Assembly: GCF_001647675.1 (NCBI RefSeq)
Contig: NZ_CP015594.1
Span: forward strand, 62,001 to 126,000
DNA length: 64,000 nucleotides
Direction of reading: 5' to 3'
DNA from: Acinetobacter sp. NCu2D-2
GTDB lineage: Bacteria > Pseudomonadota > Gammaproteobacteria > Pseudomonadales > Moraxellaceae
How positions within the stretch are numbered: position 1 is the first letter of the stretch; each line of letters opens with the position of its first letter. The position numbers and the translations under genes are program-made. Shown piece by piece: positions 1-64,000 of the stretch. The notes under the pieces were generated by a model, which saw nothing but the letters and a program-made list of their open reading frames with translations, was not told where the DNA came from and searched no databases.

Positions 1-57
1 GCTTTTGCTTTTAGAATCCTCCACTTGAGCTAGTCGAAAGTGGTGGGAGTGTGTCAA
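1..57 (+). mobile_element. Right end of an IS200/IS605 element (partial)
   Basis: Bases 1-58 are identical to 52015-52072, the right end of the complete IS200/IS605 element later in the window. The end contains the imperfect hairpin arms CCACTT and AAGTGG and finishes in TCAA, the usual right-end tetranucleotide of this family. The rest of this copy lies left of the window. It is inserted in a photolyase gene. Confidence 0.85.
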
Positions 58-711
58 AAAGTGATGCAATCGTTGTTCAATGGTTTCATCTTCAACTGAC
101 CATAATTGAGCGATGTCAGGATTATGATAAGGCTGAGCAAACTGATATAAATCAACTTGTTTGAGGCTTAGATTGAGCTTCAATTCTTTCTGTACTCCAA
201 TATCAGGTAAACATGCTGGAACATCCAAAATTAACCGCTCATAACATTTTTTCTTAAAAGCAGTGAAAACCTGATAGGGCTGATTGCTACCATTACGAAT
301 GGTCGTTAAAGGAAACAGGGTAAGATCTTCATAAAGGCTCAGTTGAATATCAAGTTTTTTTAATAGCTCCAAAGCGACTTGATCACGCTGTTCTTCATTA
401 AAACCGACTTCGATATTGGCATGAACGTGATGAATGTTCAGACTTTGGCAGAGTTCTAGTAACCGTGTTGGAATGTGTTGCCACAAAGGTTCTTCTAAGA
501 TTAAAAGTGGAATGTTGAGTTCCGCCAATTGGGTTTTTAAAACTTTTAATCGTCTGAGATAAAGATCAATTTTAATATCGGCATCTTGATGTAAGCGCCA
601 CTGTTCCGGCGTAAGAAATACCACGCCAATACAGAGACCGTGTTGCGCTGCAAAGAACAGGGCACTGTGATCATGAATACGTAGATCCTGACGAAACCAA
701 ACCAATTGCAT
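58..711 (-). pseudogene. phrB: Deoxyribodipyrimidine photolyase, N-terminal part, cut by an IS
   Basis: The minus strand from ATG at 711 encodes MQLVWFRQDLRIHDHSAL, the classic start of a class I DNA photolyase, which repairs cyclobutane pyrimidine dimers with light, FADH and an antenna cofactor. The Rossmann-like antenna domain is present for about 218 codons. The frame then runs into the IS200/IS605 right end at base 57. The FAD-binding catalytic domain is absent, so the visible part cannot repair DNA. A full photolyase is about 470 residues; the remainder may lie beyond the IS, outside the window. The frame stays open through the IS end to base 1. Confidence 0.85.
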
Positions 712-857
712 AGCGGTTATTCTAAAATGATGACTTAAACCAATTGTAAGAAAAGGGATGTGAATAAACTGTATAGAAATGGATGCAATACAAAAATTTA
801 AAAGCAATGGTATTTTACTTATGCAAAATACCATCAAAAATAGAATCGGGCTGGATA

Positions 858-1472
858 TTAGCCTCGGTGAATATTTTCCAATGTATCCACCAATGTTCGT
901 GTGGTTTGATCAATTTCATAATTGATTTCATCACCGACTTTGACATTTTTCCATGTGGTAAGGCGTAAGGTTTCAGGAATCAAGTCGATTGAAATTTCAC
1001 TCGTTTCACGGTCGACACGATTGACCGTCAGACTACAACCATTTAGCCCAATAAAACCTTTAAGGAAAAAGTATTTGATATTGCCGTTCGGAATTTGAAT
1101 ATCAATATGATAGGTCTCGCCACGTCTTTCTAATGCTTTTACGAGCGCTGTTCCTTCAATATGTCCATACAGATTATGTCCGCCATTTTCACTACCGACT
1201 TTGGCAGAGCGTTCAATATTGACTTCATCACCCACCTTAAGTGCTTTTAGGGTGGTCAGTTCAAGTGTGACATTTGAAATATCAAAATGGATTTGATTAA
1301 GCGTAGTATCAATTTTAGTGACGGTTAAGCAGACACCATTGATGGCAACACTTGCACCGATAAATACATCCTGAAAAAACTGCTGTTCATTACTGACGAT
1401 AATTGTAATAAAACCATCGCCTTTTTTAATTTCAATAATTTTTTCTAAGCCTTGAACAATACCTGTATACAT
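858..1472 (-). CDS. ribE: Riboflavin synthase, alpha subunit
   Basis: Catalyses the last step of riboflavin synthesis, dismutating two 6,7-dimethyl-8-ribityllumazines. The protein starts MYTGIVQG, as family members do, and shows two lumazine-binding repeats, each ending in a G(V/C)xLTV motif (GVCLTV and GCSLTV). The second repeat begins at NLYGHIEG. I chose the ATG at 1472 because AGGA lies 8 bases upstream; the open frame extends to 1535 but that extension is not family-like. Length (204 residues) is normal. It stands alone, with the sfnG terminator upstream. Confidence 0.93.
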   Translation of the reverse strand: MYTGIVQGLEKIIEIKKGDGFITIIVSNEQQFFQDVFIGASVAINGVCLTVTKIDTTLNQIHFDISNVTLELTTLKALKVGDEVNIERSAKVGSENGGHNLYGHIEGTALVKALERRGETYHIDIQIPNGNIKYFFLKGFIGLNGCSLTVNRVDRETSEISIDLIPETLRLTTWKNVKVGDEINYEIDQTTRTLVDTLENIHRG

Positions 1473-1541
1473 CGACATATTCCTAATTAAGCTAATTTTG
1501 ATTGTAAGCAGCAATTGAAAAGCTGACCACCACATTTATAT

Positions 1542-1570
1542 AAAAAAACCCTCAGGCCGAGCCCTGAGGG
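1542..1570 (-). terminator. Rho-independent terminator of msuE-sfnG
   Basis: CCCTCAGG (1549-1556) pairs with CCTGAGGG (1563-1570). On the minus strand a run of seven T follows. It lies just past the sfnG stop. Confidence 0.85.
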
Positions 1571-1613
1571 TTGAAATTGGAACAACGTTTATCGTTATTA
1601 TTATCGGGCTGCT

Positions 1614-2717
1614 TTAGGCAGATTTAGCAGTAATTAGACTTTGCTCTTTGGCTTCAAGTTCACGTACCAATGGCAACACTTTTTCACCGAAGTATTCTAC
1701 TTCTTCAATGAAATGCAGGAAGCCTGAAAGAATTAAATCAACACCAACTTTCTTCAGTTCAACAATGCGCTCTGCAATTTGCTGTGGTGTACCGATGAGG
1801 TTAGTACGGAAACCATCGTTGTATTGAACTAAATCTTCAAAGGTTGATTTTGCCCAGTTACCTTCACCTTCGTTGGTGGCTGCACCTGCTTCACGTGTTG
1901 CATCACCAAAAGATTTCACGGCATCAACATGGGCTTTATCAATAATCTCTTGAAGCACGGCTTTAGCTTCTTCTTCAGTATCACGTGCAATGATGAAAGC
2001 ATTGACCCCGATCTTGACCTGATGATTATTCGCCTTGGCTTTTTCACGGATATCATCAATTTGTTTTTTAAGTTCTGAGGGTGTGTTGCCGTTGGTAAAA
2101 TACCAATCTGATACACGTGAAGCCATATCACGTGCCGCACGTGAGCTGCCACCTTGGAAGATTTCAATATGTGGTTTTTGTACAGGTTTAGGACTCAGGG
2201 TGTAATCTTTAAATTGGTAATATTTCCCATCAAAACTAAAATTATTCTGTGTCCATACGCCTTTTAAGCTACGAATAAATTCTTCTGAACGTGCATAACG
2301 CTGATCATGTTCAGGCCATTCTTCACCGATTGCATCGAACTCACTACGAAACCAGCCACTAACCACGTTAATGGCAATACGGCCATTGGTTAGATGATCA
2401 ATCGTTGCAAGTTGCTTCGCGGCAAGTGCAGGTTTCCATGGGCCAGGTAGGATCGCTGCAATGACTTTTAGACGTTCAGTTTTTGCCAAAATACCATGAC
2501 TGAAACTGACTGATTCATGTTGATTTTCTGCGTTATAGCCTGCAGTAAAACGGATTTGAGTCAATGCATAGTCAAAACCTGCTTTTTCAGCAGTTTGTGC
2601 GAGACGCACGTTATAGTCAAAGCTCCAATCTGTGCGTTGCTCAATGGTACTGACTACAAGGCCACCACTGACGTTCGGTACCCAATAGGCAAAAACAATA
2701 TTATTATCTTTAGACAT
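1614..2717 (-). CDS. sfnG: FMNH2-dependent dimethylsulfone monooxygenase
   Basis: A 367-residue bacterial-luciferase-fold flavin monooxygenase. The N-terminus (FAYWVPNVSGGLVVSTIEQR) and the IRFTAGYNAENQHESVSFSH segment are typical of SfnG, which converts dimethylsulfone to methanesulfinate using reduced FMN. It is related to SsuD alkanesulfonate monooxygenase, but the SfnG-specific start favours SfnG. The FMN reductase gene msuE lies 29 bases upstream on the same strand, so the two form an operon supplying FMNH2 and using it for sulfur scavenging. The strong terminator at 1542-1570 ends the unit. Confidence 0.88.
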   Translation of the reverse strand: MSKDNNIVFAYWVPNVSGGLVVSTIEQRTDWSFDYNVRLAQTAEKAGFDYALTQIRFTAGYNAENQHESVSFSHGILAKTERLKVIAAILPGPWKPALAAKQLATIDHLTNGRIAINVVSGWFRSEFDAIGEEWPEHDQRYARSEEFIRSLKGVWTQNNFSFDGKYYQFKDYTLSPKPVQKPHIEIFQGGSSRAARDMASRVSDWYFTNGNTPSELKKQIDDIREKAKANNHQVKIGVNAFIIARDTEEEAKAVLQEIIDKAHVDAVKSFGDATREAGAATNEGEGNWAKSTFEDLVQYNDGFRTNLIGTPQQIAERIVELKKVGVDLILSGFLHFIEEVEYFGEKVLPLVRELEAKEQSLITAKSA

Positions 2718-2746
2718 TTTAACGACCCTCTAGATGCACGATGGTT

Positions 2747-3481
2747 TTATGCCACGTGCGTTTTCGGCGATTTATTTTGGTGAATACGAGCTTCTGCAGC
2801 ATCTAGGTTAGGTACTGCGGCAGATGGTAAAACTTCTTCTTGTTCAATTTGTTTGTTAATACCCAAGTTTTGGCTGGCTTGAATGGTTTTTTCTTTGATC
2901 ACGTCAGCACGTTGACCTTTGGCAGGTGCCCATTCAAGAATCGGTAATGCACGTGCCACAGCAAGGGTAATGCGTGCGCGTAGAAGTTCACTTTGAATAG
3001 TGTATTCAGGTGTGAAATCACGATCAGTCGCATAGACGCCAATTGGTAGTGTTTGTGCTTGGAAGAAGCTGAACAATGGGCGAAGCTGATGTTCAAGGAC
3101 AAGTGCATGACGTTCAGAGCCGCCAGATGCAGCAAGCAGTACAGGTACATCAACCAATGCCGTTTGTTCTACAAAGTCAAAGAAGTGCTTGAAAAGACCC
3201 GTAAATGAAGCACGGTATACAGGTGTTCCCACAATGAGAGCATCTGCTGCTTCTACTTTGGCTAAATCATCCTGTACACGTTGTGGCAATTGGTTGCGGT
3301 AGATTGCACCCCCTAAGAGTTGTCCAATTTCACTAAATTTAATGAAATGCACATTGATTGGCGTTGCCTCACCCAACTCATCAAGAATAGCTTGAACCAA
3401 TGCTTCTGTCTTCGATGGATTATTGAGACCACCGGAAACAGCAACAATGTTTAGTGGTTTTTGGAGAGATGAATGTGACAT
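2747..3481 (-). CDS. msuE: NADPH-dependent FMN reductase (MsuE-like)
   Basis: A 244-residue flavodoxin-like reductase. It opens with a beta strand and phosphate-binding loop (IVAVSGGLNNPSKTEALV) and has the LIVGTPVYRASFTGLFKHFFD motif region typical of the MsuE/SsuE group. It supplies reduced FMN to the monooxygenase encoded directly downstream. The C-terminal tail of about 40 residues is polar and probably disordered. It is the first gene of the operon; the 302 bases upstream contain a perfect inverted repeat (3508-3526) that could be its operator. Confidence 0.87.
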   Translation of the reverse strand: MSHSSLQKPLNIVAVSGGLNNPSKTEALVQAILDELGEATPINVHFIKFSEIGQLLGGAIYRNQLPQRVQDDLAKVEAADALIVGTPVYRASFTGLFKHFFDFVEQTALVDVPVLLAASGGSERHALVLEHQLRPLFSFFQAQTLPIGVYATDRDFTPEYTIQSELLRARITLAVARALPILEWAPAKGQRADVIKEKTIQASQNLGINKQIEQEEVLPSAAVPNLDAAEARIHQNKSPKTHVA

Positions 3482-3507
3482 AAGAAAAACCTAAACTGTA
3501 TATTTAT

Positions 3508-3526
3508 GGATTAACGTTATTAATCC
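3508..3526. promoter_or_regulatory. Candidate operator upstream of msuE
   Basis: GGATTAA-N5-TTAATCC is a perfect 7-bp inverted repeat 27 bases upstream of the msuE start. It contains an ATTAA-N5-TTAAT core resembling a LysR-type T-N11-A site. The binding protein is unknown; the assignment is inference. I see no convincing sigma-54 site. Confidence 0.45.
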
Positions 3527-3852
3527 AAAATCAGCTTATGCGGTAAAATAAGGAAAATCTTAAAAGTTATCTATTTTTCATATATGACTAAATTGGTAGG
3601 GATTGATCTTGGTAGCTATTGCTAATACTTTGAAAAATAGATTTATATTCAAATCTGCTAAGCTTTGCTAAATCGTGATATACCATATATAAAAAAGTGA
3701 TTAGAATTAAATAATTAACGAAAAAGAGCTGCATCATTTTTTTATGTAGATAAACTGAACATAAATTAAATATTTATTAATTCTTGCATACCCTAAATAG
3801 CACTTGTGTGGTTAGAATAGAGCTACCGTGCACAAGATCTCTCATGTTGCCT

Positions 3853-4503
3853 ATGAATATTTTAATCGTTGATGATCATCCACTGTTTCGTCATGCTTTA
3901 ATTCAAGCCGTTCGTTATAGCCTGCCACAAGCGCAAATCCATGAAACTGCTGCTGTGAATGAGTTTTATGAACGTCTAGAGAAAGGTCCTGAACCAGATC
4001 TTGTTTTGCTGGACTTGAATTTACCAGGGGCTTCAGGCTTCTCCGCTTTGGTTCATGTACGCGCGCAGTATCCTTCATTGCCAATTATTGTGGTGTCTGC
4101 ACATGAAGAAGCCAGCATTATCCAACGCTCAATTGCACATGGTGCGATGGGCTATATTCCAAAATCGGCACATCCAAGTCATATTGGTGAAGCGATTCGT
4201 GAAGTGTTGGAAGGGGAAATCTGGTTACCACCAAACTTGCCTGCCAATATGAACTTCGACCCACGTGCGGCTGATGAAACTGCTTTAGCTGAACGTATTC
4301 AATCTTTAACACCACAACAGTTCCGTGTGTTGATGATGGTGGCAGAAGGTTTACTCAATAAACAAATTGCTTATGAGTTAGATGTGTCAGAAGCGACCAT
4401 CAAAGCGCATGTCACTGCAATTTTCCGTAAGCTCGGTGTACAAAATCGTACCCAAGCTGTATTAGCAATTAATGCGTTGAATATCGAAGAAAAGAAAATA
4501 TAA
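3853..4503 (+). CDS. crbR: LuxR-family response regulator of the CrbR/ErdR type
   Basis: A two-domain response regulator (216 residues). The receiver domain begins MNILIVDDHPLFR and holds the phosphoacceptor Asp in LVLLDLNLPG; the C-terminal LuxR helix-turn-helix is LTPQQFRVLMMVAEGLLNKQ... with a typical recognition helix region. CrbR/ErdR proteins activate acs (acetyl-CoA synthetase) on signals from the transporter-fused kinase CrbS/MxtR, which is encoded 1.2 kb away at 5746-9237. I chose ATG 3853; an in-frame ATG at 3844 is also possible and neither has a strong ribosome site. A bidirectional terminator follows. Confidence 0.85.
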   Translation: MNILIVDDHPLFRHALIQAVRYSLPQAQIHETAAVNEFYERLEKGPEPDLVLLDLNLPGASGFSALVHVRAQYPSLPIIVVSAHEEASIIQRSIAHGAMGYIPKSAHPSHIGEAIREVLEGEIWLPPNLPANMNFDPRAADETALAERIQSLTPQQFRVLMMVAEGLLNKQIAYELDVSEATIKAHVTAIFRKLGVQNRTQAVLAINALNIEEKKI

Positions 4504-4525
4504 ACACTTTGATATCGCCAAAAAG

Positions 4526-4556
4526 AAAAAGGAGTCGATGGTTCGACTCCTTTTTT
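4526..4556. terminator. Bidirectional terminator between converging genes
   Basis: GGAGTCGA (4531-4538) pairs with TCGACTCC (4543-4550), flanked by A-rich and T-rich runs, so it can serve crbR (+) and the convergent 4577-5341 gene (-). Confidence 0.85.
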
Positions 4557-4576
4557 GTTGTGTGTTTCACTTAAAA

Positions 4577-5341
4577 TTACGCGATATAGTCCTGTTTTGG
4601 TGTCATATCTGCACAAAATAATGGGTTTAATGCACACTGTAATTCATCAATTTCTTCCTGCGACACATAGCCTTTATTTTTTAAAAATTCAGCGACACGT
4701 TCATCGCGTAAACTTAAGAATGTCGCATCATAAACACCAAGATCGACAAATAGCGCTGCGGTTTCAAGGCTATTAAAGCGGTCTAAATATACATCGTTGC
4801 CATACATCAAAAAGATATGGTCTTCATCGGCATGTGGGTCAACATTCAAACTTTCTGCCAAAACTTCAGGCGGTGTTTTAATAAATAGCAGTTCGGAGAG
4901 TTCATCAAACTGAGTGGTATCCAGTTTGAGTTCACCGGTTTTTACATGACCCAACCATGCTTTAAACACCAATACCGCACCGCCGCGTAGTAACATGCTC
5001 CAAATTTGGTGGCGAACTTCATGGCTTAATTCGCGTGATTCGACTTCTAAACTTTGAATCAGTTTCGATTCTTGTTCGGCAATTCGTTCAAATAAGCCTA
5101 GACCTTGAGGCTTGTAGGCATAAGGCTGGAATACATCAAAATGCAGCTCATCAAAAACTTTTAAGGCCAAAGGGACTGCGCTTTGATAAATCACATCGAG
5201 TGCTTGGATTTGAGCAGCATTCAGTTTGCTATGCTGAAACAGTTGTGCCCAATGAATCACAGGCAAAAGGGCATTTACGCCGTATTCACGGTGGAATTGT
5301 TGATTTTGATTATGTTCCAGCTCAGTGGTATTGATCGTCAT
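4577..5341 (-). CDS. Conserved-looking hypothetical protein in the crb locus
   Basis: A soluble 254-residue acidic protein with no signal peptide or membrane segment. I recognise no domain. It is rich in helix-forming residues, with predicted-looking amphipathic stretches (LNAAQIQALDVIYQSAVPLA; EELLFIKTPPEVLAESL-like region). It lies between the response regulator and its kinase, converging with the former and upstream of no other gene, so it has its own promoter in 5342-5690. Position suggests, but does not show, a link to the acetate-switch system. Confidence 0.75.
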   Translation of the reverse strand: MTINTTELEHNQNQQFHREYGVNALLPVIHWAQLFQHSKLNAAQIQALDVIYQSAVPLALKVFDELHFDVFQPYAYKPQGLGLFERIAEQESKLIQSLEVESRELSHEVRHQIWSMLLRGGAVLVFKAWLGHVKTGELKLDTTQFDELSELLFIKTPPEVLAESLNVDPHADEDHIFLMYGNDVYLDRFNSLETAALFVDLGVYDATFLSLRDERVAEFLKNKGYVSQEEIDELQCALNPLFCADMTPKQDYIA

Positions 5342-5689
5342 TGTTGTTTGTCCTCTGCGTATTCGTGGTTGATCTTTGATAATCAGCTAATGTTTAGAAT
5401 CAGAAGATCAAATCATGTGTTTATTTTTAGGCTTTATTACGTGAAAATTAAAGTAGGACAAAAGTTTAAAATTTATTTTTAATTTAAAAATAATTATAAA
5501 TAACAATATCTTGAAATTTAAATTTTAGATTTTCTATATGTTTTTAAGAATTTTGAACAGTTTTTGCCATTCCAAAATTCAAAATGAGCACTTTGGTCTA
5601 TAAAAAGTATGCGCGGGTATCGAAAAATGATGCGTTTTGTACATTCGCTTAAAAATTAAGCCAATTTGGAAATTTTTATTTACACTTAA
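5342..5689. other. AT-rich intergenic stretch
   Basis: About 350 bases without a gene. It must contain the promoter of the 4577-5341 gene. I see only very AT-rich DNA and no open frame with a ribosome site, RNA gene or clear repeat. Confidence 0.6.
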
Positions 5690-5722
5690 AATAAAAATGC
5701 CCATGTTGCAGCACAACATGAG
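5690..5722 (-). terminator. Terminator of the hybrid kinase gene
   Basis: CATGTTG (5702-5708) pairs with CAACATG (5714-5720); on the minus strand it is followed by GGGCATTTTTATTTT. It lies 24 bases past the kinase stop. Confidence 0.75.
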
Positions 5723-5745
5723 CATGCTCAAAACAGCAAATAGAC

Positions 5746-8700
5746 CTAGCTATCTGAAATTTTTAAACCCGATAACCATGACCGTAATGAAGCAGGTTTA
5801 AGCGGTTTTTTCAGTAGGACAATATTTTGCTCTTTTAAGCGTTGAGGAAGTTCAGGATCAGAATCTGCAGTAATTAATGCCACAGGCACATTCTCTTTAC
5901 GATGTTGCAAAATAAAATCCAGTCCCATTTTATTTTGATTCAAATGTTGATCCACCAACCAAACCTGAATATTTTCCTGTTGGATGAGTTCAGCCGCTTG
6001 CTCGGGCTCTGTTGCTTTAAAGACTTGATAACCCCATTTGCTGAGCAATGTGGACATTCCTTCCAAAATGGTTTCGTCATTATCTAAGCACAGCACTTTA
6101 AAGGCTTTCGCTTTTAATGGAACAGCTTGCGTTGGTGCTGCCACAACTTTTGGAGCTTCAACCAAAGGGACCTCAATCATAAAGCATGAGCCTTGACCGA
6201 GTGTTGAATAGACATAAACAGGATAATTCAACATGCTGGTCATACGCTGCACAATGGCTAAACCAAGACCTAAACCTTGTTCACCCCAAGGTGAAGTATG
6301 TCCACAGCGCTCAAACTCTTGGAATAGCTTGATGCGTTGTTCTTCAGCAATACCAGGACCTGTATCCCAAACCCCGATACGAATATGCTGGGGCTTGCTG
6401 CTTGAGCGTAATACGCCAACCACCACTTTACCTTTAGCTGTGTAGCGTAGGGCATTGCTGACAAAGTTTTGAATAATACGTCGAATCCATTGTGGATCGG
6501 TATCAATCCAGAATTGAGCATCATGTACGCTAAATTTAATCTCGCGTTGTGCAGCAATCGACTTAAATTGCAATTCTAAATCGCTAAGCAAATCGTGTAA
6601 TGGATAGGCCTGACGTTTAGGTTGAATAGTTCCACCTTCTAAACGGGCAATATCTAACAGTGCAGACAACATACTTTCTGCACCATGTAAGGCACGATCC
6701 AGTTGCTGCAAGGTTTTACGGTCTTCTTCAGACTGTACACTTTGCTCGAGCGCAGTACTAAATAGACGTGCCGCATGCATCGGCTGCAATAGGTCATGAC
6801 TGGCAGCAGCAATAAATCGACTTTTCGACATATTGGCTTTATCAGCTTGTTCACGTGCCAGTTGTTGCTCCGAAAGGGCATCCGCAAGCTGTTGTGTCCG
6901 GTCACGTACACGGCCTTCAAGCACAGCTTCATTTTCACGGAACGCTGTAATGTCGGCAAAGGTTGTCACAAAACCGCCACCTTCGATCGGATTCCCACGC
7001 ATCTGAATCACACGGCCATCTTTACGAATACGTTCAAACTCATGGGCACTGCCTACACGCATCCAATGCATACGTTTACGGACATGCTCCTCGACAGAAC
7101 CTGGTCCACATTCACCACGTTCAGCGTTATAACGAATCAAATCTGAAATTGGACAGCCAACATAGACAATGTCTTTTGGATAATCGAAGAGTTTAAGATA
7201 TTGATTATTCCATGCAACCAAACACATGTTTTCATCCACCACACTCACCCCTTGGGTCATGTGGTCGATCATGGTCATAATCAGATTTTGGTTAAACCGT
7301 TGCCATTGGGATGCTTGGTCAAGAATATTCGCGACCTGACCAAGTGCCAAACCATTATTAACCATCGCGGTTGTCAGTAATGTCCGCGCAGAAGCAGCGC
7401 CAATCGTGCCTGCCAAATACTGTTCGGTAAAACGCCACCACATCCCGTTTGCACTGCTATTTTCATTCAGCTCTACATTGTTTTGAGTGCAGAACTGCTC
7501 AAAAGCACGCATGGTCGGTTCTTCACCAGTAATACGTTTCGAAAGGGTAATTAAGTCACCGACTTTTAAACGTGCTACATCTTGATGAGAATAAGTAATC
7601 TCATTATTCAGACTTTGTGAAGGCAAAGGCTTGGTTTCATAATAAAAGAAACTTTCTGCCTGAATTTGCTCTGCAATGCTTGGTCGGAAAATACGCGATA
7701 CCCAAATATATAAAATAAGGTTTAGACCAAGTGACCAAATCACACCATGGGTCAGTGGATCAAAAGATTCAAAACCGAGTAAGGCTTCAGGACGTAAAAT
7801 ATTGATGCCAAATGGACCATGATTGAGAATATTTTCACTGATGTACTGAAATTCTGTAGGTAGACTGCGCAAAACGGTTGGGATTAACAAAGTATAGGCC
7901 CACATGGCAAAGCCGGTAATTAACCCTGCATACACACCTTGCTTACTGCCACCACGCCAATATAAACCACCAATCAGAGCAGGGGAGAACTGTGCCACAG
8001 CACTAAATGCCAAAAGACCGAATACAGAAAGCTGGTTAATGTCGTTAAAGAAGTTATAGAACAAGAAGCCAAAGAGCATCACACCAAGAATACAGATACG
8101 GCGTGTAAACTTAAGAACTAAAGGCAAGCGTTTGTCATGGCGAGAAATAAATTTAAAGCGCCAAAGTGCCGGCATGATTAAGTCATTACTGAGCATAATC
8201 GACAATGCCACGGACGATACCAATAGCATTCCTGTGGATGCAGAAAAACCGCCCAAGAATGCCAATAAAGTAAGCCAATCTTGGTTATAACTGAGGGGTA
8301 AAGACAAAACAGCCACATCCGGAATGGCTAAATACTGCGGAGCTGCATGTAAAGCCCAGCTGGCGATGGGAATAATAGCGAGCGTGGTTAAAATCAGATA
8401 CACAGTAAACCAGCGACGTGCCCCGCGAATATGTTTTTCATCACGCAATTCAACCACAGCAACGTGGAATTGGCGTGGTAAACAAATGATCGCTAATGCC
8501 GCAAGCAAAGTTTGTATCCAGAAACTTTCAGGCACACCAAACAGCTGAACATCTCGGAATGTTGTACTAATGTCATTTGAGATTTGCGCAACATTGGCTG
8601 GTGAATCGAACATAAAGAAACATGCAACCGCGAGCAGTGCAAAGAGTTTCACGAATGATTCAAACGCAACCGCGAGCATGAGACCGCCGTGTTGTTCAGT

Positions 8701-9237
8701 ATTGGCAATTTGCCGTGTACCAAAAATCATCGCCAAGATCGCCAAAATACCGGTCAATAGAAGTACCCCATTGGTGGTACTCGTGATCCCTGCGGTCGGT
8801 TCCAAAATCACGGCGGCACTTAATGCGATGGCACGTAGCTGTAAAGCCAAATACGGAATAATCGCGATGACAGCCAAAATGGTGACTAATGAAGCCAATG
8901 GCCCACTTTTACCGTAGCGTGCTGCTACAAAGTCGGCAATCGATGAAATGGCATGGTTCTGACGGACTCGTCCTAGGCGTCGCCAAATGTCATATCCCAG
9001 TGCTACAAACAGCAAAGGTCCAAGATAAATAGGCAAGAAAATAATACCTTCACGAACTGCAGCGCCAGTTGCGCCATAAAACGTCCACGAAGAACAATAG
9101 ACACCTAAAGTTAAACTAAACAATAACATGCGTCCGCGAGTACTAAGACGACTGGCATGTTTTTCACCGAAAAATGCACAAATAAAGAGGATTGCGATAT
9201 ATAGGGCGAGCACCCCGATAATGAGCCAACTGTTCAT
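5746..9237 (-). CDS. crbS: Transporter-fused hybrid sensor kinase (CrbS/MxtR type)
   Basis: A 1163-residue inner-membrane kinase. Residues 1 to about 500 form a sodium:solute symporter-like domain with some 13 membrane segments. A PAS-like domain follows (MTQGVSVVDENMCLVAWNNQY), then a coiled coil, the HisKA box with phosphorylatable H814 (ASHDLLQPMHAAR), the HATPase domain (NFVSNALRYT, GLGLGLAIVQRM) and a C-terminal receiver domain with D1096 (LVDQHL). This order is that of CrbS/MxtR, which senses acetate-related signals and phosphorylates CrbR/ErdR to induce acs. It is divergent from the DUF485-actP pair, its probable target. Whether the symporter part transports a solute cannot be seen. 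Confidence 0.9.
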   Translation of the reverse strand: MNSWLIIGVLALYIAILFICAFFGEKHASRLSTRGRMLLFSLTLGVYCSSWTFYGATGAAVREGIIFLPIYLGPLLFVALGYDIWRRLGRVRQNHAISSIADFVAARYGKSGPLASLVTILAVIAIIPYLALQLRAIALSAAVILEPTAGITSTTNGVLLLTGILAILAMIFGTRQIANTEQHGGLMLAVAFESFVKLFALLAVACFFMFDSPANVAQISNDISTTFRDVQLFGVPESFWIQTLLAALAIICLPRQFHVAVVELRDEKHIRGARRWFTVYLILTTLAIIPIASWALHAAPQYLAIPDVAVLSLPLSYNQDWLTLLAFLGGFSASTGMLLVSSVALSIMLSNDLIMPALWRFKFISRHDKRLPLVLKFTRRICILGVMLFGFLFYNFFNDINQLSVFGLLAFSAVAQFSPALIGGLYWRGGSKQGVYAGLITGFAMWAYTLLIPTVLRSLPTEFQYISENILNHGPFGINILRPEALLGFESFDPLTHGVIWSLGLNLILYIWVSRIFRPSIAEQIQAESFFYYETKPLPSQSLNNEITYSHQDVARLKVGDLITLSKRITGEEPTMRAFEQFCTQNNVELNENSSANGMWWRFTEQYLAGTIGAASARTLLTTAMVNNGLALGQVANILDQASQWQRFNQNLIMTMIDHMTQGVSVVDENMCLVAWNNQYLKLFDYPKDIVYVGCPISDLIRYNAERGECGPGSVEEHVRKRMHWMRVGSAHEFERIRKDGRVIQMRGNPIEGGGFVTTFADITAFRENEAVLEGRVRDRTQQLADALSEQQLAREQADKANMSKSRFIAAASHDLLQPMHAARLFSTALEQSVQSEEDRKTLQQLDRALHGAESMLSALLDIARLEGGTIQPKRQAYPLHDLLSDLELQFKSIAAQREIKFSVHDAQFWIDTDPQWIRRIIQNFVSNALRYTAKGKVVVGVLRSSSKPQHIRIGVWDTGPGIAEEQRIKLFQEFERCGHTSPWGEQGLGLGLAIVQRMTSMLNYPVYVYSTLGQGSCFMIEVPLVEAPKVVAAPTQAVPLKAKAFKVLCLDNDETILEGMSTLLSKWGYQVFKATEPEQAAELIQQENIQVWLVDQHLNQNKMGLDFILQHRKENVPVALITADSDPELPQRLKEQNIVLLKKPLKPASLRSWLSGLKISDS

Positions 9238-9389
9238 ATAGCCTGATGTGTACTGAGCAGAACACTATGATACCGCATCCATAAAGCCCCCGTTGAAATT
9301 GATTATTTTTTAACGACCAAAGTCTAAATTACAACCAGTAGAGAAGCTTGCTAACGTGGTGCAGTGATAATTCGAATTAAAAAATAACC

Positions 9390-9405
9390 GACCCAAGGTT
9401 GGGTC
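9390..9405. promoter_or_regulatory. Inverted repeat just upstream of the DUF485-actP ribosome site
   Basis: GACCCAA-GG-TTGGGTC, a 7-bp perfect inverted repeat ending two bases before the AAGGAG at 9407-9412. It could be an operator or a leader hairpin occluding the ribosome site. Function is not shown. Confidence 0.4.
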
Positions 9406-9419
9406 TAAGGAGAAAAATG

Positions 9420-9752
9420 ATGGATGAGGCACAAGTAGACCGAATTCTACAAAATCCAAAATTTAAAGAGATGGTTCAAAAAAAGCGCAATCTAAGTTGG
9501 ACACTGACAGCCATTATGTTGTTTGTCTATGTCGGATTTATGCTGCTGGTTGGCTACAACAAAGAGTTTTTACTCAGTTCATTGTCTGGTGGTGTGACAA
9601 CTTGGGGTATTCCATTGGGTATTGGCATCATCGTTTTATCATTCGTGTTGTGCTGGGTGTATTCATCCATTGCAAATAACAAACTTGATCAATTGAATGC
9701 TGAAGCGATTCGCGAAGTCGAAGCCATTACTCAACAACAAGGAAAGCACTAA
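9420..9752 (+). CDS. DUF485 membrane protein, ActP partner
   Basis: A 110-residue protein with a cytoplasmic N-terminal helix ([21 protein letters not shown]) and two membrane segments, typical of DUF485 (YjcH) proteins that precede actP. AAGGAG at 9407-9412 stands 7 bases from ATG 9420; the ATG at 9417 is also possible. The actP start follows its stop by one base, so the two are translationally coupled. Confidence 0.88.
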
Positions 9753-9753
9753 G

Positions 9754-11469
9754 ATGAACGGATATTCATTTAAAAAATTTGTGCTGGCATTACTGGCACT
9801 TTCACTTTCTTCTGTCGCATTTGCGGGTCCAGATTTGGGCGCAGCTGAACAGCAGGCTACAAACTGGCATGCCATCATCATGTTTGTGATTTTCGTAGGC
9901 GGAACACTCTTTATTACCAAGTGGGCAGCCAAACAAACCACAAATACCAAAGATTTCTATACCGCAGGTGGTGGTATTTCAGGCTTCCAGAATGGTTTAG
10001 CGATTGCCGGTGACTTTATGTCAGCAGCATCATTCCTCGGTATTTCTGCGATGGTGTTCCTGTCAGGTTTTGACGGGTTGCTGTATTCACTCGGTTTTAT
10101 GGTCGGTTGGCCAATCGTTCTATTCTTAGTGGCTGAACGTCTACGTAACTTAGGTAAATATAACCTATCTGATGTGGTGTCATTCCGTTTACAGGAAAAG
10201 CCAGTACGTACTTTGGCTGCATTTAGTTCTTTGGTGGTTGTTGCTTTCTACTTAATTGCACAAATGGTTGGAGCAGGGCAATTGATCAAATTGCTCTTCG
10301 GTTTGAACTATAACTTGGCTGTGATTATCGTTGGTGTGTTAATGATGGCTTATGTGATGTTCGGCGGTATGCTGGCAACCACATGGGTGCAAATTATTAA
10401 AGCGGTGATGCTGCTTTCAGGCGCGACCTTTATGGCATTTATGGTGATGAAAGGCGTTGGCTTTAGCTTTACCAATATGTTTGAACAAGCCATTGGTGTT
10501 TTCTCAAATGTTCACAATGTTAGTTTGACTGAAGCAGCAAAAATCATGGGTCCAGGTAGTCTTGCCTCTAACCCGATTGATGCAATTTCACTGGGTCTTG
10601 CATTGATGTTTGGTACTGCAGGTTTACCGCATATTCTTATGCGTTTCTTTACAGTAAAAGATGCCAAGGAAGCACGTAAATCCGTTGTGGTTGCAACAGG
10701 GTTCATTGGCTACTTCTACCTGCTGACATTTATTATTGGTTTCGGTGCAATTTTGTATGTATCGAACAATCCGCAATTCCTTGATGTCGCGAAAATGGCA
10801 CTAACCGGTAAGTTAGAGCTTGTCGGTGGTAATAACATGGCTGCGGTTCACCTTGCAGATGCTGTTGGTGGTGACCTATTCATGGGCTTTATTTCTGCAG
10901 TTGCCTTTGCCACAATTTTGGCAGTGGTTGCAGGTTTAACCTTGTCGGGTGCTTCTGCAATTTCACATGACTTATATGCAAACGTATTTAAGAAAGGTCA
11001 AACAACACCTGAGTCTGAATTGCGTATGTCAAAAATTGCCACTTTAGGTCTTGCGATCTTTGCCATGATTTTGGGTATTTTGTTCGAGAAGCAAAACGTA
11101 GCCTTCATGGTAGGTCTGGCATTCTCAGTAGCTGCATGTGCAAACTTCCCTGTACTTGTGCTTTCAATGTATTGGAAAGGTTTAACAACACGTGGTGCGG
11201 TGCTAGGCGGTGTTGCAGGTCTTGTGACTGCAGTCGTACTGATTGTGTTATCTAAAGCGGTATGGGTAGATACATTGGGTATTTCGGATACTGCGGTTGT
11301 ACCATTTAACGGTCCTGCATTATTCGCAATGCCACTTTCATTCTTCTGCTGTTGGTTATTCTCTGTGACAGATCAATCTGCACAAGCTCAAGCAGAACGT
11401 AAAGCATTCGATGCACAGTTTGTACGCTCTCAGACAGGTATTGGTATTTCAGGTGCTTCAGATCACTAA
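9754..11469 (+). CDS. actP: Acetate/cation symporter
   Basis: A 571-residue sodium:solute symporter family protein with an N-terminal signal-like segment ([14 protein letters not shown]) and about 13 further membrane helices. The SSS signature region ([20 protein letters not shown]) and the [21 protein letters not shown] loop are as in ActP, which imports acetate and other short carboxylates. It follows the DUF485 gene by one base, with AAGGA before the ATG. It lies opposite crbS and is a likely member of its regulon. A terminator follows. Confidence 0.92.
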
Positions 11470-11480
11470 AATGACCAAAT

Positions 11481-11511
11481 AAAAAATGCTCCTCCTAGAG
11501 GGGCTTTTTTA
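11481..11511 (+). terminator. actP terminator
   Basis: GCTCCTC (11488-11494) pairs with GAGGGGC (11498-11504), with one G-U pair, followed by six T. Confidence 0.85.
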
Positions 11512-11593
11512 TTGTTTGAAAAATTTAAAAATCACTGGTGATTTTGATAGTTTTATCGCAGCATCAAACAATATAAAAAATAAGAAGCACAAT

Positions 11594-12283
11594 ATGGATA
11601 AGTTAGCTTGGCGAATTTACCGAAATTTCGAGTCTTTGCCGTCCGCATGGCTGTTGGCAATTCAGCTTGTGCTGCTCATTCTTTCTGTCTTGGCTTATGG
11701 CAATTTGGCTTACCGTGCTGCGACGTGGGTGATCGGTGTAATTCTATTGTTTGTGGTTGCAAAGGTGATTCGACAAACCCCCGTATTTACTTTCGTGGGG
11801 TTAACTTTTGTCACAGGTGCTATCTTTTTTTCATTACTCATTTTGTTAGGTGTTAGATCGACAGGTGTACATATCACAGCACATGCATTTGAAGCCGCCG
11901 CATATTTCTGTGCAGCTTACGGGTTATTTCGTTATATGTTTCATGATCGTTATTTAACTAAAGATGAGTTATTTGCAGCAGCAGCGGTATTTACATTACT
12001 GGCTTGGGGATTTGCATTTTTATATAACATTTGTCAGTTGGTCTATCCATTTAGCTTTAGCAGTGTAAATGGGCAGGCGGTGCAGCCCTGGTTCGATTTA
12101 TTATTTTTAAGCTTCAGTGTGCAATCTGCGACAGGCCTATCTGATGTGATGCCGGTGAGTCCTTTGGCACGAATGCTGACCATGATTCAAATGTTTTTAG
12201 GGGTAATGTACCTTGCCATTATTGTCTCGCGTTTAATTGCATTGCAATACAAGCATCAAGTACCGAAATCTAAAGATAAATAA
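11594..12283 (+). CDS. Two-pore-domain-like ion channel family protein
   Basis: A 229-residue inner-membrane protein with about six hydrophobic segments. The last third has a re-entrant region SFSVQSATGLSDVMPVSPL between two helices, matching the pore loop of the Ion_trans_2 family, but the filter is degenerate (SATGLSD rather than TVGYGD), so potassium selectivity is doubtful. ATG 11594 begins MDKLAWRIYR; the longer open frame overlaps the actP terminator and is not used. No strong ribosome site is visible. It ends at a bidirectional terminator shared with the porin gene. Confidence 0.75.
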   Translation: MDKLAWRIYRNFESLPSAWLLAIQLVLLILSVLAYGNLAYRAATWVIGVILLFVVAKVIRQTPVFTFVGLTFVTGAIFFSLLILLGVRSTGVHITAHAFEAAAYFCAAYGLFRYMFHDRYLTKDELFAAAAVFTLLAWGFAFLYNICQLVYPFSFSSVNGQAVQPWFDLLFLSFSVQSATGLSDVMPVSPLARMLTMIQMFLGVMYLAIIVSRLIALQYKHQVPKSKDK

Positions 12284-12289
12284 AGCATT

Positions 12290-12318
12290 AAAAAAGGACG
12301 CATAAAGCGTCCTTTTTT
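12290..12318. terminator. Bidirectional terminator
   Basis: GGACGC (12297-12302) pairs with GCGTCC (12308-12313), with A-rich and T-rich flanks; it separates the converging channel and porin genes. Confidence 0.85.
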
Positions 12319-12339
12319 ATTTCAGTATCTAATCAGAGA

Positions 12340-13221
12340 TTAGAAACGGAATTTAGCATTTAAGCCAACAGTTTGTGTATCGTATTTATTACCTTCAGCA
12401 TTAGCATTTACATAGCTAGCACCTACAGCAACTGCAGGGGTGATGAAGTAGTTTACGTTTGCACCTAAAGCTTTGTCAGGAGAACCTTCATAGCTAGATT
12501 CTAAGTAGTTCACACCAACGCTTAGTTTAGGGTTAAGGTAAAGTGTAGTACCTAGGTTGTAAGCAGTAGATTCACCATAAACTAAACCAGATTCAAAACC
12601 GATAGACATGTTAGTGCCGTCGATTGGACCTACATATTTAGTACGTGCAGTGATTGCATCTTGGTCTTCAGCGATAGTTGCAGATTCAAGAGCAGCTTTA
12701 GCAACACCATTAGAAACGATGTTGAAAGCATCATAAGAAGTTTGGTCAGCAACGCTAGTGTAACCCACAGCAACTAAGAAGTTAGGTTTAAGTAAAGCAC
12801 CTACTTCTAAAGCATAACGGTCGCCGTTGTCATCAGCTTTACCAGCTTTGTTGTCTGTAATTGTATGGCTATAAGAAGCGCTTGCGTAAGCAGGAACAAC
12901 TTTAGTTGGGATATAAGCTTCACCTTTCGCACCGAAAGTATGGTTGGCAGTACGTGTACGGTCAGCTTCTTCTTGACCATTTTCACCGTAGCTGTACGCA
13001 GCAGAAACGTTAGATGCATGGTTAAGGAAAGCAGCTTCAGCTAAAGGACCTTTAGAAGCGTCAACATCTTTGAAGTAGTAAGTACCTTGAACAGCGCCAG
13101 TAAAGTCTTTGTCGTTAGCAGTATTGTCGATATGTTCTGCTTGACCTTGAACTTCGAATTGGTACGCTTGAGCACCGGTCATCGCTAATAATAAAGCAGT
13201 GGCTAAACCAAGTTTTTTCAT
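12340..13221 (-). CDS. omp33-36: Omp33-36 family outer-membrane porin
   Basis: A 293-residue barrel with a signal peptide (MKKLGLATALLLAMTGAQA) cleaved before YQFEVQGQ. The segments FTGAVQGTYYFKDVDASKGPLAEAAFL and TKYVGPIDGTNM, and the terminal aromatic residue (LNAKFRF), are hallmarks of the Acinetobacter Omp33-36 (Omp34) porin, a water and drug channel whose loss is linked to carbapenem resistance in A. baumannii. I chose the ATG at 13221 because it begins the signal peptide; the open frame reaches 13278. The gene appears intact. Confidence 0.9.
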   Translation of the reverse strand: MKKLGLATALLLAMTGAQAYQFEVQGQAEHIDNTANDKDFTGAVQGTYYFKDVDASKGPLAEAAFLNHASNVSAAYSYGENGQEEADRTRTANHTFGAKGEAYIPTKVVPAYASASYSHTITDNKAGKADDNGDRYALEVGALLKPNFLVAVGYTSVADQTSYDAFNIVSNGVAKAALESATIAEDQDAITARTKYVGPIDGTNMSIGFESGLVYGESTAYNLGTTLYLNPKLSVGVNYLESSYEGSPDKALGANVNYFITPAVAVGASYVNANAEGNKYDTQTVGLNAKFRF

Positions 13222-13731
13222 GATAATTACCATTTTGATACAAGGGATTTGAAACAAGTCACGATTGTATTGTAACAATTTATGTTGTCAATGGAGGGGA
13301 TTATGCTCTTTTTCAAGAGTCTTGTATCGTATAAATTTTGTTTATATTTCCACTAATTTTCTTCATCTTTTAGATACTAATGTCTTAATTGTATAAATTT
13401 CATATATTTATGAATACGAATTTGATTATTTAATATCTTGAAAAATCAATAAAATTAAATCTCTTTTCGTTTTTTATTTATGCAGATTTATTATGAAAAA
13501 CTTTAATAAACAGTTGGATATGTGAAATTTTTAAATTTGATTAATAGTTGGGCAATCAAAAGAATTTACATAAAAAAATTGTCTGTTTTTAGCTCAAATG
13601 ATAGATGGGAAAGTGGTTTAAGTCACATTCATATATTTTTATGTGATTGGTTTAAAAACCTAGTAAATTGATCGGCTTTACATTTTTTGTGATTTTTGCC
13701 ATAATTTATAGCATCTTGTTATAGATCAAAT

Positions 13732-13811
13732 GTGTGATTTTCAATTGATCTTATTCTCCACAAGTTTTTGTTTTTATCAGTCCAACTTTCCCCAAGGTTG
13801 GACTTTTTTTT
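13732..13811 (+). ncRNA. Candidate small RNA ending in a strong terminator
   Basis: A TTGCCA / TATAGA promoter-like pair (about 13697 to 13727, spacing near 18) stands before a short AT-rich stretch that ends in a GTCCAAC...GTTGGAC stem-loop and eight T. No open frame lies upstream on this strand, so the terminator needs a transcript; a transcript of about 80 nt is the simplest answer. The start is a guess. Confidence 0.35.
13780..13811 (+). terminator. Orphan rho-independent terminator
   Basis: GTCCAAC (13780-13786) pairs with GTTGGAC (13797-13803), followed by eight T. No protein gene precedes it on the plus strand. Confidence 0.8.
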
Positions 13812-13930
13812 GTCTTTAAAAAAATGTGAAAAGTACCAATTCAAAAAAAATAAGATAATAAATCAAAATTTCTTTGCACTGATATGGTGCATTAATTTAG
13901 TTTAAAATTATTTAAATATTCTTAAAAGCA

Positions 13931-13968
13931 AAAAAAATCCCAATCTTCATAGAAAACTGGGATTTTTT
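13931..13968. terminator. Second orphan stem-loop
   Basis: A-run then ATCCCA pairs with TGGGAT then T-run, so it could terminate in either direction. No gene adjoins it closely on either strand. Confidence 0.6.
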
Positions 13969-14030
13969 CGCCAAAATTTGCGGGAAAACTAAATTATCTG
14001 CTGAGGTATAAATTAATTCGCCCTAATGCG

Positions 14031-14043
14031 GTGCATTATGCAC
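14031..14043. promoter_or_regulatory. Perfect 13-bp palindrome
   Basis: GTGCAT-T-ATGCAC, about 290 bases before the diguanylate cyclase gene. Operator-like; no known regulator can be named. Confidence 0.3.
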
Positions 14044-14329
14044 TTATTTGTTGCATGTGTAAATAGTTTAAAAAAGAGCTTTTATAACTTTTTTTCATTA
14101 AGCCTAGTATTTAATGTGCTCTAAAAAGACGCTTAAATGGGGGTATTCAGGCTAGAAAATAAAAATCTTTTATAATCAGTGATATTGAATAATTAAAAAT
14201 GAGATAAAATGCACGGATAAGGCGACAAAATGAAATAAAGATCACTTTATGAGCATTAATTGTTGATTGTATAATAGCCAGCTTTAAACGTGATTATTCT
14301 TTGGGATATTGAGGAGCGTCGGTTAACTC

Positions 14330-16042
14330 GTGAATTCATTACGCTCTGAAAAACTCAGTAAGCGCCTGTATTGGGCGATGTCGATCATTATTCTATGTCT
14401 ATTGCTGATCTGTATCCCATTGATTTTCAGTAAAGGACAGAGCTTTCTTCAGTCCGTTAAAACCTATCACGAGTTAGAAACGATCAGCAGTATTGCGGAT
14501 TTGGCAAATCAAATTTCTCGTGAACGTGCCCCTGCCAATAAAGCAATGTCGAGTAGCCCAAGTGAGTTGGCTGCACATCAACAAGAGTTGATGGAATATC
14601 GCTTAACAGTTGATGCAAAAATTAAAGAAACGGCTGAAATTTTAAAAGAGCATGGTTTTGATGAACTCAGTACGCAATTAATTCAGACAGTTCAGCCTTC
14701 TTTGGCACGTGGGCGTGCTGAAGTTGATCGTTATGTCGCTTTGCCATATAGCCAACGTAATGCCGAAGCCTTAGATCATTCCGTTTTAGCGATGTTTGAT
14801 GCATGGGAAAGTTCTCGTAATATTTTAAAAGAATTCGTAATTACCTCGAAAACGCCTTCACCACGTTTAACGCCTTTTATTACTCAAATTTTACTTTTAT
14901 CAGATTTACGTGACCAATCGGGGCGAGTTGCCTCCAACATCATGGCACACGTGACATTTGGTAAATATTTGCCTGATGAAAATCTGACACGCTCGTTACA
15001 GACTCAGCGTCAAGTTGTGTATCTATGGGATTTGGTCGATACTTTACAACCAAAACAAGATAAAACGCCTGAGTTTGTCCGTTTACACCAAGATATTCAG
15101 ACTCAATTTATTGAAAAAGGCATTCCGATTGTTTCAGATCTGATTGACGATAGTATTCAGCATCGTCCATATAGGTTAACGGGTACTCAGCTTACAGAAA
15201 ATATCGTCGATAAGTTTGCGACCGTGATTAAGCTGCAAACTTATTTGATTGATTACAGTACCGATCTTGCGCAACGTGAAATGCAGCAGAATCTAAATTA
15301 CCTTTTATGGTCGGTTGCGATTTCTTTAATCTCGGTATTGGCAGCTGTATTTAGTATGGTATTTGCGCGTAGAAGCATTTTCTTACCATTGATTGCGGCA
15401 CGTGAAATTTTATTTGATTTGAGTAAGTCCTCTGAACAGGAAGTACATAATAAAAACGAACAATCTTCTAAAGATGAAACTGAAACATTATTTGCTGCAA
15501 TTCAAAAGTTAGAGCGTATGTTGCAGCAGCGTGATGCTTTGGAATTTCGTTTAAAAAATATTGCTCATTCGGATTCACTCACGGGCTTATCGAATCGTTT
15601 TGCTTTGGAAGAGTACACCAAGTTCTTGGAGGAACATCCGTCCAAATTCACCAAGACCTGTTTAATGATTATTGATATTGATCACTTTAAACAGGTGAAT
15701 GATCAGCATGGTCATATCGTTGGTGATCAGGTGATTCAGTCTGTTGCGGATTGCTTAAAATGGAATGTACGTACTTCCGATATGATAGTGCGTTATGGCG
15801 GTGACGAGTTTTTGGTATTGATTGAAAATATTGAATTGGTCAATGCGCTGAATGTTGCAAACAAGATTCGTAAAGAAGTGAATGGCGAAACGATTTTGGA
15901 TGGGGAAGGTCAGCGTATTCCATTTTCAGTGAGTATTGGTGTGGCTGTTGGTGCAGATTCTTGGTTGGAATTATTTGCAAAAGCGGATAGTGCTTTATTT
16001 GAAGCTAAAGCTAAGGGACGTAATGTCGTAGAAGCGGCTTGA
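14330..16042 (+). CDS. Membrane-bound diguanylate cyclase
   Basis: A 570-residue protein. An N-terminal membrane helix (about residues 15-33), a long helical periplasmic sensor region, a second membrane helix (about 325-345), a short coiled coil and a C-terminal GGDEF domain are visible. The active motif GGDEF is intact at residues 490-494, and an RxxD inhibitory site (RTSD) lies five residues before it, so it should make cyclic di-GMP with product inhibition. I chose GTG 14330; GAGGAG at 14311-14316 is a little distant (13 bases), so the start is not firm. Confidence 0.85.
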   Translation: MNSLRSEKLSKRLYWAMSIIILCLLLICIPLIFSKGQSFLQSVKTYHELETISSIADLANQISRERAPANKAMSSSPSELAAHQQELMEYRLTVDAKIKETAEILKEHGFDELSTQLIQTVQPSLARGRAEVDRYVALPYSQRNAEALDHSVLAMFDAWESSRNILKEFVITSKTPSPRLTPFITQILLLSDLRDQSGRVASNIMAHVTFGKYLPDENLTRSLQTQRQVVYLWDLVDTLQPKQDKTPEFVRLHQDIQTQFIEKGIPIVSDLIDDSIQHRPYRLTGTQLTENIVDKFATVIKLQTYLIDYSTDLAQREMQQNLNYLLWSVAISLISVLAAVFSMVFARRSIFLPLIAAREILFDLSKSSEQEVHNKNEQSSKDETETLFAAIQKLERMLQQRDALEFRLKNIAHSDSLTGLSNRFALEEYTKFLEEHPSKFTKTCLMIIDIDHFKQVNDQHGHIVGDQVIQSVADCLKWNVRTSDMIVRYGGDEFLVLIENIELVNALNVANKIRKEVNGETILDGEGQRIPFSVSIGVAVGADSWLELFAKADSALFEAKAKGRNVVEAA

Positions 16043-16099
16043 TGCTTTTTAATTGTTTTTGATTTATAAAGAATTATTTCAATTTAAACTTTATAAAAA

Positions 16100-17857
16100 A
16101 TGAATCAAGATCAAGAAAAACGCTTAGAACAAATATTTCGAGATAATCAAAATAAAGGAATTGCAATTGCGATTACGGGATGTTGGGGTATTGGAAAAAC
16201 TTTTGCTTGGAATAAATTTATCAAAGAAAGAGCAGAATTAGAAAAAGATAGAAAGCATTTACCATTAAATATTCGTCTTAAATATCCGAATATTTTTAAT
16301 AAAAAATATTCCTATGTCTCTTTATTTGGTATCGAGAGTTTGGCTGATCTTAAAGTAGCAATCGCAACAAATATGAGTCGTAATTATTTTAATGAAGAGT
16401 CAACACAGTCTGTTGAGATACCTAAATTTTTGAAAAAGAGTTTATCTGCAATTCGTGATGTAAAAATGAGTGCTGGTGGAGGAAATTTGAGTCTTAATTC
16501 TTCAGCTAGAATTTTTGAAGCAGTTTTATATTCTCAAGTCAAAGATGCAATTATTTGCTTAGATGATTTTGAAAGACTATCTGAAAAATTGAAAATTCAA
16601 GATGTCATGGGGCTAGCAAATCAATTAAAACTCGAACGGAATTGCCAAGTGATTTTAGTTTTAGATGAGTCGAAAACAGATAGTGAAAATAAGAATAAAT
16701 ATTCTGAATACAAAGAAAAGTTAATCGATGAATCAATTAAGATTGCATCTGTTGAACCTTTAATTCGTAAAAATACAAAAGATATAGATAAGCCATTAGT
16801 AGATTTAATGGTGAAATTTGCTAATGAGTTAGAAATTCAAAATTTTCGATTTTTTCAAAAGATTATAAAACTGTATAAGGAGTTTAGAGCACAACTTCCT
16901 GAAGAGGTAGCTTATTCAACTAAAGAAATTATTTTGATTCGTATAATACAGGGTTACTTTATAGAGGATTTTGGCGTAGATAAAGAATTTGCTTGGAGTG
17001 ATATTAAGCTTGTAAATGAAGAAAGACAAAAAGATTGGTCAGAGGAGAAAATAGGAACTTATCGTAGACTGAAAACAATAGATTATGCTTTTGTACATGA
17101 CGATGAATGGTTAGCTGAGTTTATAAAATACTTTAATCAATTAGGTGAGCCAAATTTTTCCAAGCTTAGAGAGTTGGTTAATTCTGATTTAATATTAGAG
17201 GAAAGTAATAAACTTCGAGATGATTTATATCGCTTGATGGAGGAGTGGAGAAATCTAGAAATTGATTCCACATTCTGTAATCGTCTTTATTTTGTTGCTA
17301 CTAAAAGGATAGCCTCTGAAAATTTAGAAAACTTAAGTTTTTACTGTGATTTATTGAACGAATTTGGACAGTCACTATTAGCTAATGAACTTCAAAAAAG
17401 TATTGAAGAATATTTGTTAAATGAATATCAAAGCAAAGGCTACCTTTTCGTAAAAGATCATTTTAGTTTTGGTTTCAAGTCTGAAAATAGATTTCACGTT
17501 TTTCTTAAATCTTTACAGGAGAAACAACCTCATCAAGGATTACCTATCCTGAGAGATATCGTTTATAGGTATGTTTTTCAAAGTGGATGGAACTCTCAAA
17601 CAGATTCAATTGTTATTGGTCAAGCAACCAAAGCAGATTGGCATAATTTAAATTTTCATGACATTCCAACAGATGAAAGATTTCAAGAGTCGAATAAACT
17701 TCAAATTTTAATGAAATTATTAGATCAACAAATTTCGTTAGATTTACAACCCCAAATCAATACTTTGATTTTTGAAATACTTGAAGAGGAAGCACAAGCT
17801 TCTGACGTAGAACGAAGAAAAAATATTGAATATGTAATTAAGCGTTTAAAGGAATAG
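16100..17857 (+). CDS. KAP-like P-loop NTPase, probably horizontally acquired
   Basis: A 585-residue protein with a Walker A motif at residues 27-34 (GCWGIGKT) and a Walker B motif near 151-156 (IICLDD followed by FERL), spacing and sequence resembling KAP-type or STAND-like P-loop ATPases. The remaining 400 residues are helical, acidic and unrecognised; I see no membrane segment. Base composition is clearly more AT-rich than the flanking GGDEF and uvrA genes and no ribosome site precedes the ATG. Lone large ATPases of this type occur among bacterial defence genes, but a role here is inference. Confidence 0.75.
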   Translation: MNQDQEKRLEQIFRDNQNKGIAIAITGCWGIGKTFAWNKFIKERAELEKDRKHLPLNIRLKYPNIFNKKYSYVSLFGIESLADLKVAIATNMSRNYFNEESTQSVEIPKFLKKSLSAIRDVKMSAGGGNLSLNSSARIFEAVLYSQVKDAIICLDDFERLSEKLKIQDVMGLANQLKLERNCQVILVLDESKTDSENKNKYSEYKEKLIDESIKIASVEPLIRKNTKDIDKPLVDLMVKFANELEIQNFRFFQKIIKLYKEFRAQLPEEVAYSTKEIILIRIIQGYFIEDFGVDKEFAWSDIKLVNEERQKDWSEEKIGTYRRLKTIDYAFVHDDEWLAEFIKYFNQLGEPNFSKLRELVNSDLILEESNKLRDDLYRLMEEWRNLEIDSTFCNRLYFVATKRIASENLENLSFYCDLLNEFGQSLLANELQKSIEEYLLNEYQSKGYLFVKDHFSFGFKSENRFHVFLKSLQEKQPHQGLPILRDIVYRYVFQSGWNSQTDSIVIGQATKADWHNLNFHDIPTDERFQESNKLQILMKLLDQQISLDLQPQINTLIFEILEEEAQASDVERRKNIEYVIKRLKE

Positions 17858-17881
17858 AAAAGGGCTCTTATGAGCCCTTTC
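17858..17881. terminator. Bidirectional terminator
   Basis: AAAGGGCTC pairs with GAGCCCTTT (17872-17880); shared by the NTPase gene (+) and uvrA (-). Confidence 0.8.
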
Positions 17882-17885
17882 TAAA

Positions 17886-20717
17886 TCACTTCAACAAAGG
17901 CTTTAAGAACTTCGCCGTATGTGATTTCTTCGATTTCACTACTTCTTCAGGCGTACCTTCGGCAATGATCATACCACCGCCCGCACCACCTTCAGGACCT
18001 AAGTCCACAATCCAATCCGCAGTTTTAATCACATCCAAATTATGCTCAATCACCACAATGGTATTACCCTTGTTGCGAAGCTCATGCAGAATGTCGAGTA
18101 ATTTGGCAATATCGTGGAAGTGCAGACCTGTAGTCGGTTCATCAAGCACATATAAGGTTTTACCTGTATCACGTTTTGCCAATTCACGTGCCAATTTCAC
18201 ACGTTGTGCTTCACCACCCGAAAGTGTTGTCGCAGATTGACCCAAACGGATATAGTCCAAACCAACTTGGTGCAAGGTTTCCAAACGACGGTGAATCACA
18301 GGAATCGCATCAAAGAAATGCATCGCATCTTCAACGGTCATTTCTAAAACATCAGAAATGTTTTTACCTTTGTAATTCACTTCCAATGTTTCGCGGTTAT
18401 AGCGTTTGCCATGGCAGGCATCACAAGGCACATACATATCTGGTAAGAAGTGCATGGCAACTTTAATCATACCATCGCCTTCACAGGCTTCACAGCGACC
18501 GCCTTTCACGTTAAATGAGAAACGACCTGCGCTATAACCACGTGCTTTCGCTTCAGGCGTTTGTGCAAAGAGTTCACGAATCGGGGTAAATAACCCTGTA
18601 TAAGTGGCAGGGTTTGAACGTGGGGTACGTCCAATCGGGCTTTGGTCAATATCCACGACTTTATCAAGGAATTGTAAGCCATCAATCGAATCAAACTTTT
18701 CCGCATGTAAAGTGGTTGCACCGTTTAACTGCGTTGCTGCTAGTGGTAACAAAGTACGGTTAATCAAGGTCGATTTACCTGAACCTGATACACCGGTCAC
18801 ACAGGTCATGACACCTAATGGAATGTTTAAATCGACATTTTTCAGGTTATGACCTGCCGCACCCATGAGCTTGATTTGCTCTTCAGGTTTTGGCGGTTGC
18901 ACACGTTTTTTCGGGACTTCGATTTTTAGCTTACCTGTCAGGTATTGACCAGTGAGTGACTTTTCATTTGCCACGATTTCATCATATGTTCCTTCGGCAA
19001 TGACATGACCGCCATGCACACCTGCACCCGGACCAATATCAATAATATGGTCAGCAGCACGAATGGCATCTTCATCATGCTCAACGACTAAAACAGTATT
19101 ACCCAAGTCACGTAAGCGAACTAGCGTTTCAAGCAAGCGATCATTATCACGTTGATGCAAACCAATGGAAGGTTCATCAAGCACATACATGACACCCATT
19201 AGGCCTGCACCGATTTGCGATGCCAAACGGATCCGCTGTGCTTCACCGCCTGAGAGGGTTTCGGCAGAACGAGACAGACTTAAATAGTTCAAACCGACTG
19301 ACACAAGGAAGTGCAAACGTTCACGAATTTCTTTAAAAATCTTATCGGCAATTTCACCTTTGGCACCATCTAGATTTAAATCTTGATAGTAGCTTTCGGC
19401 ATCGCCAATCGACATTTTGGTAATTTCAGCAATGGTCTTGTCTTTAACACGAACATGACGTGAGATTTCATTCAGACGTGAACCACCACAGGCATCACAC
19501 GCCGCATTAGACAGGTACTGTGCTAAATCATCACGCACATAATTACTTTCAGTTTCACGGTAACGACGTTCCAAATGCGGCAATACACCTTCAAATGGAA
19601 TCACACGATTATGGCGACGACCACGCTCATCGATATAACTCAGGTCGATCTTTTCTTTGCCTGTCCCGTACAGGAATTTTTTCTTCACATCGGCATCAAG
19701 TTCATTCCAAGGCGTATCTAAAGAATAACCAAAATGCTCTGCGACTTTTTGAATCATGCTGTAGTAATACGGACGTTGACGATCCCACCCACGAATCGCA
19801 CCTTGGCTAATGGTCACCTCAGGGTTTGGAATAAGTTTATCCGCACTAAAGTGACTGCGTGTCCCTAAACCGTCACAGACCGGGCAGGCACCAAATGGGT
19901 TGTTAAATGAGAACAAACGCGGTTCAAGTTCGCCGACAGCACGTTCACATTCAGGGCATGAGTGTTTTGCGGAAAATACACGATCTTCTTGTTCGCCTTT
20001 CATCCATGACAAGATCGCAATATCACCGCCTAGGCGAAGTGCAGTTTCAAAACTTTCCGCAATACGGTTACCCAAATCATCACGGACTTTAAAACGGTCA
20101 ACCACGACTTCGATGGTATGTTTTTTCTTTTTGTCGAGTTCAGGTGGTGGATCAATTTCCATGATTTCACCATCAACACGCGCACGTACAAAACCTTGGC
20201 TTTGTAGTTGTTCAAACAGTGCTGAATATTCACCTTTACGCTCGCGAACCACAGGTGCAAGTAGAAGCAGGGCAGTCCCTTCTTCAAGTGCTTTTACCGC
20301 ATCGACCATTTCAGACACGGTTTGTGCCACCATCGGCAAGTCATGTTCAGGACAATAAGGTGTACCAACTCGGGCGTAGAGCAGACGTAGATAGTCGTAA
20401 ATTTCGGTAATGGTACCGACCGTTGAGCGCGGGTTGTGACTCGTTGATTTTTGCTCGATGGCAATGGCAGGACTTAAACCTTCAATTGAGTCAACTACAG
20501 GCTTTTCCATTTGGGAGAGGAACTGGCGAGCATAAGCAGACAGGGACTCGACATAACGGCGTTGACCTTCTGCATATAAGGTATCGAAAGCCAGTGAAGA
20601 CTTACCTGAACCAGAAAGTCCCGTAATCACCACAAACTTGTCGCGTGGAATATCAAGGTTCACATTTTTTAAGTTATGGGTACGTGCGCCTCGAATACGG
20701 ATGTGACTTTGGCTCAT
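17886..20717 (-). CDS. uvrA: Excinuclease ABC subunit A
   Basis: A full-length UvrA (943 residues), the damage-recognition ATPase of nucleotide excision repair. Both ABC modules are complete: Walker A motifs GLSGSGKSS and GVSGSGKST, signatures [13 protein letters not shown] and [12 protein letters not shown], and Walker B/DEP motifs [11 protein letters not shown] and [11 protein letters not shown]. Zinc-binding cysteine sets appear near [10 protein letters not shown]...CPVCDGLG and CEACEGDG...CDACHGKRY. It is monocistronic. With phrB broken upstream in this window, excision repair may carry more of the UV load. Confidence 0.97.
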
Positions 20718-20929
20718 GCAATGATCCTAGAAATTTCATTTGAATAGAGTGTGTATATGATAGCGCATGAAAAATGTTCAAGTACGATTAATCGTTTTTT
20801 ATAAGTCAAATTGTGTCGCAATGATGTAAGATTCACTCAAATTGCATGAATAGAAGACGATCTTATTGATCTCACAAATTTTTTATTCAACATTAAAATA
20901 TTAAAACAAAAATTAAAAGGAACACTGGG

Positions 20930-21280
20930 GTGAAATTAATTTATGCCTTGCCATTGCTGAGCTTTCTATTGACCGCTTGTGGTACCGAACAGACCGAATC
21001 AGCTAAAACTTACGACAATTTGGCACAGGCTCAAGCTGCGATTCACTTTGAAAATGGCAAAATCGATGATCTGATTGCTCAGTTGTAATATGCACAGTCC
21101 GAAGACGAAATGAAAAATCTGATGTGCAAACTGATTCCTAAACAATATGACAAAGTCGCTGCTTTGATTGATGAAAACCAACAGCATATGACCGCTTCAG
21201 ATCATGCAATTTTGGCAGATATGCGACACATGATGAATGAGCATAAAACAAAATTTTTAAACAGTGATAAGTGTCGATAA
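20930..21280 (+). pseudogene. Small lipoprotein gene with an in-frame stop
   Basis: GTG at 20930, preceded by AAAAGGA with an 8-base gap, starts a lipoprotein: MKLIYALPLLSFLLTACG has a lipobox (LTAC). The frame is stopped by TAA at 21086-21088 (codon 53) but continues in the same frame for 63 more codons with normal composition (AQSEDEMKNLMCKLIPKQYD...) to the stop at 21278. A single CAA-to-TAA change would explain it. Full length would be 116 residues. Family not recognised. Nonsense mutation or sequencing error; both possible. Confidence 0.7.
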
Positions 21281-21523
21281 ATCGGATTATTTTTGCGGTG
21301 AATGATATTTCTTAAACTCTAAGAAAACGTTTAAGGGTATGGTGCTTAAGTGTTTGGCGTGGTGAAAATTCTCTACATTTTAATTTTGGTTTTTAGCAGG
21401 GATTAAGTTCATAATACGCTCATTTAAGATGAAGGTTTAGGCAGCAGTGCTTAAGCCTGCACGAATCATGGATATGTCACGCATATCTAAGGTTCATCCA
21501 AATTTATATTTAGGTCGTTTTGT

Positions 21524-22606
21524 ATGTTGAAACATTTTGGTTTCTCAATTGCATTTTCGGTCGTGTGTTTAGGTCTAGCAGCGTATTGGGGCTTTGCCCA
21601 TCACCCAGAAGCGGGTGTACAGGCTATGATCACTGCACTGACCTTGACTGCAATTTTAGCAGTCATGGAAGTGTCATTGTCATTTGATAATGCGGTAGTG
21701 AATGCCTCAGTTTTACGTGGTTGGAATCATTTCTGGAAAATGATCTTCTTGACCGTCGGTATTTTGATTGCTGTGTTCGGTATGCGTTTGATCTTCCCAA
21801 TCGTCATCGTGGCAATGACGGCTGATATGGGTATGCTTGAAGTGGTCAATATGGCCCTGAATGATCCTAAGAATTATTCAGAACGACTGATTGCCCATCA
21901 TGCTGAAATTGCAGCCTTTGGTGGTTCATTCCTATTATTGGTATTTCTGAACTTCTTCTTGGATGAAGGTAAAGATACCCATTGGTTCCGTTGGTTAGAA
22001 CGCCGTTTGGCGCACCTTGCCAATGTACCTGCGATGTCCGTATTCCTTGCACTAATCACACTTTTAGTTATGGCTGCTTATGTTGAAGAAGCTAAACGTC
22101 TTGTGGTGGTAATGGCAGGGATCTGGGGTATCGTGATTTATATCGGTGTACAAGTGCTAGGTCATTTGCTTGGCGGTGAGCCGGAAGTGGATGAACAAGG
22201 CAATGCCATCGCACATGACTCAAATGGTGCAGCAACAGGTGTAATCAAAGCAGGTTTAGGTGGTTTTATCTATCTAGAAGTTCTCGATGCATCATTTAGT
22301 TTTGATGGCGTGATTGGGGCATTTGCGATTACCTCAGACGTCGTCATCATTATGCTAGGTCTAGCGATTGGTGCAATGTTCGTACGTTCAATGACTATTT
22401 ACTTGGTTGATAAAGGTACATTGGATGCTTATATCTACCTTGAGCATGGTGCGCATTATGCCATTGGTGCATTGGCGTTCATTATGATTGCTAGTGGTAC
22501 AGGTCTGCATGTGCCTGAAGTGGTGACTGGTTTAATCGGTGTCGCATTTATTGTGTGGGCTGTGATTGCCTCGATTCAATACAATAAGCGTTTAGAACAG
22601 TCTTAA
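21524..22606 (+). CDS. DUF475 family integral membrane protein (TerC superfamily)
   Basis: A 360-residue protein with about nine membrane helices and an internal duplication marked by VSLSFDNAVVNASVL in the first half and ASFSFDGVIGAFAI in the second, the signature acidic motifs of DUF475/TerC proteins, which are linked to metal export or tellurite resistance. A charged cytoplasmic loop (GGEPEVDEQGNAIAHD) divides the halves. The 240-base leader upstream is unusually long; I looked for a manganese riboswitch and could not identify one. The substrate is not known from sequence. Confidence 0.85.
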   Translation: MLKHFGFSIAFSVVCLGLAAYWGFAHHPEAGVQAMITALTLTAILAVMEVSLSFDNAVVNASVLRGWNHFWKMIFLTVGILIAVFGMRLIFPIVIVAMTADMGMLEVVNMALNDPKNYSERLIAHHAEIAAFGGSFLLLVFLNFFLDEGKDTHWFRWLERRLAHLANVPAMSVFLALITLLVMAAYVEEAKRLVVVMAGIWGIVIYIGVQVLGHLLGGEPEVDEQGNAIAHDSNGAATGVIKAGLGGFIYLEVLDASFSFDGVIGAFAITSDVVIIMLGLAIGAMFVRSMTIYLVDKGTLDAYIYLEHGAHYAIGALAFIMIASGTGLHVPEVVTGLIGVAFIVWAVIASIQYNKRLEQS

Positions 22607-22624
22607 CTGATTTAAATATAAAAA

Positions 22625-22656
22625 TGAAAGCGTAGCCTCGGCTGCGCTTTTTTGTT
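22625..22656 (+). terminator. Terminator after the DUF475 gene
   Basis: AAAGCGTAGC pairs with GCTGCGCTTT (one G-U pair), followed by a T-rich run. Confidence 0.8.
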
Positions 22657-22761
22657 TTTCAGATACAGTTCATTTTTATTTCAAATAAAAATCATGCCTT
22701 GCTTTGAGTTGAATGTCCTATAATCACTGCTCAAGATCAACTCAATCGACTGCCATAATTT

Positions 22762-24126
22762 ATGATGAATGCTTTAGAACGTCGTTCAACCTTTGCCTTG
22801 AGCAGTATTTTTGCACTGCGCATGCTTGGGCTGTTTATGATTATTCCTGTGTTTTCAGTTGCGGGGCAATCATATCAGTATGCCACGCCTGCGCTGATTG
22901 GTTTGGCAGTTGGGGTATATGGTTTAACACAGGCAATTTTACAGATTCCATTTAGCTTAATTGCTGACCGTTATAGCCGTAAACCGCTTGTGGTATTGGG
23001 TTTGCTGATGTTTGCCTTAGGTGGTGCGATTGCTGCGATGTCAGACACCATTTATGGCGTGATCATTGGTCGTGCCATTGCAGGTGGTGGTGCTGTGTCT
23101 GCTGTGGTGATGGCACTTCTTGCCGATGTCACACGTGAAGAAAATCGCATGAAAGCCATGGCAACCATGGGCATGAGTATCGGTTTATCTTTTGTAGTGG
23201 CATTTAGTCTTGGACCTTGGTTAACGGGTTTAGTCGGTATCTCAGGGTTATTTTGGGTGACGACTATTATGGGGTTGGCAGCGATTTTGATGTTGTTGCT
23301 GGTACCAAAAGTCACACGTCATCATCGTAATTTCCAACAAGGATATATTGAACAGCTTAAACAAGTCCTGAAAATGGGCGATTTAAACCGTCTGCATGTT
23401 TCGGTATTTGCTCTGCATTTATTGCTAACCGCTATGTTTATTTACGTGCCATCACAGTTAATTGAGTTTGCCCAAATTCCATTGGCACATCATGGTTGGA
23501 TTTATCTGCCTTTACTGGTGATCAGTTTATTTTTTGCCTTTCCAAGTATTATCTTGGCTGAAAAATATCGCAAAATGCGCGGTATTTTCCTGATTGCGAT
23601 TGGGGGCATTATTTTAGGTTTACTGGTGCTAATCTTCGGTTATGAATCGAAATATATTTTGATTCTAGGTCTAGGGTTATTCTTCATTGCTTTTAACGTG
23701 ATGGAAGCGTTATTGCCATCGTGGTTGTCAAAAGCTGCACCGATTCAATCTAAAGCGACAGCCATGGGCGTCAATGCCAGCAGTCAGTTCTTAGGGGCAT
23801 TTTTTGGTGGTATGATCGGTGGTCAATTGTTGCTTTTAAACAATACTGCGCTTGGTTGGAGTATTTTATCGGCTATTGCTATACTTTGGTTGCTATTAAG
23901 TTTTAGCCTGTCCCAACCTCGCTATTTATCGAGTTTGGTGTTGAGCTTGCCTGAAGCCAAAGAAACGGATGAATGGACTTCTCAACTTTTGGCAATTCAT
24001 GGTATTGAAGAGGTCGTGGTCATGGCCGAGCAACGAGTTGCATATATAAAAGTCGATAAACAGCAAATTGATGATGCTGCGCGACAACAATTAACGCACT
24101 TGTTGGGTAAAGAGGTAGCCATTTAA
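22762..24126 (+). CDS. MFS transporter with C-terminal YAM-like domain (YajR-like)
   Basis: A 454-residue major facilitator with 12 membrane helices and the family motif between helices 2 and 3 (DRYSRKPLV). The last 70 residues form a soluble domain (IHGIEEVVVMAEQRVAYIKVDKQ), which matches the ferredoxin-like YAM domain of E. coli YajR, a proton-coupled exporter of unclear substrate. ATG 22762 or 22765 may be used. It precedes ssb by 51 bases. Confidence 0.8.
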   Translation: MMNALERRSTFALSSIFALRMLGLFMIIPVFSVAGQSYQYATPALIGLAVGVYGLTQAILQIPFSLIADRYSRKPLVVLGLLMFALGGAIAAMSDTIYGVIIGRAIAGGGAVSAVVMALLADVTREENRMKAMATMGMSIGLSFVVAFSLGPWLTGLVGISGLFWVTTIMGLAAILMLLLVPKVTRHHRNFQQGYIEQLKQVLKMGDLNRLHVSVFALHLLLTAMFIYVPSQLIEFAQIPLAHHGWIYLPLLVISLFFAFPSIILAEKYRKMRGIFLIAIGGIILGLLVLIFGYESKYILILGLGLFFIAFNVMEALLPSWLSKAAPIQSKATAMGVNASSQFLGAFFGGMIGGQLLLLNNTALGWSILSAIAILWLLLSFSLSQPRYLSSLVLSLPEAKETDEWTSQLLAIHGIEEVVVMAEQRVAYIKVDKQQIDDAARQQLTHLLGKEVAI

Positions 24127-24177
24127 TCATAACTCTTATAAAGTAAAATATAGAAATAGATAGGAAGTAAACGTCAG

Positions 24178-24753
24178 ATGCGTGGTGTAAATAAAGTTAT
24201 TTTAGTTGGTACTTTGGGTAAAGACCCTGAGACAAAAACTTTTGCCAATGGTGGTTCACTCACTCAGTTCTCAATTGCAACAAGCGATTCTTGGACAGAT
24301 AAAAGTACAGGTGAGCGTAAAGAACAAACTGAATGGCACCGTATTGTGTTGCATAACCGTTTAGGCGAAATTGCACAACAGTACCTACGCAAAGGCTCAA
24401 AAGTATATATCGAAGGTTCATTGCGTACCCGTCAATGGACCGATCAAAATGGTCAAGAGCGCTATACCACTGAAATTCGTGGTGAACAGATGCAAATGTT
24501 AGATTCAAACCGTGCTCAAGGTGAACAGTCTGACAACGGCGGTTTCGGTCAACCGCGTTTTAATAATAACCAAGGTGGTTATGGCAACAACAATAACCAA
24601 GGCGGTTATAACAATGCACCGCAGCAAGGTGGCTATAACAATGCTCCTGCGAACAATGGTTATGGCAATAACAACCCAGGTGGTTTTGCACCAAAAGCAC
24701 CTGCACCAGTGTCAGCGCCTGCTGCAGATCTAGATGATGATCTTCCGTTTTAA
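24178..24753 (+). CDS. ssb: Single-stranded DNA-binding protein
   Basis: A 191-residue SSB. The N-terminal OB fold ([17 protein letters not shown]... to QMLDSNR, residues 1 to about 110) is followed by a Gly/Asn/Gln-rich linker of imperfect GGYNNAP/GGYGNN repeats and the acidic tip DDDLPF that recruits partner proteins in replication and repair. The start follows GAAGTAAAC. A terminator follows. Confidence 0.96.
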
Positions 24754-24773
24754 GCGAAGCATTTGATTCTGTG

Positions 24774-24799
24774 AAAGCCGCCTTAAGGGCGGTTTTTTA
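24774..24799 (+). terminator. ssb terminator
   Basis: CCGCC (24778-24782) pairs with GGCGG (24788-24792), followed by six T. Confidence 0.8.
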
Positions 24800-24964
24800 T
24801 TGTTTGAAAAAAATAAATAATTCAGAAAAGAACTTTAGAAAAAACTTAATAAATCTAAAAATCCGATAGTTTTTATAAAAACTTACGGTTTTACCTATTT
24901 TAATAATTTTCGTATTCTAGCTTCAACGAAACAATGATCTCCCATACAGAAAGAGGAAAATCAC

Positions 24965-25528
24965 ATGAGCTTAATCAACACTCAAGTTAAACCATTCAAC
25001 GCTACAGCATATAAAAATGGTCAATTTATTGAAGTTTCTGAAAAGGATATGATCGGTAAATGGTCAGTTGTATTTTTCTATCCTGCGGACTTTACCTTTG
25101 TTTGTCCAACAGAATTAGGCGATTTAGCTGATCACTATGCTGAATTCCAAAAATTGGGTGTAGAAATTTATTCAGTATCGACTGATACACATTTCACGCA
25201 CAAAGCTTGGCACGATTCTTCTGAAGAAATCAAAAAAATCCAATATGCAATGGTGGGCGATGCAACTTGGACTTTAGCGAAAAACTTCGAAGTGTTAATT
25301 GAAGAAGAAGGTCTTGCTGACCGTGGTACATTTGTGATTGATCCTGAAGGTAAAATCCAAATTATTGAAATCAATGCGGGTGGTATCGGTCGTGATGCAT
25401 CAGAATTACTTCGTAAAGTAAAAGCAGCACAATATGTACATGCTCACCCAGGTGAAGTTTGCCCAGCGAAATGGAAAGAAGGTGATGCGACACTTGCTCC
25501 TTCAATCGATTTAGTCGGTAAAATCTAA
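24965..25528 (+). CDS. ahpC: Alkyl hydroperoxide reductase, peroxiredoxin subunit
   Basis: A 187-residue typical two-Cys peroxiredoxin. The peroxidatic cysteine is C47 in FTFVCPTE and the resolving cysteine is C166 in GEVCPAKW, exactly the positions in E. coli AhpC, which has the same length. It reduces hydrogen peroxide and organic peroxides. GAAAGAGGAAAA lies before the ATG. No ahpF is adjacent; it must be elsewhere. It is followed by a terminator shared with the convergent LysR gene. Confidence 0.96.
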
Positions 25529-25551
25529 GCTTATCTAGATTGAAGCCCTAT

Positions 25552-25581
25552 AAAAAAACCAGCATATATGCTGGTTTTTTT
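25552..25581. terminator. Bidirectional terminator after ahpC
   Basis: AAACCAGCAT pairs with ATGCTGGTTT, with A and T runs at each side. Confidence 0.85.
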
Positions 25582-25586
25582 ATGCT

Positions 25587-26510
25587 TTAATTTTTATAAC
25601 CATGTCCACTTTCAGTTTTAGCTCTTAAGCCTGAAACTAAATGATCAATCAGTTTTTCCATTACCAAGCGTTGACCCTTACGCGGTGCATAGACCAGTTG
25701 AACAGTTCCCACATTTGAGCACCACTCTGGCAAAATATGCACTAAACGGCCACGTGCGATATCTTTTTCTACGGTCAGATAAGGTAAGTCAGCAATACCG
25801 AGACCATCCAAAGCAGAGTAATATACTCCAGCCAAATCATTACTTTTAACTCTTGGCTCTAAGGGAATATCAATACTTTCATAGGTATCTTGTCGGTATA
25901 AATGCCAGAGATGACGTGACTTATGTGTGCCTAGAACAATACTTGGAAATTGACTCAATTCAGTTGGATAGTGAATCTTTTGACCATTGAGTAGCTCAGG
26001 ACTTGCGACTAAACAATGTGTGGTTTTAATTACATCACGTACGACAAGATTTGCATCTTCATTGGCAGTAAAGTTGGTTCGAATGGCAAGATCGACATCA
26101 TCATGTAATAAGTCAATACGTCGACTACTCAGTTCCATTTCAATTTGGACTTGCGGATATTGTTTTAGGAAGCCATTTAACAAATCACGAATTTGATAAC
26201 GCATCATTTCAGCAGGGCAGCTGAGCTTAATCAAACCTTGAGGTTCGCTTGTTTGCTTCAATAGCACATTATGCGCACATTCTACCTGATGAATGACTTT
26301 CTCACATTCCTGAAAAAATTCTTCTCCAAGCGGAGTTACTTTAAAATGACGCGTGGAGCGTTGAATCAAGTGGACATTAAATTTAGCTTCTAAGTCTAAA
26401 ATTCGTCGGCTTAACTTTGATTTGGTAATTTCGGATGCATCGCTGGCGGCACTAAAACCTCCATGTTTGACCACTAGATAAAAATAGTAGTAATCATCAA
26501 AAGAATGCAT
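25587..26510 (-). CDS. LysR-family transcriptional regulator
   Basis: A 307-residue LTTR. The N-terminal winged helix-turn-helix is FYLVVKHGGFSAASDASEITKSKLSRRILDLE, and the effector domain follows (PQGLIKLSCPAEMM... DVDLAIRTNF...). Its likely partner is the pirin gene at 31967, which is divergent from it; in the ancestral arrangement only about 0.6 kb would have lain between them, and the IS66 element is now inserted there. Confidence 0.9.
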   Translation of the reverse strand: MHSFDDYYYFYLVVKHGGFSAASDASEITKSKLSRRILDLEAKFNVHLIQRSTRHFKVTPLGEEFFQECEKVIHQVECAHNVLLKQTSEPQGLIKLSCPAEMMRYQIRDLLNGFLKQYPQVQIEMELSSRRIDLLHDDVDLAIRTNFTANEDANLVVRDVIKTTHCLVASPELLNGQKIHYPTELSQFPSIVLGTHKSRHLWHLYRQDTYESIDIPLEPRVKSNDLAGVYYSALDGLGIADLPYLTVEKDIARGRLVHILPEWCSNVGTVQLVYAPRKGQRLVMEKLIDHLVSGLRAKTESGHGYKN

Positions 26511-26985
26511 GTTGGCTCCAAGCGTTCTGTGTGAAGAATGGAAAGAGGAAAAGACGTGAATAGTGTCAGTATCTAACTATACCGTCTAAATGCTGTGTAT
26601 TTTTAGAGCTTTAATACTAAAGATAGCAAGAAATTAATCAATAGTTCGAATTTTGACAGATCATCATTCATTTATCTTAACGAACCTCAATATTTTTAAT
26701 TGTTTAATAGGTTTGGTTCAAGATTATCTAAAGAATGGCTGGGAGTAGTTATACATTTTTCAACGTCACTTTGGACTCTGAGCTATTCATAATCAAAAGA
26801 TTATTGTGTGATTTTTTGAATTTTGGACAGAACTTATCACTAAGCATAAATTAGTTAATAAATTAATTATATCAAACATTAAAATAGGACAAAAATATAA
26901 GTCTGGTTAATATATAATAACGATAAAATAAGATAATGTGACTTGGTTCAATATTTTAGTGTTTAAAATATCTTTATAAAAATGA
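26511..26985. other. AT-rich promoter region of the LysR gene
   Basis: 475 bases without an open frame of note. It must hold the lysR promoter and perhaps operator sites of the former divergent lysR-pirin pair. I see no clear operator. Confidence 0.5.
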
Positions 26986-26993
26986 AATTTAAA
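26986..26993 (+). repeat. Left copy of the IS66 target duplication
   Basis: AATTTAAA, identical to 31850-31857 on the other side of the element; 8 bp is the normal IS66 target duplication length. Confidence 0.9.
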
Positions 26994-27024
26994 GTAAGCG
27001 TCCGCTGAACCCCATGCCTATTTT

Positions 27025-27249
27025 TTAATTCGGTTCAGGTTTCCAGCGGTGTGGTAGCAATTCTTCAATCTGAGTCACTTTATGTGTCGGCAACCTTTTC
27101 AGCACATCACTTAAATAGGCATACGGATCCAGCCCATTCAGCTTTGCTGACTGGATTAATGTCATAATATTGGCTGCTCGCTGACCGCTGCGCAGCGAAC
27201 CTGCAAATAACCAGTTCTTACGTCCCAACGCCCAGGGGCGCATCTGGTT
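27025..27249 (-). CDS. tnpC: IS66 transposase TnpC, 3' exon
   Basis: The 74 C-terminal residues of TnpC (NQMRPWALGRKNWLFAGS...). The exon joins in frame to the 5' exon ending at 29594 when the intron 27250-29593 is removed. It holds the end of the DDE catalytic domain. Without splicing, the transposase is truncated. Confidence 0.88.
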   Translation of the reverse strand, partial: NQMRPWALGRKNWLFAGSLRSGQRAANIMTLIQSAKLNGLDPYAYLSDVLKRLPTHKVTQIEELLPHRWKPEPN

Positions 27250-27290
27250 GTCGGGTAGTCAGACGCAGTTACCTACGTCCAACCCCCTAA

Positions 27291-27324
27291 GAACCGTGCA
27301 TGCGAGTTTCCCAGCACACGGCTC
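27291..27324 (-). ncRNA. Group II intron domain V
   Basis: A 34-nt hairpin whose minus-strand sequence runs from GAGCCGTGTG through a GAAA tetraloop-like turn to GCACGGTTC, with the AGC catalytic triad in the stem. It is the most conserved part of group II ribozymes. Confidence 0.88.
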
Positions 27325-27356
27325 AAGCCTCTGCTAAGGCGCCATTCGGCACCCGG

Positions 27357-29018
27357 TTATACATCGTTGACATTGGCAAACTGAACATTCCTCGGACAAT
27401 ACAGATGGTAAATCTCAAGATTAGCAACTGCATCCGTTCCACCATGACTTAGCTTCACAATATGACGGCTGTGCCATGGTGTATCTTTGGTGACTGGTTT
27501 AAGACAGGCGCAGCAGCGACCACCTTGTTTTAGCCACACCCGATACAGCTTGGCTCGCCCCTTTGCGGAGACCAGCATTCTTTTACCCCATCGGGATTCG
27601 AAGTACTCATCCCATGCGGGGTCATGAGGGTTAGCAGCAGCCTTGATCTTGATATGTCGCACAATTGGCGTGTCCGAGGCAGACACTAATGTGTATTGTC
27701 GCTTCCGACCATCGGCGGACTGTTCATCACATGAGAACACCCATCGACGCGCTCCTTGTACTTTGAAATACCGATCTTTGACCCATCGGAGTGTCTTGCG
27801 AGGGTGGCGACGTACAGCCCATCGCCAGAGCATTTCCCACACTGCGTTGTCTACCTGGTTGAAAACCTTCTTGGCAACGACATGACTATGATAGTTGGCC
27901 CAACCCCTTAGAGTCGGGTTGAGCAAACCGATCAAAGTGGCCTGTCGTGTCGCTTTGTTTGCATTGATTAATGCTCGCAGCTTGTCAAGGTGAGCGCTGA
28001 TGTTTGCCTTTGACGGCTTGATCAGTAGCTTGCCGTTGTACTTACGTACGTTCCAGCCAAGAAAATCGAACCCGTTCCCTATGTGCGTGATTTTGGTCTT
28101 TTCCTGAGAGAGCACGAGACCGCGCTGCGCCAGAAATTCAACCACGGCAGGACGAACTTCATTTTCGAGCCACTCTTTAGAATACCCCGTGATGATGAAA
28201 TCATCCGCATACCGTACCAGTTGCAGCTTTTTGCCTGTCCATTTGGCGTTAGAGAACCTCTTAGCCAGCATCGTTTCCAGTCCGTCCAAGGTCATGTTGG
28301 CCAGCACCGGGGAGATAATACCTCCTTGCGGTGTTCCGGAAAGACTGGGAAACAGCTTGCTTTGGTAGACGTAACCGGCTTTGAGCCATTTCCGTAGAAT
28401 CACCTTGTCCATTGGGAGGTTGGCGATCATCCAGTCATGGCTGATATTGTCGAAACAGCCTTGAATGTCACCCTCTAGCACCCACTCCGCACTTACTTTT
28501 CTTGACAGCACACCAAAGCACTGTGCTGCAGCATCCGCGGTTGAGCGTTGCGGTCTGAACCCATAAGAGTTCCGATCAGCGATGGTCTCCGCGATGGGTT
28601 CCAAAGCCAGCAGATGGAGCGCCTGCATGGCCCGGCATTTCATCGTGGGTATCCCGAGAGGTCTCATCTTGCCATTTTTCTTCGGAATAAGGACTCTCCG
28701 AAGCGGAAGGGGCGTGTAACCTCGCCTCTTCAACGACATCATCGCACCGGTCTTGGCCTTGGGTGTATTCCAAGTCACCTTGTCGACCCCAGCCGTGTTT
28801 TTGCCTTTGTTTTCAGACACTCGTTTGACGGCCAATGCTTTGCCACTAAACGAGTGAGTCAGCAGCCATTGCAAAGCTTTCGCCTTGTTATGCCTGCCGT
28901 CTTGTACCGCCTTCACAATACGCGCTTGCAGCCCTCTGACATGACGCTGTACAGCAATCCAATCGATGCTGTCCCACGATGTGCTGGAAGGTGCACACGC
29001 TGATACTGCTGCATTCAT
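27357..29018 (-). CDS. ltrA: Group II intron reverse transcriptase/maturase with HNH domain
   Basis: A 553-residue intron-encoded protein. RT blocks are visible: the IPKKNGKMRPLGIPT block, GDIQGCFDNISHDWM, GTPQGGIISPVLANM and the catalytic LVRYADDF. The maturase X domain follows (NPTLRGWANYHSHVV region), then an HNH-type endonuclease (CCACLKPVTKDTPWHSRHI...GGTD...NLEIYHLYCP). I chose ATG 29018 because GGAGGG lies 7 bases upstream; the frame extends to 29111. All catalytic motifs are intact, so the intron should be able to splice and move. Confidence 0.93.
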   Translation of the reverse strand: MNAAVSACAPSSTSWDSIDWIAVQRHVRGLQARIVKAVQDGRHNKAKALQWLLTHSFSGKALAVKRVSENKGKNTAGVDKVTWNTPKAKTGAMMSLKRRGYTPLPLRRVLIPKKNGKMRPLGIPTMKCRAMQALHLLALEPIAETIADRNSYGFRPQRSTADAAAQCFGVLSRKVSAEWVLEGDIQGCFDNISHDWMIANLPMDKVILRKWLKAGYVYQSKLFPSLSGTPQGGIISPVLANMTLDGLETMLAKRFSNAKWTGKKLQLVRYADDFIITGYSKEWLENEVRPAVVEFLAQRGLVLSQEKTKITHIGNGFDFLGWNVRKYNGKLLIKPSKANISAHLDKLRALINANKATRQATLIGLLNPTLRGWANYHSHVVAKKVFNQVDNAVWEMLWRWAVRRHPRKTLRWVKDRYFKVQGARRWVFSCDEQSADGRKRQYTLVSASDTPIVRHIKIKAAANPHDPAWDEYFESRWGKRMLVSAKGRAKLYRVWLKQGGRCCACLKPVTKDTPWHSRHIVKLSHGGTDAVANLEIYHLYCPRNVQFANVNDV

Positions 29019-29593
29019 TTGCTCTCCCTCCATTAAAAGGGTTCTACACACTCTCTTGTGATGAGAGACCATAAGGACGTCAGCCCGCTTTCGCGTGGGG
29101 TAATGTTTCAACCTCTATCCAACCCATTACAGACTGGCATTCGCTTTTTCCTCGTTCCTTCGCCCGCATCACCATGGGCAGTTTTTGCAAACTGCTTTCC
29201 CAATGGGAGTAATACGGGATTTCCACGTTCCGCTTACTGAAGTACATCGGCTTAGGTGCCTGCTATCGACCGGGAGGCGTATGGGTCACGAATGCGTAGT
29301 CGAAAGACGCAATTCCCACCTCCATTACCGTTTTGGTTCGAGCGTATCAGCCATTTCCGCTCGTTCAACTTAACGATCGTTACGCAGATTCACATGTGTT
29401 CACCATACCGATTATCTAGCCCTTGTCCGGCTATGGCTGCCAGAAGGGTACGCCTCTCACGATTGATACCCCGCACCTTGCGGTGCCTCGTTACATTGTC
29501 GAAGGCGCTCTTTATTCAGCCTTCTAGATTCACCCGGTGACACGGGTGGTTCCCGCAGGGGGAACAACTTCATTAAGCGACTTCGTGTCGCAC

Positions 29594-30973
29594 CTCAACC
29601 CAATTATTATCTATAGGTAAATTGCCATCATCCAGATAGCGGCTTAAGGCTGGCCAACGCTTCAGAGTGTAATTGATCGCCTTGGCGGTTGGAGAACTCG
29701 ATGGTACCGTCAGTTGATGTTGGTTGAGCCATTCATATAGTTGTTGCATCACTGGTTGACTATGCTGTTGTCGGTATTCGCGGCGGTCTTCCACTGTACC
29801 ATCGGTCTTTTTCCTGAGTTCTGCTTCTATCGCATACAGTTTCTGAATCAGCACCAATGCCTGTGCAGCGACCTGACTTTTCCCGGTCACATGCAGTTCA
29901 TGGAATTTACGACGTGCATGGGCCATGCAGCCCACCTCAATGACATCGCCTGATTTAAAGCGTGCTTTATAACCACTGTAATCATCACAGACCAGATGGC
30001 CCTGCCAGCCATTCAGGAACTCTTCTGCATGCTGACCTGAACGACTATCCTGAAAGTCATAGATCACCGCTTGAACTGGATTGTACTGTGTAGTGGCATA
30101 GGCCCAGACATAACCTTTCTTCGGTTTTTTATCATTCTCACCCATCCGCATGATGGTGACTGGTGTTTCATCTGCATGCAGCACCCGCTGTTGCAGCACC
30201 ACCTGTTTTAAAGCATTGGCCAGAGGTTCCAGTTCTACACCGCAGCGACCTATCCAGTCGGACAGGGTTGATCTGGATAGATCAATTCCTGCGCGTAGAA
30301 AGATTTGACGTTGACGGTACAGCGGCAAATGATCGGCATACTTCGATACCAGCACATGGCTGAGCAGTTCAGGTGAAGCAATGCCTTTATCAATCACATA
30401 GGCGGGCATCGCTTGCTGAGTCAGGGTGTCACACTGATCACAGACCCATTTGCCACGCACATGCTGTTCCTTATAGAACTGTGCCGGTCTGAAATGCAGT
30501 TTTTCACTGATATCTTCGCCGATACGACGTAACTGGCAGCCACAACTGCATTGGGTTGATGCAGGTTCATGCTCAATACGGATGGTGTGTAGATGATCCG
30601 GCAGCAGTCGACGTTTAGGTTTGTTGACTGTGGCTTTCTCTGTCGATGCATCGGTTTTATCTGCATTCAGCCGCTCCAGTTCCAAATCAACTGCTGCGAT
30701 ATCCTCTTCAACCGCTTCGTCCCACAGATGGATTTGTTTTGCGGTGAGATGTTCGTTTTTACTACCGAATTTGTGCTGTTTAAATAGTGCGAGCTCATGC
30801 TCGTATTTTTGCGTGAGAATGGAAAGATGTTGAACTTTGGCATCCAATTGCTGGTTTGATTTTTCTAATTCTTGATTTGATTGTGCCAGAGACTGATGCT
30901 GCATTGCCAACTGTCTGGTAAATTCCAGCAGTTGTTCATGGGTCAGTTGGCTTAAGTCTGGCAGCGTATTCAT
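29594..30973 (-). CDS. tnpC: IS66 transposase TnpC, 5' exon
   Basis: The first 460 residues of TnpC: an N-terminal leucine-rich coiled coil (QLTHEQLLEFTRQLAMQHQ...), a zinc-finger region (CSCGCQLRRI...VCDQC), and most of the DDE domain (HADETPV, VCDDYSGYK, PIDNNWVE). Read without splicing, the frame runs six more codons into the intron (VRHEVA) and stops at 29573. With splicing it continues at 27249. Confidence 0.9.
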
Positions 30974-31047
30974 GACCGCAGTATGCCTGAGGTCATGAGA
31001 AGAATGAAATAGAACGTTTGGAGGATGGCAGAATGGTCGAGCCTGGT

Positions 31048-31383
31048 TTAGAGCATTGTGACCACCTGCTGTCGTCCAATGCGCTGCCAGGGCAAACCCT
31101 GGATCAGTGCCTGTAACTGTTCCGGGCTGAGAGCTACGCTTTCACCCTGGTGAACTTTAGCCCAGTGAAATTTGCCCTGTTCCAGCCGCCGGGCACACAG
31201 CCAGATGCCCAGTCCATCATGCACCAGTACTTTCATACGATGGCCACGTTTATTACAGAACAGGTAGGCGCAATGCGGTTTGATCGAGCCAAAGGCTTTC
31301 ATGATCTGCGCCATAGCCGTATCCATACCCGCACGCATGTCCATCGGCTGGGTAGAGAGCCAAATTTCATTGATACGGATCAT
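31048..31383 (-). CDS. tnpB: IS66 accessory protein TnpB
   Basis: An IS66 Orf2 protein of 111 residues (MIRINEIWLSTQPMDMRAGMD..., YLFCNKRGHRMKVLVHDGLGIWL). It is needed for IS66 transposition with TnpA and TnpC. The start ATG at 31383 overlaps the tnpA stop (ATGA), so translation is coupled. Confidence 0.9.
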   Translation of the reverse strand: MIRINEIWLSTQPMDMRAGMDTAMAQIMKAFGSIKPHCAYLFCNKRGHRMKVLVHDGLGIWLCARRLEQGKFHWAKVHQGESVALSPEQLQALIQGLPWQRIGRQQVVTML

Positions 31384-31763
31384 GTTGCCAGTGCCTTGAG
31401 TAATTCTGCCAAGGCAGGTATTTCTGATGTCTGCCATTTTAGCTGAATATCATTATTCGTATGAGGCACGGTGATACACAACGTGATCCTCTCATCAATA
31501 GGTTGGCTGATTGCAGCAGTGTAAGGCAAAGCAATAAATGCTGGATTCACATGAGTAGGATCCTGCACGGCACCATCATGATGGCTGAGGATCCTGATCC
31601 AACGACTGACAAGGTTGGCATTAATACTATGTTGCAGTGCGACCGAAGCGATCGAGGTATTAGGATTTTTGCAGGCATTGACAATACTGAGTTTGAATTC
31701 TTTGCTGTATGTTCTGCGTTTTTTAGCAATAGGAGGTGTTGCTGAATATATATCCATGTTCAT
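31380..31763 (-). CDS. tnpA: IS66 accessory protein TnpA
   Basis: A 127-residue protein with an N-terminal helix-turn-helix (KEFKLSIVNACKNPNTSIASVALQHSINANLVSRWIR), as in IS66 Orf1. ATG 31763 or 31757 may start it. First gene of the IS66 operon. Confidence 0.88.
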   Translation of the reverse strand: MNMDIYSATPPIAKKRRTYSKEFKLSIVNACKNPNTSIASVALQHSINANLVSRWIRILSHHDGAVQDPTHVNPAFIALPYTAAISQPIDERITLCITVPHTNNDIQLKWQTSEIPALAELLKALAT

Positions 31764-31849
31764 GGATTAAGTCCCCACTTGTTTTTAGGTGGGGACTAAA
31801 TTAAGGCTTATAGGATCGCTTGGTAAGGCTGTGTTAGCCGGATGCTTAC

Positions 31850-31857
31850 AATTTAAA
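31850..31857 (+). repeat. Right copy of the IS66 target duplication
   Basis: AATTTAAA, identical to 26986-26993. Confidence 0.9.
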
Positions 31858-31966
31858 TCCATTGTCTCATAAATGAAATACTGAATATTAACTTGGTTAT
31901 TTATTCATCATTACGTAAGGGCTAAGATAGCACCATGTTCATCCTATCTTATATAGGAGTAATAAG

Positions 31967-32842
31967 ATGAAAAAAGTAATTGGTGTATATCGTAATCAAC
32001 AAATGCATTGGGTTGGCGATGGCTTCCCAGTCAAAAATCTATTCTCCTATGATCGTTTGGGGCAAGCCATTAGTCCATTTCTGCTTTTGGATTATGCAGC
32101 TCCTTATCATTTCGATGCGACTCAAGCACAACATGGTGTAGGCTCACATCCACATCGCGGTTTTGAAACAGTGACATTGGCGTACCAAGGTGAAGTGACA
32201 CATCAAGACTCAAGTGGCGGTGGTGGCACCATCCAAGCAGGGGATGTGCAATGGATGACAGCAGGTTCAGGCGTAGTACATGAAGAGTTTCATTCCAGTG
32301 ATTTTGCCCAACATGGTGGTTTGTTTGAAATGGTGCAGCTTTGGATCAATTTACCTGCCAAAGATAAAATGACGACACCACGTTATCAGGCGATCACCAA
32401 AGCAGATATTCCTCGTGTGAAGCTTGAAGATGAGGCAGGACATATGCGTATCATTGCAGGTGAATATGCAGAGCACCGCGGTCCAGCCCAAACTTTTAGT
32501 GATGTCAATGTTTGGGATGGCGAGATCAAAGCGGGGCATGAAGCATTTATCAATGTGCCTTTTTTCCATAACAGTATTGTTGTGGTGTTAAAAGGTGATG
32601 TAGATATTAATGGTACGCATGTGTTGGACAGTTCTATGGTGATGTTTGGTAAAGGCACTGGAACAGGCATTCGTTTACAGGCAGATCAGGATACTCAGTT
32701 TTTAGTATTGACTGGGGAGCCATTAAACGAGCCAATCCAAGGTTATGGTCCATTTGTCATGAATAGCAAAGCTGAAATCGTGCAAGCTTTTCAGGACTTC
32801 AATAATGGTAAATTTGGTGAAATTGCTGTAGAAACAGTTTGA
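31967..32842 (+). CDS. Pirin family protein
   Basis: A 291-residue bicupin of the pirin family. The N-terminal cupin carries the metal-binding His set in VGSHPHRGFETVTLAYQG and HxxE region SGVVHEEFHS, as in bacterial pirins with quercetinase-like activity. A ribosome site (AGGAGTAA) precedes the ATG. It is divergent from the LysR gene on the other side of the IS66 element; only about 110 bases of the original upstream region remain adjacent. Confidence 0.9.
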   Translation: MKKVIGVYRNQQMHWVGDGFPVKNLFSYDRLGQAISPFLLLDYAAPYHFDATQAQHGVGSHPHRGFETVTLAYQGEVTHQDSSGGGGTIQAGDVQWMTAGSGVVHEEFHSSDFAQHGGLFEMVQLWINLPAKDKMTTPRYQAITKADIPRVKLEDEAGHMRIIAGEYAEHRGPAQTFSDVNVWDGEIKAGHEAFINVPFFHNSIVVVLKGDVDINGTHVLDSSMVMFGKGTGTGIRLQADQDTQFLVLTGEPLNEPIQGYGPFVMNSKAEIVQAFQDFNNGKFGEIAVETV

Positions 32843-32860
32843 TCTTGTAGAAAAGAAATA

Positions 32861-32890
32861 CAAAAGCCTCTGTAAATACAGGGGCTTTTG
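32861..32890 (+). terminator. Pirin gene terminator
   Basis: AAAAGCCTCTGT pairs with ACAGGGGCTTTT (one G-U pair). Confidence 0.8.
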
Positions 32891-33230
32891 TATTGCAATC
32901 GCTGTATGTTCTTCTTGTTATTAAGCTTATACACCGCAATTCGATCATGTGGAGGCTGATCAATCGAAGTGTTTATTATGTGATCATCTTAGTGAAAATT
33001 ATATTTAAAGTAAAATAAGTTTTAATGATTGGTCAATCATAAACTCTGATTTGTAATGTATTAATCGATATAGATAAAAAAGCAATTAATTATAAAAATT
33101 CAAAGAAGGGAGAAAGAAGTCAAAATTTACTGTCCTGTTTGATTTTGGTGAAAAGCCTGCAATATGGAAGATTTTAATAACATCATTGCTCAATGCTTAG
33201 GTCATAATTTCGAAAAGTTTTTAATAATGG

Positions 33231-34538
33231 ATGATCAGTTTGGATATCGCAGTAATTGGGAGTGGCATGGCCGGACTGGCAACAGCCAGAATTCTTCAAG
33301 ATGCAGGACATCAGATTACGATTTTTGAAGCACTTCAAGGTCGTGGTATGGACAGTCATAGTCTGGAGTTTGAAGGTGGTTTAATTGATGCACCTTTACG
33401 TGTGATGAACCCTCATTTATGGAAAAACACGCTGAGCCTTGCGACTCATTTAGGCATTAAAACCTTTCCAGTGCGTACCTATATGGCATGTAGCTGGTTA
33501 TTTGAAGATAAGACAGAAACATGGTTAACGACGTCACGTAGTCGAATTGGTAACTTCCCGATTATTAATAACCGTAAAGGTTTACAGCAATATGGCTGGC
33601 GTTTGGTCAAAGGTTTACTGCAACTGAAAGCGGCTTTAACCAAGTTTTTTAAATCTCAACATCAAGAGATCAGCTTGGCTGAATTCATCAATCGCAATGA
33701 AATTGAGGAAGTTTTTTGGCATGGTGCGGTGATGCCGGTACTTTATACGATTTGTACCTGTGATCCGAAAACTATTGGTGAATGGCCTGCGAAACCATTA
33801 TTGATTTTCCTGCGTCAACTTACTGATGGAGATGCTTTACTTCGCATGCAAGGTGGAACACCTGCATTGGTTGATAAACTAATTGAAGGTATCCATATTG
33901 AAGATGGTGCTGCAATTACTTTGGTACAAGAGCAAGGTGATCAGGTTAAGGTAGAGAATGCGGCAGGGTATTCGAAACTGTTTGATCGTGTGATTGTAGC
34001 GACACCAACCACGAATATTGAACAATTCCTAGATGTGAACCAATTTGCTAATGATATCGAATTGCTAAAGAAATTTAAATTTGAGCAGGGTGAATTGGTT
34101 ATTCATACCGATGCTTCTGTAATGCCGCCAAAACGTAAAGATTGGGCAGTTCTGAGTTATATGATGGATCGTAAATTCACTCGTCAGCAATTTACTGTTT
34201 GGCTGAATTCGATTGAACCGAGTTTAGTCGGCAAGTCTGCCGTATTCCAAACATGGCGTCCTGTGACTGAGATTGACCCGAAAAAAGTGATCTCATCTGT
34301 CACCTTAACGCGAGCAGTCGTCGATGCTGATACAGTTGCCTTGAATAAAGAGCTTCAACAACGTCACTTGGATGCCAATCGTAAAGTCTTTTATTGTGGC
34401 TCATGGTCATGTGATGGCTTACCGATTTTAGAATCTGCCGTAACCTCCGCGATGAAGATTGGTGAAATCTTTGCTGCTCCACTGCCATTTGCAGGTTTAA
34501 AACCTGTGGTTGAAGTTGCACCGCAGTTGGGCTACTAA
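33231..34538 (+). CDS. FAD-dependent amine-oxidase-like oxidoreductase
   Basis: A 435-residue flavoprotein. The dinucleotide-binding motif GSGMAGLATARILQDAGHQITIFEA lies at residues 9-34 and the C-terminal FAD contact region is YCGSWSCDGLPILESAVTSAMKIGE. It resembles the NAD(P)/FAD amine-oxidase-like proteins that accompany lipid-modifying methyltransferases. The methyltransferase gene begins one base after its stop, so the two form an operon. The ribosome site is weak. The substrate is unknown. Confidence 0.8.
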   Translation: MISLDIAVIGSGMAGLATARILQDAGHQITIFEALQGRGMDSHSLEFEGGLIDAPLRVMNPHLWKNTLSLATHLGIKTFPVRTYMACSWLFEDKTETWLTTSRSRIGNFPIINNRKGLQQYGWRLVKGLLQLKAALTKFFKSQHQEISLAEFINRNEIEEVFWHGAVMPVLYTICTCDPKTIGEWPAKPLLIFLRQLTDGDALLRMQGGTPALVDKLIEGIHIEDGAAITLVQEQGDQVKVENAAGYSKLFDRVIVATPTTNIEQFLDVNQFANDIELLKKFKFEQGELVIHTDASVMPPKRKDWAVLSYMMDRKFTRQQFTVWLNSIEPSLVGKSAVFQTWRPVTEIDPKKVISSVTLTRAVVDADTVALNKELQQRHLDANRKVFYCGSWSCDGLPILESAVTSAMKIGEIFAAPLPFAGLKPVVEVAPQLGY

Positions 34539-34539
34539 A

Positions 34540-35388
34540 ATGCATTTACCCAAAGCATTCAAGACCAAATTATCTGAACATAAATATGCAATTAATGCTG
34601 CAATGTTAGGTGATCAGTCGAGCTTGCCTTGGAGTAATTTGGGATATTGGCAAGCAGGTCAGCATGATTATGTGTTGGCTTGCGCGCAATTGGCAGATCA
34701 TCTTGCTCAAGCTGTGAATTTAAATTCAAAAGATAAACTGCTTGATTTAGGTTGTGGGCAAGGTGCGAGTTTATTGTTTTGGCAACAGCATTATCAGGTA
34801 CAATATTTGGCAGGCGTTGAGTTACAGGCACAGCATGTTGCGCGTATAAGGGAACAAATTCCTGATTTAAATGCCATTTATCATGCATCTTTTTTAAAAC
34901 TGAAAGAGATCCAGTTTTCACAGAAATTTGATGTGGTGATGTGTATTGATGCGGCCTATCACAGCCCATTAATCACGTTGCTCGACAACATAAACAGTGT
35001 TTTGAATTCAAAAGCACGAATCGGATTTCACACGCTAATTTGGTCAGATCAAGGGCAACATTTAAATTCATTACAAAAATTACAATATCGAATGTTGCTA
35101 AAATCTGCAGATGTACACTTCAATGAGTTAAAAACGGCATCACAGCTAAAAAATATATTGGAACAGTTTGAATTTAAAGATATTGAGATTGAGGATTTAT
35201 CAGCACAGGTCTTATCGGGTTTTGCGCATTACGTAAAACAGGATTTAAATTCAAAAGGACGCTTAAAAGAAAAAACGAGTACTAAGTTAGATGAATTTAA
35301 AATTCAAATGACGGCAAAGCTATGTGAGAAATTATTTAGAGATGGTTTTGTCAAATACGTACAAGTGACTGCACAAAGCATAAAATAG
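34540..35388 (+). CDS. Class I SAM-dependent methyltransferase
   Basis: A 282-residue methyltransferase. SAM-binding motif I is LLDLGCGQGASLLFW (near residue 65), followed by an acidic motif II (VELQAQHV) and motif IV FDVVMCIDAAYHS. ATG 34540 follows the oxidoreductase stop by one base. The pair recalls cyclopropane-fatty-acid-type operons, but this protein lacks the cyclopropane-synthase length and I cannot name its substrate. Confidence 0.8.
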   Translation: MHLPKAFKTKLSEHKYAINAAMLGDQSSLPWSNLGYWQAGQHDYVLACAQLADHLAQAVNLNSKDKLLDLGCGQGASLLFWQQHYQVQYLAGVELQAQHVARIREQIPDLNAIYHASFLKLKEIQFSQKFDVVMCIDAAYHSPLITLLDNINSVLNSKARIGFHTLIWSDQGQHLNSLQKLQYRMLLKSADVHFNELKTASQLKNILEQFEFKDIEIEDLSAQVLSGFAHYVKQDLNSKGRLKEKTSTKLDEFKIQMTAKLCEKLFRDGFVKYVQVTAQSIK

Positions 35389-35411
35389 AAAAATGCGGGC
35401 TTTAAAAACAT

Positions 35412-35437
35412 CAAAGCCTCACTAAGAAGCGAGGCTA
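35412..35437 (-). terminator. Possible terminator of the tRNA-Thr transcript
   Basis: AGCCTC pairs with GAGGCT just past the tRNA 3' end on the minus strand; the following T-run is interrupted, so it is a weak call. Confidence 0.5.
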
Positions 35438-35442
35438 AGAAA

Positions 35443-35518
<76 letters not shown>

Positions 35519-35702
35519 GTTGTGGGATGCATTCTACAGATTTTTTTTAGCCATGCAAGCCAAAAAATAACCGTTTAAATTTTTTGCGCTACTCTGCATA
35601 GGTAAAAACATTAAATCAGTGAAATAAATTGCGTAAAAATAATTTCGCCTGCATGTGGAGCTACAGGCGAAAATTTGACGAGTGAATAATATATGGAAAT
35701 AA

Positions 35703-35930
35703 TTAACGGCTTCTTAGCACTTTGTCGAGGTCTTGCGCGCATTCTTCTAAGGTGAATGCCATATCAAATTGTAACTGAGGTTTAAGTTCTTGAGCGAGGC
35801 TTCTCCATTGTTCAATGAGACGTAAAGCTTTCTGAATTTTATGTTTATTGACATCTTTGGCGATGGTCGGGGTATAACCGCCACGTTTAGCATTTTTGAT
35901 CTGTTTTACATAGTTTGCGCTGTTATTCAT
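35703..35930 (-). CDS. Small basic hypothetical protein
   Basis: A 75-residue protein (MNNSANYVKQIKNAKRGGYT...) with a clear ribosome site, AAGGAG 7 bases before the ATG. It is helical, basic at the N-terminus, and has no membrane segment. Family not recognised. It stands alone between a tRNA gene and an outer-membrane protein gene. Confidence 0.7.
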   Translation of the reverse strand: MNNSANYVKQIKNAKRGGYTPTIAKDVNKHKIQKALRLIEQWRSLAQELKPQLQFDMAFTLEECAQDLDKVLRSR

Positions 35931-36104
35931 ATTCGCTCCTTAGAATAGCAGTGAACCTGAGTGGACATGAAGTGAAGATCAAGAGTGAACTAAGTCTTTT
36001 ATTAAAATGGTTTTCTCCTTATTTATTAGGTTTAAATTGAACATAACATAAGTTTTGTGACAATAGAATTAAGCTATTTTTATGCCAATTTTTATAAGAA
36101 AATA

Positions 36105-36132
36105 AAAAAGCCACATAGTTGTGGCTTTTTTA
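36105..36132. terminator. Terminator of the outer-membrane protein gene
   Basis: AAAAAGCCACA pairs with TGTGGCTTTTT; on the minus strand it follows the 36154-36873 gene. Confidence 0.85.
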
Positions 36133-36153
36133 ATAAGGTCTAGAATTTAAAGA

Positions 36154-36873
36154 TTAGAAGCGATATTTCAGACCGAAGTTATAGCTTGTGCCGTGTAGGT
36201 CAAGTGAACCGCTACGACCTTTTAATGTAGTGGTTTCATCTCCAACAGTTTCTGTGCCGCGAATGCTGGTATTTTGTGACCACTTATAACCAAGACCTGC
36301 ATATGCAGCAAGTTGAGGCGTAAAGTAGTGACCTAATTCAATATTTACAGGAATGAAAATATTACGTGCTTTAGCATCGGTTTTAGTGGTTGTTTCTGTA
36401 CGGTCAGTTTCTTCTCCCGTATCAGGATCAAATTCGATAGAAACGTCTGTGCTGCTATATTTTAAATCAGACCACATATAGCCAATACCTGCTTGTGCGA
36501 GCGCATAAGTATTGTTTTTATTGTAGAACGTGTATTGTCCACCAAAAGACACTTGCTCGTTTTTAAAGTCATCATCAGATTGATGCTCGTACTTAGTCCA
36601 TACACCACGTTGGTCAAAATCATAAGTTGAACCAAGATGGAAACCATGAAAACGTGCTTTTCCACCAATAGCACTTGAATCTACTTTCCACCCTGTATAA
36701 CCACCATGTAAGGTAAATGCATTATTGACTTGGTCAGATGCTACAGTTGTTGAAACATAGTTTGGTGTTGTCCCCAAGGCAGCAGGTTGACCATATTGCA
36801 CATTCAAAGCTTGATCTGCGCAGGCAATTCCTGATGCTAAAGTTGTTAAACCAATTAAAATAAGTTTTTTCAT
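36154..36873 (-). CDS. Outer-membrane beta-barrel protein of unknown function
   Basis: A 239-residue protein with a signal peptide (MKKLILIGLTTLASGIACA, cleavage before DQAL). Alternating hydrophobic strands with aromatic girdles (FHGFHLGSTYDFDQRGVWTKYEH; QVSFGGQYTFYNKNNTYALAQAG) and the C-terminal YRF end show a small eight-stranded barrel. An acidic loop (FDPDTGEETDRTETTTKTD) is probably exposed. It is not CarO. Specific function unknown. Confidence 0.8.
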   Translation of the reverse strand: MKKLILIGLTTLASGIACADQALNVQYGQPAALGTTPNYVSTTVASDQVNNAFTLHGGYTGWKVDSSAIGGKARFHGFHLGSTYDFDQRGVWTKYEHQSDDDFKNEQVSFGGQYTFYNKNNTYALAQAGIGYMWSDLKYSSTDVSIEFDPDTGEETDRTETTTKTDAKARNIFIPVNIELGHYFTPQLAAYAGLGYKWSQNTSIRGTETVGDETTTLKGRSGSLDLHGTSYNFGLKYRF

Positions 36874-37129
36874 TATTATACCCCTCAGTAATGACCTTCA
36901 TGCTAACAAAAAACAATCGATTTACAATATTTTCATGATAAATAACGCAAATACTGGTGGGTCTAGTTTTTAGCTTGAATACCTTGGTTAAAATTTTATT
37001 TTTAAATATACCGTCAAATATCTCTGGATACTACAAGACTGTATAAGATTGCAAAGACGAAAAAAAAGGCTTGAACCCTTTAGATTCAAACCTTTTAGTA
37101 CTACGGTATAGTCCAGTAACAAGCAATTT

Positions 37130-37220
37130 TGGCGGTGAAAGAGGGATTCGAACCCTCGATACGCTATAAACGTATACACACTTTCCAGGCGTGCTCCTTC
37201 AGCCACTCGGACACTTCACC
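37130..37220 (-). tRNA. tRNA-Ser (anticodon GGA)
   Basis: The minus strand starts GGTGAAGTGTCCGAGTGGC, with anticodon loop CTGGAAA, a long variable arm as in serine tRNAs, T-loop GTTCGAATC and encoded CCA. 91 nt. Confidence 0.96.
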
Positions 37221-37337
37221 ATGGCGGTGCATAATATAGAAAAAACAGAATCATGCCAAGCTGAAACAATTGATTTGAAGAAAAAGTTTTAGTCTGGTGC
37301 TATGATCTGCAAAAATGCTTTAAAACGAAGACAATAT

Positions 37338-39218
37338 ATGCAAAGCACTGCACATAAAGCAGCTCTCCCAGTGGTAACACTTGCTGCGCTTGGGGTCGTT
37401 TTTGGTGACATTGGCACCAGCCCTCTCTACGCACTGCGACAATGTTTTCTTACCGCACATCTAGCGATTAGCGAAGCCTCAGTATTGGGAATTTTGTCAC
37501 TGATATTTTGGTGCATCATGCTTACCGTCAGTTTTAAGTATGTGACCATTATCATGCGTGCCGACAACAATGGTGAGGGCGGAATCATGTCTTTATTGGC
37601 ATTGAATCTGCGGACGACCTTAATTTCGGATGATAAAAAGATCTATCTGATTGCCCTTGGTTTTGTCGGCGCTTCACTATTTTTTGGTGATGGCATCATT
37701 ACGCCTGCGATCTCCATTCTGTCTGCCATTGAAGGTCTGAGTATTGCAACGCCTGTTTTTAATGACTGGCTTATGCCTTTATCAATCGGGATCTTGGCGG
37801 GGTTATTCTTTATTCAGCGTCACGGTACAGCGACGATGGGTAAGTTCTTTGGTCCATTAACACTGACTTGGTTTTTATCTATAGGTGGTTTTGGTTTGTG
37901 GAGTATTCTGCAAACGCCTGAAGTCTTGGCGATGGTCAATCCTTATTGGGCTTTCCATTTTGTCTTTGATCAGCCTTATGTGGCGTTTCTAACTATGGGC
38001 GCAGTTATTCTCACGATGACGGGTGGTGAAGCGATCTATGCCGATATGGGGCATTTTGGACGTCTTCCGATTCGATTGGCATGGTTCATTATTGTATTAC
38101 CTTGTTTACTCCTGAACTATGCAGGGCAAGGGGCTTTACTGCTTCGTGATGCCAATGCCCTGACCAATCCATTCTATATGCTGATTCCGAATTGGGCGTT
38201 GTATCCAATGATTGGTTTAGCGACAGCAGCAGCGGTCATTGCTTCACAGGCGGTCATTACTGGCGTTTTTTCAATGGTCAATCAAGCGATTCAATTACGC
38301 TATTTACCACGCTTAACCGTACGACATACTTCTGCAGTTGAACGTGGACAGATTTATTTGCCATTTATTAATTGGATGCTGTTTATCTCAGTCGTGATTC
38401 TGATTGCACTGTTTGAAAATAGTGCCAATCTAGCCAGTGCTTATGGCGTGGCGGTCACTATGACCATGCTTTGTGGAACGATTCTGATTTCGATATTGGC
38501 CTATGGTTTTTGGCGCTGGCCAATTTGGAAAGTATTGTTATTCGCGACACCATTTTTAATCCTCGATTTTATTTTCGTGGCATCGACGTCATTGAAAATT
38601 ATTTCAGGGGGATGGGTGCCAATCATGCTTGGAGCAGTCCTGTTTACAGTATTGATGACATGGAAAGATGGTCGTGCATTGGTGCTGAAACGTATGGAAC
38701 AAGATGCGCTGCCAATCGAGTTGTTTATTAAAAGTGTGTCGATGGGTGGTGGAACCAAATTTGTTCCGGGAGATGCGATTTTCCTGACTGGAACGCCGAA
38801 TATTGTGCCACATGCTATGTTGCATAATATTAAGCATAACAAAGTTTTACATGAACGTAATATTATGGTTACGGTAGTGACGCGTGATATTCCTTTTGTG
38901 CCTGCCGATGAACGAGTTAAAGTCGAAAAGCTGGATCAACACTTTTATCGGATCTATATGTATTTTGGCTTTAAAGATCAGCCCAATATTCCTCAAGCTA
39001 TGCAACAGGCCTATGCTGAATGGGACTTTGAATACGATTTAATGCAAATGAGTTTCTTTATTTCGCGTGATCGTATTATTCATACAGTTGGAGATGGCAT
39101 GGCGCCTTGGCGTGAAAAACTGTTTATTTCCATGCAACGCAATACCAGTCCTGTGAGCGATTTTTACCAAATTCCGACCAACCGTGTTGTTGAATTGGGT
39201 AGCCAGATCGAAATCTAA
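37338..39218 (+). CDS. kup: Low-affinity potassium:proton symporter Kup
   Basis: A 626-residue Kup/HAK/KT transporter. The N-terminus shows the signature [18 protein letters not shown], followed by 12 membrane helices ([17 protein letters not shown] is another family motif) and a cytoplasmic C-terminal domain. It imports potassium. I chose ATG 37338 ([11 protein letters not shown]); the frame extends to 37302, overlapping the likely promoter. A terminator follows at 39241. Confidence 0.93.
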
Positions 39219-39240
39219 ATTTTGAAATATTGTGAAATGA

Positions 39241-39267
39241 AAACCAGAGCTAGTCTCTGGTTTTTTA
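39241..39267 (+). terminator. kup terminator
   Basis: AAACCAGAG pairs with CTCTGGTTT, followed by more T. Confidence 0.85.
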
Positions 39268-39348
39268 TGTGAAAAATAAAATTTAAAAATAAAGAATAAA
39301 AGACTGTTATGAATAAATACGGTGCAGGATTCAGCAAGAATGGATCTA

Positions 39349-39361
39349 AGTGCGACATAAA
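39349..39361 (+). repeat. Short match to the left end of the IS30 element
   Basis: AGTGCGACATAAA here is identical to 13 bases at the left end of the IS30 element (42121-42133). It may be a leftover IS30 end or a coincidence; flanking bases do not match. Confidence 0.4.
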
Positions 39362-39475
39362 ATGACGCATCAATGCTTATTTATTCAGCAAATAACGAGT
39401 GCTTGATATACTTCATTTACGCAGCTTGTTAAGCTCAGGCTCAATGCGGTAGATGTACAAAAGTAGCTGTTCAAT

Positions 39476-39997
39476 ATGGCAAAGAAGCAACGGAATTCAA
39501 AAAATTTAATTACTCAGTTTTTAAATGAAAATACGGTAAAAATCATTCTTGGCGTGGTCGCTTCAGGGAGTTTTGCAATTGCTTTTGGGCAAGAAAAAAT
39601 TAGCCAATTGGTTTCGCTATCTTCAGGGTCTAATACAGCATGTCTAGATCAGTTTTATCGTGATGTTCCGCCTTATTTAGTAAAAGAAAGTCTGAAAAAA
39701 GACAGCTATTCACTGTGTTTTAATGGCTTTAATGTGGCTTATTCAGGTGTTTCAAAGACACCATTATGGGTGGCAGAGCTGTTAACGCCGTCGCGCTTAA
39801 GTCAAAAAATTCCGCGTGAAGATAATTTCCATGAGGAAGAGAGAGTTAAATCTGCACATCGTGCAACTTTAGCGGACTATCGTGCCTCAGGTTATGACCG
39901 TGGACATATGGCACCGAATGCAGATATGCCAACCAAAGCCGCACAGTTTGATAGTTTTTCGCTAGCCAACATGGTGCCGCAATTTCTGTCCATCTAA
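39476..39997 (+). pseudogene. Membrane-anchored DNA/RNA non-specific endonuclease, 5' part
   Basis: N-terminal part of a NUC1-family nuclease. A membrane helix (VKIILGVVASGSFAIAF, residues 21-37) anchors the domain outside the cytoplasm. The catalytic motif DRGHMAP is intact, with general-base H144. After residue 169 (NMVPQ) the native reading ends at base 39982 and four foreign codons lead to a stop. The missing part, starting APKNNQQVWRELE with the metal-binding Asn and the Glu, is found in frame at 50020. So the gene is split by about 10 kb and this half is inactive. Confidence 0.88.
39979..39982 (+). repeat. Left GCAA of a possible 4-bp target duplication
   Basis: GCAA occurs at both junctions of the 10-kb insertion (also 50016-50019). 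Removing one copy and everything between restores the nuclease frame exactly. Confidence 0.6.
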
Positions 39998-40096
39998 TCA
40001 TATCATATTTGGTATTAAGTATTTGTTTTTAAACAATTATAAAAATATGATAATCATATTTTTATATCATATAAATTTTTTATTAAGTGGATAATC

Positions 40097-41062
40097 GTGA
40101 AATTTAGTTTTTATTTAATCATATTTAGTATCTGCCTAAATAGTTCATTAGTGTTTGCTAAAGAAAATATTAGTGTTATAGATTATTCAGAAATTGCTAA
40201 GAAAAGACCGATAGAATTATATAGCAGTAAACAAAAACAAAATTCATTTGATGGTTGTTCTGATTTATTTCCTAAAAAAAATCCAAAAGAGACAACTGAG
40301 TTAACATATTTTAATAAAATGAAGTGGAGTATAAGGGAGTTATGTTCTGATAACTTTGCTGTAGTATATTCAGATCGCACTAAAACACCGCTTCTAGTTA
40401 TTGAAAAATTAAGTGCTAAACAAATTAAAAATAAAAGTGAAGGTTTGAAACGGACAGATTTCTTTTATTCTGATCCTAGAATACCTACTAAAGGTAGAGC
40501 AAAAGCATCTGATTATAAAAATGTTCGGCCTAGCGTTGATAGAGGACATCTAGTACCAGCTGGTAATTCAATTACGGCTCGGGGTATGGCTCAAACTTTT
40601 GCATTATCTAATATTTTTCCGCAAGATTCAGACAATAATAGAGGTCCATGGAAAAAAATTGAGACTGATGTTAGAAAATATATCTTAAGATCTGAAGGAG
40701 ATACTTATATTCTTTCTGGCATTATTTTCGATAAAAAAGAAAATTCAGTTAAGATCGGTAAAAATAGAGTTTGGAAACCATCTAGAATATTTAAATTAAT
40801 TTATAACCCTAGCGAAGATAAAGTTTGGGTATATCTCATTAAAAATGAATCTATAAAGATTGTACCTGAACCAATATCTTATGAAGAATTTGTTACTGAG
40901 ACAGGAATAAAATTTGGATTCATTAACAGTAATGGGTCTAGTTATAATTCATCTAGTCAGCCTGTTAAAGAACAAGATATATTCATTGAGAATATAAAAT
41001 CAAAATTTTTGGAATGGTTGCAGAACTTTCTGCAAAGTTTAATTGTTAAAATTCTTCATTAA
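40097..41062 (+). CDS. Exported DNA/RNA non-specific endonuclease
   Basis: A 321-residue NUC1-family nuclease with a signal peptide (FYLIIFSICLNSSLVFA). The catalytic residues are intact: DRGHLVPAGN with the His base, then NIFPQDSDNNRGPWKKIE, in which Asn and Glu are 8 residues apart as in Serratia nuclease. It should cut DNA and RNA in the periplasm or outside. The C-terminus ends in a hydrophobic amphipathic segment (FLEWLQNFLQSLIVKIL). Start GTG 40097. It is AT-rich and only distantly related to the split nuclease upstream. Confidence 0.88.
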   Translation: MKFSFYLIIFSICLNSSLVFAKENISVIDYSEIAKKRPIELYSSKQKQNSFDGCSDLFPKKNPKETTELTYFNKMKWSIRELCSDNFAVVYSDRTKTPLLVIEKLSAKQIKNKSEGLKRTDFFYSDPRIPTKGRAKASDYKNVRPSVDRGHLVPAGNSITARGMAQTFALSNIFPQDSDNNRGPWKKIETDVRKYILRSEGDTYILSGIIFDKKENSVKIGKNRVWKPSRIFKLIYNPSEDKVWVYLIKNESIKIVPEPISYEEFVTETGIKFGFINSNGSSYNSSSQPVKEQDIFIENIKSKFLEWLQNFLQSLIVKILH

Positions 41063-41109
41063 GAGATTATTTTAAATAATGTATATTTTTATTAATTAGT
41101 CGGATTGTT

Positions 41110-42075
41110 ATGCCAAAACATAAAAGTCAATATAAAACTGACTCTGGTTTTTTATCTGGAAATTTTATTAAAGTAGTTTTAGCAATTATAGCAATCAGTA
41201 GTTTTGGATTAGCTTTCTATTATGATCAGGTATCAACAACTTTGGTTAAGCTCTATCCAATAGGGGATAAAAAATGCTTAGAACAGTTTTACAAAAATGT
41301 TCCACCCTATTTAAATAAAGAGAGTTTGCAGAGAGATACTTATCCATTATGTTTTAATGGTTTTAATCTGATGTACTCAGGAGTATCAAAAACTCCACTT
41401 TGGGTAGCTGAGCGTTTAACTGTTCAACGATTAAGTCAAAATGTGCCTAGAGAAGTTAATTTTCATGAAGAGGAAAGGATTCCTCTTGATTATCGTTCTA
41501 AGCTTTCAGACTATCGTGGTTCTGGATATATTCGTTGGCGTTTAGCTCCAAATGCAGATATGCCAAATAAAACTGCTCAATTTGACAGTTTTTCATTGGC
41601 GAATATAGCACCAGTTGCAAATTTAGAAGTACTAACAAAAATAGAATATTTAATACGGGGTATTGCGATTAAGAAGAATCAAGATGTATATGTGGTTACT
41701 GGACCAGTATTTGCTACGAAAAAACTTAAAACGATAGGTAGGGGGGTCATTGTTCCAACAGCAACCTATAAAGCCATATATATGCCAAAAACAGGGGTTG
41801 CAGGTGTGTACTATGCCGAAAATACCCTGAAAAATACTGTTCCAAAAGTGCAGGTGATCAGTGTATGTGCGTTGGAAGATCTCACTGGAATTAATATTTT
41901 TCCTCAGTTAGAGGAAGATCAAAAAAGAAATACATATAGTCTTCCTTTAAGCCCAAATGACTTAGCATCAGATAAAGAAATTGAATATTCTTATTGGGAT
42001 GCCGAAAGTCAATGTGCAACTGATATTTCAGAAAAAGATATAAGCATGCTTCAGAAGAAGTTTAGCTTTGAATAA
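41110..42075 (+). CDS. Paralogue of the split nuclease lacking the DRGH catalytic motif
   Basis: A 321-residue protein aligned without gaps to the split nuclease over residues 1-165, including the membrane helix (FIKVVLAIIAISSFGLAF). At the catalytic motif the split gene has DRGHMAP but this one has IRWRLAP, so the general-base His is replaced by Arg. A three-residue deletion follows (QAP lost), though Asn and Glu can still be aligned. It is therefore probably catalytically dead, perhaps a decoy, inhibitor or decaying copy. The 3' third looks less AT-rich than the rest. No clear ribosome site. Confidence 0.85.
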   Translation: MPKHKSQYKTDSGFLSGNFIKVVLAIIAISSFGLAFYYDQVSTTLVKLYPIGDKKCLEQFYKNVPPYLNKESLQRDTYPLCFNGFNLMYSGVSKTPLWVAERLTVQRLSQNVPREVNFHEEERIPLDYRSKLSDYRGSGYIRWRLAPNADMPNKTAQFDSFSLANIAPVANLEVLTKIEYLIRGIAIKKNQDVYVVTGPVFATKKLKTIGRGVIVPTATYKAIYMPKTGVAGVYYAENTLKNTVPKVQVISVCALEDLTGINIFPQLEEDQKRNTYSLPLSPNDLASDKEIEYSYWDAESQCATDISEKDISMLQKKFSFE

Positions 42076-42112
42076 GTTGTTTATGATAATATCAACAAAG
42101 AAGGGCAGAGTA

Positions 42113-43181
42113 AAACTTGAAGTGCGACATAAACCACCTAATTAATTTAAAGGGTTTATGGAGTATATAAAATTGTCATACCATCATCTTAACTTTGAAG
42201 ATCGTACTGCATTAATGCTTGAGTCAAGAAAAGAAGGCTTTTCACCCAGAAAATTTGCTGAACTCATTAAAAGACATCCTAGTACGATCTATCGTGAGCT
42301 TAAAAGAAACAGCATCAATGACGTTTATCAAGCTCAATATGCTTCTGATAACACCTTCGCTAGACGTAGACATGGTCACAGAAAACTCAAAACCGATTCA
42401 ATCCTCTGGAAATTTATTGTTGAAGCGATCCGTTGTTTATGGTCTCCTCAGCAAATAGCAAAGCGTTTAAAGACATTTCCTGATTTGGATCAAACAATGA
42501 ATGTAAGCCATACAACGATTTATTCAACGATACGAGCATTACCAAAGGGTGAGTTGAAAAAAGACTTATTATCCTGTCTGCGTCATGAAAATAAAAAGCG
42601 AAAAGCTACCGGTGAACCTAAAAAAGATTCTATATTACAGGATATTAAAACTATTCATGAGCGCCCAGCCGAAGTTCAAGAAAGAAAAATACCGGGTCAT
42701 TGGGAAGCTGATTTAATTAAAGGTAAAGACAATAAAAGTTCGATAGCAACACTTATTGAACGAAATACACGGCTCTGTATCTTGGCAACATTACCTGATG
42801 CAAAGGCAGAATCAGTGCGCAAGGCTTTAACTGAAGCTCTGAAATATTTACCTGCAGAACTGCGTAAAACATTGACCTATGACCGTGGACGTGAGATGTC
42901 AGAACATAAAATCCTCGAAGAAGATTTAGGCATAGATGTATATTTCTGTGACCCACATTCGCCATGGCAGAAAGGCACATGCGAAAATATGAATGGTTTA
43001 ATTAGGCAATATTTACCTAAAGGGATTGATTTAAACCAGGCAGATCAGCATTATTTAAATCAAGTTGCCATGTCTCTGAATACTCGCCCTAGAAAAGCGT
43101 TAGATTGGCTTACACCATTAGAGAAATTTGCTCAGCTTGTTGATTATCATAAGGCTTTTGAAACTGTCGCACCTCATGTTT
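42113..43181 (+). mobile_element. IS30-family element
   Basis: Imperfect terminal repeats: AAACTTGAAGTGCGACA at the left, AAACATGAGGTGCGACA inverted at the right. It encodes one transposase and spans about 1.07 kb. I could not see a target duplication. The right end lies 81 bases before the next gene, so it could influence its expression. Confidence 0.8.
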
Positions 43182-43183
43182 GA
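42158..43183 (+). CDS. IS30-family transposase
   Basis: A 341-residue DDE transposase with an N-terminal helix-turn-helix (REGFSPRKFAELIKRHPSTIYRELKRN) and catalytic region residues in HWEADLIKGK, TYDRGREMSEH and CDPHSPWQKGTCENMNGLIRQYLPKG, all typical of IS30. The stop codon overlaps the right IS end. Intact. Confidence 0.93.
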   Translation: MEYIKLSYHHLNFEDRTALMLESRKEGFSPRKFAELIKRHPSTIYRELKRNSINDVYQAQYASDNTFARRRHGHRKLKTDSILWKFIVEAIRCLWSPQQIAKRLKTFPDLDQTMNVSHTTIYSTIRALPKGELKKDLLSCLRHENKKRKATGEPKKDSILQDIKTIHERPAEVQERKIPGHWEADLIKGKDNKSSIATLIERNTRLCILATLPDAKAESVRKALTEALKYLPAELRKTLTYDRGREMSEHKILEEDLGIDVYFCDPHSPWQKGTCENMNGLIRQYLPKGIDLNQADQHYLNQVAMSLNTRPRKALDWLTPLEKFAQLVDYHKAFETVAPHV

Positions 43184-43262
43184 ATTCGCCAAGTTATTCT
43201 AATTTTTGATGAAAAAACTTTATTTATTAATACAATATTTTTAATATTATTATTTCGGGTGC

Positions 43263-44597
43263 ATGATGCAAACTTGGGAAAATTGGTTAGATTCCAATAG
43301 GAAATTGATGCAGCACCCTGTAGATTTTGAAGAAAGATTTGTTATTGATATCCTTAAAAAAATTAATGGTTTAAAGCCAGAGGATGTTATTCCTCAATAT
43401 CATTTTACTGATTTTGATGGAGGTAATCGTTATATTGACTTTTGTATAAAAAATGCAGAAAAAGGGTATTTTTTATCAATCGAGCTTGATGGTCGTTTTA
43501 AATTTCAAAATGATCTATTGGAAAAAACTTTAGAAAGACAAAATGCATTAGTTGCTAATGTTGGTACTTTAGTACGTTATGCAAATACGACTTGGTTGAA
43601 TAATCCAAATAGAGTTATCAACGAAATTCAGACAATTTTATATAAGCAAAAAATTAAGCACATGAATGATGCAGAGTCTAGAAAACAGATACAAAAATCT
43701 CTAAGTGATTATCAAAAAGAATTACTGGAGGTAAAAGAACTTAGCATAAAAAATAATCATGAGCAGGAACTTAAAAAGTTAAACTCAGCAATTATGGCTT
43801 TAAAAGCACAAATGGCTGAGAAAAAAGAAGCTCCGAATGAGGTAGGAACTACTGATGAATTAAAAAATATTGCACAAATGATGAAAGGGCTTAGCCAACA
43901 GATTGATGAATTGAAGGCAAAGTCAAAAGAAGACATCAACCCAGAATCTAAACAAGATAAAGAGGTAAGTGCTACAAACCTACAATGGCCGGAACAAGTG
44001 CTTAATACTAGTCCTGAATTAATAGTTACATCAAATAAATCTGTTGGTATAAAGCATATCCATATGGCTTTATTAGGGCTCATAGTTATTTTTATAGTAG
44101 GTATAACTACATATATTTTGAAAAATGAAAAATCTTCAGATATTAAATATACTGATTCTAAAGATACAGTAAGCAAAATTGTGGACTCTGAACCTTCTTT
44201 TAATAAAATTTCTAATGAGTCTCCAGACATTGATCCTCTAGTGAATGATTCACCTCAAATTGAAGTGGAACAGGTTACTGCTCAGGAGCAGAATATTGAA
44301 TCACATACAGAAGACTCATCATTTATACATGCTAGCGACGCGTCAAAATATATTGGTGAATACAGGAAAGTTTGTGGACAGGTTGTACAAATAAAAGAAT
44401 TTTCAAAAGGCATATATTTAAATTTTGGTAATAATTATCCTAGACAAAATTTAACAGCTGTCGTTTGGTCAAGTGATATTTCTAATTTTGGAAATTTGAA
44501 TCAATATGTGGGTAATAGTATCTGTATTTCTGGTGAAATTACGTCATATAGAGGTACGCCACAGATTGAATTAAGCAGTTTAGAGCAAGTAAATTAA
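43263..44597 (+). CDS. PD-(D/E)XK-like protein with membrane segment and OB-like domain
   Basis: A 444-residue protein of unusual build. Residues 15-125 look like a Vsr/DUF559/DUF2726 nuclease fold: E24, the core YIDF (D59), IELDG (E74, D76) and a late LERQNALVANVGTLVRY. A coiled coil (about 130-220), a membrane helix (about 267-287) and an acidic linker follow. Residues 355-444 form an OB-like domain (CGQVVQIKEFSKGIYLNFG...YPRQNLTAVVW) homologous to the exported protein at 44911. The nuclease part would be cytoplasmic and the OB part periplasmic, or the reverse. Start 43263 or 43266. Confidence 0.75.
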   Translation: MMQTWENWLDSNRKLMQHPVDFEERFVIDILKKINGLKPEDVIPQYHFTDFDGGNRYIDFCIKNAEKGYFLSIELDGRFKFQNDLLEKTLERQNALVANVGTLVRYANTTWLNNPNRVINEIQTILYKQKIKHMNDAESRKQIQKSLSDYQKELLEVKELSIKNNHEQELKKLNSAIMALKAQMAEKKEAPNEVGTTDELKNIAQMMKGLSQQIDELKAKSKEDINPESKQDKEVSATNLQWPEQVLNTSPELIVTSNKSVGIKHIHMALLGLIVIFIVGITTYILKNEKSSDIKYTDSKDTVSKIVDSEPSFNKISNESPDIDPLVNDSPQIEVEQVTAQEQNIESHTEDSSFIHASDASKYIGEYRKVCGQVVQIKEFSKGIYLNFGNNYPRQNLTAVVWSSDISNFGNLNQYVGNSICISGEITSYRGTPQIELSSLEQVN

Positions 44598-44601
44598 TAT
44601 T

Positions 44602-44906
44602 ATGGGTATCATCATAGGAATAGTAGGTTTTGTTTTTTTCTCCTCGTTTTAGAACAATATTTTAAAGATCAAGAGGAACGAGACAGGAAAAAAGCAGAAG
44701 ATGATGCTAAACGAAAATTAGAAGCACAAAGATTACATAGCTTAAAGTTGGAAAAAGACCGTATAGCTCTTGAGGTATATAAGTCAAAATTATTAAATAA
44801 AAGTAATTTAAAAAATATGGGACTTAATAAAGATCAAATTATACTATGGTATTTACTCATAATTATTGTTGCATTAGTAGTTTTTATAACTGTTTGGAAT
44901 ATTTAA
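44602..44906 (+). pseudogene. Small two-helix coiled-coil membrane protein, frameshifted
   Basis: ATG 44602 starts MGIIIGIVGFVFF, a membrane helix, but a stop occurs at 44650. One extra T in the seven-T run at 44633-44639 would join it to the downstream frame, which encodes a charged coiled coil (QEERDRKKAEDDAKRKLEAQ) and a second membrane helix (WYLLIIIVALVVFITVW), ending at 44906. The full protein would be about 101 residues. The defect could be mutation, phase variation by slippage or a sequencing error. It fills the gap between two OB-domain genes. Confidence 0.7.
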
Positions 44907-44910
44907 GGTC

Positions 44911-45288
44911 ATGAAGAAAATAATGTTCAAGAAATTTAGCATAAGTTTATTTTGTTTAAGTATGGTGTCCTCTGCATTTGCCGCAGAAGTGAAAGTAGAA
45001 GCTATAAAGGCTCCTTTTTATGTAGGTCAATCAGTCATGGCTTGCGGTAAATTAGTTGAAATAAAGCATTTATCTAATCGACATTATTTGAATCTGGATA
45101 GAAAATATCCAAACCAAACATTAACAATATTAGTATGGGATAATGATTACCGTTGGTTTGAAGAGCGCTTTGGTAAAATTGATGCAAAAATTGGGCAGAG
45201 ATTTTGTGGTCGAGGAACTATAGAGGAATATAAGAATAATATGCAAATGCAAATTAAGAACCCGCAGTTTCTAAGATTGATGAAGTAA
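44911..45288 (+). CDS. Exported OB-like domain protein
   Basis: A 125-residue protein with a signal peptide (FSISLFCLSMVSSAFA) and one domain. Its core, CGKLVEIKHLSNRHYLNLD-KYPNQTLTILVW, matches the C-terminal domain of the 43263 protein (CGQVVQIKEFSKGIYLNFG-NYPRQNLTAVVW). OB-like domains of this sort often sit with exported nucleases and may bind nucleic acid. It starts 5 bases after the frameshifted gene and ends 6 bases before the thermonuclease gene, so the three look like one operon. Confidence 0.78.
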   Translation: MKKIMFKKFSISLFCLSMVSSAFAAEVKVEAIKAPFYVGQSVMACGKLVEIKHLSNRHYLNLDRKYPNQTLTILVWDNDYRWFEERFGKIDAKIGQRFCGRGTIEEYKNNMQMQIKNPQFLRLMK

Positions 45289-45293
45289 TACAT

Positions 45294-45845
45294 TTGAAAT
45301 TCTTAATAAGTTTAAATAAATTAATGACTTGCAGTTTAGTATTGTTTCTAAATCTAAATTGCATTTCTTCTATCTATGCTAATAATCCTCGCTATTCTTC
45401 AGCAGGTATCGTAATTAGTAATATTTTATATGTTGTTGATGGAGATACCATCCATATAAAAGATAAAGATGAATGGAAAAAAATTCGTTTACAAGGAATT
45501 GATGCACCAGAGAAAGACCAAGCATTTGGTAAAGAGAGCATGCGTGTTTTAGCTAACTGTTTGTATAAAGCTAAAAAAATTCGTATTGAATGGACTGAAA
45601 AAGACAAATATGGAAGGTTACTTGGAAAAGTTTTAGTAGATGAAACAGACTGTAATTTGTCTCAAATAAAACAAGGTTATGCTTGGCACTATAAATTTTA
45701 TCAAAAAGATCAGACAGATCGTGATCGTCAATTGTACTCTAATGCAGAAATAGAAAGTCGTAAATCTGAAATAGGATTATGGAAAGAAAAATGTCCCACT
45801 CCTCCATGGGGCTGGCGGAGAAATAATATTTTAAAATGTTCTTAA
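45294..45845 (+). CDS. Exported thermonuclease (SNase family)
   Basis: A staphylococcal-nuclease-like protein, 183 residues from TTG 45294 or 173 from ATG 45324. A signal peptide is followed by the family motifs VVDGDTIHIK, RLQGIDAPEKDQAFG and EKDKYGRLLGKVLV, which supply the calcium ligands and catalytic Arg/Glu. It should degrade DNA and RNA outside the cytoplasm. It follows the OB-like protein gene by 6 bases. Neither start has a strong ribosome site. Confidence 0.88.
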   Translation: MKFLISLNKLMTCSLVLFLNLNCISSIYANNPRYSSAGIVISNILYVVDGDTIHIKDKDEWKKIRLQGIDAPEKDQAFGKESMRVLANCLYKAKKIRIEWTEKDKYGRLLGKVLVDETDCNLSQIKQGYAWHYKFYQKDQTDRDRQLYSNAEIESRKSEIGLWKEKCPTPPWGWRRNNILKCS

Positions 45846-45866
45846 GTATTTGAAAAAAATAGAATA

Positions 45867-46073
45867 TTATGGCAATAAATCTTTAGGGTTTATATCGATT
45901 GACTTAGCAATTATATAAAGTTTTAAGACAGTTAAATTGACTTCCCCTCTTTCGATACGTCCTAAATAACTTCTATCTATCCCAGTCAGTAATGCCAAAT
46001 GCTCTTGGCTAATTTTTTTAATCTCACGATTTTTGCGTATTAACTTTCCAATATCTTTAGCTAACTCTTTCAT
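45867..46073 (-). CDS. XRE-family helix-turn-helix regulator
   Basis: A 68-residue repressor-like protein, almost entirely a Cro/C1 helix-turn-helix (IRKNREIKKISQEHLALLTGIDRSYLGRIERG). It converges on the thermonuclease gene and is divergent from the broken gene at 46163, as phage- or island-type repressors often are. Confidence 0.85.
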   Translation of the reverse strand: MKELAKDIGKLIRKNREIKKISQEHLALLTGIDRSYLGRIERGEVNLTVLKLYIIAKSIDINPKDLLP

Positions 46074-46317
46074 TCAGATAGATCAGTAAAAAATAGAACT
46101 ATTAATTTTTGATGTTTATAAGTCCACGGCTTATAATCCTCATTTTGATTTTGGATTGCTAGATGTCTAAGAGAGTATTGCCATTCTATAATCGTTTTTT
46201 TGATCTTTTTGAGAGGCTTGTAATTGAACAATGGGAGGCTAAGACTTTTATTAACAATGTTTTATCAGAAGATCTTATCAATGATGAAAATAAGAAAAAA
46301 ATTTATAAAGGAATTAG

Positions 46318-47173
46318 GGTCTGTTGACATTTGTTGCTTAAAAAAATAGCGAGGTAGTAAAATTAAATCGCCAAACCCAATTTTACTCTCGCTATGCCTC
46401 GTACAATGCTGAATGATCAACACTGGTCTAAGTTACTTTCTATTTTCCGAAATTTTGATATCTATTTCAAATCTAATTTGAGAAATTTTGTCGAAGCCAT
46501 ACTTTATAGAATAAGAACAGGCTGTCCTTGGCGTGATTTGCCTAAAGAATTTGGTTCGTATAACTCAATATTTAAAAAATATAATCGTTGGTGTAAAAAT
46601 GATAAGCTAATGAAAGTATTTAAATTAATTTCTTCAAATGCTGATATGGAATGGGTTTTTATTGACGGTAGTCATGTTCGGGCACACCAACATTCTGCTG
46701 GAATAAAAGATCAGGATATTTCTAAAAGCATTGGTGGAAATAGTTCTAAAATACACTTAGCTGTTGATGCAGATGGCAATCCAATTGAAATTATTATCTC
46801 CGATGGAACGACGCATGACGTCAAGATTGCTCCAAAAATGATTGAAAAACTGGATTTGAGTGAAACGGAAGTATGTTGTGCAGACAAGGGATATGACTCT
46901 GAATCATTAAGGGAACAAATATCTGCGAAAAAAACTAAAGCTAATATTCCAAGAAAATCAAATACACAGTCAAATAATGACCATATGGATTGGTATTTAT
47001 ATAAAATCAGGCACTTAGTTGAGAATGCATTTTGTAGGTTAAAGCAGTTCAGAGGAATAGCAACACGATATGATAAGCTAAAGTGTAGCTATGAGGGTGC
47101 AGTTGCATTAGCTTGTGTATTTATTTGGCTACCTTTATCGGGTAAATTCTATACTTGAAATGTCAACAGACCC
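46318..47173 (+). mobile_element. IS5-family element, IS427-like group
   Basis: Perfect terminal inverted repeats GGGTCTGTTGACATTT. TA is duplicated at both sides (46316-46317 and 47174-47175). 856 bp, one transposase. It interrupts the hypothetical gene at 46163. Confidence 0.88.
46394..47158 (+). CDS. IS5-family transposase
   Basis: A 254-residue transposase in a single frame: RTGCPWRDLPKEFGSYNSIFKKYNRW, then FIDGSHVRAHQHSAG (first Asp), CCADKGYDSESLRE (second Asp) and HLVENAFCRLKQFRGIATRYDK (Glu). Intact. Confidence 0.92.
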   Translation: MPRTMLNDQHWSKLLSIFRNFDIYFKSNLRNFVEAILYRIRTGCPWRDLPKEFGSYNSIFKKYNRWCKNDKLMKVFKLISSNADMEWVFIDGSHVRAHQHSAGIKDQDISKSIGGNSSKIHLAVDADGNPIEIIISDGTTHDVKIAPKMIEKLDLSETEVCCADKGYDSESLREQISAKKTKANIPRKSNTQSNNDHMDWYLYKIRHLVENAFCRLKQFRGIATRYDKLKCSYEGAVALACVFIWLPLSGKFYT

Positions 47174-47585
47174 TAATGTTCTTTATAAATGTGGTTATTT
47201 AACACGTAAGAAAAATCCCAAAAACAGTAAAGTGTTTTTGTACACAGAGGCACAACCAATTGTGGATTATAGAGCGAAAAAAATTAACGAAAAGATTGAA
47301 AAAGTATTAAAAGAAAAAATGAATACTATCTCAGACAGTTTAAATACAAAAAGCAAAGAAGCTGTGTTCATTAGTGAATTAAAGGTAGAGTATCCAGAAA
47401 TAGCTTGCCAAATTGACGTTATTCAACAAGAACATCTTCAAATTTTGAATGATTTAAGCACCAAAAAAAATGTCATAAAAAACTTATGCAATATTTTAAT
47501 ATAAGTGAATTCTAATATGGAAATAATTTAAAATTGATCAGATAAATCTTCAATTTTCCTATTAAAAAACATTAGGATTCTGATC

Positions 47586-48437
47586 CTAGACAGTATCGTG
47601 GACAACAAATCCCTCTAAATTCTTAAAATATTTCTGTTCAAAGGCTTCTGGGCTTAACCAGCCGTTTGCGGAATGCCTTCTGACCCGATTGTAATAAATC
47701 TCAATATAGTCAAACAAGACTGTATTCGCTTCTTTTCGAGTGGCAAACACACTGCCATGGACCACATGACCTTTCAATGTATGAAAGAAGCTTTCGGTCA
47801 CTGCATTATCCCAACAGTTTCCCCTGCGTGACATACTTTGAACGCAGTTATTCGTCAATAATAGCGCCCTAAAATCACGACTACAGTACTGTGAGCCTTG
47901 GTCCGAATGCACCATGACACCCATTGGATACCCCTGACGAGCCATTGCATAATGAAACGCATCATACACCAATTGACGGTCTATTCGATGGCTGGTTTGC
48001 CAACCGACAATACGACGGCTGAATAGATCCAGCATCACACACAAATACAGCCAACCTTGCTTAGTACGGATATAGGTAATATCCGTTGTCCAGATCTTAT
48101 TGGGTTCATTGACCGTAAATTGACGATCCAACAAGTTAGGCGCTGTAGGCAAACGATGGTTTGAATCAGTCGTATACTTGTATTTACGTGCAATCCTGCT
48201 ACGTAAACCAAGCTTTTTAAGCGTTCTTCCAACGGTTCGTTCGCTCATGCTGTAACCTAAATCATGCATGTCATGTACCAATGAAGGTGCACCCAATCGT
48301 GCATGATGCTGCCAATATACGGCTTTTAAATCATTATATTTCTGCGCTGGATTGGCCTGGCGTTTTCGCCAGGCATAATAGCCTGAAGTGCTGACACCCA
48401 GGCATTGACAGGCAGAAGATACAGTGACTTCATTCAC
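47586..48437 (-). CDS. IS3-family transposase, OrfB part
   Basis: A DDE integrase-core protein (283 residues): WTTDITYI, HSDQGSQYCS and the late Glu in NCWDNAVTESFFHTLKGHV. It is normally made as a fusion with OrfA by a -1 frameshift; the -1 frame is open from the slippery site at 48499-48506 into this frame. Confidence 0.9.
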   Translation of the reverse strand: MNEVTVSSACQCLGVSTSGYYAWRKRQANPAQKYNDLKAVYWQHHARLGAPSLVHDMHDLGYSMSERTVGRTLKKLGLRSRIARKYKYTTDSNHRLPTAPNLLDRQFTVNEPNKIWTTDITYIRTKQGWLYLCVMLDLFSRRIVGWQTSHRIDRQLVYDAFHYAMARQGYPMGVMVHSDQGSQYCSRDFRALLLTNNCVQSMSRRGNCWDNAVTESFFHTLKGHVVHGSVFATRKEANTVLFDYIEIYYNRVRRHSANGWLSPEAFEQKYFKNLEGFVVHDTV

Positions 48438-48451
48438 ATCCAGATCTTGAA

Positions 48452-48745
48452 TTACCGTGTACTTTTCTTGGCATGATCTGTCAGAAAGTACACATGCGCT
48501 TTTTTTAAGATGTCATTGGCTTCCCTGAGCTGTTTGACTTCTTTCTCTAATTCTAAGATCCGCTGTTGTTCTGGTGAAAGTTGACGTTTGCTTGAACCTA
48601 CTGGATTGGCTTCACGAATCCATTTGTCTAAAGTTGAATAACCCACACCTAATTTCTGGGCGATTGCAGCTATAGGTTCGTGGGAGTTTGAAAGTGCATA
48701 ATCAATCGCTTGCTGTTTAAATTCAGGACTAAAACGTTTAGCCAT
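48452..48745 (-). CDS. IS3-family transposase, OrfA part
   Basis: A helix-turn-helix protein of 97 residues (MAKRFSPEFKQQAIDYALSN... VGYSTLDKWIREAN) with a leucine-zipper-like tail (LELEKEVKQLREANDILKK). I chose ATG 48745. A slippery A7-G run (minus strand 48506-48499) lies near its 3' end. Confidence 0.88.
   Translation of the reverse strand: MAKRFSPEFKQQAIDYALSNSHEPIAAIAQKLGVGYSTLDKWIREANPVGSSKRQLSPEQQRILELEKEVKQLREANDILKKAHVYFLTDHAKKSTR
48499..48506 (-). promoter_or_regulatory. Programmed -1 frameshift site of the IS3 element
   Basis: Minus strand AAAAAAAG. Shifting by -1 here continues as KKSACVLSDRSC... into the OrfB frame without a stop. Confidence 0.65.
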
Positions 48746-48819
48746 TTCTTGAATCTCCAAAGATTAAAGTTACGTTATCTTTAGAGGGACGTGCTGTCCA
48801 TTATTTTGGCTAGGATCAG

Positions 48820-48875
48820 TATTTCATCCGCAGATTATGCATGAATATTTAAAATTCTTCGGTACAAATAATCAG
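48820..48875. other. 56-base fragment between two IS elements
   Basis: The stretch is open in one plus-strand frame (FHPQIMHEYLKFFGTNN). It may be a piece of a lost gene; nothing more can be said. Confidence 0.3.
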
Positions 48876-49914
48876 GGCTTTGTTGCACAAACCTATCTGT
48901 AAAGGCTTTTTCAGCGATATAATTTCCAAATGAATAAGCCTACACAGAAAATCTACCGCACAACCAATTGGCCCGCATATAACCGAGCACTCATGAGTCG
49001 CGGAAATATTGCCATTTGGTTTGATCCTGCTACGCAATGGTATGCGCCATCAAAAGGCAAACAAGGGCGAAATCAAACCTACTCCGACGCAGCCATCCAA
49101 TGCTGCTTAATGATTAAATCCTTATTCCGTCTATCTTTACGTATGGTCACTGGCTTTGTGCAAAGTCTGATTAAACTTTGCGGATTAAATTGGACCGCAC
49201 CAGATTACAGTACGCTTTGTAGAAGACAAAAGCATATTGATATTGCAATCAGCTACCAAAAAAGTAGCGATGGGCTGCATCTACTCGTAGACTCTACAGG
49301 CATGAAGTTTCTAGGTGAGGGCGAATGGAAACGCAAGAAACATGGAGCTGAATATCGTCGCCAATGGCGTAAACTACATATTGGTATAGATGCCAAAATC
49401 CTACAAATACGCGCTATTCAGCTCACAACCAATAATGTCAGTGATTCACAGGTGCTTGGTGATTTACTTAATCAGATTCCACAAGATGAGCAGATTGACT
49501 CTGTTTATACCGATGGAGCTTATGACACCAAGCAATGCCGTCAGGTTATTGCAGATCGGCAAGCACATGCGGTGATTCCACCTAGAAAAAATGCGAAACC
49601 ATGGAAAGATACAAAAAGTAGCTCGCTAGAGCGAAATGAATTACTTCGAACAGTTAAACGTTTAGGCAGGACATTATGGAAAAAATGGTCAGGCTATCAT
49701 CGCCGCAGTTTGGTGGAAACCAAGATGCATTGCATCAAATTATTAGGCGATAAATTAATGGCAAGAAGCTTTCCTAGTCAGGTGAATGAAATTCATGCAC
49801 GTGTAGCAGTCCTCAACAGATTTACGGAATTAGGTCGACCACTTACCCAAGTTACGCCTTAAATTTGGCTCAATTAGGGGCGCTTTGCATTTCAAATCTT
49901 TGTGCAACAAAGCC
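48876..49914 (+). mobile_element. IS5-family element, IS903-like group
   Basis: Perfect 16-bp inverted repeats GGCTTTGTTGCACAAA at both ends and one transposase; 1039 bp. The 9-base flanks (AATAATCAG and TATCAAAAG) differ, so there is no target duplication; later deletion or recombination is likely. Confidence 0.85.
48930..49862 (+). CDS. IS5-family transposase (IS903-like)
   Basis: A 310-residue DDE transposase: WFDPATQWYAPSKGKQGRN, LLVDSTGMKFLGEGEW (first Asp), VYTDGAYDTKQCR (second Asp) and RRSLVETKMHCIKLLGDKLMAR (Glu). Intact. Confidence 0.92.
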   Translation: MNKPTQKIYRTTNWPAYNRALMSRGNIAIWFDPATQWYAPSKGKQGRNQTYSDAAIQCCLMIKSLFRLSLRMVTGFVQSLIKLCGLNWTAPDYSTLCRRQKHIDIAISYQKSSDGLHLLVDSTGMKFLGEGEWKRKKHGAEYRRQWRKLHIGIDAKILQIRAIQLTTNNVSDSQVLGDLLNQIPQDEQIDSVYTDGAYDTKQCRQVIADRQAHAVIPPRKNAKPWKDTKSSSLERNELLRTVKRLGRTLWKKWSGYHRRSLVETKMHCIKLLGDKLMARSFPSQVNEIHARVAVLNRFTELGRPLTQVTP

Positions 49915-50015
49915 TATCAAAAGCATAACAGAGCTTTTAAATATTTTGTCTATTTTTTATTCAGTTTGTTATTGTTATTTTGTTTAAATATGATACTGAA
50001 TGTAGTACACAGAAC

Positions 50016-50019
50016 GCAA
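50016..50019 (+). repeat. Right GCAA of a possible 4-bp target duplication
   Basis: Matches 39979-39982 and sits in the same codon context. Confidence 0.55.
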
Positions 50020-50193
50020 GCACCGAAAAATAATCAGCAGGTATGGCGTGAGCTTGAAGAAGCGACTCGTGCCATTGTGACCAAACAAAAATTAGATGTC
50101 TACGTTGTTACGGGTCCGATTTTTGCGGCTAAAAAATTAAAGACCATCGGTAAAGGCGTGATCGTACCGACCGCCACTTATAAAGCCATCTAT
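50016..50193 (+). pseudogene. DNA/RNA non-specific endonuclease, 3' part of the split gene
   Basis: The reading QAPKNNQQVWRELEEATRAIV...DVYVVTGPIFAAKKLKTIGKGVIVPTATYKAIY continues the nuclease fragment that ends at 39982. It contains the metal-binding Asn (30 residues after the catalytic His in the rejoined protein) and the Glu 8 residues later. It is cut again after KAIY by the IS200/IS605 element; the last third of the gene is not found to the right of that element. Confidence 0.85.
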
Positions 50194-50210
50194 CTTAAAG
50201 TGAAAGAGGA

Positions 50211-50234
50211 CTCCACCCGACAGTCAGGGTGGAG
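50211..50234 (+). repeat. Left-end hairpin of the IS200/IS605 element
   Basis: CTCCACCC and GGGTGGAG form a perfect 8-bp stem with loop GACAGTCA. These subterminal hairpins are the TnpA recognition sites. Confidence 0.75.
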
Positions 50235-50250
50235 GTGAATTTCAAGGATT

Positions 50251-50649
50251 TTAACCTTGTTGGTTTTCAATGTATTTTTTAATAATATCCAAAGGTGCGC
50301 CACCACAAGACCCTGCAAAATATGAGCGTGACCACAAAACAGGTTTTGCATAACTACCACGTAAATCCAAAAACTCATTTCTCATTCTTCTGCTTGTTAC
50401 TGATTTTAAGTTATTTACCAATTTACTGAGTTGAACTGTCGGTGGATACTGAATAAGCATGTGAACATGGTCAGCTTCACCATTACATTCCTTTAATTCC
50501 GCATCAAACTCTTTGCGGATTTCAGATGCACACTCAATAAAATACTTATGATGCAACTCACCTAGAATTTTCTTTCTGTACTTAGTAATAAACACTAAAT
50601 GTACATGCAAATTAAAGGCTGAATGTCGGTTTTTATATATTTCTGTCAT
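50251..50649 (-). CDS. tnpA: IS200/IS605 transposase TnpA (HUH, Y1)
   Basis: A 132-residue Y1 transposase. The HUH motif is in GEADHVHMLIQ, and the catalytic Tyr is in the C-terminal helix IIKKYIENQQ. It cuts single-stranded DNA at the IS ends. Intact. Confidence 0.93.
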   Translation of the reverse strand: MTEIYKNRHSAFNLHVHLVFITKYRKKILGELHHKYFIECASEIRKEFDAELKECNGEADHVHMLIQYPPTVQLSKLVNNLKSVTSRRMRNEFLDLRGSYAKPVLWSRSYFAGSCGGAPLDIIKKYIENQQG

Positions 50650-50707
50650 TGGTGAATGGCTTAATTAGTGGTAGTATTTATACATATTAACATATACACA
50701 CTCATTT

Positions 50708-52012
50708 ATGAAAATCAACAAAGCGTACAAATTTAGGCTTGAGCCTAATGCAGAACAGGAGCTTGTTTTAAACAAGTTGCTTGGTTCTGCACGTTTTGTT
50801 TGGAATCAGATATTGGCTGCATCATTCGAGATGCTTGCTAATAATGAGCGAATTAACAAAGTTAATTTAGTTAATAAAATCCCTGAATTGCGCAAAAAGC
50901 CTGAGTGTGCTTTTTTAGAAAACAGTTCAAATGGTGTCTCACTTCAACAAAAAGTTCGTGATCTTGGTGATGCTTGGGGTAAATTCTTCGATAAAAAAGA
51001 ACAAGCCAAGCTAAAGCAAAAACCATTCAAAGCTAAGAAGCCAAAATTTTTTAAATTACCCGATGGTAATGAAATTCAACTTAGACCACTCATGCCACGA
51101 TTCAAGAAAAAATCAGATGGTTATGATTCAATTCGTATTGTTCAATTTAATAGGTATTGTTGGGTTAAAGGCAACCAAGTTAAATTGCCTAGTGATATTG
51201 GCGTTGTAAAATTTAGAAAATCACAAGATATTTTAGGCGAGATTAAGAACGCCACAATCTCAAAGCATGTTGGCAAGTGGTATATCTCTTTTGGTGTTGA
51301 AAACACAATTGAAACACCAATTCACCCATCTAAATCAGCTATTGGTGTTGATCTTGGCATCAAGAAATTGGTCACAACCTCTAATGGTCAGGTATTCAAC
51401 CCGATCAATAGTTTTAAAGCCAATCAAGTGAAATTAGCTAGACTTCAACGCAAGTTGAAAAAGAAAACCAAGTTCAGTGAAAATTGGAAAAAACTTAATT
51501 TAAAAGTTAATAAACTACATCATCATATTGCCAATATTCGGCATGACTACTTGCACAAAGTCACTACAACTCTCAGCAAAAACCACGCAATGATCGTAGT
51601 TGAGGACTTAAAAGTAGCTAATATGTCGAAGTCTGCAAAAGGCTCAATTGAGAAAAAAGGAAAGAATGTTAAAGCCAAATCAGGCTTAAACAAATCAATC
51701 CTAGATCAAGGGTGGTCAATGCTTGTTGATATGTTGGAGTATAAGCAACAATGGCGAGGTGGCTTACTTGTTAAAGTTGACCCTAAATATACAAGTCAGA
51801 CTTGTAGTTCATGTGGTCATGTTGCAAAAGAAAATAGGCTCACTCAGGCAAACTTTAACTGTATTGAGTGTGGTTTTAGCGAGAATGCGGATATAAATGC
51901 TTCTCGCAATATTTTGGCGGTGGGACACACCGTTTTGTCTGTGGAGGGTGGATGCGGTAAAGGTCGCCTTGTGAAGCAGAAAGCAAGCGAAATCCGTGAG
52001 GGAGTCGCCTAA
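50708..52012 (+). CDS. tnpB: RNA-guided nuclease TnpB
   Basis: A 434-residue TnpB. The split RuvC site is complete: D215 in IGVDLGIKK, E299 in IVVEDLKV and D395 in NADINASRN. The zinc finger is complete (C366/C369 in CSSCGH and C385/C388 in CIECGF), and an N-terminal WED-like domain begins NKAYKFRLEPNAEQE. It should cleave DNA with an omega RNA copied from the right end of the IS and the flank beyond it. Confidence 0.93.
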   Translation: MKINKAYKFRLEPNAEQELVLNKLLGSARFVWNQILAASFEMLANNERINKVNLVNKIPELRKKPECAFLENSSNGVSLQQKVRDLGDAWGKFFDKKEQAKLKQKPFKAKKPKFFKLPDGNEIQLRPLMPRFKKKSDGYDSIRIVQFNRYCWVKGNQVKLPSDIGVVKFRKSQDILGEIKNATISKHVGKWYISFGVENTIETPIHPSKSAIGVDLGIKKLVTTSNGQVFNPINSFKANQVKLARLQRKLKKKTKFSENWKKLNLKVNKLHHHIANIRHDYLHKVTTTLSKNHAMIVVEDLKVANMSKSAKGSIEKKGKNVKAKSGLNKSILDQGWSMLVDMLEYKQQWRGGLLVKVDPKYTSQTCSSCGHVAKENRLTQANFNCIECGFSENADINASRNILAVGHTVLSVEGGCGKGRLVKQKASEIREGVA

Positions 52013-52092
52013 GAGCTTTTGCTTTTAGAATCCTCCACTTGAGCTAGTCGAAAGTGGTGGGAGTGTGTCAAACATTCAGCAAGATATTTATC
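51930..52092 (+). ncRNA. Probable omega RNA scaffold and guide of TnpB
   Basis: By family knowledge, TnpB guide RNAs span the 3' end of tnpB and the IS right end, with the guide taken from flanking DNA. Here the scaffold would end at TCAA (52071) and the guide would begin at 52072. The hairpin CCACTT / AAGTGG lies at 52034-52057. The 5' end is a guess. Confidence 0.4.
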
Positions 52093-52189
52093 CATAAGCT
52101 ATTTTCCTTGTTGTTTTAATTTATTGTTGTTGATTGTTTTTTGAACTTTTTCAGTTTATTTAATTAGCTCGATGATCACAACGACTATT

Positions 52190-53197
52190 TTAAAGGGTTA
52201 AACTATTTTGAATGCGCCATTGCTGTGGTGTCAGCTTGGTCCATTGTTTAAATGCCCGTTGAAATGCACTTTGTTCTGAATAGCCTAATAGCAACGCAAT
52301 TTCTTGAAGGCTTAAATTGGCATCTTTTAAGTATTCGGTAGCCATCATGCAGCGTATTTCCTGCATGCGCTGTTGATAGGTTTTGCCTTGCATTTGTAAA
52401 TGGCGTTGCAACTGTCTGACTGACATATTCATTTGCTTTGCGATATGTTCAATTTGGAACATATTTTTTTGCAAGCCCGTTAAAATCGCTTGTTGTAAGC
52501 GATGATCAGCGGGGCGGGTATTTGGCAGTTGTTCCAAAAGTGCTTCGGCTTGCTGTCTTAATAATTGTTGTAAAGTTTGATCGCCTTTTTTTAATGGTCG
52601 ATTCAGTTCCGATACCGCCATTAAAACTTGTGTTTTCGCCTGACCAAAACGGACTTTGCAGCGGAAGTATTGTTCATAGACTAAGGTGTGTTTTGCGCTT
52701 TGATGCTGAAAATGAATTTCTTTTAAACGGATGTCTTGAATATCGAGAATCGATTTTAAAAATTCCATCATCAATGCAATCGCAATCTCATCAGTAATTT
52801 GCGCCGTCATATTAAAGGGAATTTCGTCCCAAGCGATGGATAAAAAATCATCCTGAACCGAGACTTGAAGTGGAGTACCGTCATAAACCAAACGATGATA
52901 GTCATGGTAACGCATTAGGGCATCGCCTAAAGTTTCGCAGGACAGAACGACATAGGCCAAAATACCCAGATGCTTCGGTTGAACCAAAGCAGCAATTTCC
53001 AGTCCTAGTCCAGGGCGTTGTAATTGTTGGTCTAAAGCGACCAGTAAATCACGCCAAATCACATAATCGAAACGATCAACATTCTGAATATCTTTGAGTT
53101 TTTTGGGAATCTCTACGCCTTTATGCTCATAATAGGCATAGAGCAAGTGGGCTAAGCCACCATAAATTGATCCTACATAATCACTAGAAACTTGCAT
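52190..53197 (-). CDS. AraC-family transcriptional regulator
   Basis: A 335-residue regulator with an N-terminal arabinose-binding-like effector domain of the OruR/GliR type (PGLGLEIAALVQPKHLGILAYVVLS) and a C-terminal AraC double helix-turn-helix (IEHIAKQMNMSVRQLQRHLQ... ALLLGYSEQSAFQRAFKQWTKLTPQQWR). It is divergent from the hydroxylase gene 109 bases away, its likely target. Confidence 0.9.
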   Translation of the reverse strand: MQVSSDYVGSIYGGLAHLLYAYYEHKGVEIPKKLKDIQNVDRFDYVIWRDLLVALDQQLQRPGLGLEIAALVQPKHLGILAYVVLSCETLGDALMRYHDYHRLVYDGTPLQVSVQDDFLSIAWDEIPFNMTAQITDEIAIALMMEFLKSILDIQDIRLKEIHFQHQSAKHTLVYEQYFRCKVRFGQAKTQVLMAVSELNRPLKKGDQTLQQLLRQQAEALLEQLPNTRPADHRLQQAILTGLQKNMFQIEHIAKQMNMSVRQLQRHLQMQGKTYQQRMQEIRCMMATEYLKDANLSLQEIALLLGYSEQSAFQRAFKQWTKLTPQQWRIQNSLTL

Positions 53198-53306
53198 TTA
53201 TAATTCTTTTATTCTGTCGTGTTTTGTCAATCATATTCATTTTTTTGGTCAATATCTAGTCTTTCATATTGCTTATAGTGAAATAAGCGATTAGGAGGAC
53301 CAACAT

Positions 53307-53918
53307 ATGTGGAAAGGATTTATTGCAGGGCTTGTTGTCGCCAATGGTTTTGAATGGGTCGCACACAAATATGTTTTGCATGGTGTGCATCGTCAGGGTA
53401 AAACACGCTTTAGCCCTGTGCCCAAAAGTATGCGTTCGCATTGGGAGCACCATCGCGAAGTTCGCAAAACCTCTTTTTTTGATCATGGTTATGTGGAGGG
53501 TTTATCCAACTGGCGAACCATGAATGAAGTGCAGTCACTTGCTGTGGTGGTCGGTGTTTTCGGTTTGGCTTTTTATCCTTTTTCAAAAGGCATGGCTTTA
53601 TCAACCGTTTATAGTGCATGTAACTATTATTATATCCATCGACATGCACACTTAGAGCCTGAGTGGGCGATGAAAAAAATCCCATGGCATTATGATCATC
53701 ATATGAATAGTAATCAGGATGCGAACTGGTGTGTGACCAAACCTTGGTTTGATTATGTGATGGGAACGCGTGTGATTTCTTCTCCTGAATTACAGGAAAA
53801 CAATCCTTTGGGCATCGCATTACCAAAAAGAATCTCAAATTTACTGAATCAGGTTGTTAAGCGTTATCGACCAGTGAAGTGGACAGTTAAACAAGACAGG
53901 TTTTCAATAAGTTCCTAA
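53307..53918 (+). CDS. Fatty acid hydroxylase/sterol desaturase family protein
   Basis: A 203-residue membrane protein with the di-iron histidine clusters of this superfamily: HKYVLH, HWEHH, HRHAH and HYDHH. A start at 53307 follows AGGAGG with a short gap. It probably hydroxylates a lipid, but the substrate is unknown. The divergent AraC-type regulator suggests inducible control. Confidence 0.85.
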   Translation: MWKGFIAGLVVANGFEWVAHKYVLHGVHRQGKTRFSPVPKSMRSHWEHHREVRKTSFFDHGYVEGLSNWRTMNEVQSLAVVVGVFGLAFYPFSKGMALSTVYSACNYYYIHRHAHLEPEWAMKKIPWHYDHHMNSNQDANWCVTKPWFDYVMGTRVISSPELQENNPLGIALPKRISNLLNQVVKRYRPVKWTVKQDRFSISS

Positions 53919-53989
53919 ACAATAAGCTAAATTTTTTAAAAATGTCGTCATTTGTCAATAAATTGTTCAGCTATTGTCAATCCTAGCTA

Positions 53990-54129
53990 ACAAATATGCC
54001 CTATATTTGCTTTGTCCAAGAATCTTTAGTCAGTTCTTGGTACTGGAGTGAGAGCTTCACCTATTCTGAATACCAAGTGCTGTAGTCTTTCTTGGTTTTG
54101 ATAAGGAGTCGAAAGGCTCCTTTTTTTTA
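53990..54129 (+). ncRNA. Structured leader or small RNA candidate before a terminator
   Basis: After the hydroxylase stop the plus strand holds nested stems: CCAAGAA / TTCTTGG (near 54018-54043), ACCAAG / CTTGGT (near 54072-54096) and the final terminator. This is more structure than a simple 3' end needs. A small RNA, independent or processed from the hydroxylase transcript, is possible. Confidence 0.3.
54103..54129 (+). terminator. Terminator after the hydroxylase gene
   Basis: AAGGAG (54103-54108) pairs with CTCCTT (54117-54122), followed by a T-run. Confidence 0.8.
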
Positions 54130-54144
54130 TGCTTAATTTTGTGC

Positions 54145-54175
54145 ACAAAAAAAAGAGTGCCGAAGCACTCTTTCC
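54145..54175 (-). terminator. hisF terminator
   Basis: AAAGAGTGC pairs with GCACTCTTT around a CGAA loop; on the minus strand it is followed by T-rich DNA. Confidence 0.85.
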
Positions 54176-54192
54176 TAAAAAATGGTCTTCAA

Positions 54193-54951
54193 TTAAAGAC
54201 GCATTTCAATCCCTTGCTCAGCAAGATATTTTTTCGCTTCGGGAATCGTATGCTGACCAAAGTGGAAAATTGACGCCGCCAATACTGCGTCTGCACCACC
54301 TTGAATAATGCCGTCCGCCAAGTGTTGTAAGTTCCCCACACCACCAGACGCAATCGTTGGAATGGTGACACGGTCGTTGATTGCACGCATTAAAGCGAGG
54401 TCATAACCTGCTTTAGTACCATCTGCATCCATCGAAGTGACAAGTAATTCACCTGCACCGAAGTCTGCCATTTTCACCGCCCATTCAATTGCATCAATGC
54501 CTGTTTCTTTACGACCGCCGTGGGTAAAGATTTCCCATTTATTCTCGCCAGTTTTTTTGGCATCAATCGCAACCACGATACACTGCGCACCGAAACGTTG
54601 AGAGGCTTCTTGTACGAATTCAGGGTTATAAATCGCAGCTGAGTTAATCGAAACTTTGTCTGCACCTGCGTTTAACAGTAGGCGAATATCTTCAACTTTA
54701 CGGACACCACCACCGACTGTTAATGGTACGAAGACTGATTCAGCCATACGTTCTACAGTACGATAGGTCGTGTCGCGTCCATGATGTGTAGCGGTAATAT
54801 CAAGGAAAGTAATTTCATCGGCACCTTGTTCGTTATAACGACGTGCAACCTCAACCGGGTCACCTGCATCACGAATATCAAGGAATTGAACACCCTTCAC
54901 CACACGACCATTGTCAACGTCGAGGCAAGGAATAATACGTTTAGCTAGCAT
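54193..54951 (-). CDS. hisF: Imidazole glycerol phosphate synthase, cyclase subunit
   Basis: A 252-residue TIM barrel starting [21 protein letters not shown]. The catalytic Asp residues lie in the first strand (CLDVD) and in [16 protein letters not shown]; phosphate loops are PLTVGGGVR and IASGGVGN. With HisH it makes imidazole glycerol phosphate and AICAR in histidine synthesis. HisA, the preceding enzyme, is encoded 6.8 kb away. ATG 54951 was chosen over the 54963 extension. Confidence 0.95.
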
Positions 54952-55064
54952 AAATTTTTCCAATTATTACAGCCGATTATGAAACTCACCCACGCAAGCG
55001 CTACACCTTGGCAGATGGAAACGGTATTCTAGCAAACTTATGTAAGTTTTTTCGCAGGTTTTCT

Positions 55065-56012
55065 ATGTCGGTTTATACCACTTTGTCTTTAAAGGAAGTT
55101 CAGGATTTTGCAGCGCCGTATGGTTTAAAGGCGATTGATCTGATTCCCATTCAAGGCGGTATTCAAAATACCAACTACTTTTTAGTCTGCGAAGATGCGC
55201 AATATGTATTAACTGTATTTGAAGATATGGACGAACAAGCGGCAGGGGAACTCGTGCCTGTGCTTGAGTGTTTGGGTGCGGCTGGTGTAGCTGTACCTGT
55301 GCCGTTATCCCATTCAGGTAAAGCCATTCACAGTATTAAAAATAAACCTGCGCAAATCGCACCACGTATGATGGGAGAACATCCCATGCCATCGACCCTA
55401 GCGCAAGCTGAAGCGATTGCGGTAGCGCAAGCGAAAATGCATGTAGCATTACAGGACTTTAAACTCGAACGTAATTTCGTACGCGATCATGCCTATTGGT
55501 ATGGTGTGGCACAGGCAATTAAGCCAAGCCTGAATGATGCCGATAAAGCACTGCTCAGTAAATTGCTTGGCTTATATGAAGCCATGACTGCGGTATATCC
55601 GAATCGTCCACGTGGGTTTATCCATTCTGATTTATTCCGTGACAATACCTTATTTGATGGCGATCAACTGAATGGCATTCTCGATTTTTACGAGATGAAC
55701 TATGATGAATTGCTGTTTGATATTGCGATTACCTTAAATGACTTTTGTACCGAATATCCTGATGTCACTTTAAACGAGCAAAAAGCGGTGGCTTTCCTCA
55801 ATGCCTATGAAACGGTACGTCCTTTAACTGCGGATGAAAAAGCGTGTTTAGAGTTGTATTTGGCCATGGCAGCAGGGCGTTTTTGGATGATGCGTTTACA
55901 AGTAGCGCAACGCAATGCTGAGTTGGGTCGTACCGGCGATGATATTTTGCAAAAAAATCCAATCGAGATGCGTAATATGTTGATTGAGCGTTTAAAATTC
56001 GTCACCGCTTAA
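55065..56012 (+). CDS. thrB: Homoserine kinase (APH-fold type)
   Basis: A 315-residue kinase of the aminoglycoside-phosphotransferase fold, the ThrB type used by pseudomonads and Acinetobacter. It begins MSVYTTLSLKEVQDF; the nucleotide region IQGGIQNTNYFL, catalytic loop GFIHSDLFRDNTLF and metal-binding LDFYEMNYDELLFDIA are present. It phosphorylates homoserine for threonine synthesis. It is divergent from hisF. The open frame extends to 55008, but the family start is at 55065. Confidence 0.92.
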   Translation: MSVYTTLSLKEVQDFAAPYGLKAIDLIPIQGGIQNTNYFLVCEDAQYVLTVFEDMDEQAAGELVPVLECLGAAGVAVPVPLSHSGKAIHSIKNKPAQIAPRMMGEHPMPSTLAQAEAIAVAQAKMHVALQDFKLERNFVRDHAYWYGVAQAIKPSLNDADKALLSKLLGLYEAMTAVYPNRPRGFIHSDLFRDNTLFDGDQLNGILDFYEMNYDELLFDIAITLNDFCTEYPDVTLNEQKAVAFLNAYETVRPLTADEKACLELYLAMAAGRFWMMRLQVAQRNAELGRTGDDILQKNPIEMRNMLIERLKFVTA

Positions 56013-56046
56013 TTCAATTCATTTTAAAAATATAAGGATAGGGAAC

Positions 56047-56670
56047 ATGCGCGATCAGGGACGTTTAGTGGAATGGTTTGATGACAAAGGCTATGGCTTT
56101 ATTCAACCGAATGACCCTGCCAAAGATTGCGTATTTCTACATATCAAAAGCTTTGCCAAGCCCGGCCCGCGTCCAATCGTGGGCTGTGCTTTGGACTACA
56201 CCGTCATATTAGATGAACGTGGTCGCTATAGTGCACAGCAAGTGATGTACTTGAAAGCATCACAGACCAAAACTGCGCAGAAAAAGAAACCGAGCTATGC
56301 GCAGCAAAAAGCCAAGCTGCAGCCGATGCAAATTGCCTGTGTAGTGTATATTTTATTTTTAGCTGCCGTCACTTTGGGCGGTTTGTTGAGTGGAATTGTT
56401 CTGTTATTTATCAGTATTATCAATGCTATGACCTATTGGTTTTATGCGCAAGATAAAGAAGCAGCGCAGTTGGGAAATCGCCGGGTACCTGAAAATACCT
56501 TGCACCTGTTGTCTTTTTTAGGTGGATGGCCGGCAGCATGGTTGGCACAGCAAAAACTGCGACATAAAACACAAAAACAACCATTTCGTCAGATTTATTT
56601 TTGTACTATAGCTTTTCATATCATTCTAATTATATGGCTAATTTCACCTTTGAATCCTTTTACGTTCTGA
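56047..56670 (+). CDS. Cold-shock-domain and DUF1294 membrane protein
   Basis: A 207-residue fusion. Residues 1-70 form a cold-shock domain (QGRLVEWFDDKGYGFIQPNDPAKDCVFLHIKSF) that could bind RNA or DNA. After a basic linker, a DUF1294 domain has membrane helices and the NRRVPENTLHLLSFLGGWPAAWLAQQ motif. A ribosome site (AAGGATAGGGAAC) precedes the ATG. It is followed by another small membrane protein gene after 21 bases. Confidence 0.88.
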   Translation: MRDQGRLVEWFDDKGYGFIQPNDPAKDCVFLHIKSFAKPGPRPIVGCALDYTVILDERGRYSAQQVMYLKASQTKTAQKKKPSYAQQKAKLQPMQIACVVYILFLAAVTLGGLLSGIVLLFISIINAMTYWFYAQDKEAAQLGNRRVPENTLHLLSFLGGWPAAWLAQQKLRHKTQKQPFRQIYFCTIAFHIILIIWLISPLNPFTF

Positions 56671-56691
56671 GGTGAATGATAAGGAGCGTAC

Positions 56692-57090
56692 ATGAATTAT
56701 TCGATTGATAAAGACTCAAATCGCACCTTAACTTTGATTCTTTATGTGTTGTATATCATTGCGATTTTTACCGGTGGCTTACTTGCGGTGATCGCTTTAA
56801 TCATTAATTATGTCAAACGTAGTGATGTCAAAGGGTCTATTTTTGAAAGTCACTTTACTTGGCAAATTCGCACCTTTTGGTGGTATCTCATTTGGAACGT
56901 GATTGCCTTTATTCCTTTCATATTTTTATTCTTTACCGGTGAAAATCCCGATCTCTTTGCTGGTGTTGCTTTGGGCGCAACAGTCTTCTGCGTTGGCGTG
57001 ATTTTCTTTGCATGGGTTTGGATTGTCTATCGTGCCATTCGCGGTATCATGCGTTTGAATGATAATTTACCGATGTATCAAGCGTCATAA
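56692..57090 (+). CDS. Small integral membrane protein (DUF4870-like)
   Basis: A 132-residue protein with three or four membrane helices. The pattern ILYVLYIIAIFTGGLLAVIALIINYVKR, then SHFTWQIRTFWW, resembles DUF4870-type proteins. AAGGAG stands before the ATG. It probably shares a transcript with the preceding gene. Function unknown. Confidence 0.8.
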   Translation: MNYSIDKDSNRTLTLILYVLYIIAIFTGGLLAVIALIINYVKRSDVKGSIFESHFTWQIRTFWWYLIWNVIAFIPFIFLFFTGENPDLFAGVALGATVFCVGVIFFAWVWIVYRAIRGIMRLNDNLPMYQAS

Positions 57091-57107
57091 CCAACTTAGT
57101 GACAATG

Positions 57108-57135
57108 AAAGAGCAGCTTTAACTGCTCTTTTTTT
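57108..57135 (+). terminator. Terminator
   Basis: AAAGAGCAG pairs with CTGCTCTTT, followed by T. Confidence 0.85.
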
Positions 57136-57237
57136 ATTTCTTTTGATTCTGACACTAAGAAGTGCACCAATATCTTGCATACACGGAACATTTGAGTACA
57201 CGTTTTAATAATAGAAATAATTCTTTCATCTATAAAC

Positions 57238-57369
57238 TTTACTTTTTTTAAAAATTAAAATTACATTTTTAATATTAATAGTTTACTTTTTTATTTTTAT
57301 TAATTTACGTATTTAATATATAAAATTTACTTTTTTAATAAAATAACTTTACATTAATGTACAGTTATT
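57238..57369 (+). repeat. Six tandem 22-bp AT-rich repeats
   Basis: TTTAC (once ATTAC) recurs at exactly 57238, 57260, 57282, 57304, 57326 and 57348, each time 22 bases apart. Three units share TTTACTTTTTTA (57238, 57282, 57326). The rest of each unit is A/T only in most copies. The array lies between a terminator and the stop codon of the helix-turn-helix gene. It resembles iterons or phased A-tracts. Confidence 0.8.
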
Positions 57370-57417
57370 TATTTAAATAATAGGAATGGAATATTAAATT
57401 TTTATGTCCGATTTTAT

Positions 57418-57777
57418 TTAGCTATAAAAACGTCCACGACGACGGCGTAAACCTAAGATATGAATAGCGCGGACTAAAACTGCATAAGAAACTGTATAGC
57501 CAAAACGTTGTTCGAAAAGTGGAACTAAATCACTTATATTTTTAAATTTTGTATTTTTTACAAAGACTTGAAACTCATTCCAATCTTTGATGTGACTTGG
57601 TGCACCACGGTTTTTTGCCGGTTTTGGAACTAAGTCACCTGTTTCTTCTTCAAGTCGAATCCATGCATCCAAAGTTACTCTAGAGATGCCAAATTCTTTA
57701 CACACTGCCACTTTGTAATCAGTCTTTTTATACATTTGAAGTGCTGCTTTTTTAGTTTCTAAACTGTACTTAGCCAT
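57418..57777 (-). CDS. IS630 OrfA-like helix-turn-helix protein
   Basis: A 119-residue basic protein. The N-terminal helix-turn-helix (KKAALQMYKKTDYKVAVCKEFGISRVTLDAWIRLEEETGDL) matches the DNA-binding part of IS630-type transposases. A second helix-turn-helix-like part follows (ISDLVPLFEQRFGYTVSYAVLVRAIHILGLRRRRGRF). No catalytic transposase half or IS ends are seen, so it is either a remnant or a domesticated DNA-binding protein. The 22-bp repeat array starts 49 bases past its stop. The putrescine genes diverge from it. Confidence 0.78.
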   Translation of the reverse strand: MAKYSLETKKAALQMYKKTDYKVAVCKEFGISRVTLDAWIRLEEETGDLVPKPAKNRGAPSHIKDWNEFQVFVKNTKFKNISDLVPLFEQRFGYTVSYAVLVRAIHILGLRRRRGRFYS

Positions 57778-57875
57778 TTATGACTCCAAAATTTTAATTT
57801 CACTTTTTTTTATTATATGGCATGGAGGTTGCAAAAGAACAAATAACGAAAATAAATAAATTTTAGGTGACATGC

Positions 57876-59207
57876 ATGGGAAAAGTGCAAAGTTCGTTTA
57901 AAAAAATGTCCTTATGGCAAGTGGTCATTATTGGGGTGGCATACATGACCCCAATGGTCGTTTTTGATACATTTGGCATCGTGTCAGGTATCACAGATGG
58001 GCGAGTACCATTGGCATATTTATTGGCTTTGTTTGCCATGTTATTAACAGCATTTAGCTATGCGCGCTTTGCCCGCCAAACAGAGAGATCAGGTTCGGCC
58101 TATAGCTATACGGCGGAATCGTGTGGGACCAATGCCGGCTTCTTTGTTGGCTGGTGTGCGCTGATGGATTATATTTTATTACCTTTGGTAAATGCCTTAT
58201 TGGCAGGAATCTATCTTGAAGCGATTATGCCAAGTGTGCCGTATTGGGCTTGGGTCTGTGTCTTTACTGCGCTAGTCACACTGATTAACTGTTTCCGTAT
58301 TAACATTTTAGCCAATTTAAGCATTATTTTTGTGGCAGCACCGCTGCTTCTGATGTTGGTATTTATCTATCTTGTGGTGAAGGGCATTGGGTCCGAACAA
58401 GGCTATGAACATGTACTAACACTTACACCATTATTTAATGGCGATAGCAGTGTTTTACCTTTAGTCGCAGGTGCAGCCATTCTCTGTTTCTCATTCTTAG
58501 GCTTCGATGCGGTGACGACCATGTCGCATGAAACCAAAGAACCTAAGAAAAACATTCCGCGTGCCGTGTTACTGACAACTTTAACGGGCGGTGTGATTTT
58601 CTTCTCAGCATCTTGGTTTATCCAATTGTATTTCCCAAGCAATGTCCGTTTTAACAACCCTGATGAAGCGCTGCCTGAAATTGTGTTGTACGTGGGTGGG
58701 GCACTGTTCCAAGCGGTATTCTTGGTGGCGCAAATTATGAATACCTTCGCCTCAGGTTTGGCAACGCATGCCAGCGCATCACGCTTAATTCACATCATGG
58801 GTCGTGATGGTATTTTCCATAAAGGTACTTTTGGGCAAGTGCATGCCAAGCTCGGTACACCGATGTATGCCGTACTTGCGATTGGTTTAATCTCATTAAT
58901 GGCAATCGTACTCGACCTTGCGACAGTGGTCAGCATGGTGAGTTTTGGTGCCTTGATTGCCTTTACTGCGGTGAATTTTTCAGTCTTTATGAAATTTTAT
59001 GTGAAAGATGGTCAACGTCACGGTCTTAAAAATATCTTCTTAAATGCGGTTTTACCGTGGTTGTCTGTCTTGGTGATGATGGGACTATGGCTCAACCTTG
59101 AAAGTGTGGCACTGATCTGCGGCTGTGTTTGGTTAGCCCTTGGTGTGCTGCTGTTTACGTATAAACGTCTGCGTAAGCAAAATATCGTGATTAGTAGTGC
59201 CTATTAA
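57876..59207 (+). CDS. APC-family amino acid/putrescine importer (PuuP-like)
   Basis: A 443-residue transporter with 12 membrane helices. The early QVVIIGVAYMTPMVVFDTFGIVSG and SGSAYSYTAESCGTNAGFFVGW segments match the PuuP/PlaP branch of the amino acid-polyamine-cation superfamily. The gene for a PuuB-like oxidase follows by 9 bases, which supports a polyamine substrate. I chose ATG 57876 with AGGTGA 5 bases upstream; a GTG at 57867 is also possible. Confidence 0.82.
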   Translation: MGKVQSSFKKMSLWQVVIIGVAYMTPMVVFDTFGIVSGITDGRVPLAYLLALFAMLLTAFSYARFARQTERSGSAYSYTAESCGTNAGFFVGWCALMDYILLPLVNALLAGIYLEAIMPSVPYWAWVCVFTALVTLINCFRINILANLSIIFVAAPLLLMLVFIYLVVKGIGSEQGYEHVLTLTPLFNGDSSVLPLVAGAAILCFSFLGFDAVTTMSHETKEPKKNIPRAVLLTTLTGGVIFFSASWFIQLYFPSNVRFNNPDEALPEIVLYVGGALFQAVFLVAQIMNTFASGLATHASASRLIHIMGRDGIFHKGTFGQVHAKLGTPMYAVLAIGLISLMAIVLDLATVVSMVSFGALIAFTAVNFSVFMKFYVKDGQRHGLKNIFLNAVLPWLSVLVMMGLWLNLESVALICGCVWLALGVLLFTYKRLRKQNIVISSAY

Positions 59208-59216
59208 AAAATTGAA

Positions 59217-60668
59217 ATGTTAAATATGTCGAAAATGAAAGAAATGAAGCGAGTAAATCAAATGAATAAGCCAAAATTTGTTGAAGATGTTGAATTCAGA
59301 GCCAGTATCAATGCACAAAGTGGAAAAGAGTGGAATTGGCTCAATCCAAAGCATGGGCAGTTTGAACATCCTGCCAACTATTATGAAAGTTCACTTGAAA
59401 TTGGCCATGAATTTCCTGCATTAAATGCCGATATCGAATGCGATGTAGCTGTGATTGGTGGTGGCTTACTCGGTGCATCAACCGCATTACATTTATCTGA
59501 GCAGGGTGTTGATACCGTCTTGGTTGAGAAAAACCGTATTGGTGGGGCAGCTTCAGGTCGTAATGGTGGACAACTTACACCAGGGCTTGCACGTTGGGAA
59601 GCGGCGGAAATGATTGAGCATTTTAGTTATGAAGATGCTAAAAAACTGTGGCACTTTACCTCAACCGAAGCCATGGCGTTAATTGATAACATTGCCGATC
59701 GTTATGATTTAGAACTACAACGTAAGCGTGGGCATATTACTGCTGCTGTGCATGAAGGGCATTTGGTGGGCTTAACCCAAGGTGCAGATGCACGTAAGTA
59801 TTTAGGTGAAGATCATACCCAAATTGTCGGTGAGCATGAGCTCAAACAATATATTGCGTCTGAAAATTATTGCGGTGGTTTAATCGATTCTCTTGGTGGT
59901 CATATCCATCCATTGGCACTGAATCGTGGCTTAATCTATGGCTTTTGCCAACATGGTGGGCAAGTCTTTGAACAAACTGAAGTCACGTCGATTGAAGAAC
60001 GTGAAGACGGTATTTATGTGACCACACCATCAGGTGTGATTAAAGCACGTAAAAGTGTGGTGATGGGTGTACATCATGCCTCATTTAAGTTGTTGCAAAA
60101 GAACAATCAAACTACGATTCCGTTCTATACCTATGTGTGTACCACAGCGCCATTAGAAGTGGATTTGAAAGAACTTCTACCAACAGACGCACCTGTATAC
60201 GATACCCAATTCCAAATTGATTATTACCGTGGGGTATCGAAAAACCGTTTATTGTTTGGCGGTGAGGGCACAGGTTCATGTTGGAGTCCTGAGAAAACCC
60301 ATCAATATTTATTGGGTCGGATCAAGCATGTGTTCCCACAACTAAAAAGTGTTGAGCTAGATTTTGTTTGGAGCGGAACTACTGATCTGACTATGAATGG
60401 AGCAGCCGACAGCCGTAAATTTGGCAATAAATTCCCGATCTACGCGGTACAAGGGTGGAGTGGACATGGCGTGGCACAAACCGTGCGGATTGGTAAAGCC
60501 ATAGCGGATGATTTTTGTGGCAAAGCCGATGACTTTAATATGCTGACCAGCATTCAACATCAAAATATTTTGTTTGGTCGCGCATTGGCACCCGTCGTGA
60601 TTCCGATGGCAAAAACTGCTTATGGCTTAGGTGCTTTGGTGAACCCAGGCAAGATGGTGTCGTTCTAA
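59217..60668 (+). CDS. puuB: Gamma-glutamylputrescine oxidase-like FAD enzyme
   Basis: A DadA-type flavoprotein (483 residues from 59217). The FAD-binding motif is VAVIGGGLLGASTALHLSEQGVDTVLVE and the second motif is GGAASGRNGGQL, typical of PuuB/OrdL oxidases; the C-terminal YAVQGWSGHGVAQTVRIGKAIAD completes the FAD site. It likely oxidises gamma-glutamylputrescine or a related amine after import by the upstream permease. Several in-frame ATGs exist at the start; 59262 (MNKPKFVED) may be the true one. Confidence 0.83.
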   Translation: MLNMSKMKEMKRVNQMNKPKFVEDVEFRASINAQSGKEWNWLNPKHGQFEHPANYYESSLEIGHEFPALNADIECDVAVIGGGLLGASTALHLSEQGVDTVLVEKNRIGGAASGRNGGQLTPGLARWEAAEMIEHFSYEDAKKLWHFTSTEAMALIDNIADRYDLELQRKRGHITAAVHEGHLVGLTQGADARKYLGEDHTQIVGEHELKQYIASENYCGGLIDSLGGHIHPLALNRGLIYGFCQHGGQVFEQTEVTSIEEREDGIYVTTPSGVIKARKSVVMGVHHASFKLLQKNNQTTIPFYTYVCTTAPLEVDLKELLPTDAPVYDTQFQIDYYRGVSKNRLLFGGEGTGSCWSPEKTHQYLLGRIKHVFPQLKSVELDFVWSGTTDLTMNGAADSRKFGNKFPIYAVQGWSGHGVAQTVRIGKAIADDFCGKADDFNMLTSIQHQNILFGRALAPVVIPMAKTAYGLGALVNPGKMVSF

Positions 60669-60681
60669 CCTTAAAGAAGTC

Positions 60682-60700
60682 CCCCCTTTGTCAAAGGGGG
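60682..60700. repeat. REP-like C/G-rich inverted repeat
   Basis: CCCCCTTTG and CAAAGGGGG form a perfect 9-bp inverted repeat with a one-base centre, followed by ATTTAGGGGGATT. It lies past the puuB stop and before the convergent EamA gene, where dispersed repeats of this kind often sit. It might also act as a terminator. Confidence 0.6.
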
Positions 60701-60736
60701 ATTTAGGGGGATTCATAGAGGTAGCGTAGAGAGATT

Positions 60737-61660
60737 TTATTGAGCTAACTTATCTTCAGTTTTATGTTTCAAAAACTTCGGTTTCCATTCACTTAAAATC
60801 ACACCGATTACCACCATGAATCCACCAAGCAAGGCAAGCGCGGGTAAACGCTCACCCGCGAGCCGACCAAAGAGACTTGCCCAAATGGGTTCACCGGCGT
60901 AAATAATCGCAGCTTGGGATGGATCGACCATTTCCTGTGCCCAATTCATCACAAGTTGAATACATGCGCTGGCAACCCCTAAACCGACAAGAATCCTCAC
61001 TAAATGGGGATGAAATTCAGGTAAATGCTGTTCACCTAAGAGCGGTGCCATCATGAAACAAAAGATTGAGGCAAAGATCAGCTGTAAAACAGTCACACGT
61101 TGCGTATTCACTTTAGGCGCAAAGTAACTAATAAAAATAATTTCCAGTGCAATGGCAACAGATCCACAAATAGTGAGTAGCTGCCCAAAATTCAGTTGGA
61201 TTGCACCAAAACCATTACCTGTTAAAAAGACCAATCCCATAAAAGCACAAGCCGCGCCGATCCACGTCATTACATGCGGTGTTTTACGAAATAACAGCCA
61301 CAACAAGATCGGCACGAGCGGTACATAGAGTGCGGTTAAAAAAGCCGATTCACTGCTGCTAATGGTCTGAATGCCAACAGTCTGTGTACCATAGCCTAAT
61401 GCCATGACAGCACCAATGGCTGCACCTGCAAGAACTTCTTTGAAATTCATTCCTTTGAGGTGTTTGTATGAAATCAGTGTGACTGCAATAGCCGCCATCG
61501 CAAATCGTAAAGCCACAAATAAAATGGGACTACTGAAACTGAGTCCATATTTCACAATCAGAAAAGTTGTGCCCCAAATGAGGGTGATCAAAATTAAAGA
61601 CAGCTGCGGTAATTTTTGCTTAAACCACGAGGGGGAGGAACTCGCTAATTGAGCAGACAT
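60737..61660 (-). CDS. EamA/DMT-family transporter
   Basis: A 307-residue protein with ten membrane helices and two EamA repeats (LILITLIWGTTFLIVKYGL in the first, LTICGSVAIALEIIFISYF in the second). The APEPI/W-like AGEPIWASLFG in the last third is typical. Probably exports amino acids or other small metabolites; substrate unknown. Confidence 0.88.
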   Translation of the reverse strand: MSAQLASSSPSWFKQKLPQLSLILITLIWGTTFLIVKYGLSFSSPILFVALRFAMAAIAVTLISYKHLKGMNFKEVLAGAAIGAVMALGYGTQTVGIQTISSSESAFLTALYVPLVPILLWLLFRKTPHVMTWIGAACAFMGLVFLTGNGFGAIQLNFGQLLTICGSVAIALEIIFISYFAPKVNTQRVTVLQLIFASIFCFMMAPLLGEQHLPEFHPHLVRILVGLGVASACIQLVMNWAQEMVDPSQAAIIYAGEPIWASLFGRLAGERLPALALLGGFMVVIGVILSEWKPKFLKHKTEDKLAQ

Positions 61661-61695
61661 GGGAGAGATGACCTAATGAAAAAAATCAAAAACAA

Positions 61696-61719
61696 AAAGA
61701 GGTCCGAAGACCTCTTTTA
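61696..61719. terminator. hisA terminator
   Basis: AAAAGAGGTC pairs with GACCTCTTTT around CGAA; it lies past the hisA stop on the minus strand. Confidence 0.85.
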
Positions 61720-61740
61720 TTGCAAAATCAGTGAATTAGA

Positions 61741-62463
61741 TTAAGCGTCTAATACAGCTTGAGCTTCACGAAGGTTTAAGGTGCCTTCATAAATGGCACG
61801 GCCAGTAATCGCACCTAAAATACCTGGTTGACCTTTCAAGCCGTGAACATCATCGATATTGGTCACACCACCAGATGCAATCACAGGTAAACCTGAATAG
61901 CTTGCAAGATTCACAGTTTGTTCAATGTTTACACCTTGCATCATGCCATCACGTGCAATGTCAGTATAGACAATGCTTGATACGCCAGCATCCGCGAAAC
62001 GTTTTGCAAGTTCAGTCGCTTTAACGTCAGTGACATTTGCCCAGCCATCGGTTGCGACCATGCCATTCATAGCATCAATGCCGACAATGATATGACCGGC
62101 AAATTGTTTACATGCTTCTTCAACAAACTCAGGCTCTTTAACGGCTTTTGTCCCGATAATCACATAAGACACACCTGCATCTAAGTAATGCTGAATCGTT
62201 TCAAGTGAGCGAATACCACCACCGATTTGAATTGGAAGATTCGGCTGCGCTTTAGCAATCGCTTCAACCACAGGCTTATGAATTGGCGTACCTGCGAAAG
62301 CACCATTCAGATCAACCAAATGCAAGCGACGCGCACCTTCGTTAACCCAATGCTGTGCAGTTGCCACTGGATCATCAGAAAATACAGTATCGTCTTCCAT
62401 ACGACCTTGTTTTAAACGGACACATTTGCCATCTTTCAGGTCAATTGCAGGGATGATCAGCAT
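61741..62463 (-). CDS. hisA: Phosphoribosylformimino-AICAR ribotide isomerase
   Basis: A 240-residue TIM barrel starting [20 protein letters not shown]. The catalytic Asp residues lie in PAIDLK and [11 protein letters not shown]; phosphate loops are IQIGGGIRS and VIASGGVTN. It performs the fourth step of histidine synthesis, feeding HisHF. The C-terminus ([10 protein letters not shown]) is normal. Monocistronic here. Confidence 0.95.
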
Positions 62464-62562
62464 GCTTTCGCTCCTGGCCTAATCTTCGAATGAATTTTGA
62501 ATGGCAGTCATCTTAACAAATAAAGCGCAATTGTCTAAATCTAAAAACTAAATCTTATATAT

Positions 62563-62588
62563 GAAAAAAACCTGTCATTCGACAGATT
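62563..62588 (-). terminator. Terminator of the repetitive protein gene
   Basis: CTGTC and GACAG form a short stem around ATTC; on the minus strand a run of seven T follows. Confidence 0.7.
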
Positions 62589-62659
62589 GGAGTGAGTTTA
62601 GGGGCTTCACATTATTTTTATCCAGCTTGTTATTGTTCTAAGAGGTCAAAATACACGTT

Positions 62660-63427
62660 TTAGCCAAACTGAAGAGGAAGATTTAAATCCAATTCAATAT
62701 TTTTTAGCTGTGTACCTAAATCATAAAGTCCATCATTGACACTAACGACAGTATTGCCAACGGTTGCAACGACATCACCCGCGATTGGAAGTGTGGTCAG
62801 TGTGTTGGTCACAGGCGCTAGATCATCGAGTAAAGCATCGAGCGTACCAGATACATCTTGGACAACACCGCCAACACTGCCCACAGGATCATTCAGTAAA
62901 CCTGTCACTAATTCTAAAGGCTGAATACTCGCGACATAATCACCTGTTTCAGCAACGAAACCTGAGAGATTAGAACTGGTTTGTCCAACTGCGCTGATAA
63001 GATCGCCAACAACAGGAAGTGTGGTTAAGGGTGCCATGATTGGTGCGGTCAAATCGAGAGCACTGTCTAAAATATCGGAAACGCCTCCTAAGGTTTGTCC
63101 AATTAACGCAGTCGAGCCATTCAGAGCTGTATCTACACCGCCTAATAGATCACCTGCAATGAGTTGGTCTGAAATTGCATGTACGCCTTCACTGAGTCCA
63201 GAGATCAGCCCTGTACTTATATTTAACACGGTACCTACCACATCACCAATCACTGGTAAATCACTCAGAGCATCCGTCAATGGTGCGGTCAGTGCTGATA
63301 CAGTTTCGACGACCTCATCAATTACAGTGATGACGGCTTTGGTGAGTAATCCTACTGCTTTAGTAATGCCTTGAAACGCCAGTGTAAAGACGCTACTAAT
63401 TTTCCCACTACCCAATAATGTTGCCAT
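62660..63427 (-). CDS. Repetitive hydrophobic protein of unknown function
   Basis: A 255-residue protein made of low-complexity Val/Leu/Gly/Thr sequence. Three repeats of 76-80 residues are marked by LPVIGDVVGTV (57-67), LPVVGDLISAV (137-147) and LPIAGDVVATV (213-223). There is no cleavable signal peptide, Cys or charged helix; net charge is acidic. The start follows GAGGGTACAC. Family not recognised. Amphipathic segments suggest surface or membrane association. Confidence 0.75.
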   Translation of the reverse strand: MATLLGSGKISSVFTLAFQGITKAVGLLTKAVITVIDEVVETVSALTAPLTDALSDLPVIGDVVGTVLNISTGLISGLSEGVHAISDQLIAGDLLGGVDTALNGSTALIGQTLGGVSDILDSALDLTAPIMAPLTTLPVVGDLISAVGQTSSNLSGFVAETGDYVASIQPLELVTGLLNDPVGSVGGVVQDVSGTLDALLDDLAPVTNTLTTLPIAGDVVATVGNTVVSVNDGLYDLGTQLKNIELDLNLPLQFG

Positions 63428-63850
63428 GATGTGTACCCTCGCTAATATTTTGATTGACCACTCATCGGTGGAAATTTGTTGTACGTATCATGTTTTAGCA
63501 AACTTTTGAGAAATTAAAAGGACTTAAAATACACGTGTACAATAAATTGAATTTTGGATATGAAGAAATTTGAATGGAATCAGTTATCTAGAGGTGAAAT
63601 TTGGTTTTGTGAAAAAATGTAATTAAAAAACAATAATTTATGATGTTTATTTTGGTGCTTTTGTTCACCTTTGGCATTTTCATTGTGCAGTTTTCACTTC
63701 AATTCATCATCAAAGGGTCAGTTTTGCTTAAAAGTCAAAAAAATTGATTTAATGTTAAACAAAATCGTCCTGTGAAATGCCATACGATAGGGCAAAATCG
63801 AATTTACATAAGTTTACAGCGGCAAAAGAGGATTCGCTCAAGTGATGTAC
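63428..63850. other. Intergenic stretch
   Basis: 420 AT-rich bases between the repetitive protein gene and the exonuclease gene. It must hold the promoter of the former. One hydrophobic 35-codon frame (63640-63747) has no ribosome site and is not called. Confidence 0.5.
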
Positions 63851-64000
63851 TTAATGGCGATCTGTCCAAGAATGCAAGCGGCTGTGTAGGCGAGAATCTT
63901 GGCTATTATTTGAAAGAATACCTAAGCGCACCAATTCTTGAAAAATCACTACACAGGCATAGGCATCTGCCGCGGCATATTCAATTTGTGCCTGAGTTAA
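63851..64000 (-). CDS. 3'-5' exonuclease (RNase D-like), C-terminal fragment
   Basis: The last 49 residues of a gene that continues past the window. The reading LTQAQIEYAAADAYACVVIFQEL matches the end of DEDD exonuclease domains (conserved YAA-DA motif, with the final catalytic Asp). It stops at 63851. The subfamily (RNase D or a related exonuclease) cannot be fixed from this fragment. Confidence 0.75.
   Translation of the reverse strand, partial: LTQAQIEYAAADAYACVVIFQELVRLGILSNNSQDSRLHSRLHSWTDRH

Follow-up and report, generated by a model that had tools for sequence, protein, structure and literature searches.

Why should one short segment of the Acinetobacter sp. NCu2D-2 genome hold so many envelope-directed nuclease and OB-domain proteins, and could they act together? 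The initial annotation of the 64,000-nucleotide stretch analysed here (the window) had placed at 39476-45845 three NUC1-type proteins, a nuclease with a membrane helix and an OB domain, a coiled-coil membrane protein, an exported OB protein and an exported thermonuclease, and had suggested that they degrade DNA at or outside the inner membrane. The relevant unit is larger, extending from 39978 to 50019, and its features and surroundings are as follows.

37302..39218, + strand: kup, potassium transporter (named by eye; landmark)
39476..39982, + strand: core NUC1 gene, 5' part, membrane-anchored, DRGH intact, interrupted (core residues 1-143, 87% identity)
39978..39982: target-site duplication CGCAA, left copy, 5 bp (read against uninterrupted sites)
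39983..50014: insertion, 10,032 bp
40097..41062, + strand: NUC1sec, signal peptide (by eye) and active-type NUC1 nuclease with DRGH
41110..42075, + strand: pseudo-NUC1, N-terminal membrane anchor, NUC1 family, IRWR for DRGH, segment after the motif shortened
42158..43183, + strand: IS30-type transposase, between pseudo-NUC1 and the nuclease-OB gene (family by eye)
43263..44597, + strand: membrane-anchored nuclease with Vsr/MTES_1575-type domain (residues 2-134), coiled coil, transmembrane segment (268-286) and C-terminal OB domain with conserved Cys pair
44603..44906, + strand: remains of a coiled-coil membrane gene, frame broken
44911..45288, + strand: exported OB protein, signal peptide (by eye), invariant Cys pair, C-terminal NPxxLRLM
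45294..45845, + strand: exported SNase/thermonuclease, variable module member
45867..46073, - strand: small XRE-type HTH regulator (named by eye)
46313..47177, + strand: IS5-type element, transposase at 46394-47158, perfect 20-bp inverted ends
47586..48760, - strand: IS3-type transposase pair (named by eye)
48930..49862, + strand: IS4/IS5-type transposase (named by eye)
50015..50019: target-site duplication CGCAA, right copy
50015..50196, + strand: core NUC1 gene, middle part, residues 143-202
50251..52012: IS200/IS605-type TnpA (-) and TnpB (+), at the truncated core-gene end (named by eye)

Insertion into the core NUC1 gene

Across the genus the core NUC1 gene adjoins kup, and its profile matches 174 of 175 genomes, with more than one match in 11. 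Here the gene is interrupted: the open reading frame at 39476-39997 is an incomplete protein covering core residues 1-143 only, residues 143-202 match at 50017-50196, and no remainder beyond residue 202 was found within the window. The duplicated CGCAA is present in two of the four uninterrupted core genes printed, and a one-base variant of it in the other two. As read by eye, the ends of the insert are short and inverted (TTTCTGT.../...ACACAGAA). No transposase tied to these outer ends was found; those inside the insert belong to four IS elements (the IS30-type and three more), carried together with every cluster gene except core NUC1. On this sequence evidence, a 10,032-bp mobile insert has broken a genus-core envelope nuclease gene and brought others in. 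The A. baylyi DNA/RNA non-specific endonuclease ACIAD3408, which we infer to be the product of the core NUC1 gene in that species, is reported as a detected protein in PMC6971185.

The three annotated NUC1 proteins (39476, 40097 and 41110) do match PF01223, but the notion of three working NUC1 nucleases was rejected, 39476 being part of a gene and 41110 lacking the catalytic DRGH. NUC1sec, whose lineage is common to a Pseudomonas protein, is by its signal peptide and motif a secreted, active-type enzyme. Pseudo-NUC1 scores 98 bits against PF01223 (cut-off 23) and, judging from the IRWR in place of DRGH, is a membrane-anchored NUC1 homologue and not a working-type nuclease. This IRWR is kept in 11 of the 13 inactive proteins listed, namely the window's own and ten others that are 60-98% identical to it. 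Since the motif is conserved in these ten relatives, a decaying gene is the less likely reading, with the proviso that they come from protein databases, which are biased to open frames. The exact IRWR DNA pattern occurs in the own genome only (1/348), so that the close pseudonuclease subfamily is otherwise represented by protein-database matches only. In metagenomes, pseudo-NUC1 may be linked to nuclease-OB relatives, on the basis of equal-sized contigs (8153, 5459 and 5624 bp).

A pair of NUC1sec and inactive NUC1 recurs after kup in genomes G035 and G186, where NUC1sec carries DKGH; together with the window, G001 and G126, active-type and inactive homologues adjoin in five genomes. The inactive copy of G186 is shorter (310 aa) and has one stop within its profile match, which fits decay in that genome. 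The excerpts of the literature searched contained no NUC1 pseudonuclease, and the conserved protein described here provides a testable bacterial example in which an active-type nuclease has an inactive paralogue retained next to it.

The membrane nuclease and the exported OB protein

The annotation of 43263 as a nuclease with a membrane helix and an OB domain was supported, its nuclease domain by a Vsr/MTES_1575-type profile that falls below cut-off (PF18741, E 2.7e-7, 31 bits; Pfam curated cut-off 38.2). The same profile is precomputed for this protein in the protein search database and matches 22 of 32 relatives at E 0.1 or better, with DUF559 in 18 of the 32. Residues E23, D59, E74, D76, K80 and R105 are invariant in 32 aligned sequences, the acidic ones presumably being catalytic by analogy with DUF559, and the protein has no signal peptide. 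A TM-like segment is present in 30 of the 32 relatives (hydropathy; strongest segment only); of the 30 sequences in which this segment is clear, only 21 have K/R counts that favour the N-in orientation, and the window protein shows the opposite bias (2 vs 4). The OB-like domain gives a Pfam E of 0.11 (PF13742 in 4/32 relatives, best 1.3e-4). Of the 11 weak matches from a PDB sequence search with the nuclease-OB alignment, most lie on the coiled coil; one of them, 3hrl ('Endonuclease-Like Protein', E 0.11), aligns within the nuclease domain, at model positions 92-131.

The exported OB protein 44911 likewise drew profile support, PF01336 matching 7 of 18 aligned copies (best 5.9e-5), with no Pfam match for the window copy itself and none by sequence in the PDB; the folds of both proteins are assigned from profile matches. 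The Cys pair of 44911 occurs in every one of the 18 exported copies, and the fused domain of the 32 aligned relatives of 43263 shows it almost without exception; a Cys pair in both OB domains fits the oxidising periplasm. Searches against PADLOC-DB 2.0.0 returned nothing for 44911, a best E of 0.0071 and no corresponding system model for 43263, and the SNc+LTD model C3a212 for the SNase (6e-14). The thermonuclease annotated at 45294 was confirmed as an SNase. In NCBIfam 20.0 none of 8 proteins matched over cut-off, and the only Rfam match was a tRNA. The supposed coiled-coil membrane protein is not intact: its open frame spans 52 aa (44748-44906), versus 100-117 aa in six relatives (L045, L055-L057, L064 and L067).

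The initial annotation had named the lack of a conserved gene order elsewhere as grounds against its reading, and had advised a search for the block 43263-45845 in other genomes, above all close to defence genes. The pair of nuclease-TM-OB and exported OB genes does recur far from the kup-NUC1 locus, in hosts that we take, in part, to be gamma- and alphaproteobacteria, the two genes adjoining in 21 of 25 contexts. The SNase is found in 2 of the 25, recurring in one, and was not adopted as a regular module member. In three contexts the module sits within a type I restriction operon, with hsdS on one side and hsdR on the other (A. colistiniresistens, Ca. A. avistercoris and an A. indicus plasmid; close relatives), six have an adjoining NUC1 gene, including Vibrio and Roseomonas plasmids, and 16 lack both a NUC1 match and hsdS/hsdR flanks. 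Relatives on four viral contigs have the nuclease domain and no OB match; in both of the 2 contigs inspected the gene lies three ORFs before a terminase-like gene. Phage records gave no match for 43263 or 44911. Some exported OB genes have no adjacent nuclease, and three of these share their chromosomal neighbours, which suggests some role independent of the nuclease. Broken frames occur in the nuclease of A. calcoaceticus JUb89 and, as an internal stop, in the OB gene of G025.

The module is present in 8 of 175 genus genomes, the own genome included, and in 1 of 369 sampled from the class, again the own genome. Four of the 8 modules adjoin the core NUC1 gene, an outcome of about 2e-9 by chance if insertions were independent, which they are not fully. 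At least two NUC1 matches occur in 5/8 module genomes versus 6/167 others (p 2e-5; 2e-4 with G001/G202 merged), species not being independent in these genus-wide statistics; for only those module genomes that lack physical linkage, again with G001/G202 merged, the association is not significant (p 0.16).

Candidate functions of the island

We tentatively propose, with a probability of roughly 0.45, that the locus is a mobile envelope-nuclease island that inactivates a host core nuclease, and whose module cuts DNA during its entry. The main unit would be the two-gene module 43263 and 44911. The former would place a Vsr-type PD-(D/E)XK nuclease at the inner membrane on its cytoplasmic side and, through a coiled-coil stalk and one transmembrane helix, hold its OB domain in the periplasm, to which 44911 would add a second, exported OB protein. 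These OB domains could bind DNA, or a DNA-entry complex, as it crosses the envelope, and so bring or switch on the cytoplasmic nuclease, which would cut the emerging DNA, its tethering at the membrane keeping it away from the chromosome. NUC1sec, the pseudonuclease and the SNase would be variable periplasmic additions. Of all this, the sequence itself gives the gene order, the domains, their conservation, the insertion and the loss of the core gene, whereas topology, DNA binding, cutting on entry and the biological role belong to the proposal. DNA on its way into the cell is the probable target of 43263, and a role at the inner membrane is supported by the architecture, the patchy distribution (8/175), the location in type I restriction loci and the prophage-type relatives. 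To this extent the suggested DNA action at the inner membrane is supported, but not all members would be working nucleases. The conserved gene pair, the invariant nuclease residues, the Cys pairs and the NUC1 genes adjoining six modules also speak for the proposal; against it stand the 16 contexts with neither kind of neighbour, the close kinship of the three hsd cases, the K/R counts, the exported OB genes without an adjacent nuclease and the broken frames.

A possible though rather unlikely alternative is that a mobile element guards itself against natural transformation, phage defence being secondary: transforming DNA would be degraded by its nucleases, both in the periplasm and at the inner membrane, before recombination with DNA that lacks the element could remove it. 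Natural competence is classically known from the related A. baylyi, and this, together with an insert that has a target-site duplication and carries NUC1sec and SNase, counts in favour. In line with this idea, secreted DNases on mobile elements block transformation in Campylobacter (CJIE1/2/4) and V. cholerae (IdeA element), as described in PMC4774983. However, the insert disrupts a NUC1 nuclease, which alone could raise transformation. Moreover, the part conserved across hosts is the membrane nuclease and OB pair, not the secreted nucleases, and the nuclease domain should face the cytoplasm, which only single strands reach in transformation.

It is unlikely, in turn, that the NUC1 pair constitutes a split enzyme forming a two-sided DNA barrier with the Vsr-nuclease/OB module. 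A foreign secreted NUC1 would have been acquired and the anchored Acinetobacter core nuclease then divided, leaving an active soluble subunit (signal peptide and DRGH) and a dead anchored one (IRWR) that would hold, position or restrain it at the inner membrane. Such a barrier would cut entering DNA in the periplasm and again on reaching the cytoplasm, and would spread via replacement of the resident nuclease locus.

That the genes have no joint function, the kup-NUC1 locus being an insertion hot spot that gathered unrelated genes, IS elements and a decaying pseudonuclease, appears unlikely. The four IS elements inside, the broken frame, the partial gene and the varied arrangements beside NUC1 in G025, G050 and G143 are in keeping with it, but the nuclease-OB/exported-OB pair persists far from this locus, NUC1 adjoins the module on the Vibrio and Roseomonas plasmids, the NUC1sec and inactive NUC1 pair appears again after kup in G035 and G186, and IRWR is largely kept.

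A role in nutrition or biofilms, in which envelope nucleases degrade extracellular DNA that OB proteins help to capture, seems very improbable. NUC1 and SNase are typical secreted DNases, the core NUC1 profile is nearly universal in the genus and ACIAD3408 is a detected protein; yet a Vsr-type nuclease without signal peptide should not meet extracellular DNA, and the module is patchy and sits in type I restriction and prophage-type contexts. Least credible is interbacterial competition with NUC1sec as an exported effector and pseudo-NUC1 as its immunity protein or chaperone, since, for all the adjoining homologues in five genomes, the export signal of NUC1sec is an ordinary signal peptide, the Pfam scan of ten proteins gave no delivery domain, and pseudo-NUC1, being a homologue anchored in its own right, is unlike a typical immunity protein.

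Relation to known systems

The proposed island shares with mobile-element DNases such as Dns of CJIE1, which we take to be a NUC1 family member, the DRGH of NUC1sec and the core gene as well as mobile carriage; it differs in that its active-type secreted NUC1 has as neighbour a conserved, anchored homologue devoid of the catalytic motif. CPSF73/CPSF100 is an active/pseudonuclease pair, eukaryotic and unrelated to NUC1 in fold, so that the likeness is one of idea only, the fold, organism and evidence being different. PrrC is an example of a gene carried between hsdS and hsdR, and three module loci share this position, with different domains. By profile, the nuclease domain of 43263 probably belongs to the Vsr/MTES_1575 and DUF559 endonuclease-like domains, for which fusions to HEPN, helicase, transglutaminase and wHTH domains have been described, the TM and OB fusion being absent among those given in the available part of PMC3710099.

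Stationing nucleases at the membrane to cut DNA as it enters is a strategy described only recently: according to PMC13190303, the nuclease SNIPE (PD-lambda-1; 2026) is bound to the membrane and cleaves phage DNA as this is injected, and it shows that a membrane-anchored entry nuclease can work. Like it, 43263 would be a single-pass inner-membrane nuclease with the catalytic domain expected in the cytoplasm, where tethering would spare the chromosome. SNIPE, however, combines a GIY-YIG nuclease with DUF4041 and has its TM at the N-terminus, whereas 43263 has an N-terminal Vsr-type nuclease, the TM after it and a presumably periplasmic OB domain, and is accompanied by a second OB protein. Membership of 43263 in SNIPE was rejected, Pfam giving PF18741/DUF559 and neither GIY-YIG nor DUF4041. 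Excerpts of the literature searched held no nuclease-OB/exported-OB module, and the module, which spans several proteobacterial groups and plasmids, has no clear model match in PADLOC 2.0.0 or NCBIfam 20.0. Most likely 43263 would resemble SNIPE in its working, not in its family. If DNA is indeed cut on entry as we propose, the module would represent an unrelated design at SNIPE's position, built on a Vsr-type nuclease and periplasmic OB domains, and simple assays of the membrane nuclease and the pseudonuclease in A. baylyi could address how transiting DNA is recognised by cells.

Interruption of the core NUC1 gene

The core NUC1 gene, which encodes a PF01223 nuclease and lies next to kup, has a profile match in 174 of 175 genomes of the genus Acinetobacter, with more than one match in 11 of these. 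Across the genus, the NUC1 gene that follows kup carries the catalytic motif DRGH and, in most cases, an N-terminal anchor-like segment. kup itself is present in the stretch at 27 of 29 NUC1 loci (L016-L044) and at 20 of 22 (L133-L154), two sets that overlap in some genomes.

In the window, part of a host genome of 3.05 Mb, this gene is split. Residues 1-143 of the corresponding protein of locus L048 map to 39554-39982 and residues 143-202 to 50017-50196, with nothing lost where the two parts meet. The same query gave no match in the 64-kb window from residue 203 on. Both insertion junctions have CGCAA in common, and the uninterrupted relatives printed carry at this site either CGCAA (2/4) or a one-base variant of it (2/4). 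Since the two parts join without loss and the junctions share CGCAA, 39983-50014 is a 10,032-bp insertion in the core NUC1 gene. No transposase of its own was identified for this insertion; an IS200/IS605-type pair lies directly after the end of the core NUC1 gene. Four PF01223 matches were found in the whole genome, all of them within the window, and therefore the host seems, judging from these profile matches, to have lost its complete core NUC1.

Genes carried by the insertion
40097-41062, plus strand: NUC1sec, a secreted active-type NUC1 (DRGH; signal peptide by eye)
41110-42075, plus strand: pseudo-NUC1, with the N-terminal anchor kept and IRWR in place of DRGH
Between pseudo-NUC1 and 43263: IS30-type transposase
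43263-44597, plus strand: nuclease-TM-OB gene (43263)
Between the 43263 and 44911 genes: coiled-coil membrane gene, frame broken, 52 aa open
44911-45288, plus strand: exported OB gene (44911)
45294-45845, plus strand: SNase
Downstream of SNase, inside the insertion: small HTH gene and three additional IS elements

A small gene (46163-46327 and 47178-47504) is apparently interrupted by an IS5-type element (46313-47177), with an HTH gene upstream of it on the other strand. Elsewhere in the window, a group II intron-type reverse transcriptase gene adjoins an IS66-type element (27357-31763; names by eye) in a region whose GC content reaches 52%, above its surroundings. Additionally, a KAP-type P-loop NTPase-like gene (by eye) of low GC content (~31%) adjoins uvrA at 16100-17857 and was possibly acquired.

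The nuclease-OB module and its contexts

A protein search with 43263, in which the 7999 best candidates were scored, returned at least 104 relatives at E 0.001, 64 of them 98-100% identical to the query. Across 32 aligned sequences, E23, D59, E74, D76, K80 and R105 are invariant, and the N-terminal domain matches MTES_1575 in 22 and DUF559 in 18; it is followed by a variable coiled coil, a TM-like segment (30/32) and a C-terminal OB-like domain. In PMC3710099, MTES_1575 is described as a nuclease domain of the Vsr type belonging to a protein of a conflict system. Across 18 sequences of the exported OB protein a Cys pair is invariant, as is LRLM close to the C-terminus, and PF01336, the Pfam OB family, matches seven of the 18. 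Profiles of the fused and the exported domains match each other's proteins, and weak to moderate profile matches point to an OB assignment for both.

We compared 25 contexts of the module (43263, mostly with 44911), made up of named loci (22 returned, L075 being dropped because no ORF there matched the nuclease profile), the window and three of four plasmid loci; L058/L059, L061/L062 and L060/L074/L076 are closely related among them. Their hosts include Acinetobacter, Psychrobacter, Vibrio, Ignatzschineria and Oligella, as well as Alcaligenaceae, Succinivibrionaceae, Acetobacter, Rhodopila and Roseomonas. The exported OB gene is present in 21 of these contexts and missing in L047/L069, L078 and both betaproteobacterial loci, L065 and L066. 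The gene pair thereby spans two classes, the gamma- and alphaproteobacteria. The 21 include L072, where the OB gene is 1.4 kb off and the nuclease ORF has no OB match, L045/L054, where the profile match contains a stop and the OB frame is just 88 aa long, and L067, where the nuclease frame is broken. In this last locus, from A. calcoaceticus JUb89 (L067:10224-11238), the nuclease-OB frame is broken into two ORFs, next to intact frames for both the exported OB gene and the coiled-coil gene.

NUC1 accompanies the module in 6 of the 25 contexts (the window, L045/L054, L047/L069, L067, the Vibrio plasmid and the Roseomonas plasmid), and SNase in two (the window and L045/L054), as counted with a profile made from the proteins of these two contexts themselves. 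In Acinetobacter sp. HY1485 (L047:8260-11321) an active-type NUC1 copy lies on either side of the nuclease-OB gene, on the opposite strand in each case, and the exported OB gene is absent. Three contexts (L060, L074 and L076) lie between the type I restriction genes hsdS and hsdR, a slot read by eye, with tallies, in L060 and L074, and genes read by eye as HNH-type and as a large helicase adjoin L058/L059; no evident defence neighbour is seen at, for example, L061, L062, L065 and L070.

The module occurs in 8 of 175 genus genomes, our own counted, and stands beside NUC1 in four of the eight (G000, G025, G050 and G143), chance figures for this adjacency assuming independent insertions; in G025 kup is not seen because the contig ends inside NUC1. 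In genomes without the adjacency, NUC1 pairs show no significant association with the module (p 0.16). In the wider samples, 17 of 348 genomes of the family match, three of them with OB only, and our own genome is the sole match among 369 in the class sample.

Exported OB genes also occur with no nuclease beside them. Three genomes of the family have one (L124:7744-8127, L125:7702-8133 and L126:7878-8246) at the same site, flanked by genes that by eye resemble ATP sulfurylase and cardiolipin synthase, a placement that suggests a stand-alone role for the exported OB protein; transposase genes surround a fourth (L123:7699-8070).

Inactive NUC1 proteins and their partners

Among the best 120 of 376 relatives of pseudo-NUC1, DRGH is kept in 107 and absent from 13, which have IRWR (11), IRGR (one) or YRWH (one) instead. 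The segment after the motif, PQAPKNNQ in active relatives, is shortened in pseudo-NUC1, and 12 of the 13 share a 3-residue deletion there. One IRWR protein, P0105, is identical to the window pseudo-NUC1; the lowest identity to it is 60% for the IRWR proteins and 56% for the whole set. On these alignments, the predicted pseudonuclease is conserved. In a tree of 49 rows, some of them long-branched and possibly misplaced, the 15 inactive proteins besides the Roseomonas one come together inside the core clade, a weakly supported grouping (87/57), and NUC1sec falls in a separate, well-supported clade with a protein named as Pseudomonas. The Roseomonas plasmid NUC1 beside the nuclease-OB gene (L078:9741-10811) has DRGQ for DRGH and is possibly another inactive member.

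Inactive NUC1 paralogues are found in at least 7 of 175 genus genomes (G000, G001, G012, G035, G126, G186 and G202). The gene order is kup, NUC1sec, inactive NUC1 and an aquaporin-like gene in G035 and G186, whose two NUC1 profile matches each we take as this pair, and kup, inactive anchored NUC1 and active-type signal-peptide NUC1 in G001 and G126. In such pairs, the inactive protein has the anchor-like segment and the active-type one the signal peptide (by eye, hydropathy). The C-terminal tail kept by the partner is absent from the inactive protein in the window, G035 and G186, G001 and G126 being exceptions; G050 has two active-type copies, with no sign of an anchor in either. It is a fair inference that anchoring and catalysis would be divided between two NUC1 subunits.

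A proposed role in DNA entry

As the nuclease domain of 43263 has no signal peptide and is followed by a TM segment and then by a domain with an exported homologue, it is expected to face the cytoplasm, with the OB domain in the periplasm. Such a protein would be able to contact DNA only at the membrane, and periplasmic OB proteins would be natural candidate sensors of DNA on its way in. We tentatively propose that the module is an entry nuclease directed mainly at phage DNA, a function to which we give a probability of about 0.45. Transforming DNA, the main alternative target, is less likely; mobile-element DNases lower transformation in other genera, as described in PMC4774983.

Regarding phages themselves, four viral contigs (L105-L108, e.g. 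L106:7971-9086) encode a relative of the Vsr-type nuclease with a coiled coil and a TM segment and without an OB hit. In the two inspected, L105 and L106, its gene follows a small exported protein and lies three ORFs before a terminase-like gene (by eye), and it could be an accessory gene excluding other phages; no match to the module proteins was found in 50,697 phage records.

The phage-directed entry nuclease proposed here has a counterpart in SNIPE, described in PMC13190303 as a TM-DUF4041-GIY-YIG protein that cuts phage DNA during injection and becomes toxic once its TM segment is removed. The module would perform similar work, but it is built from other parts.
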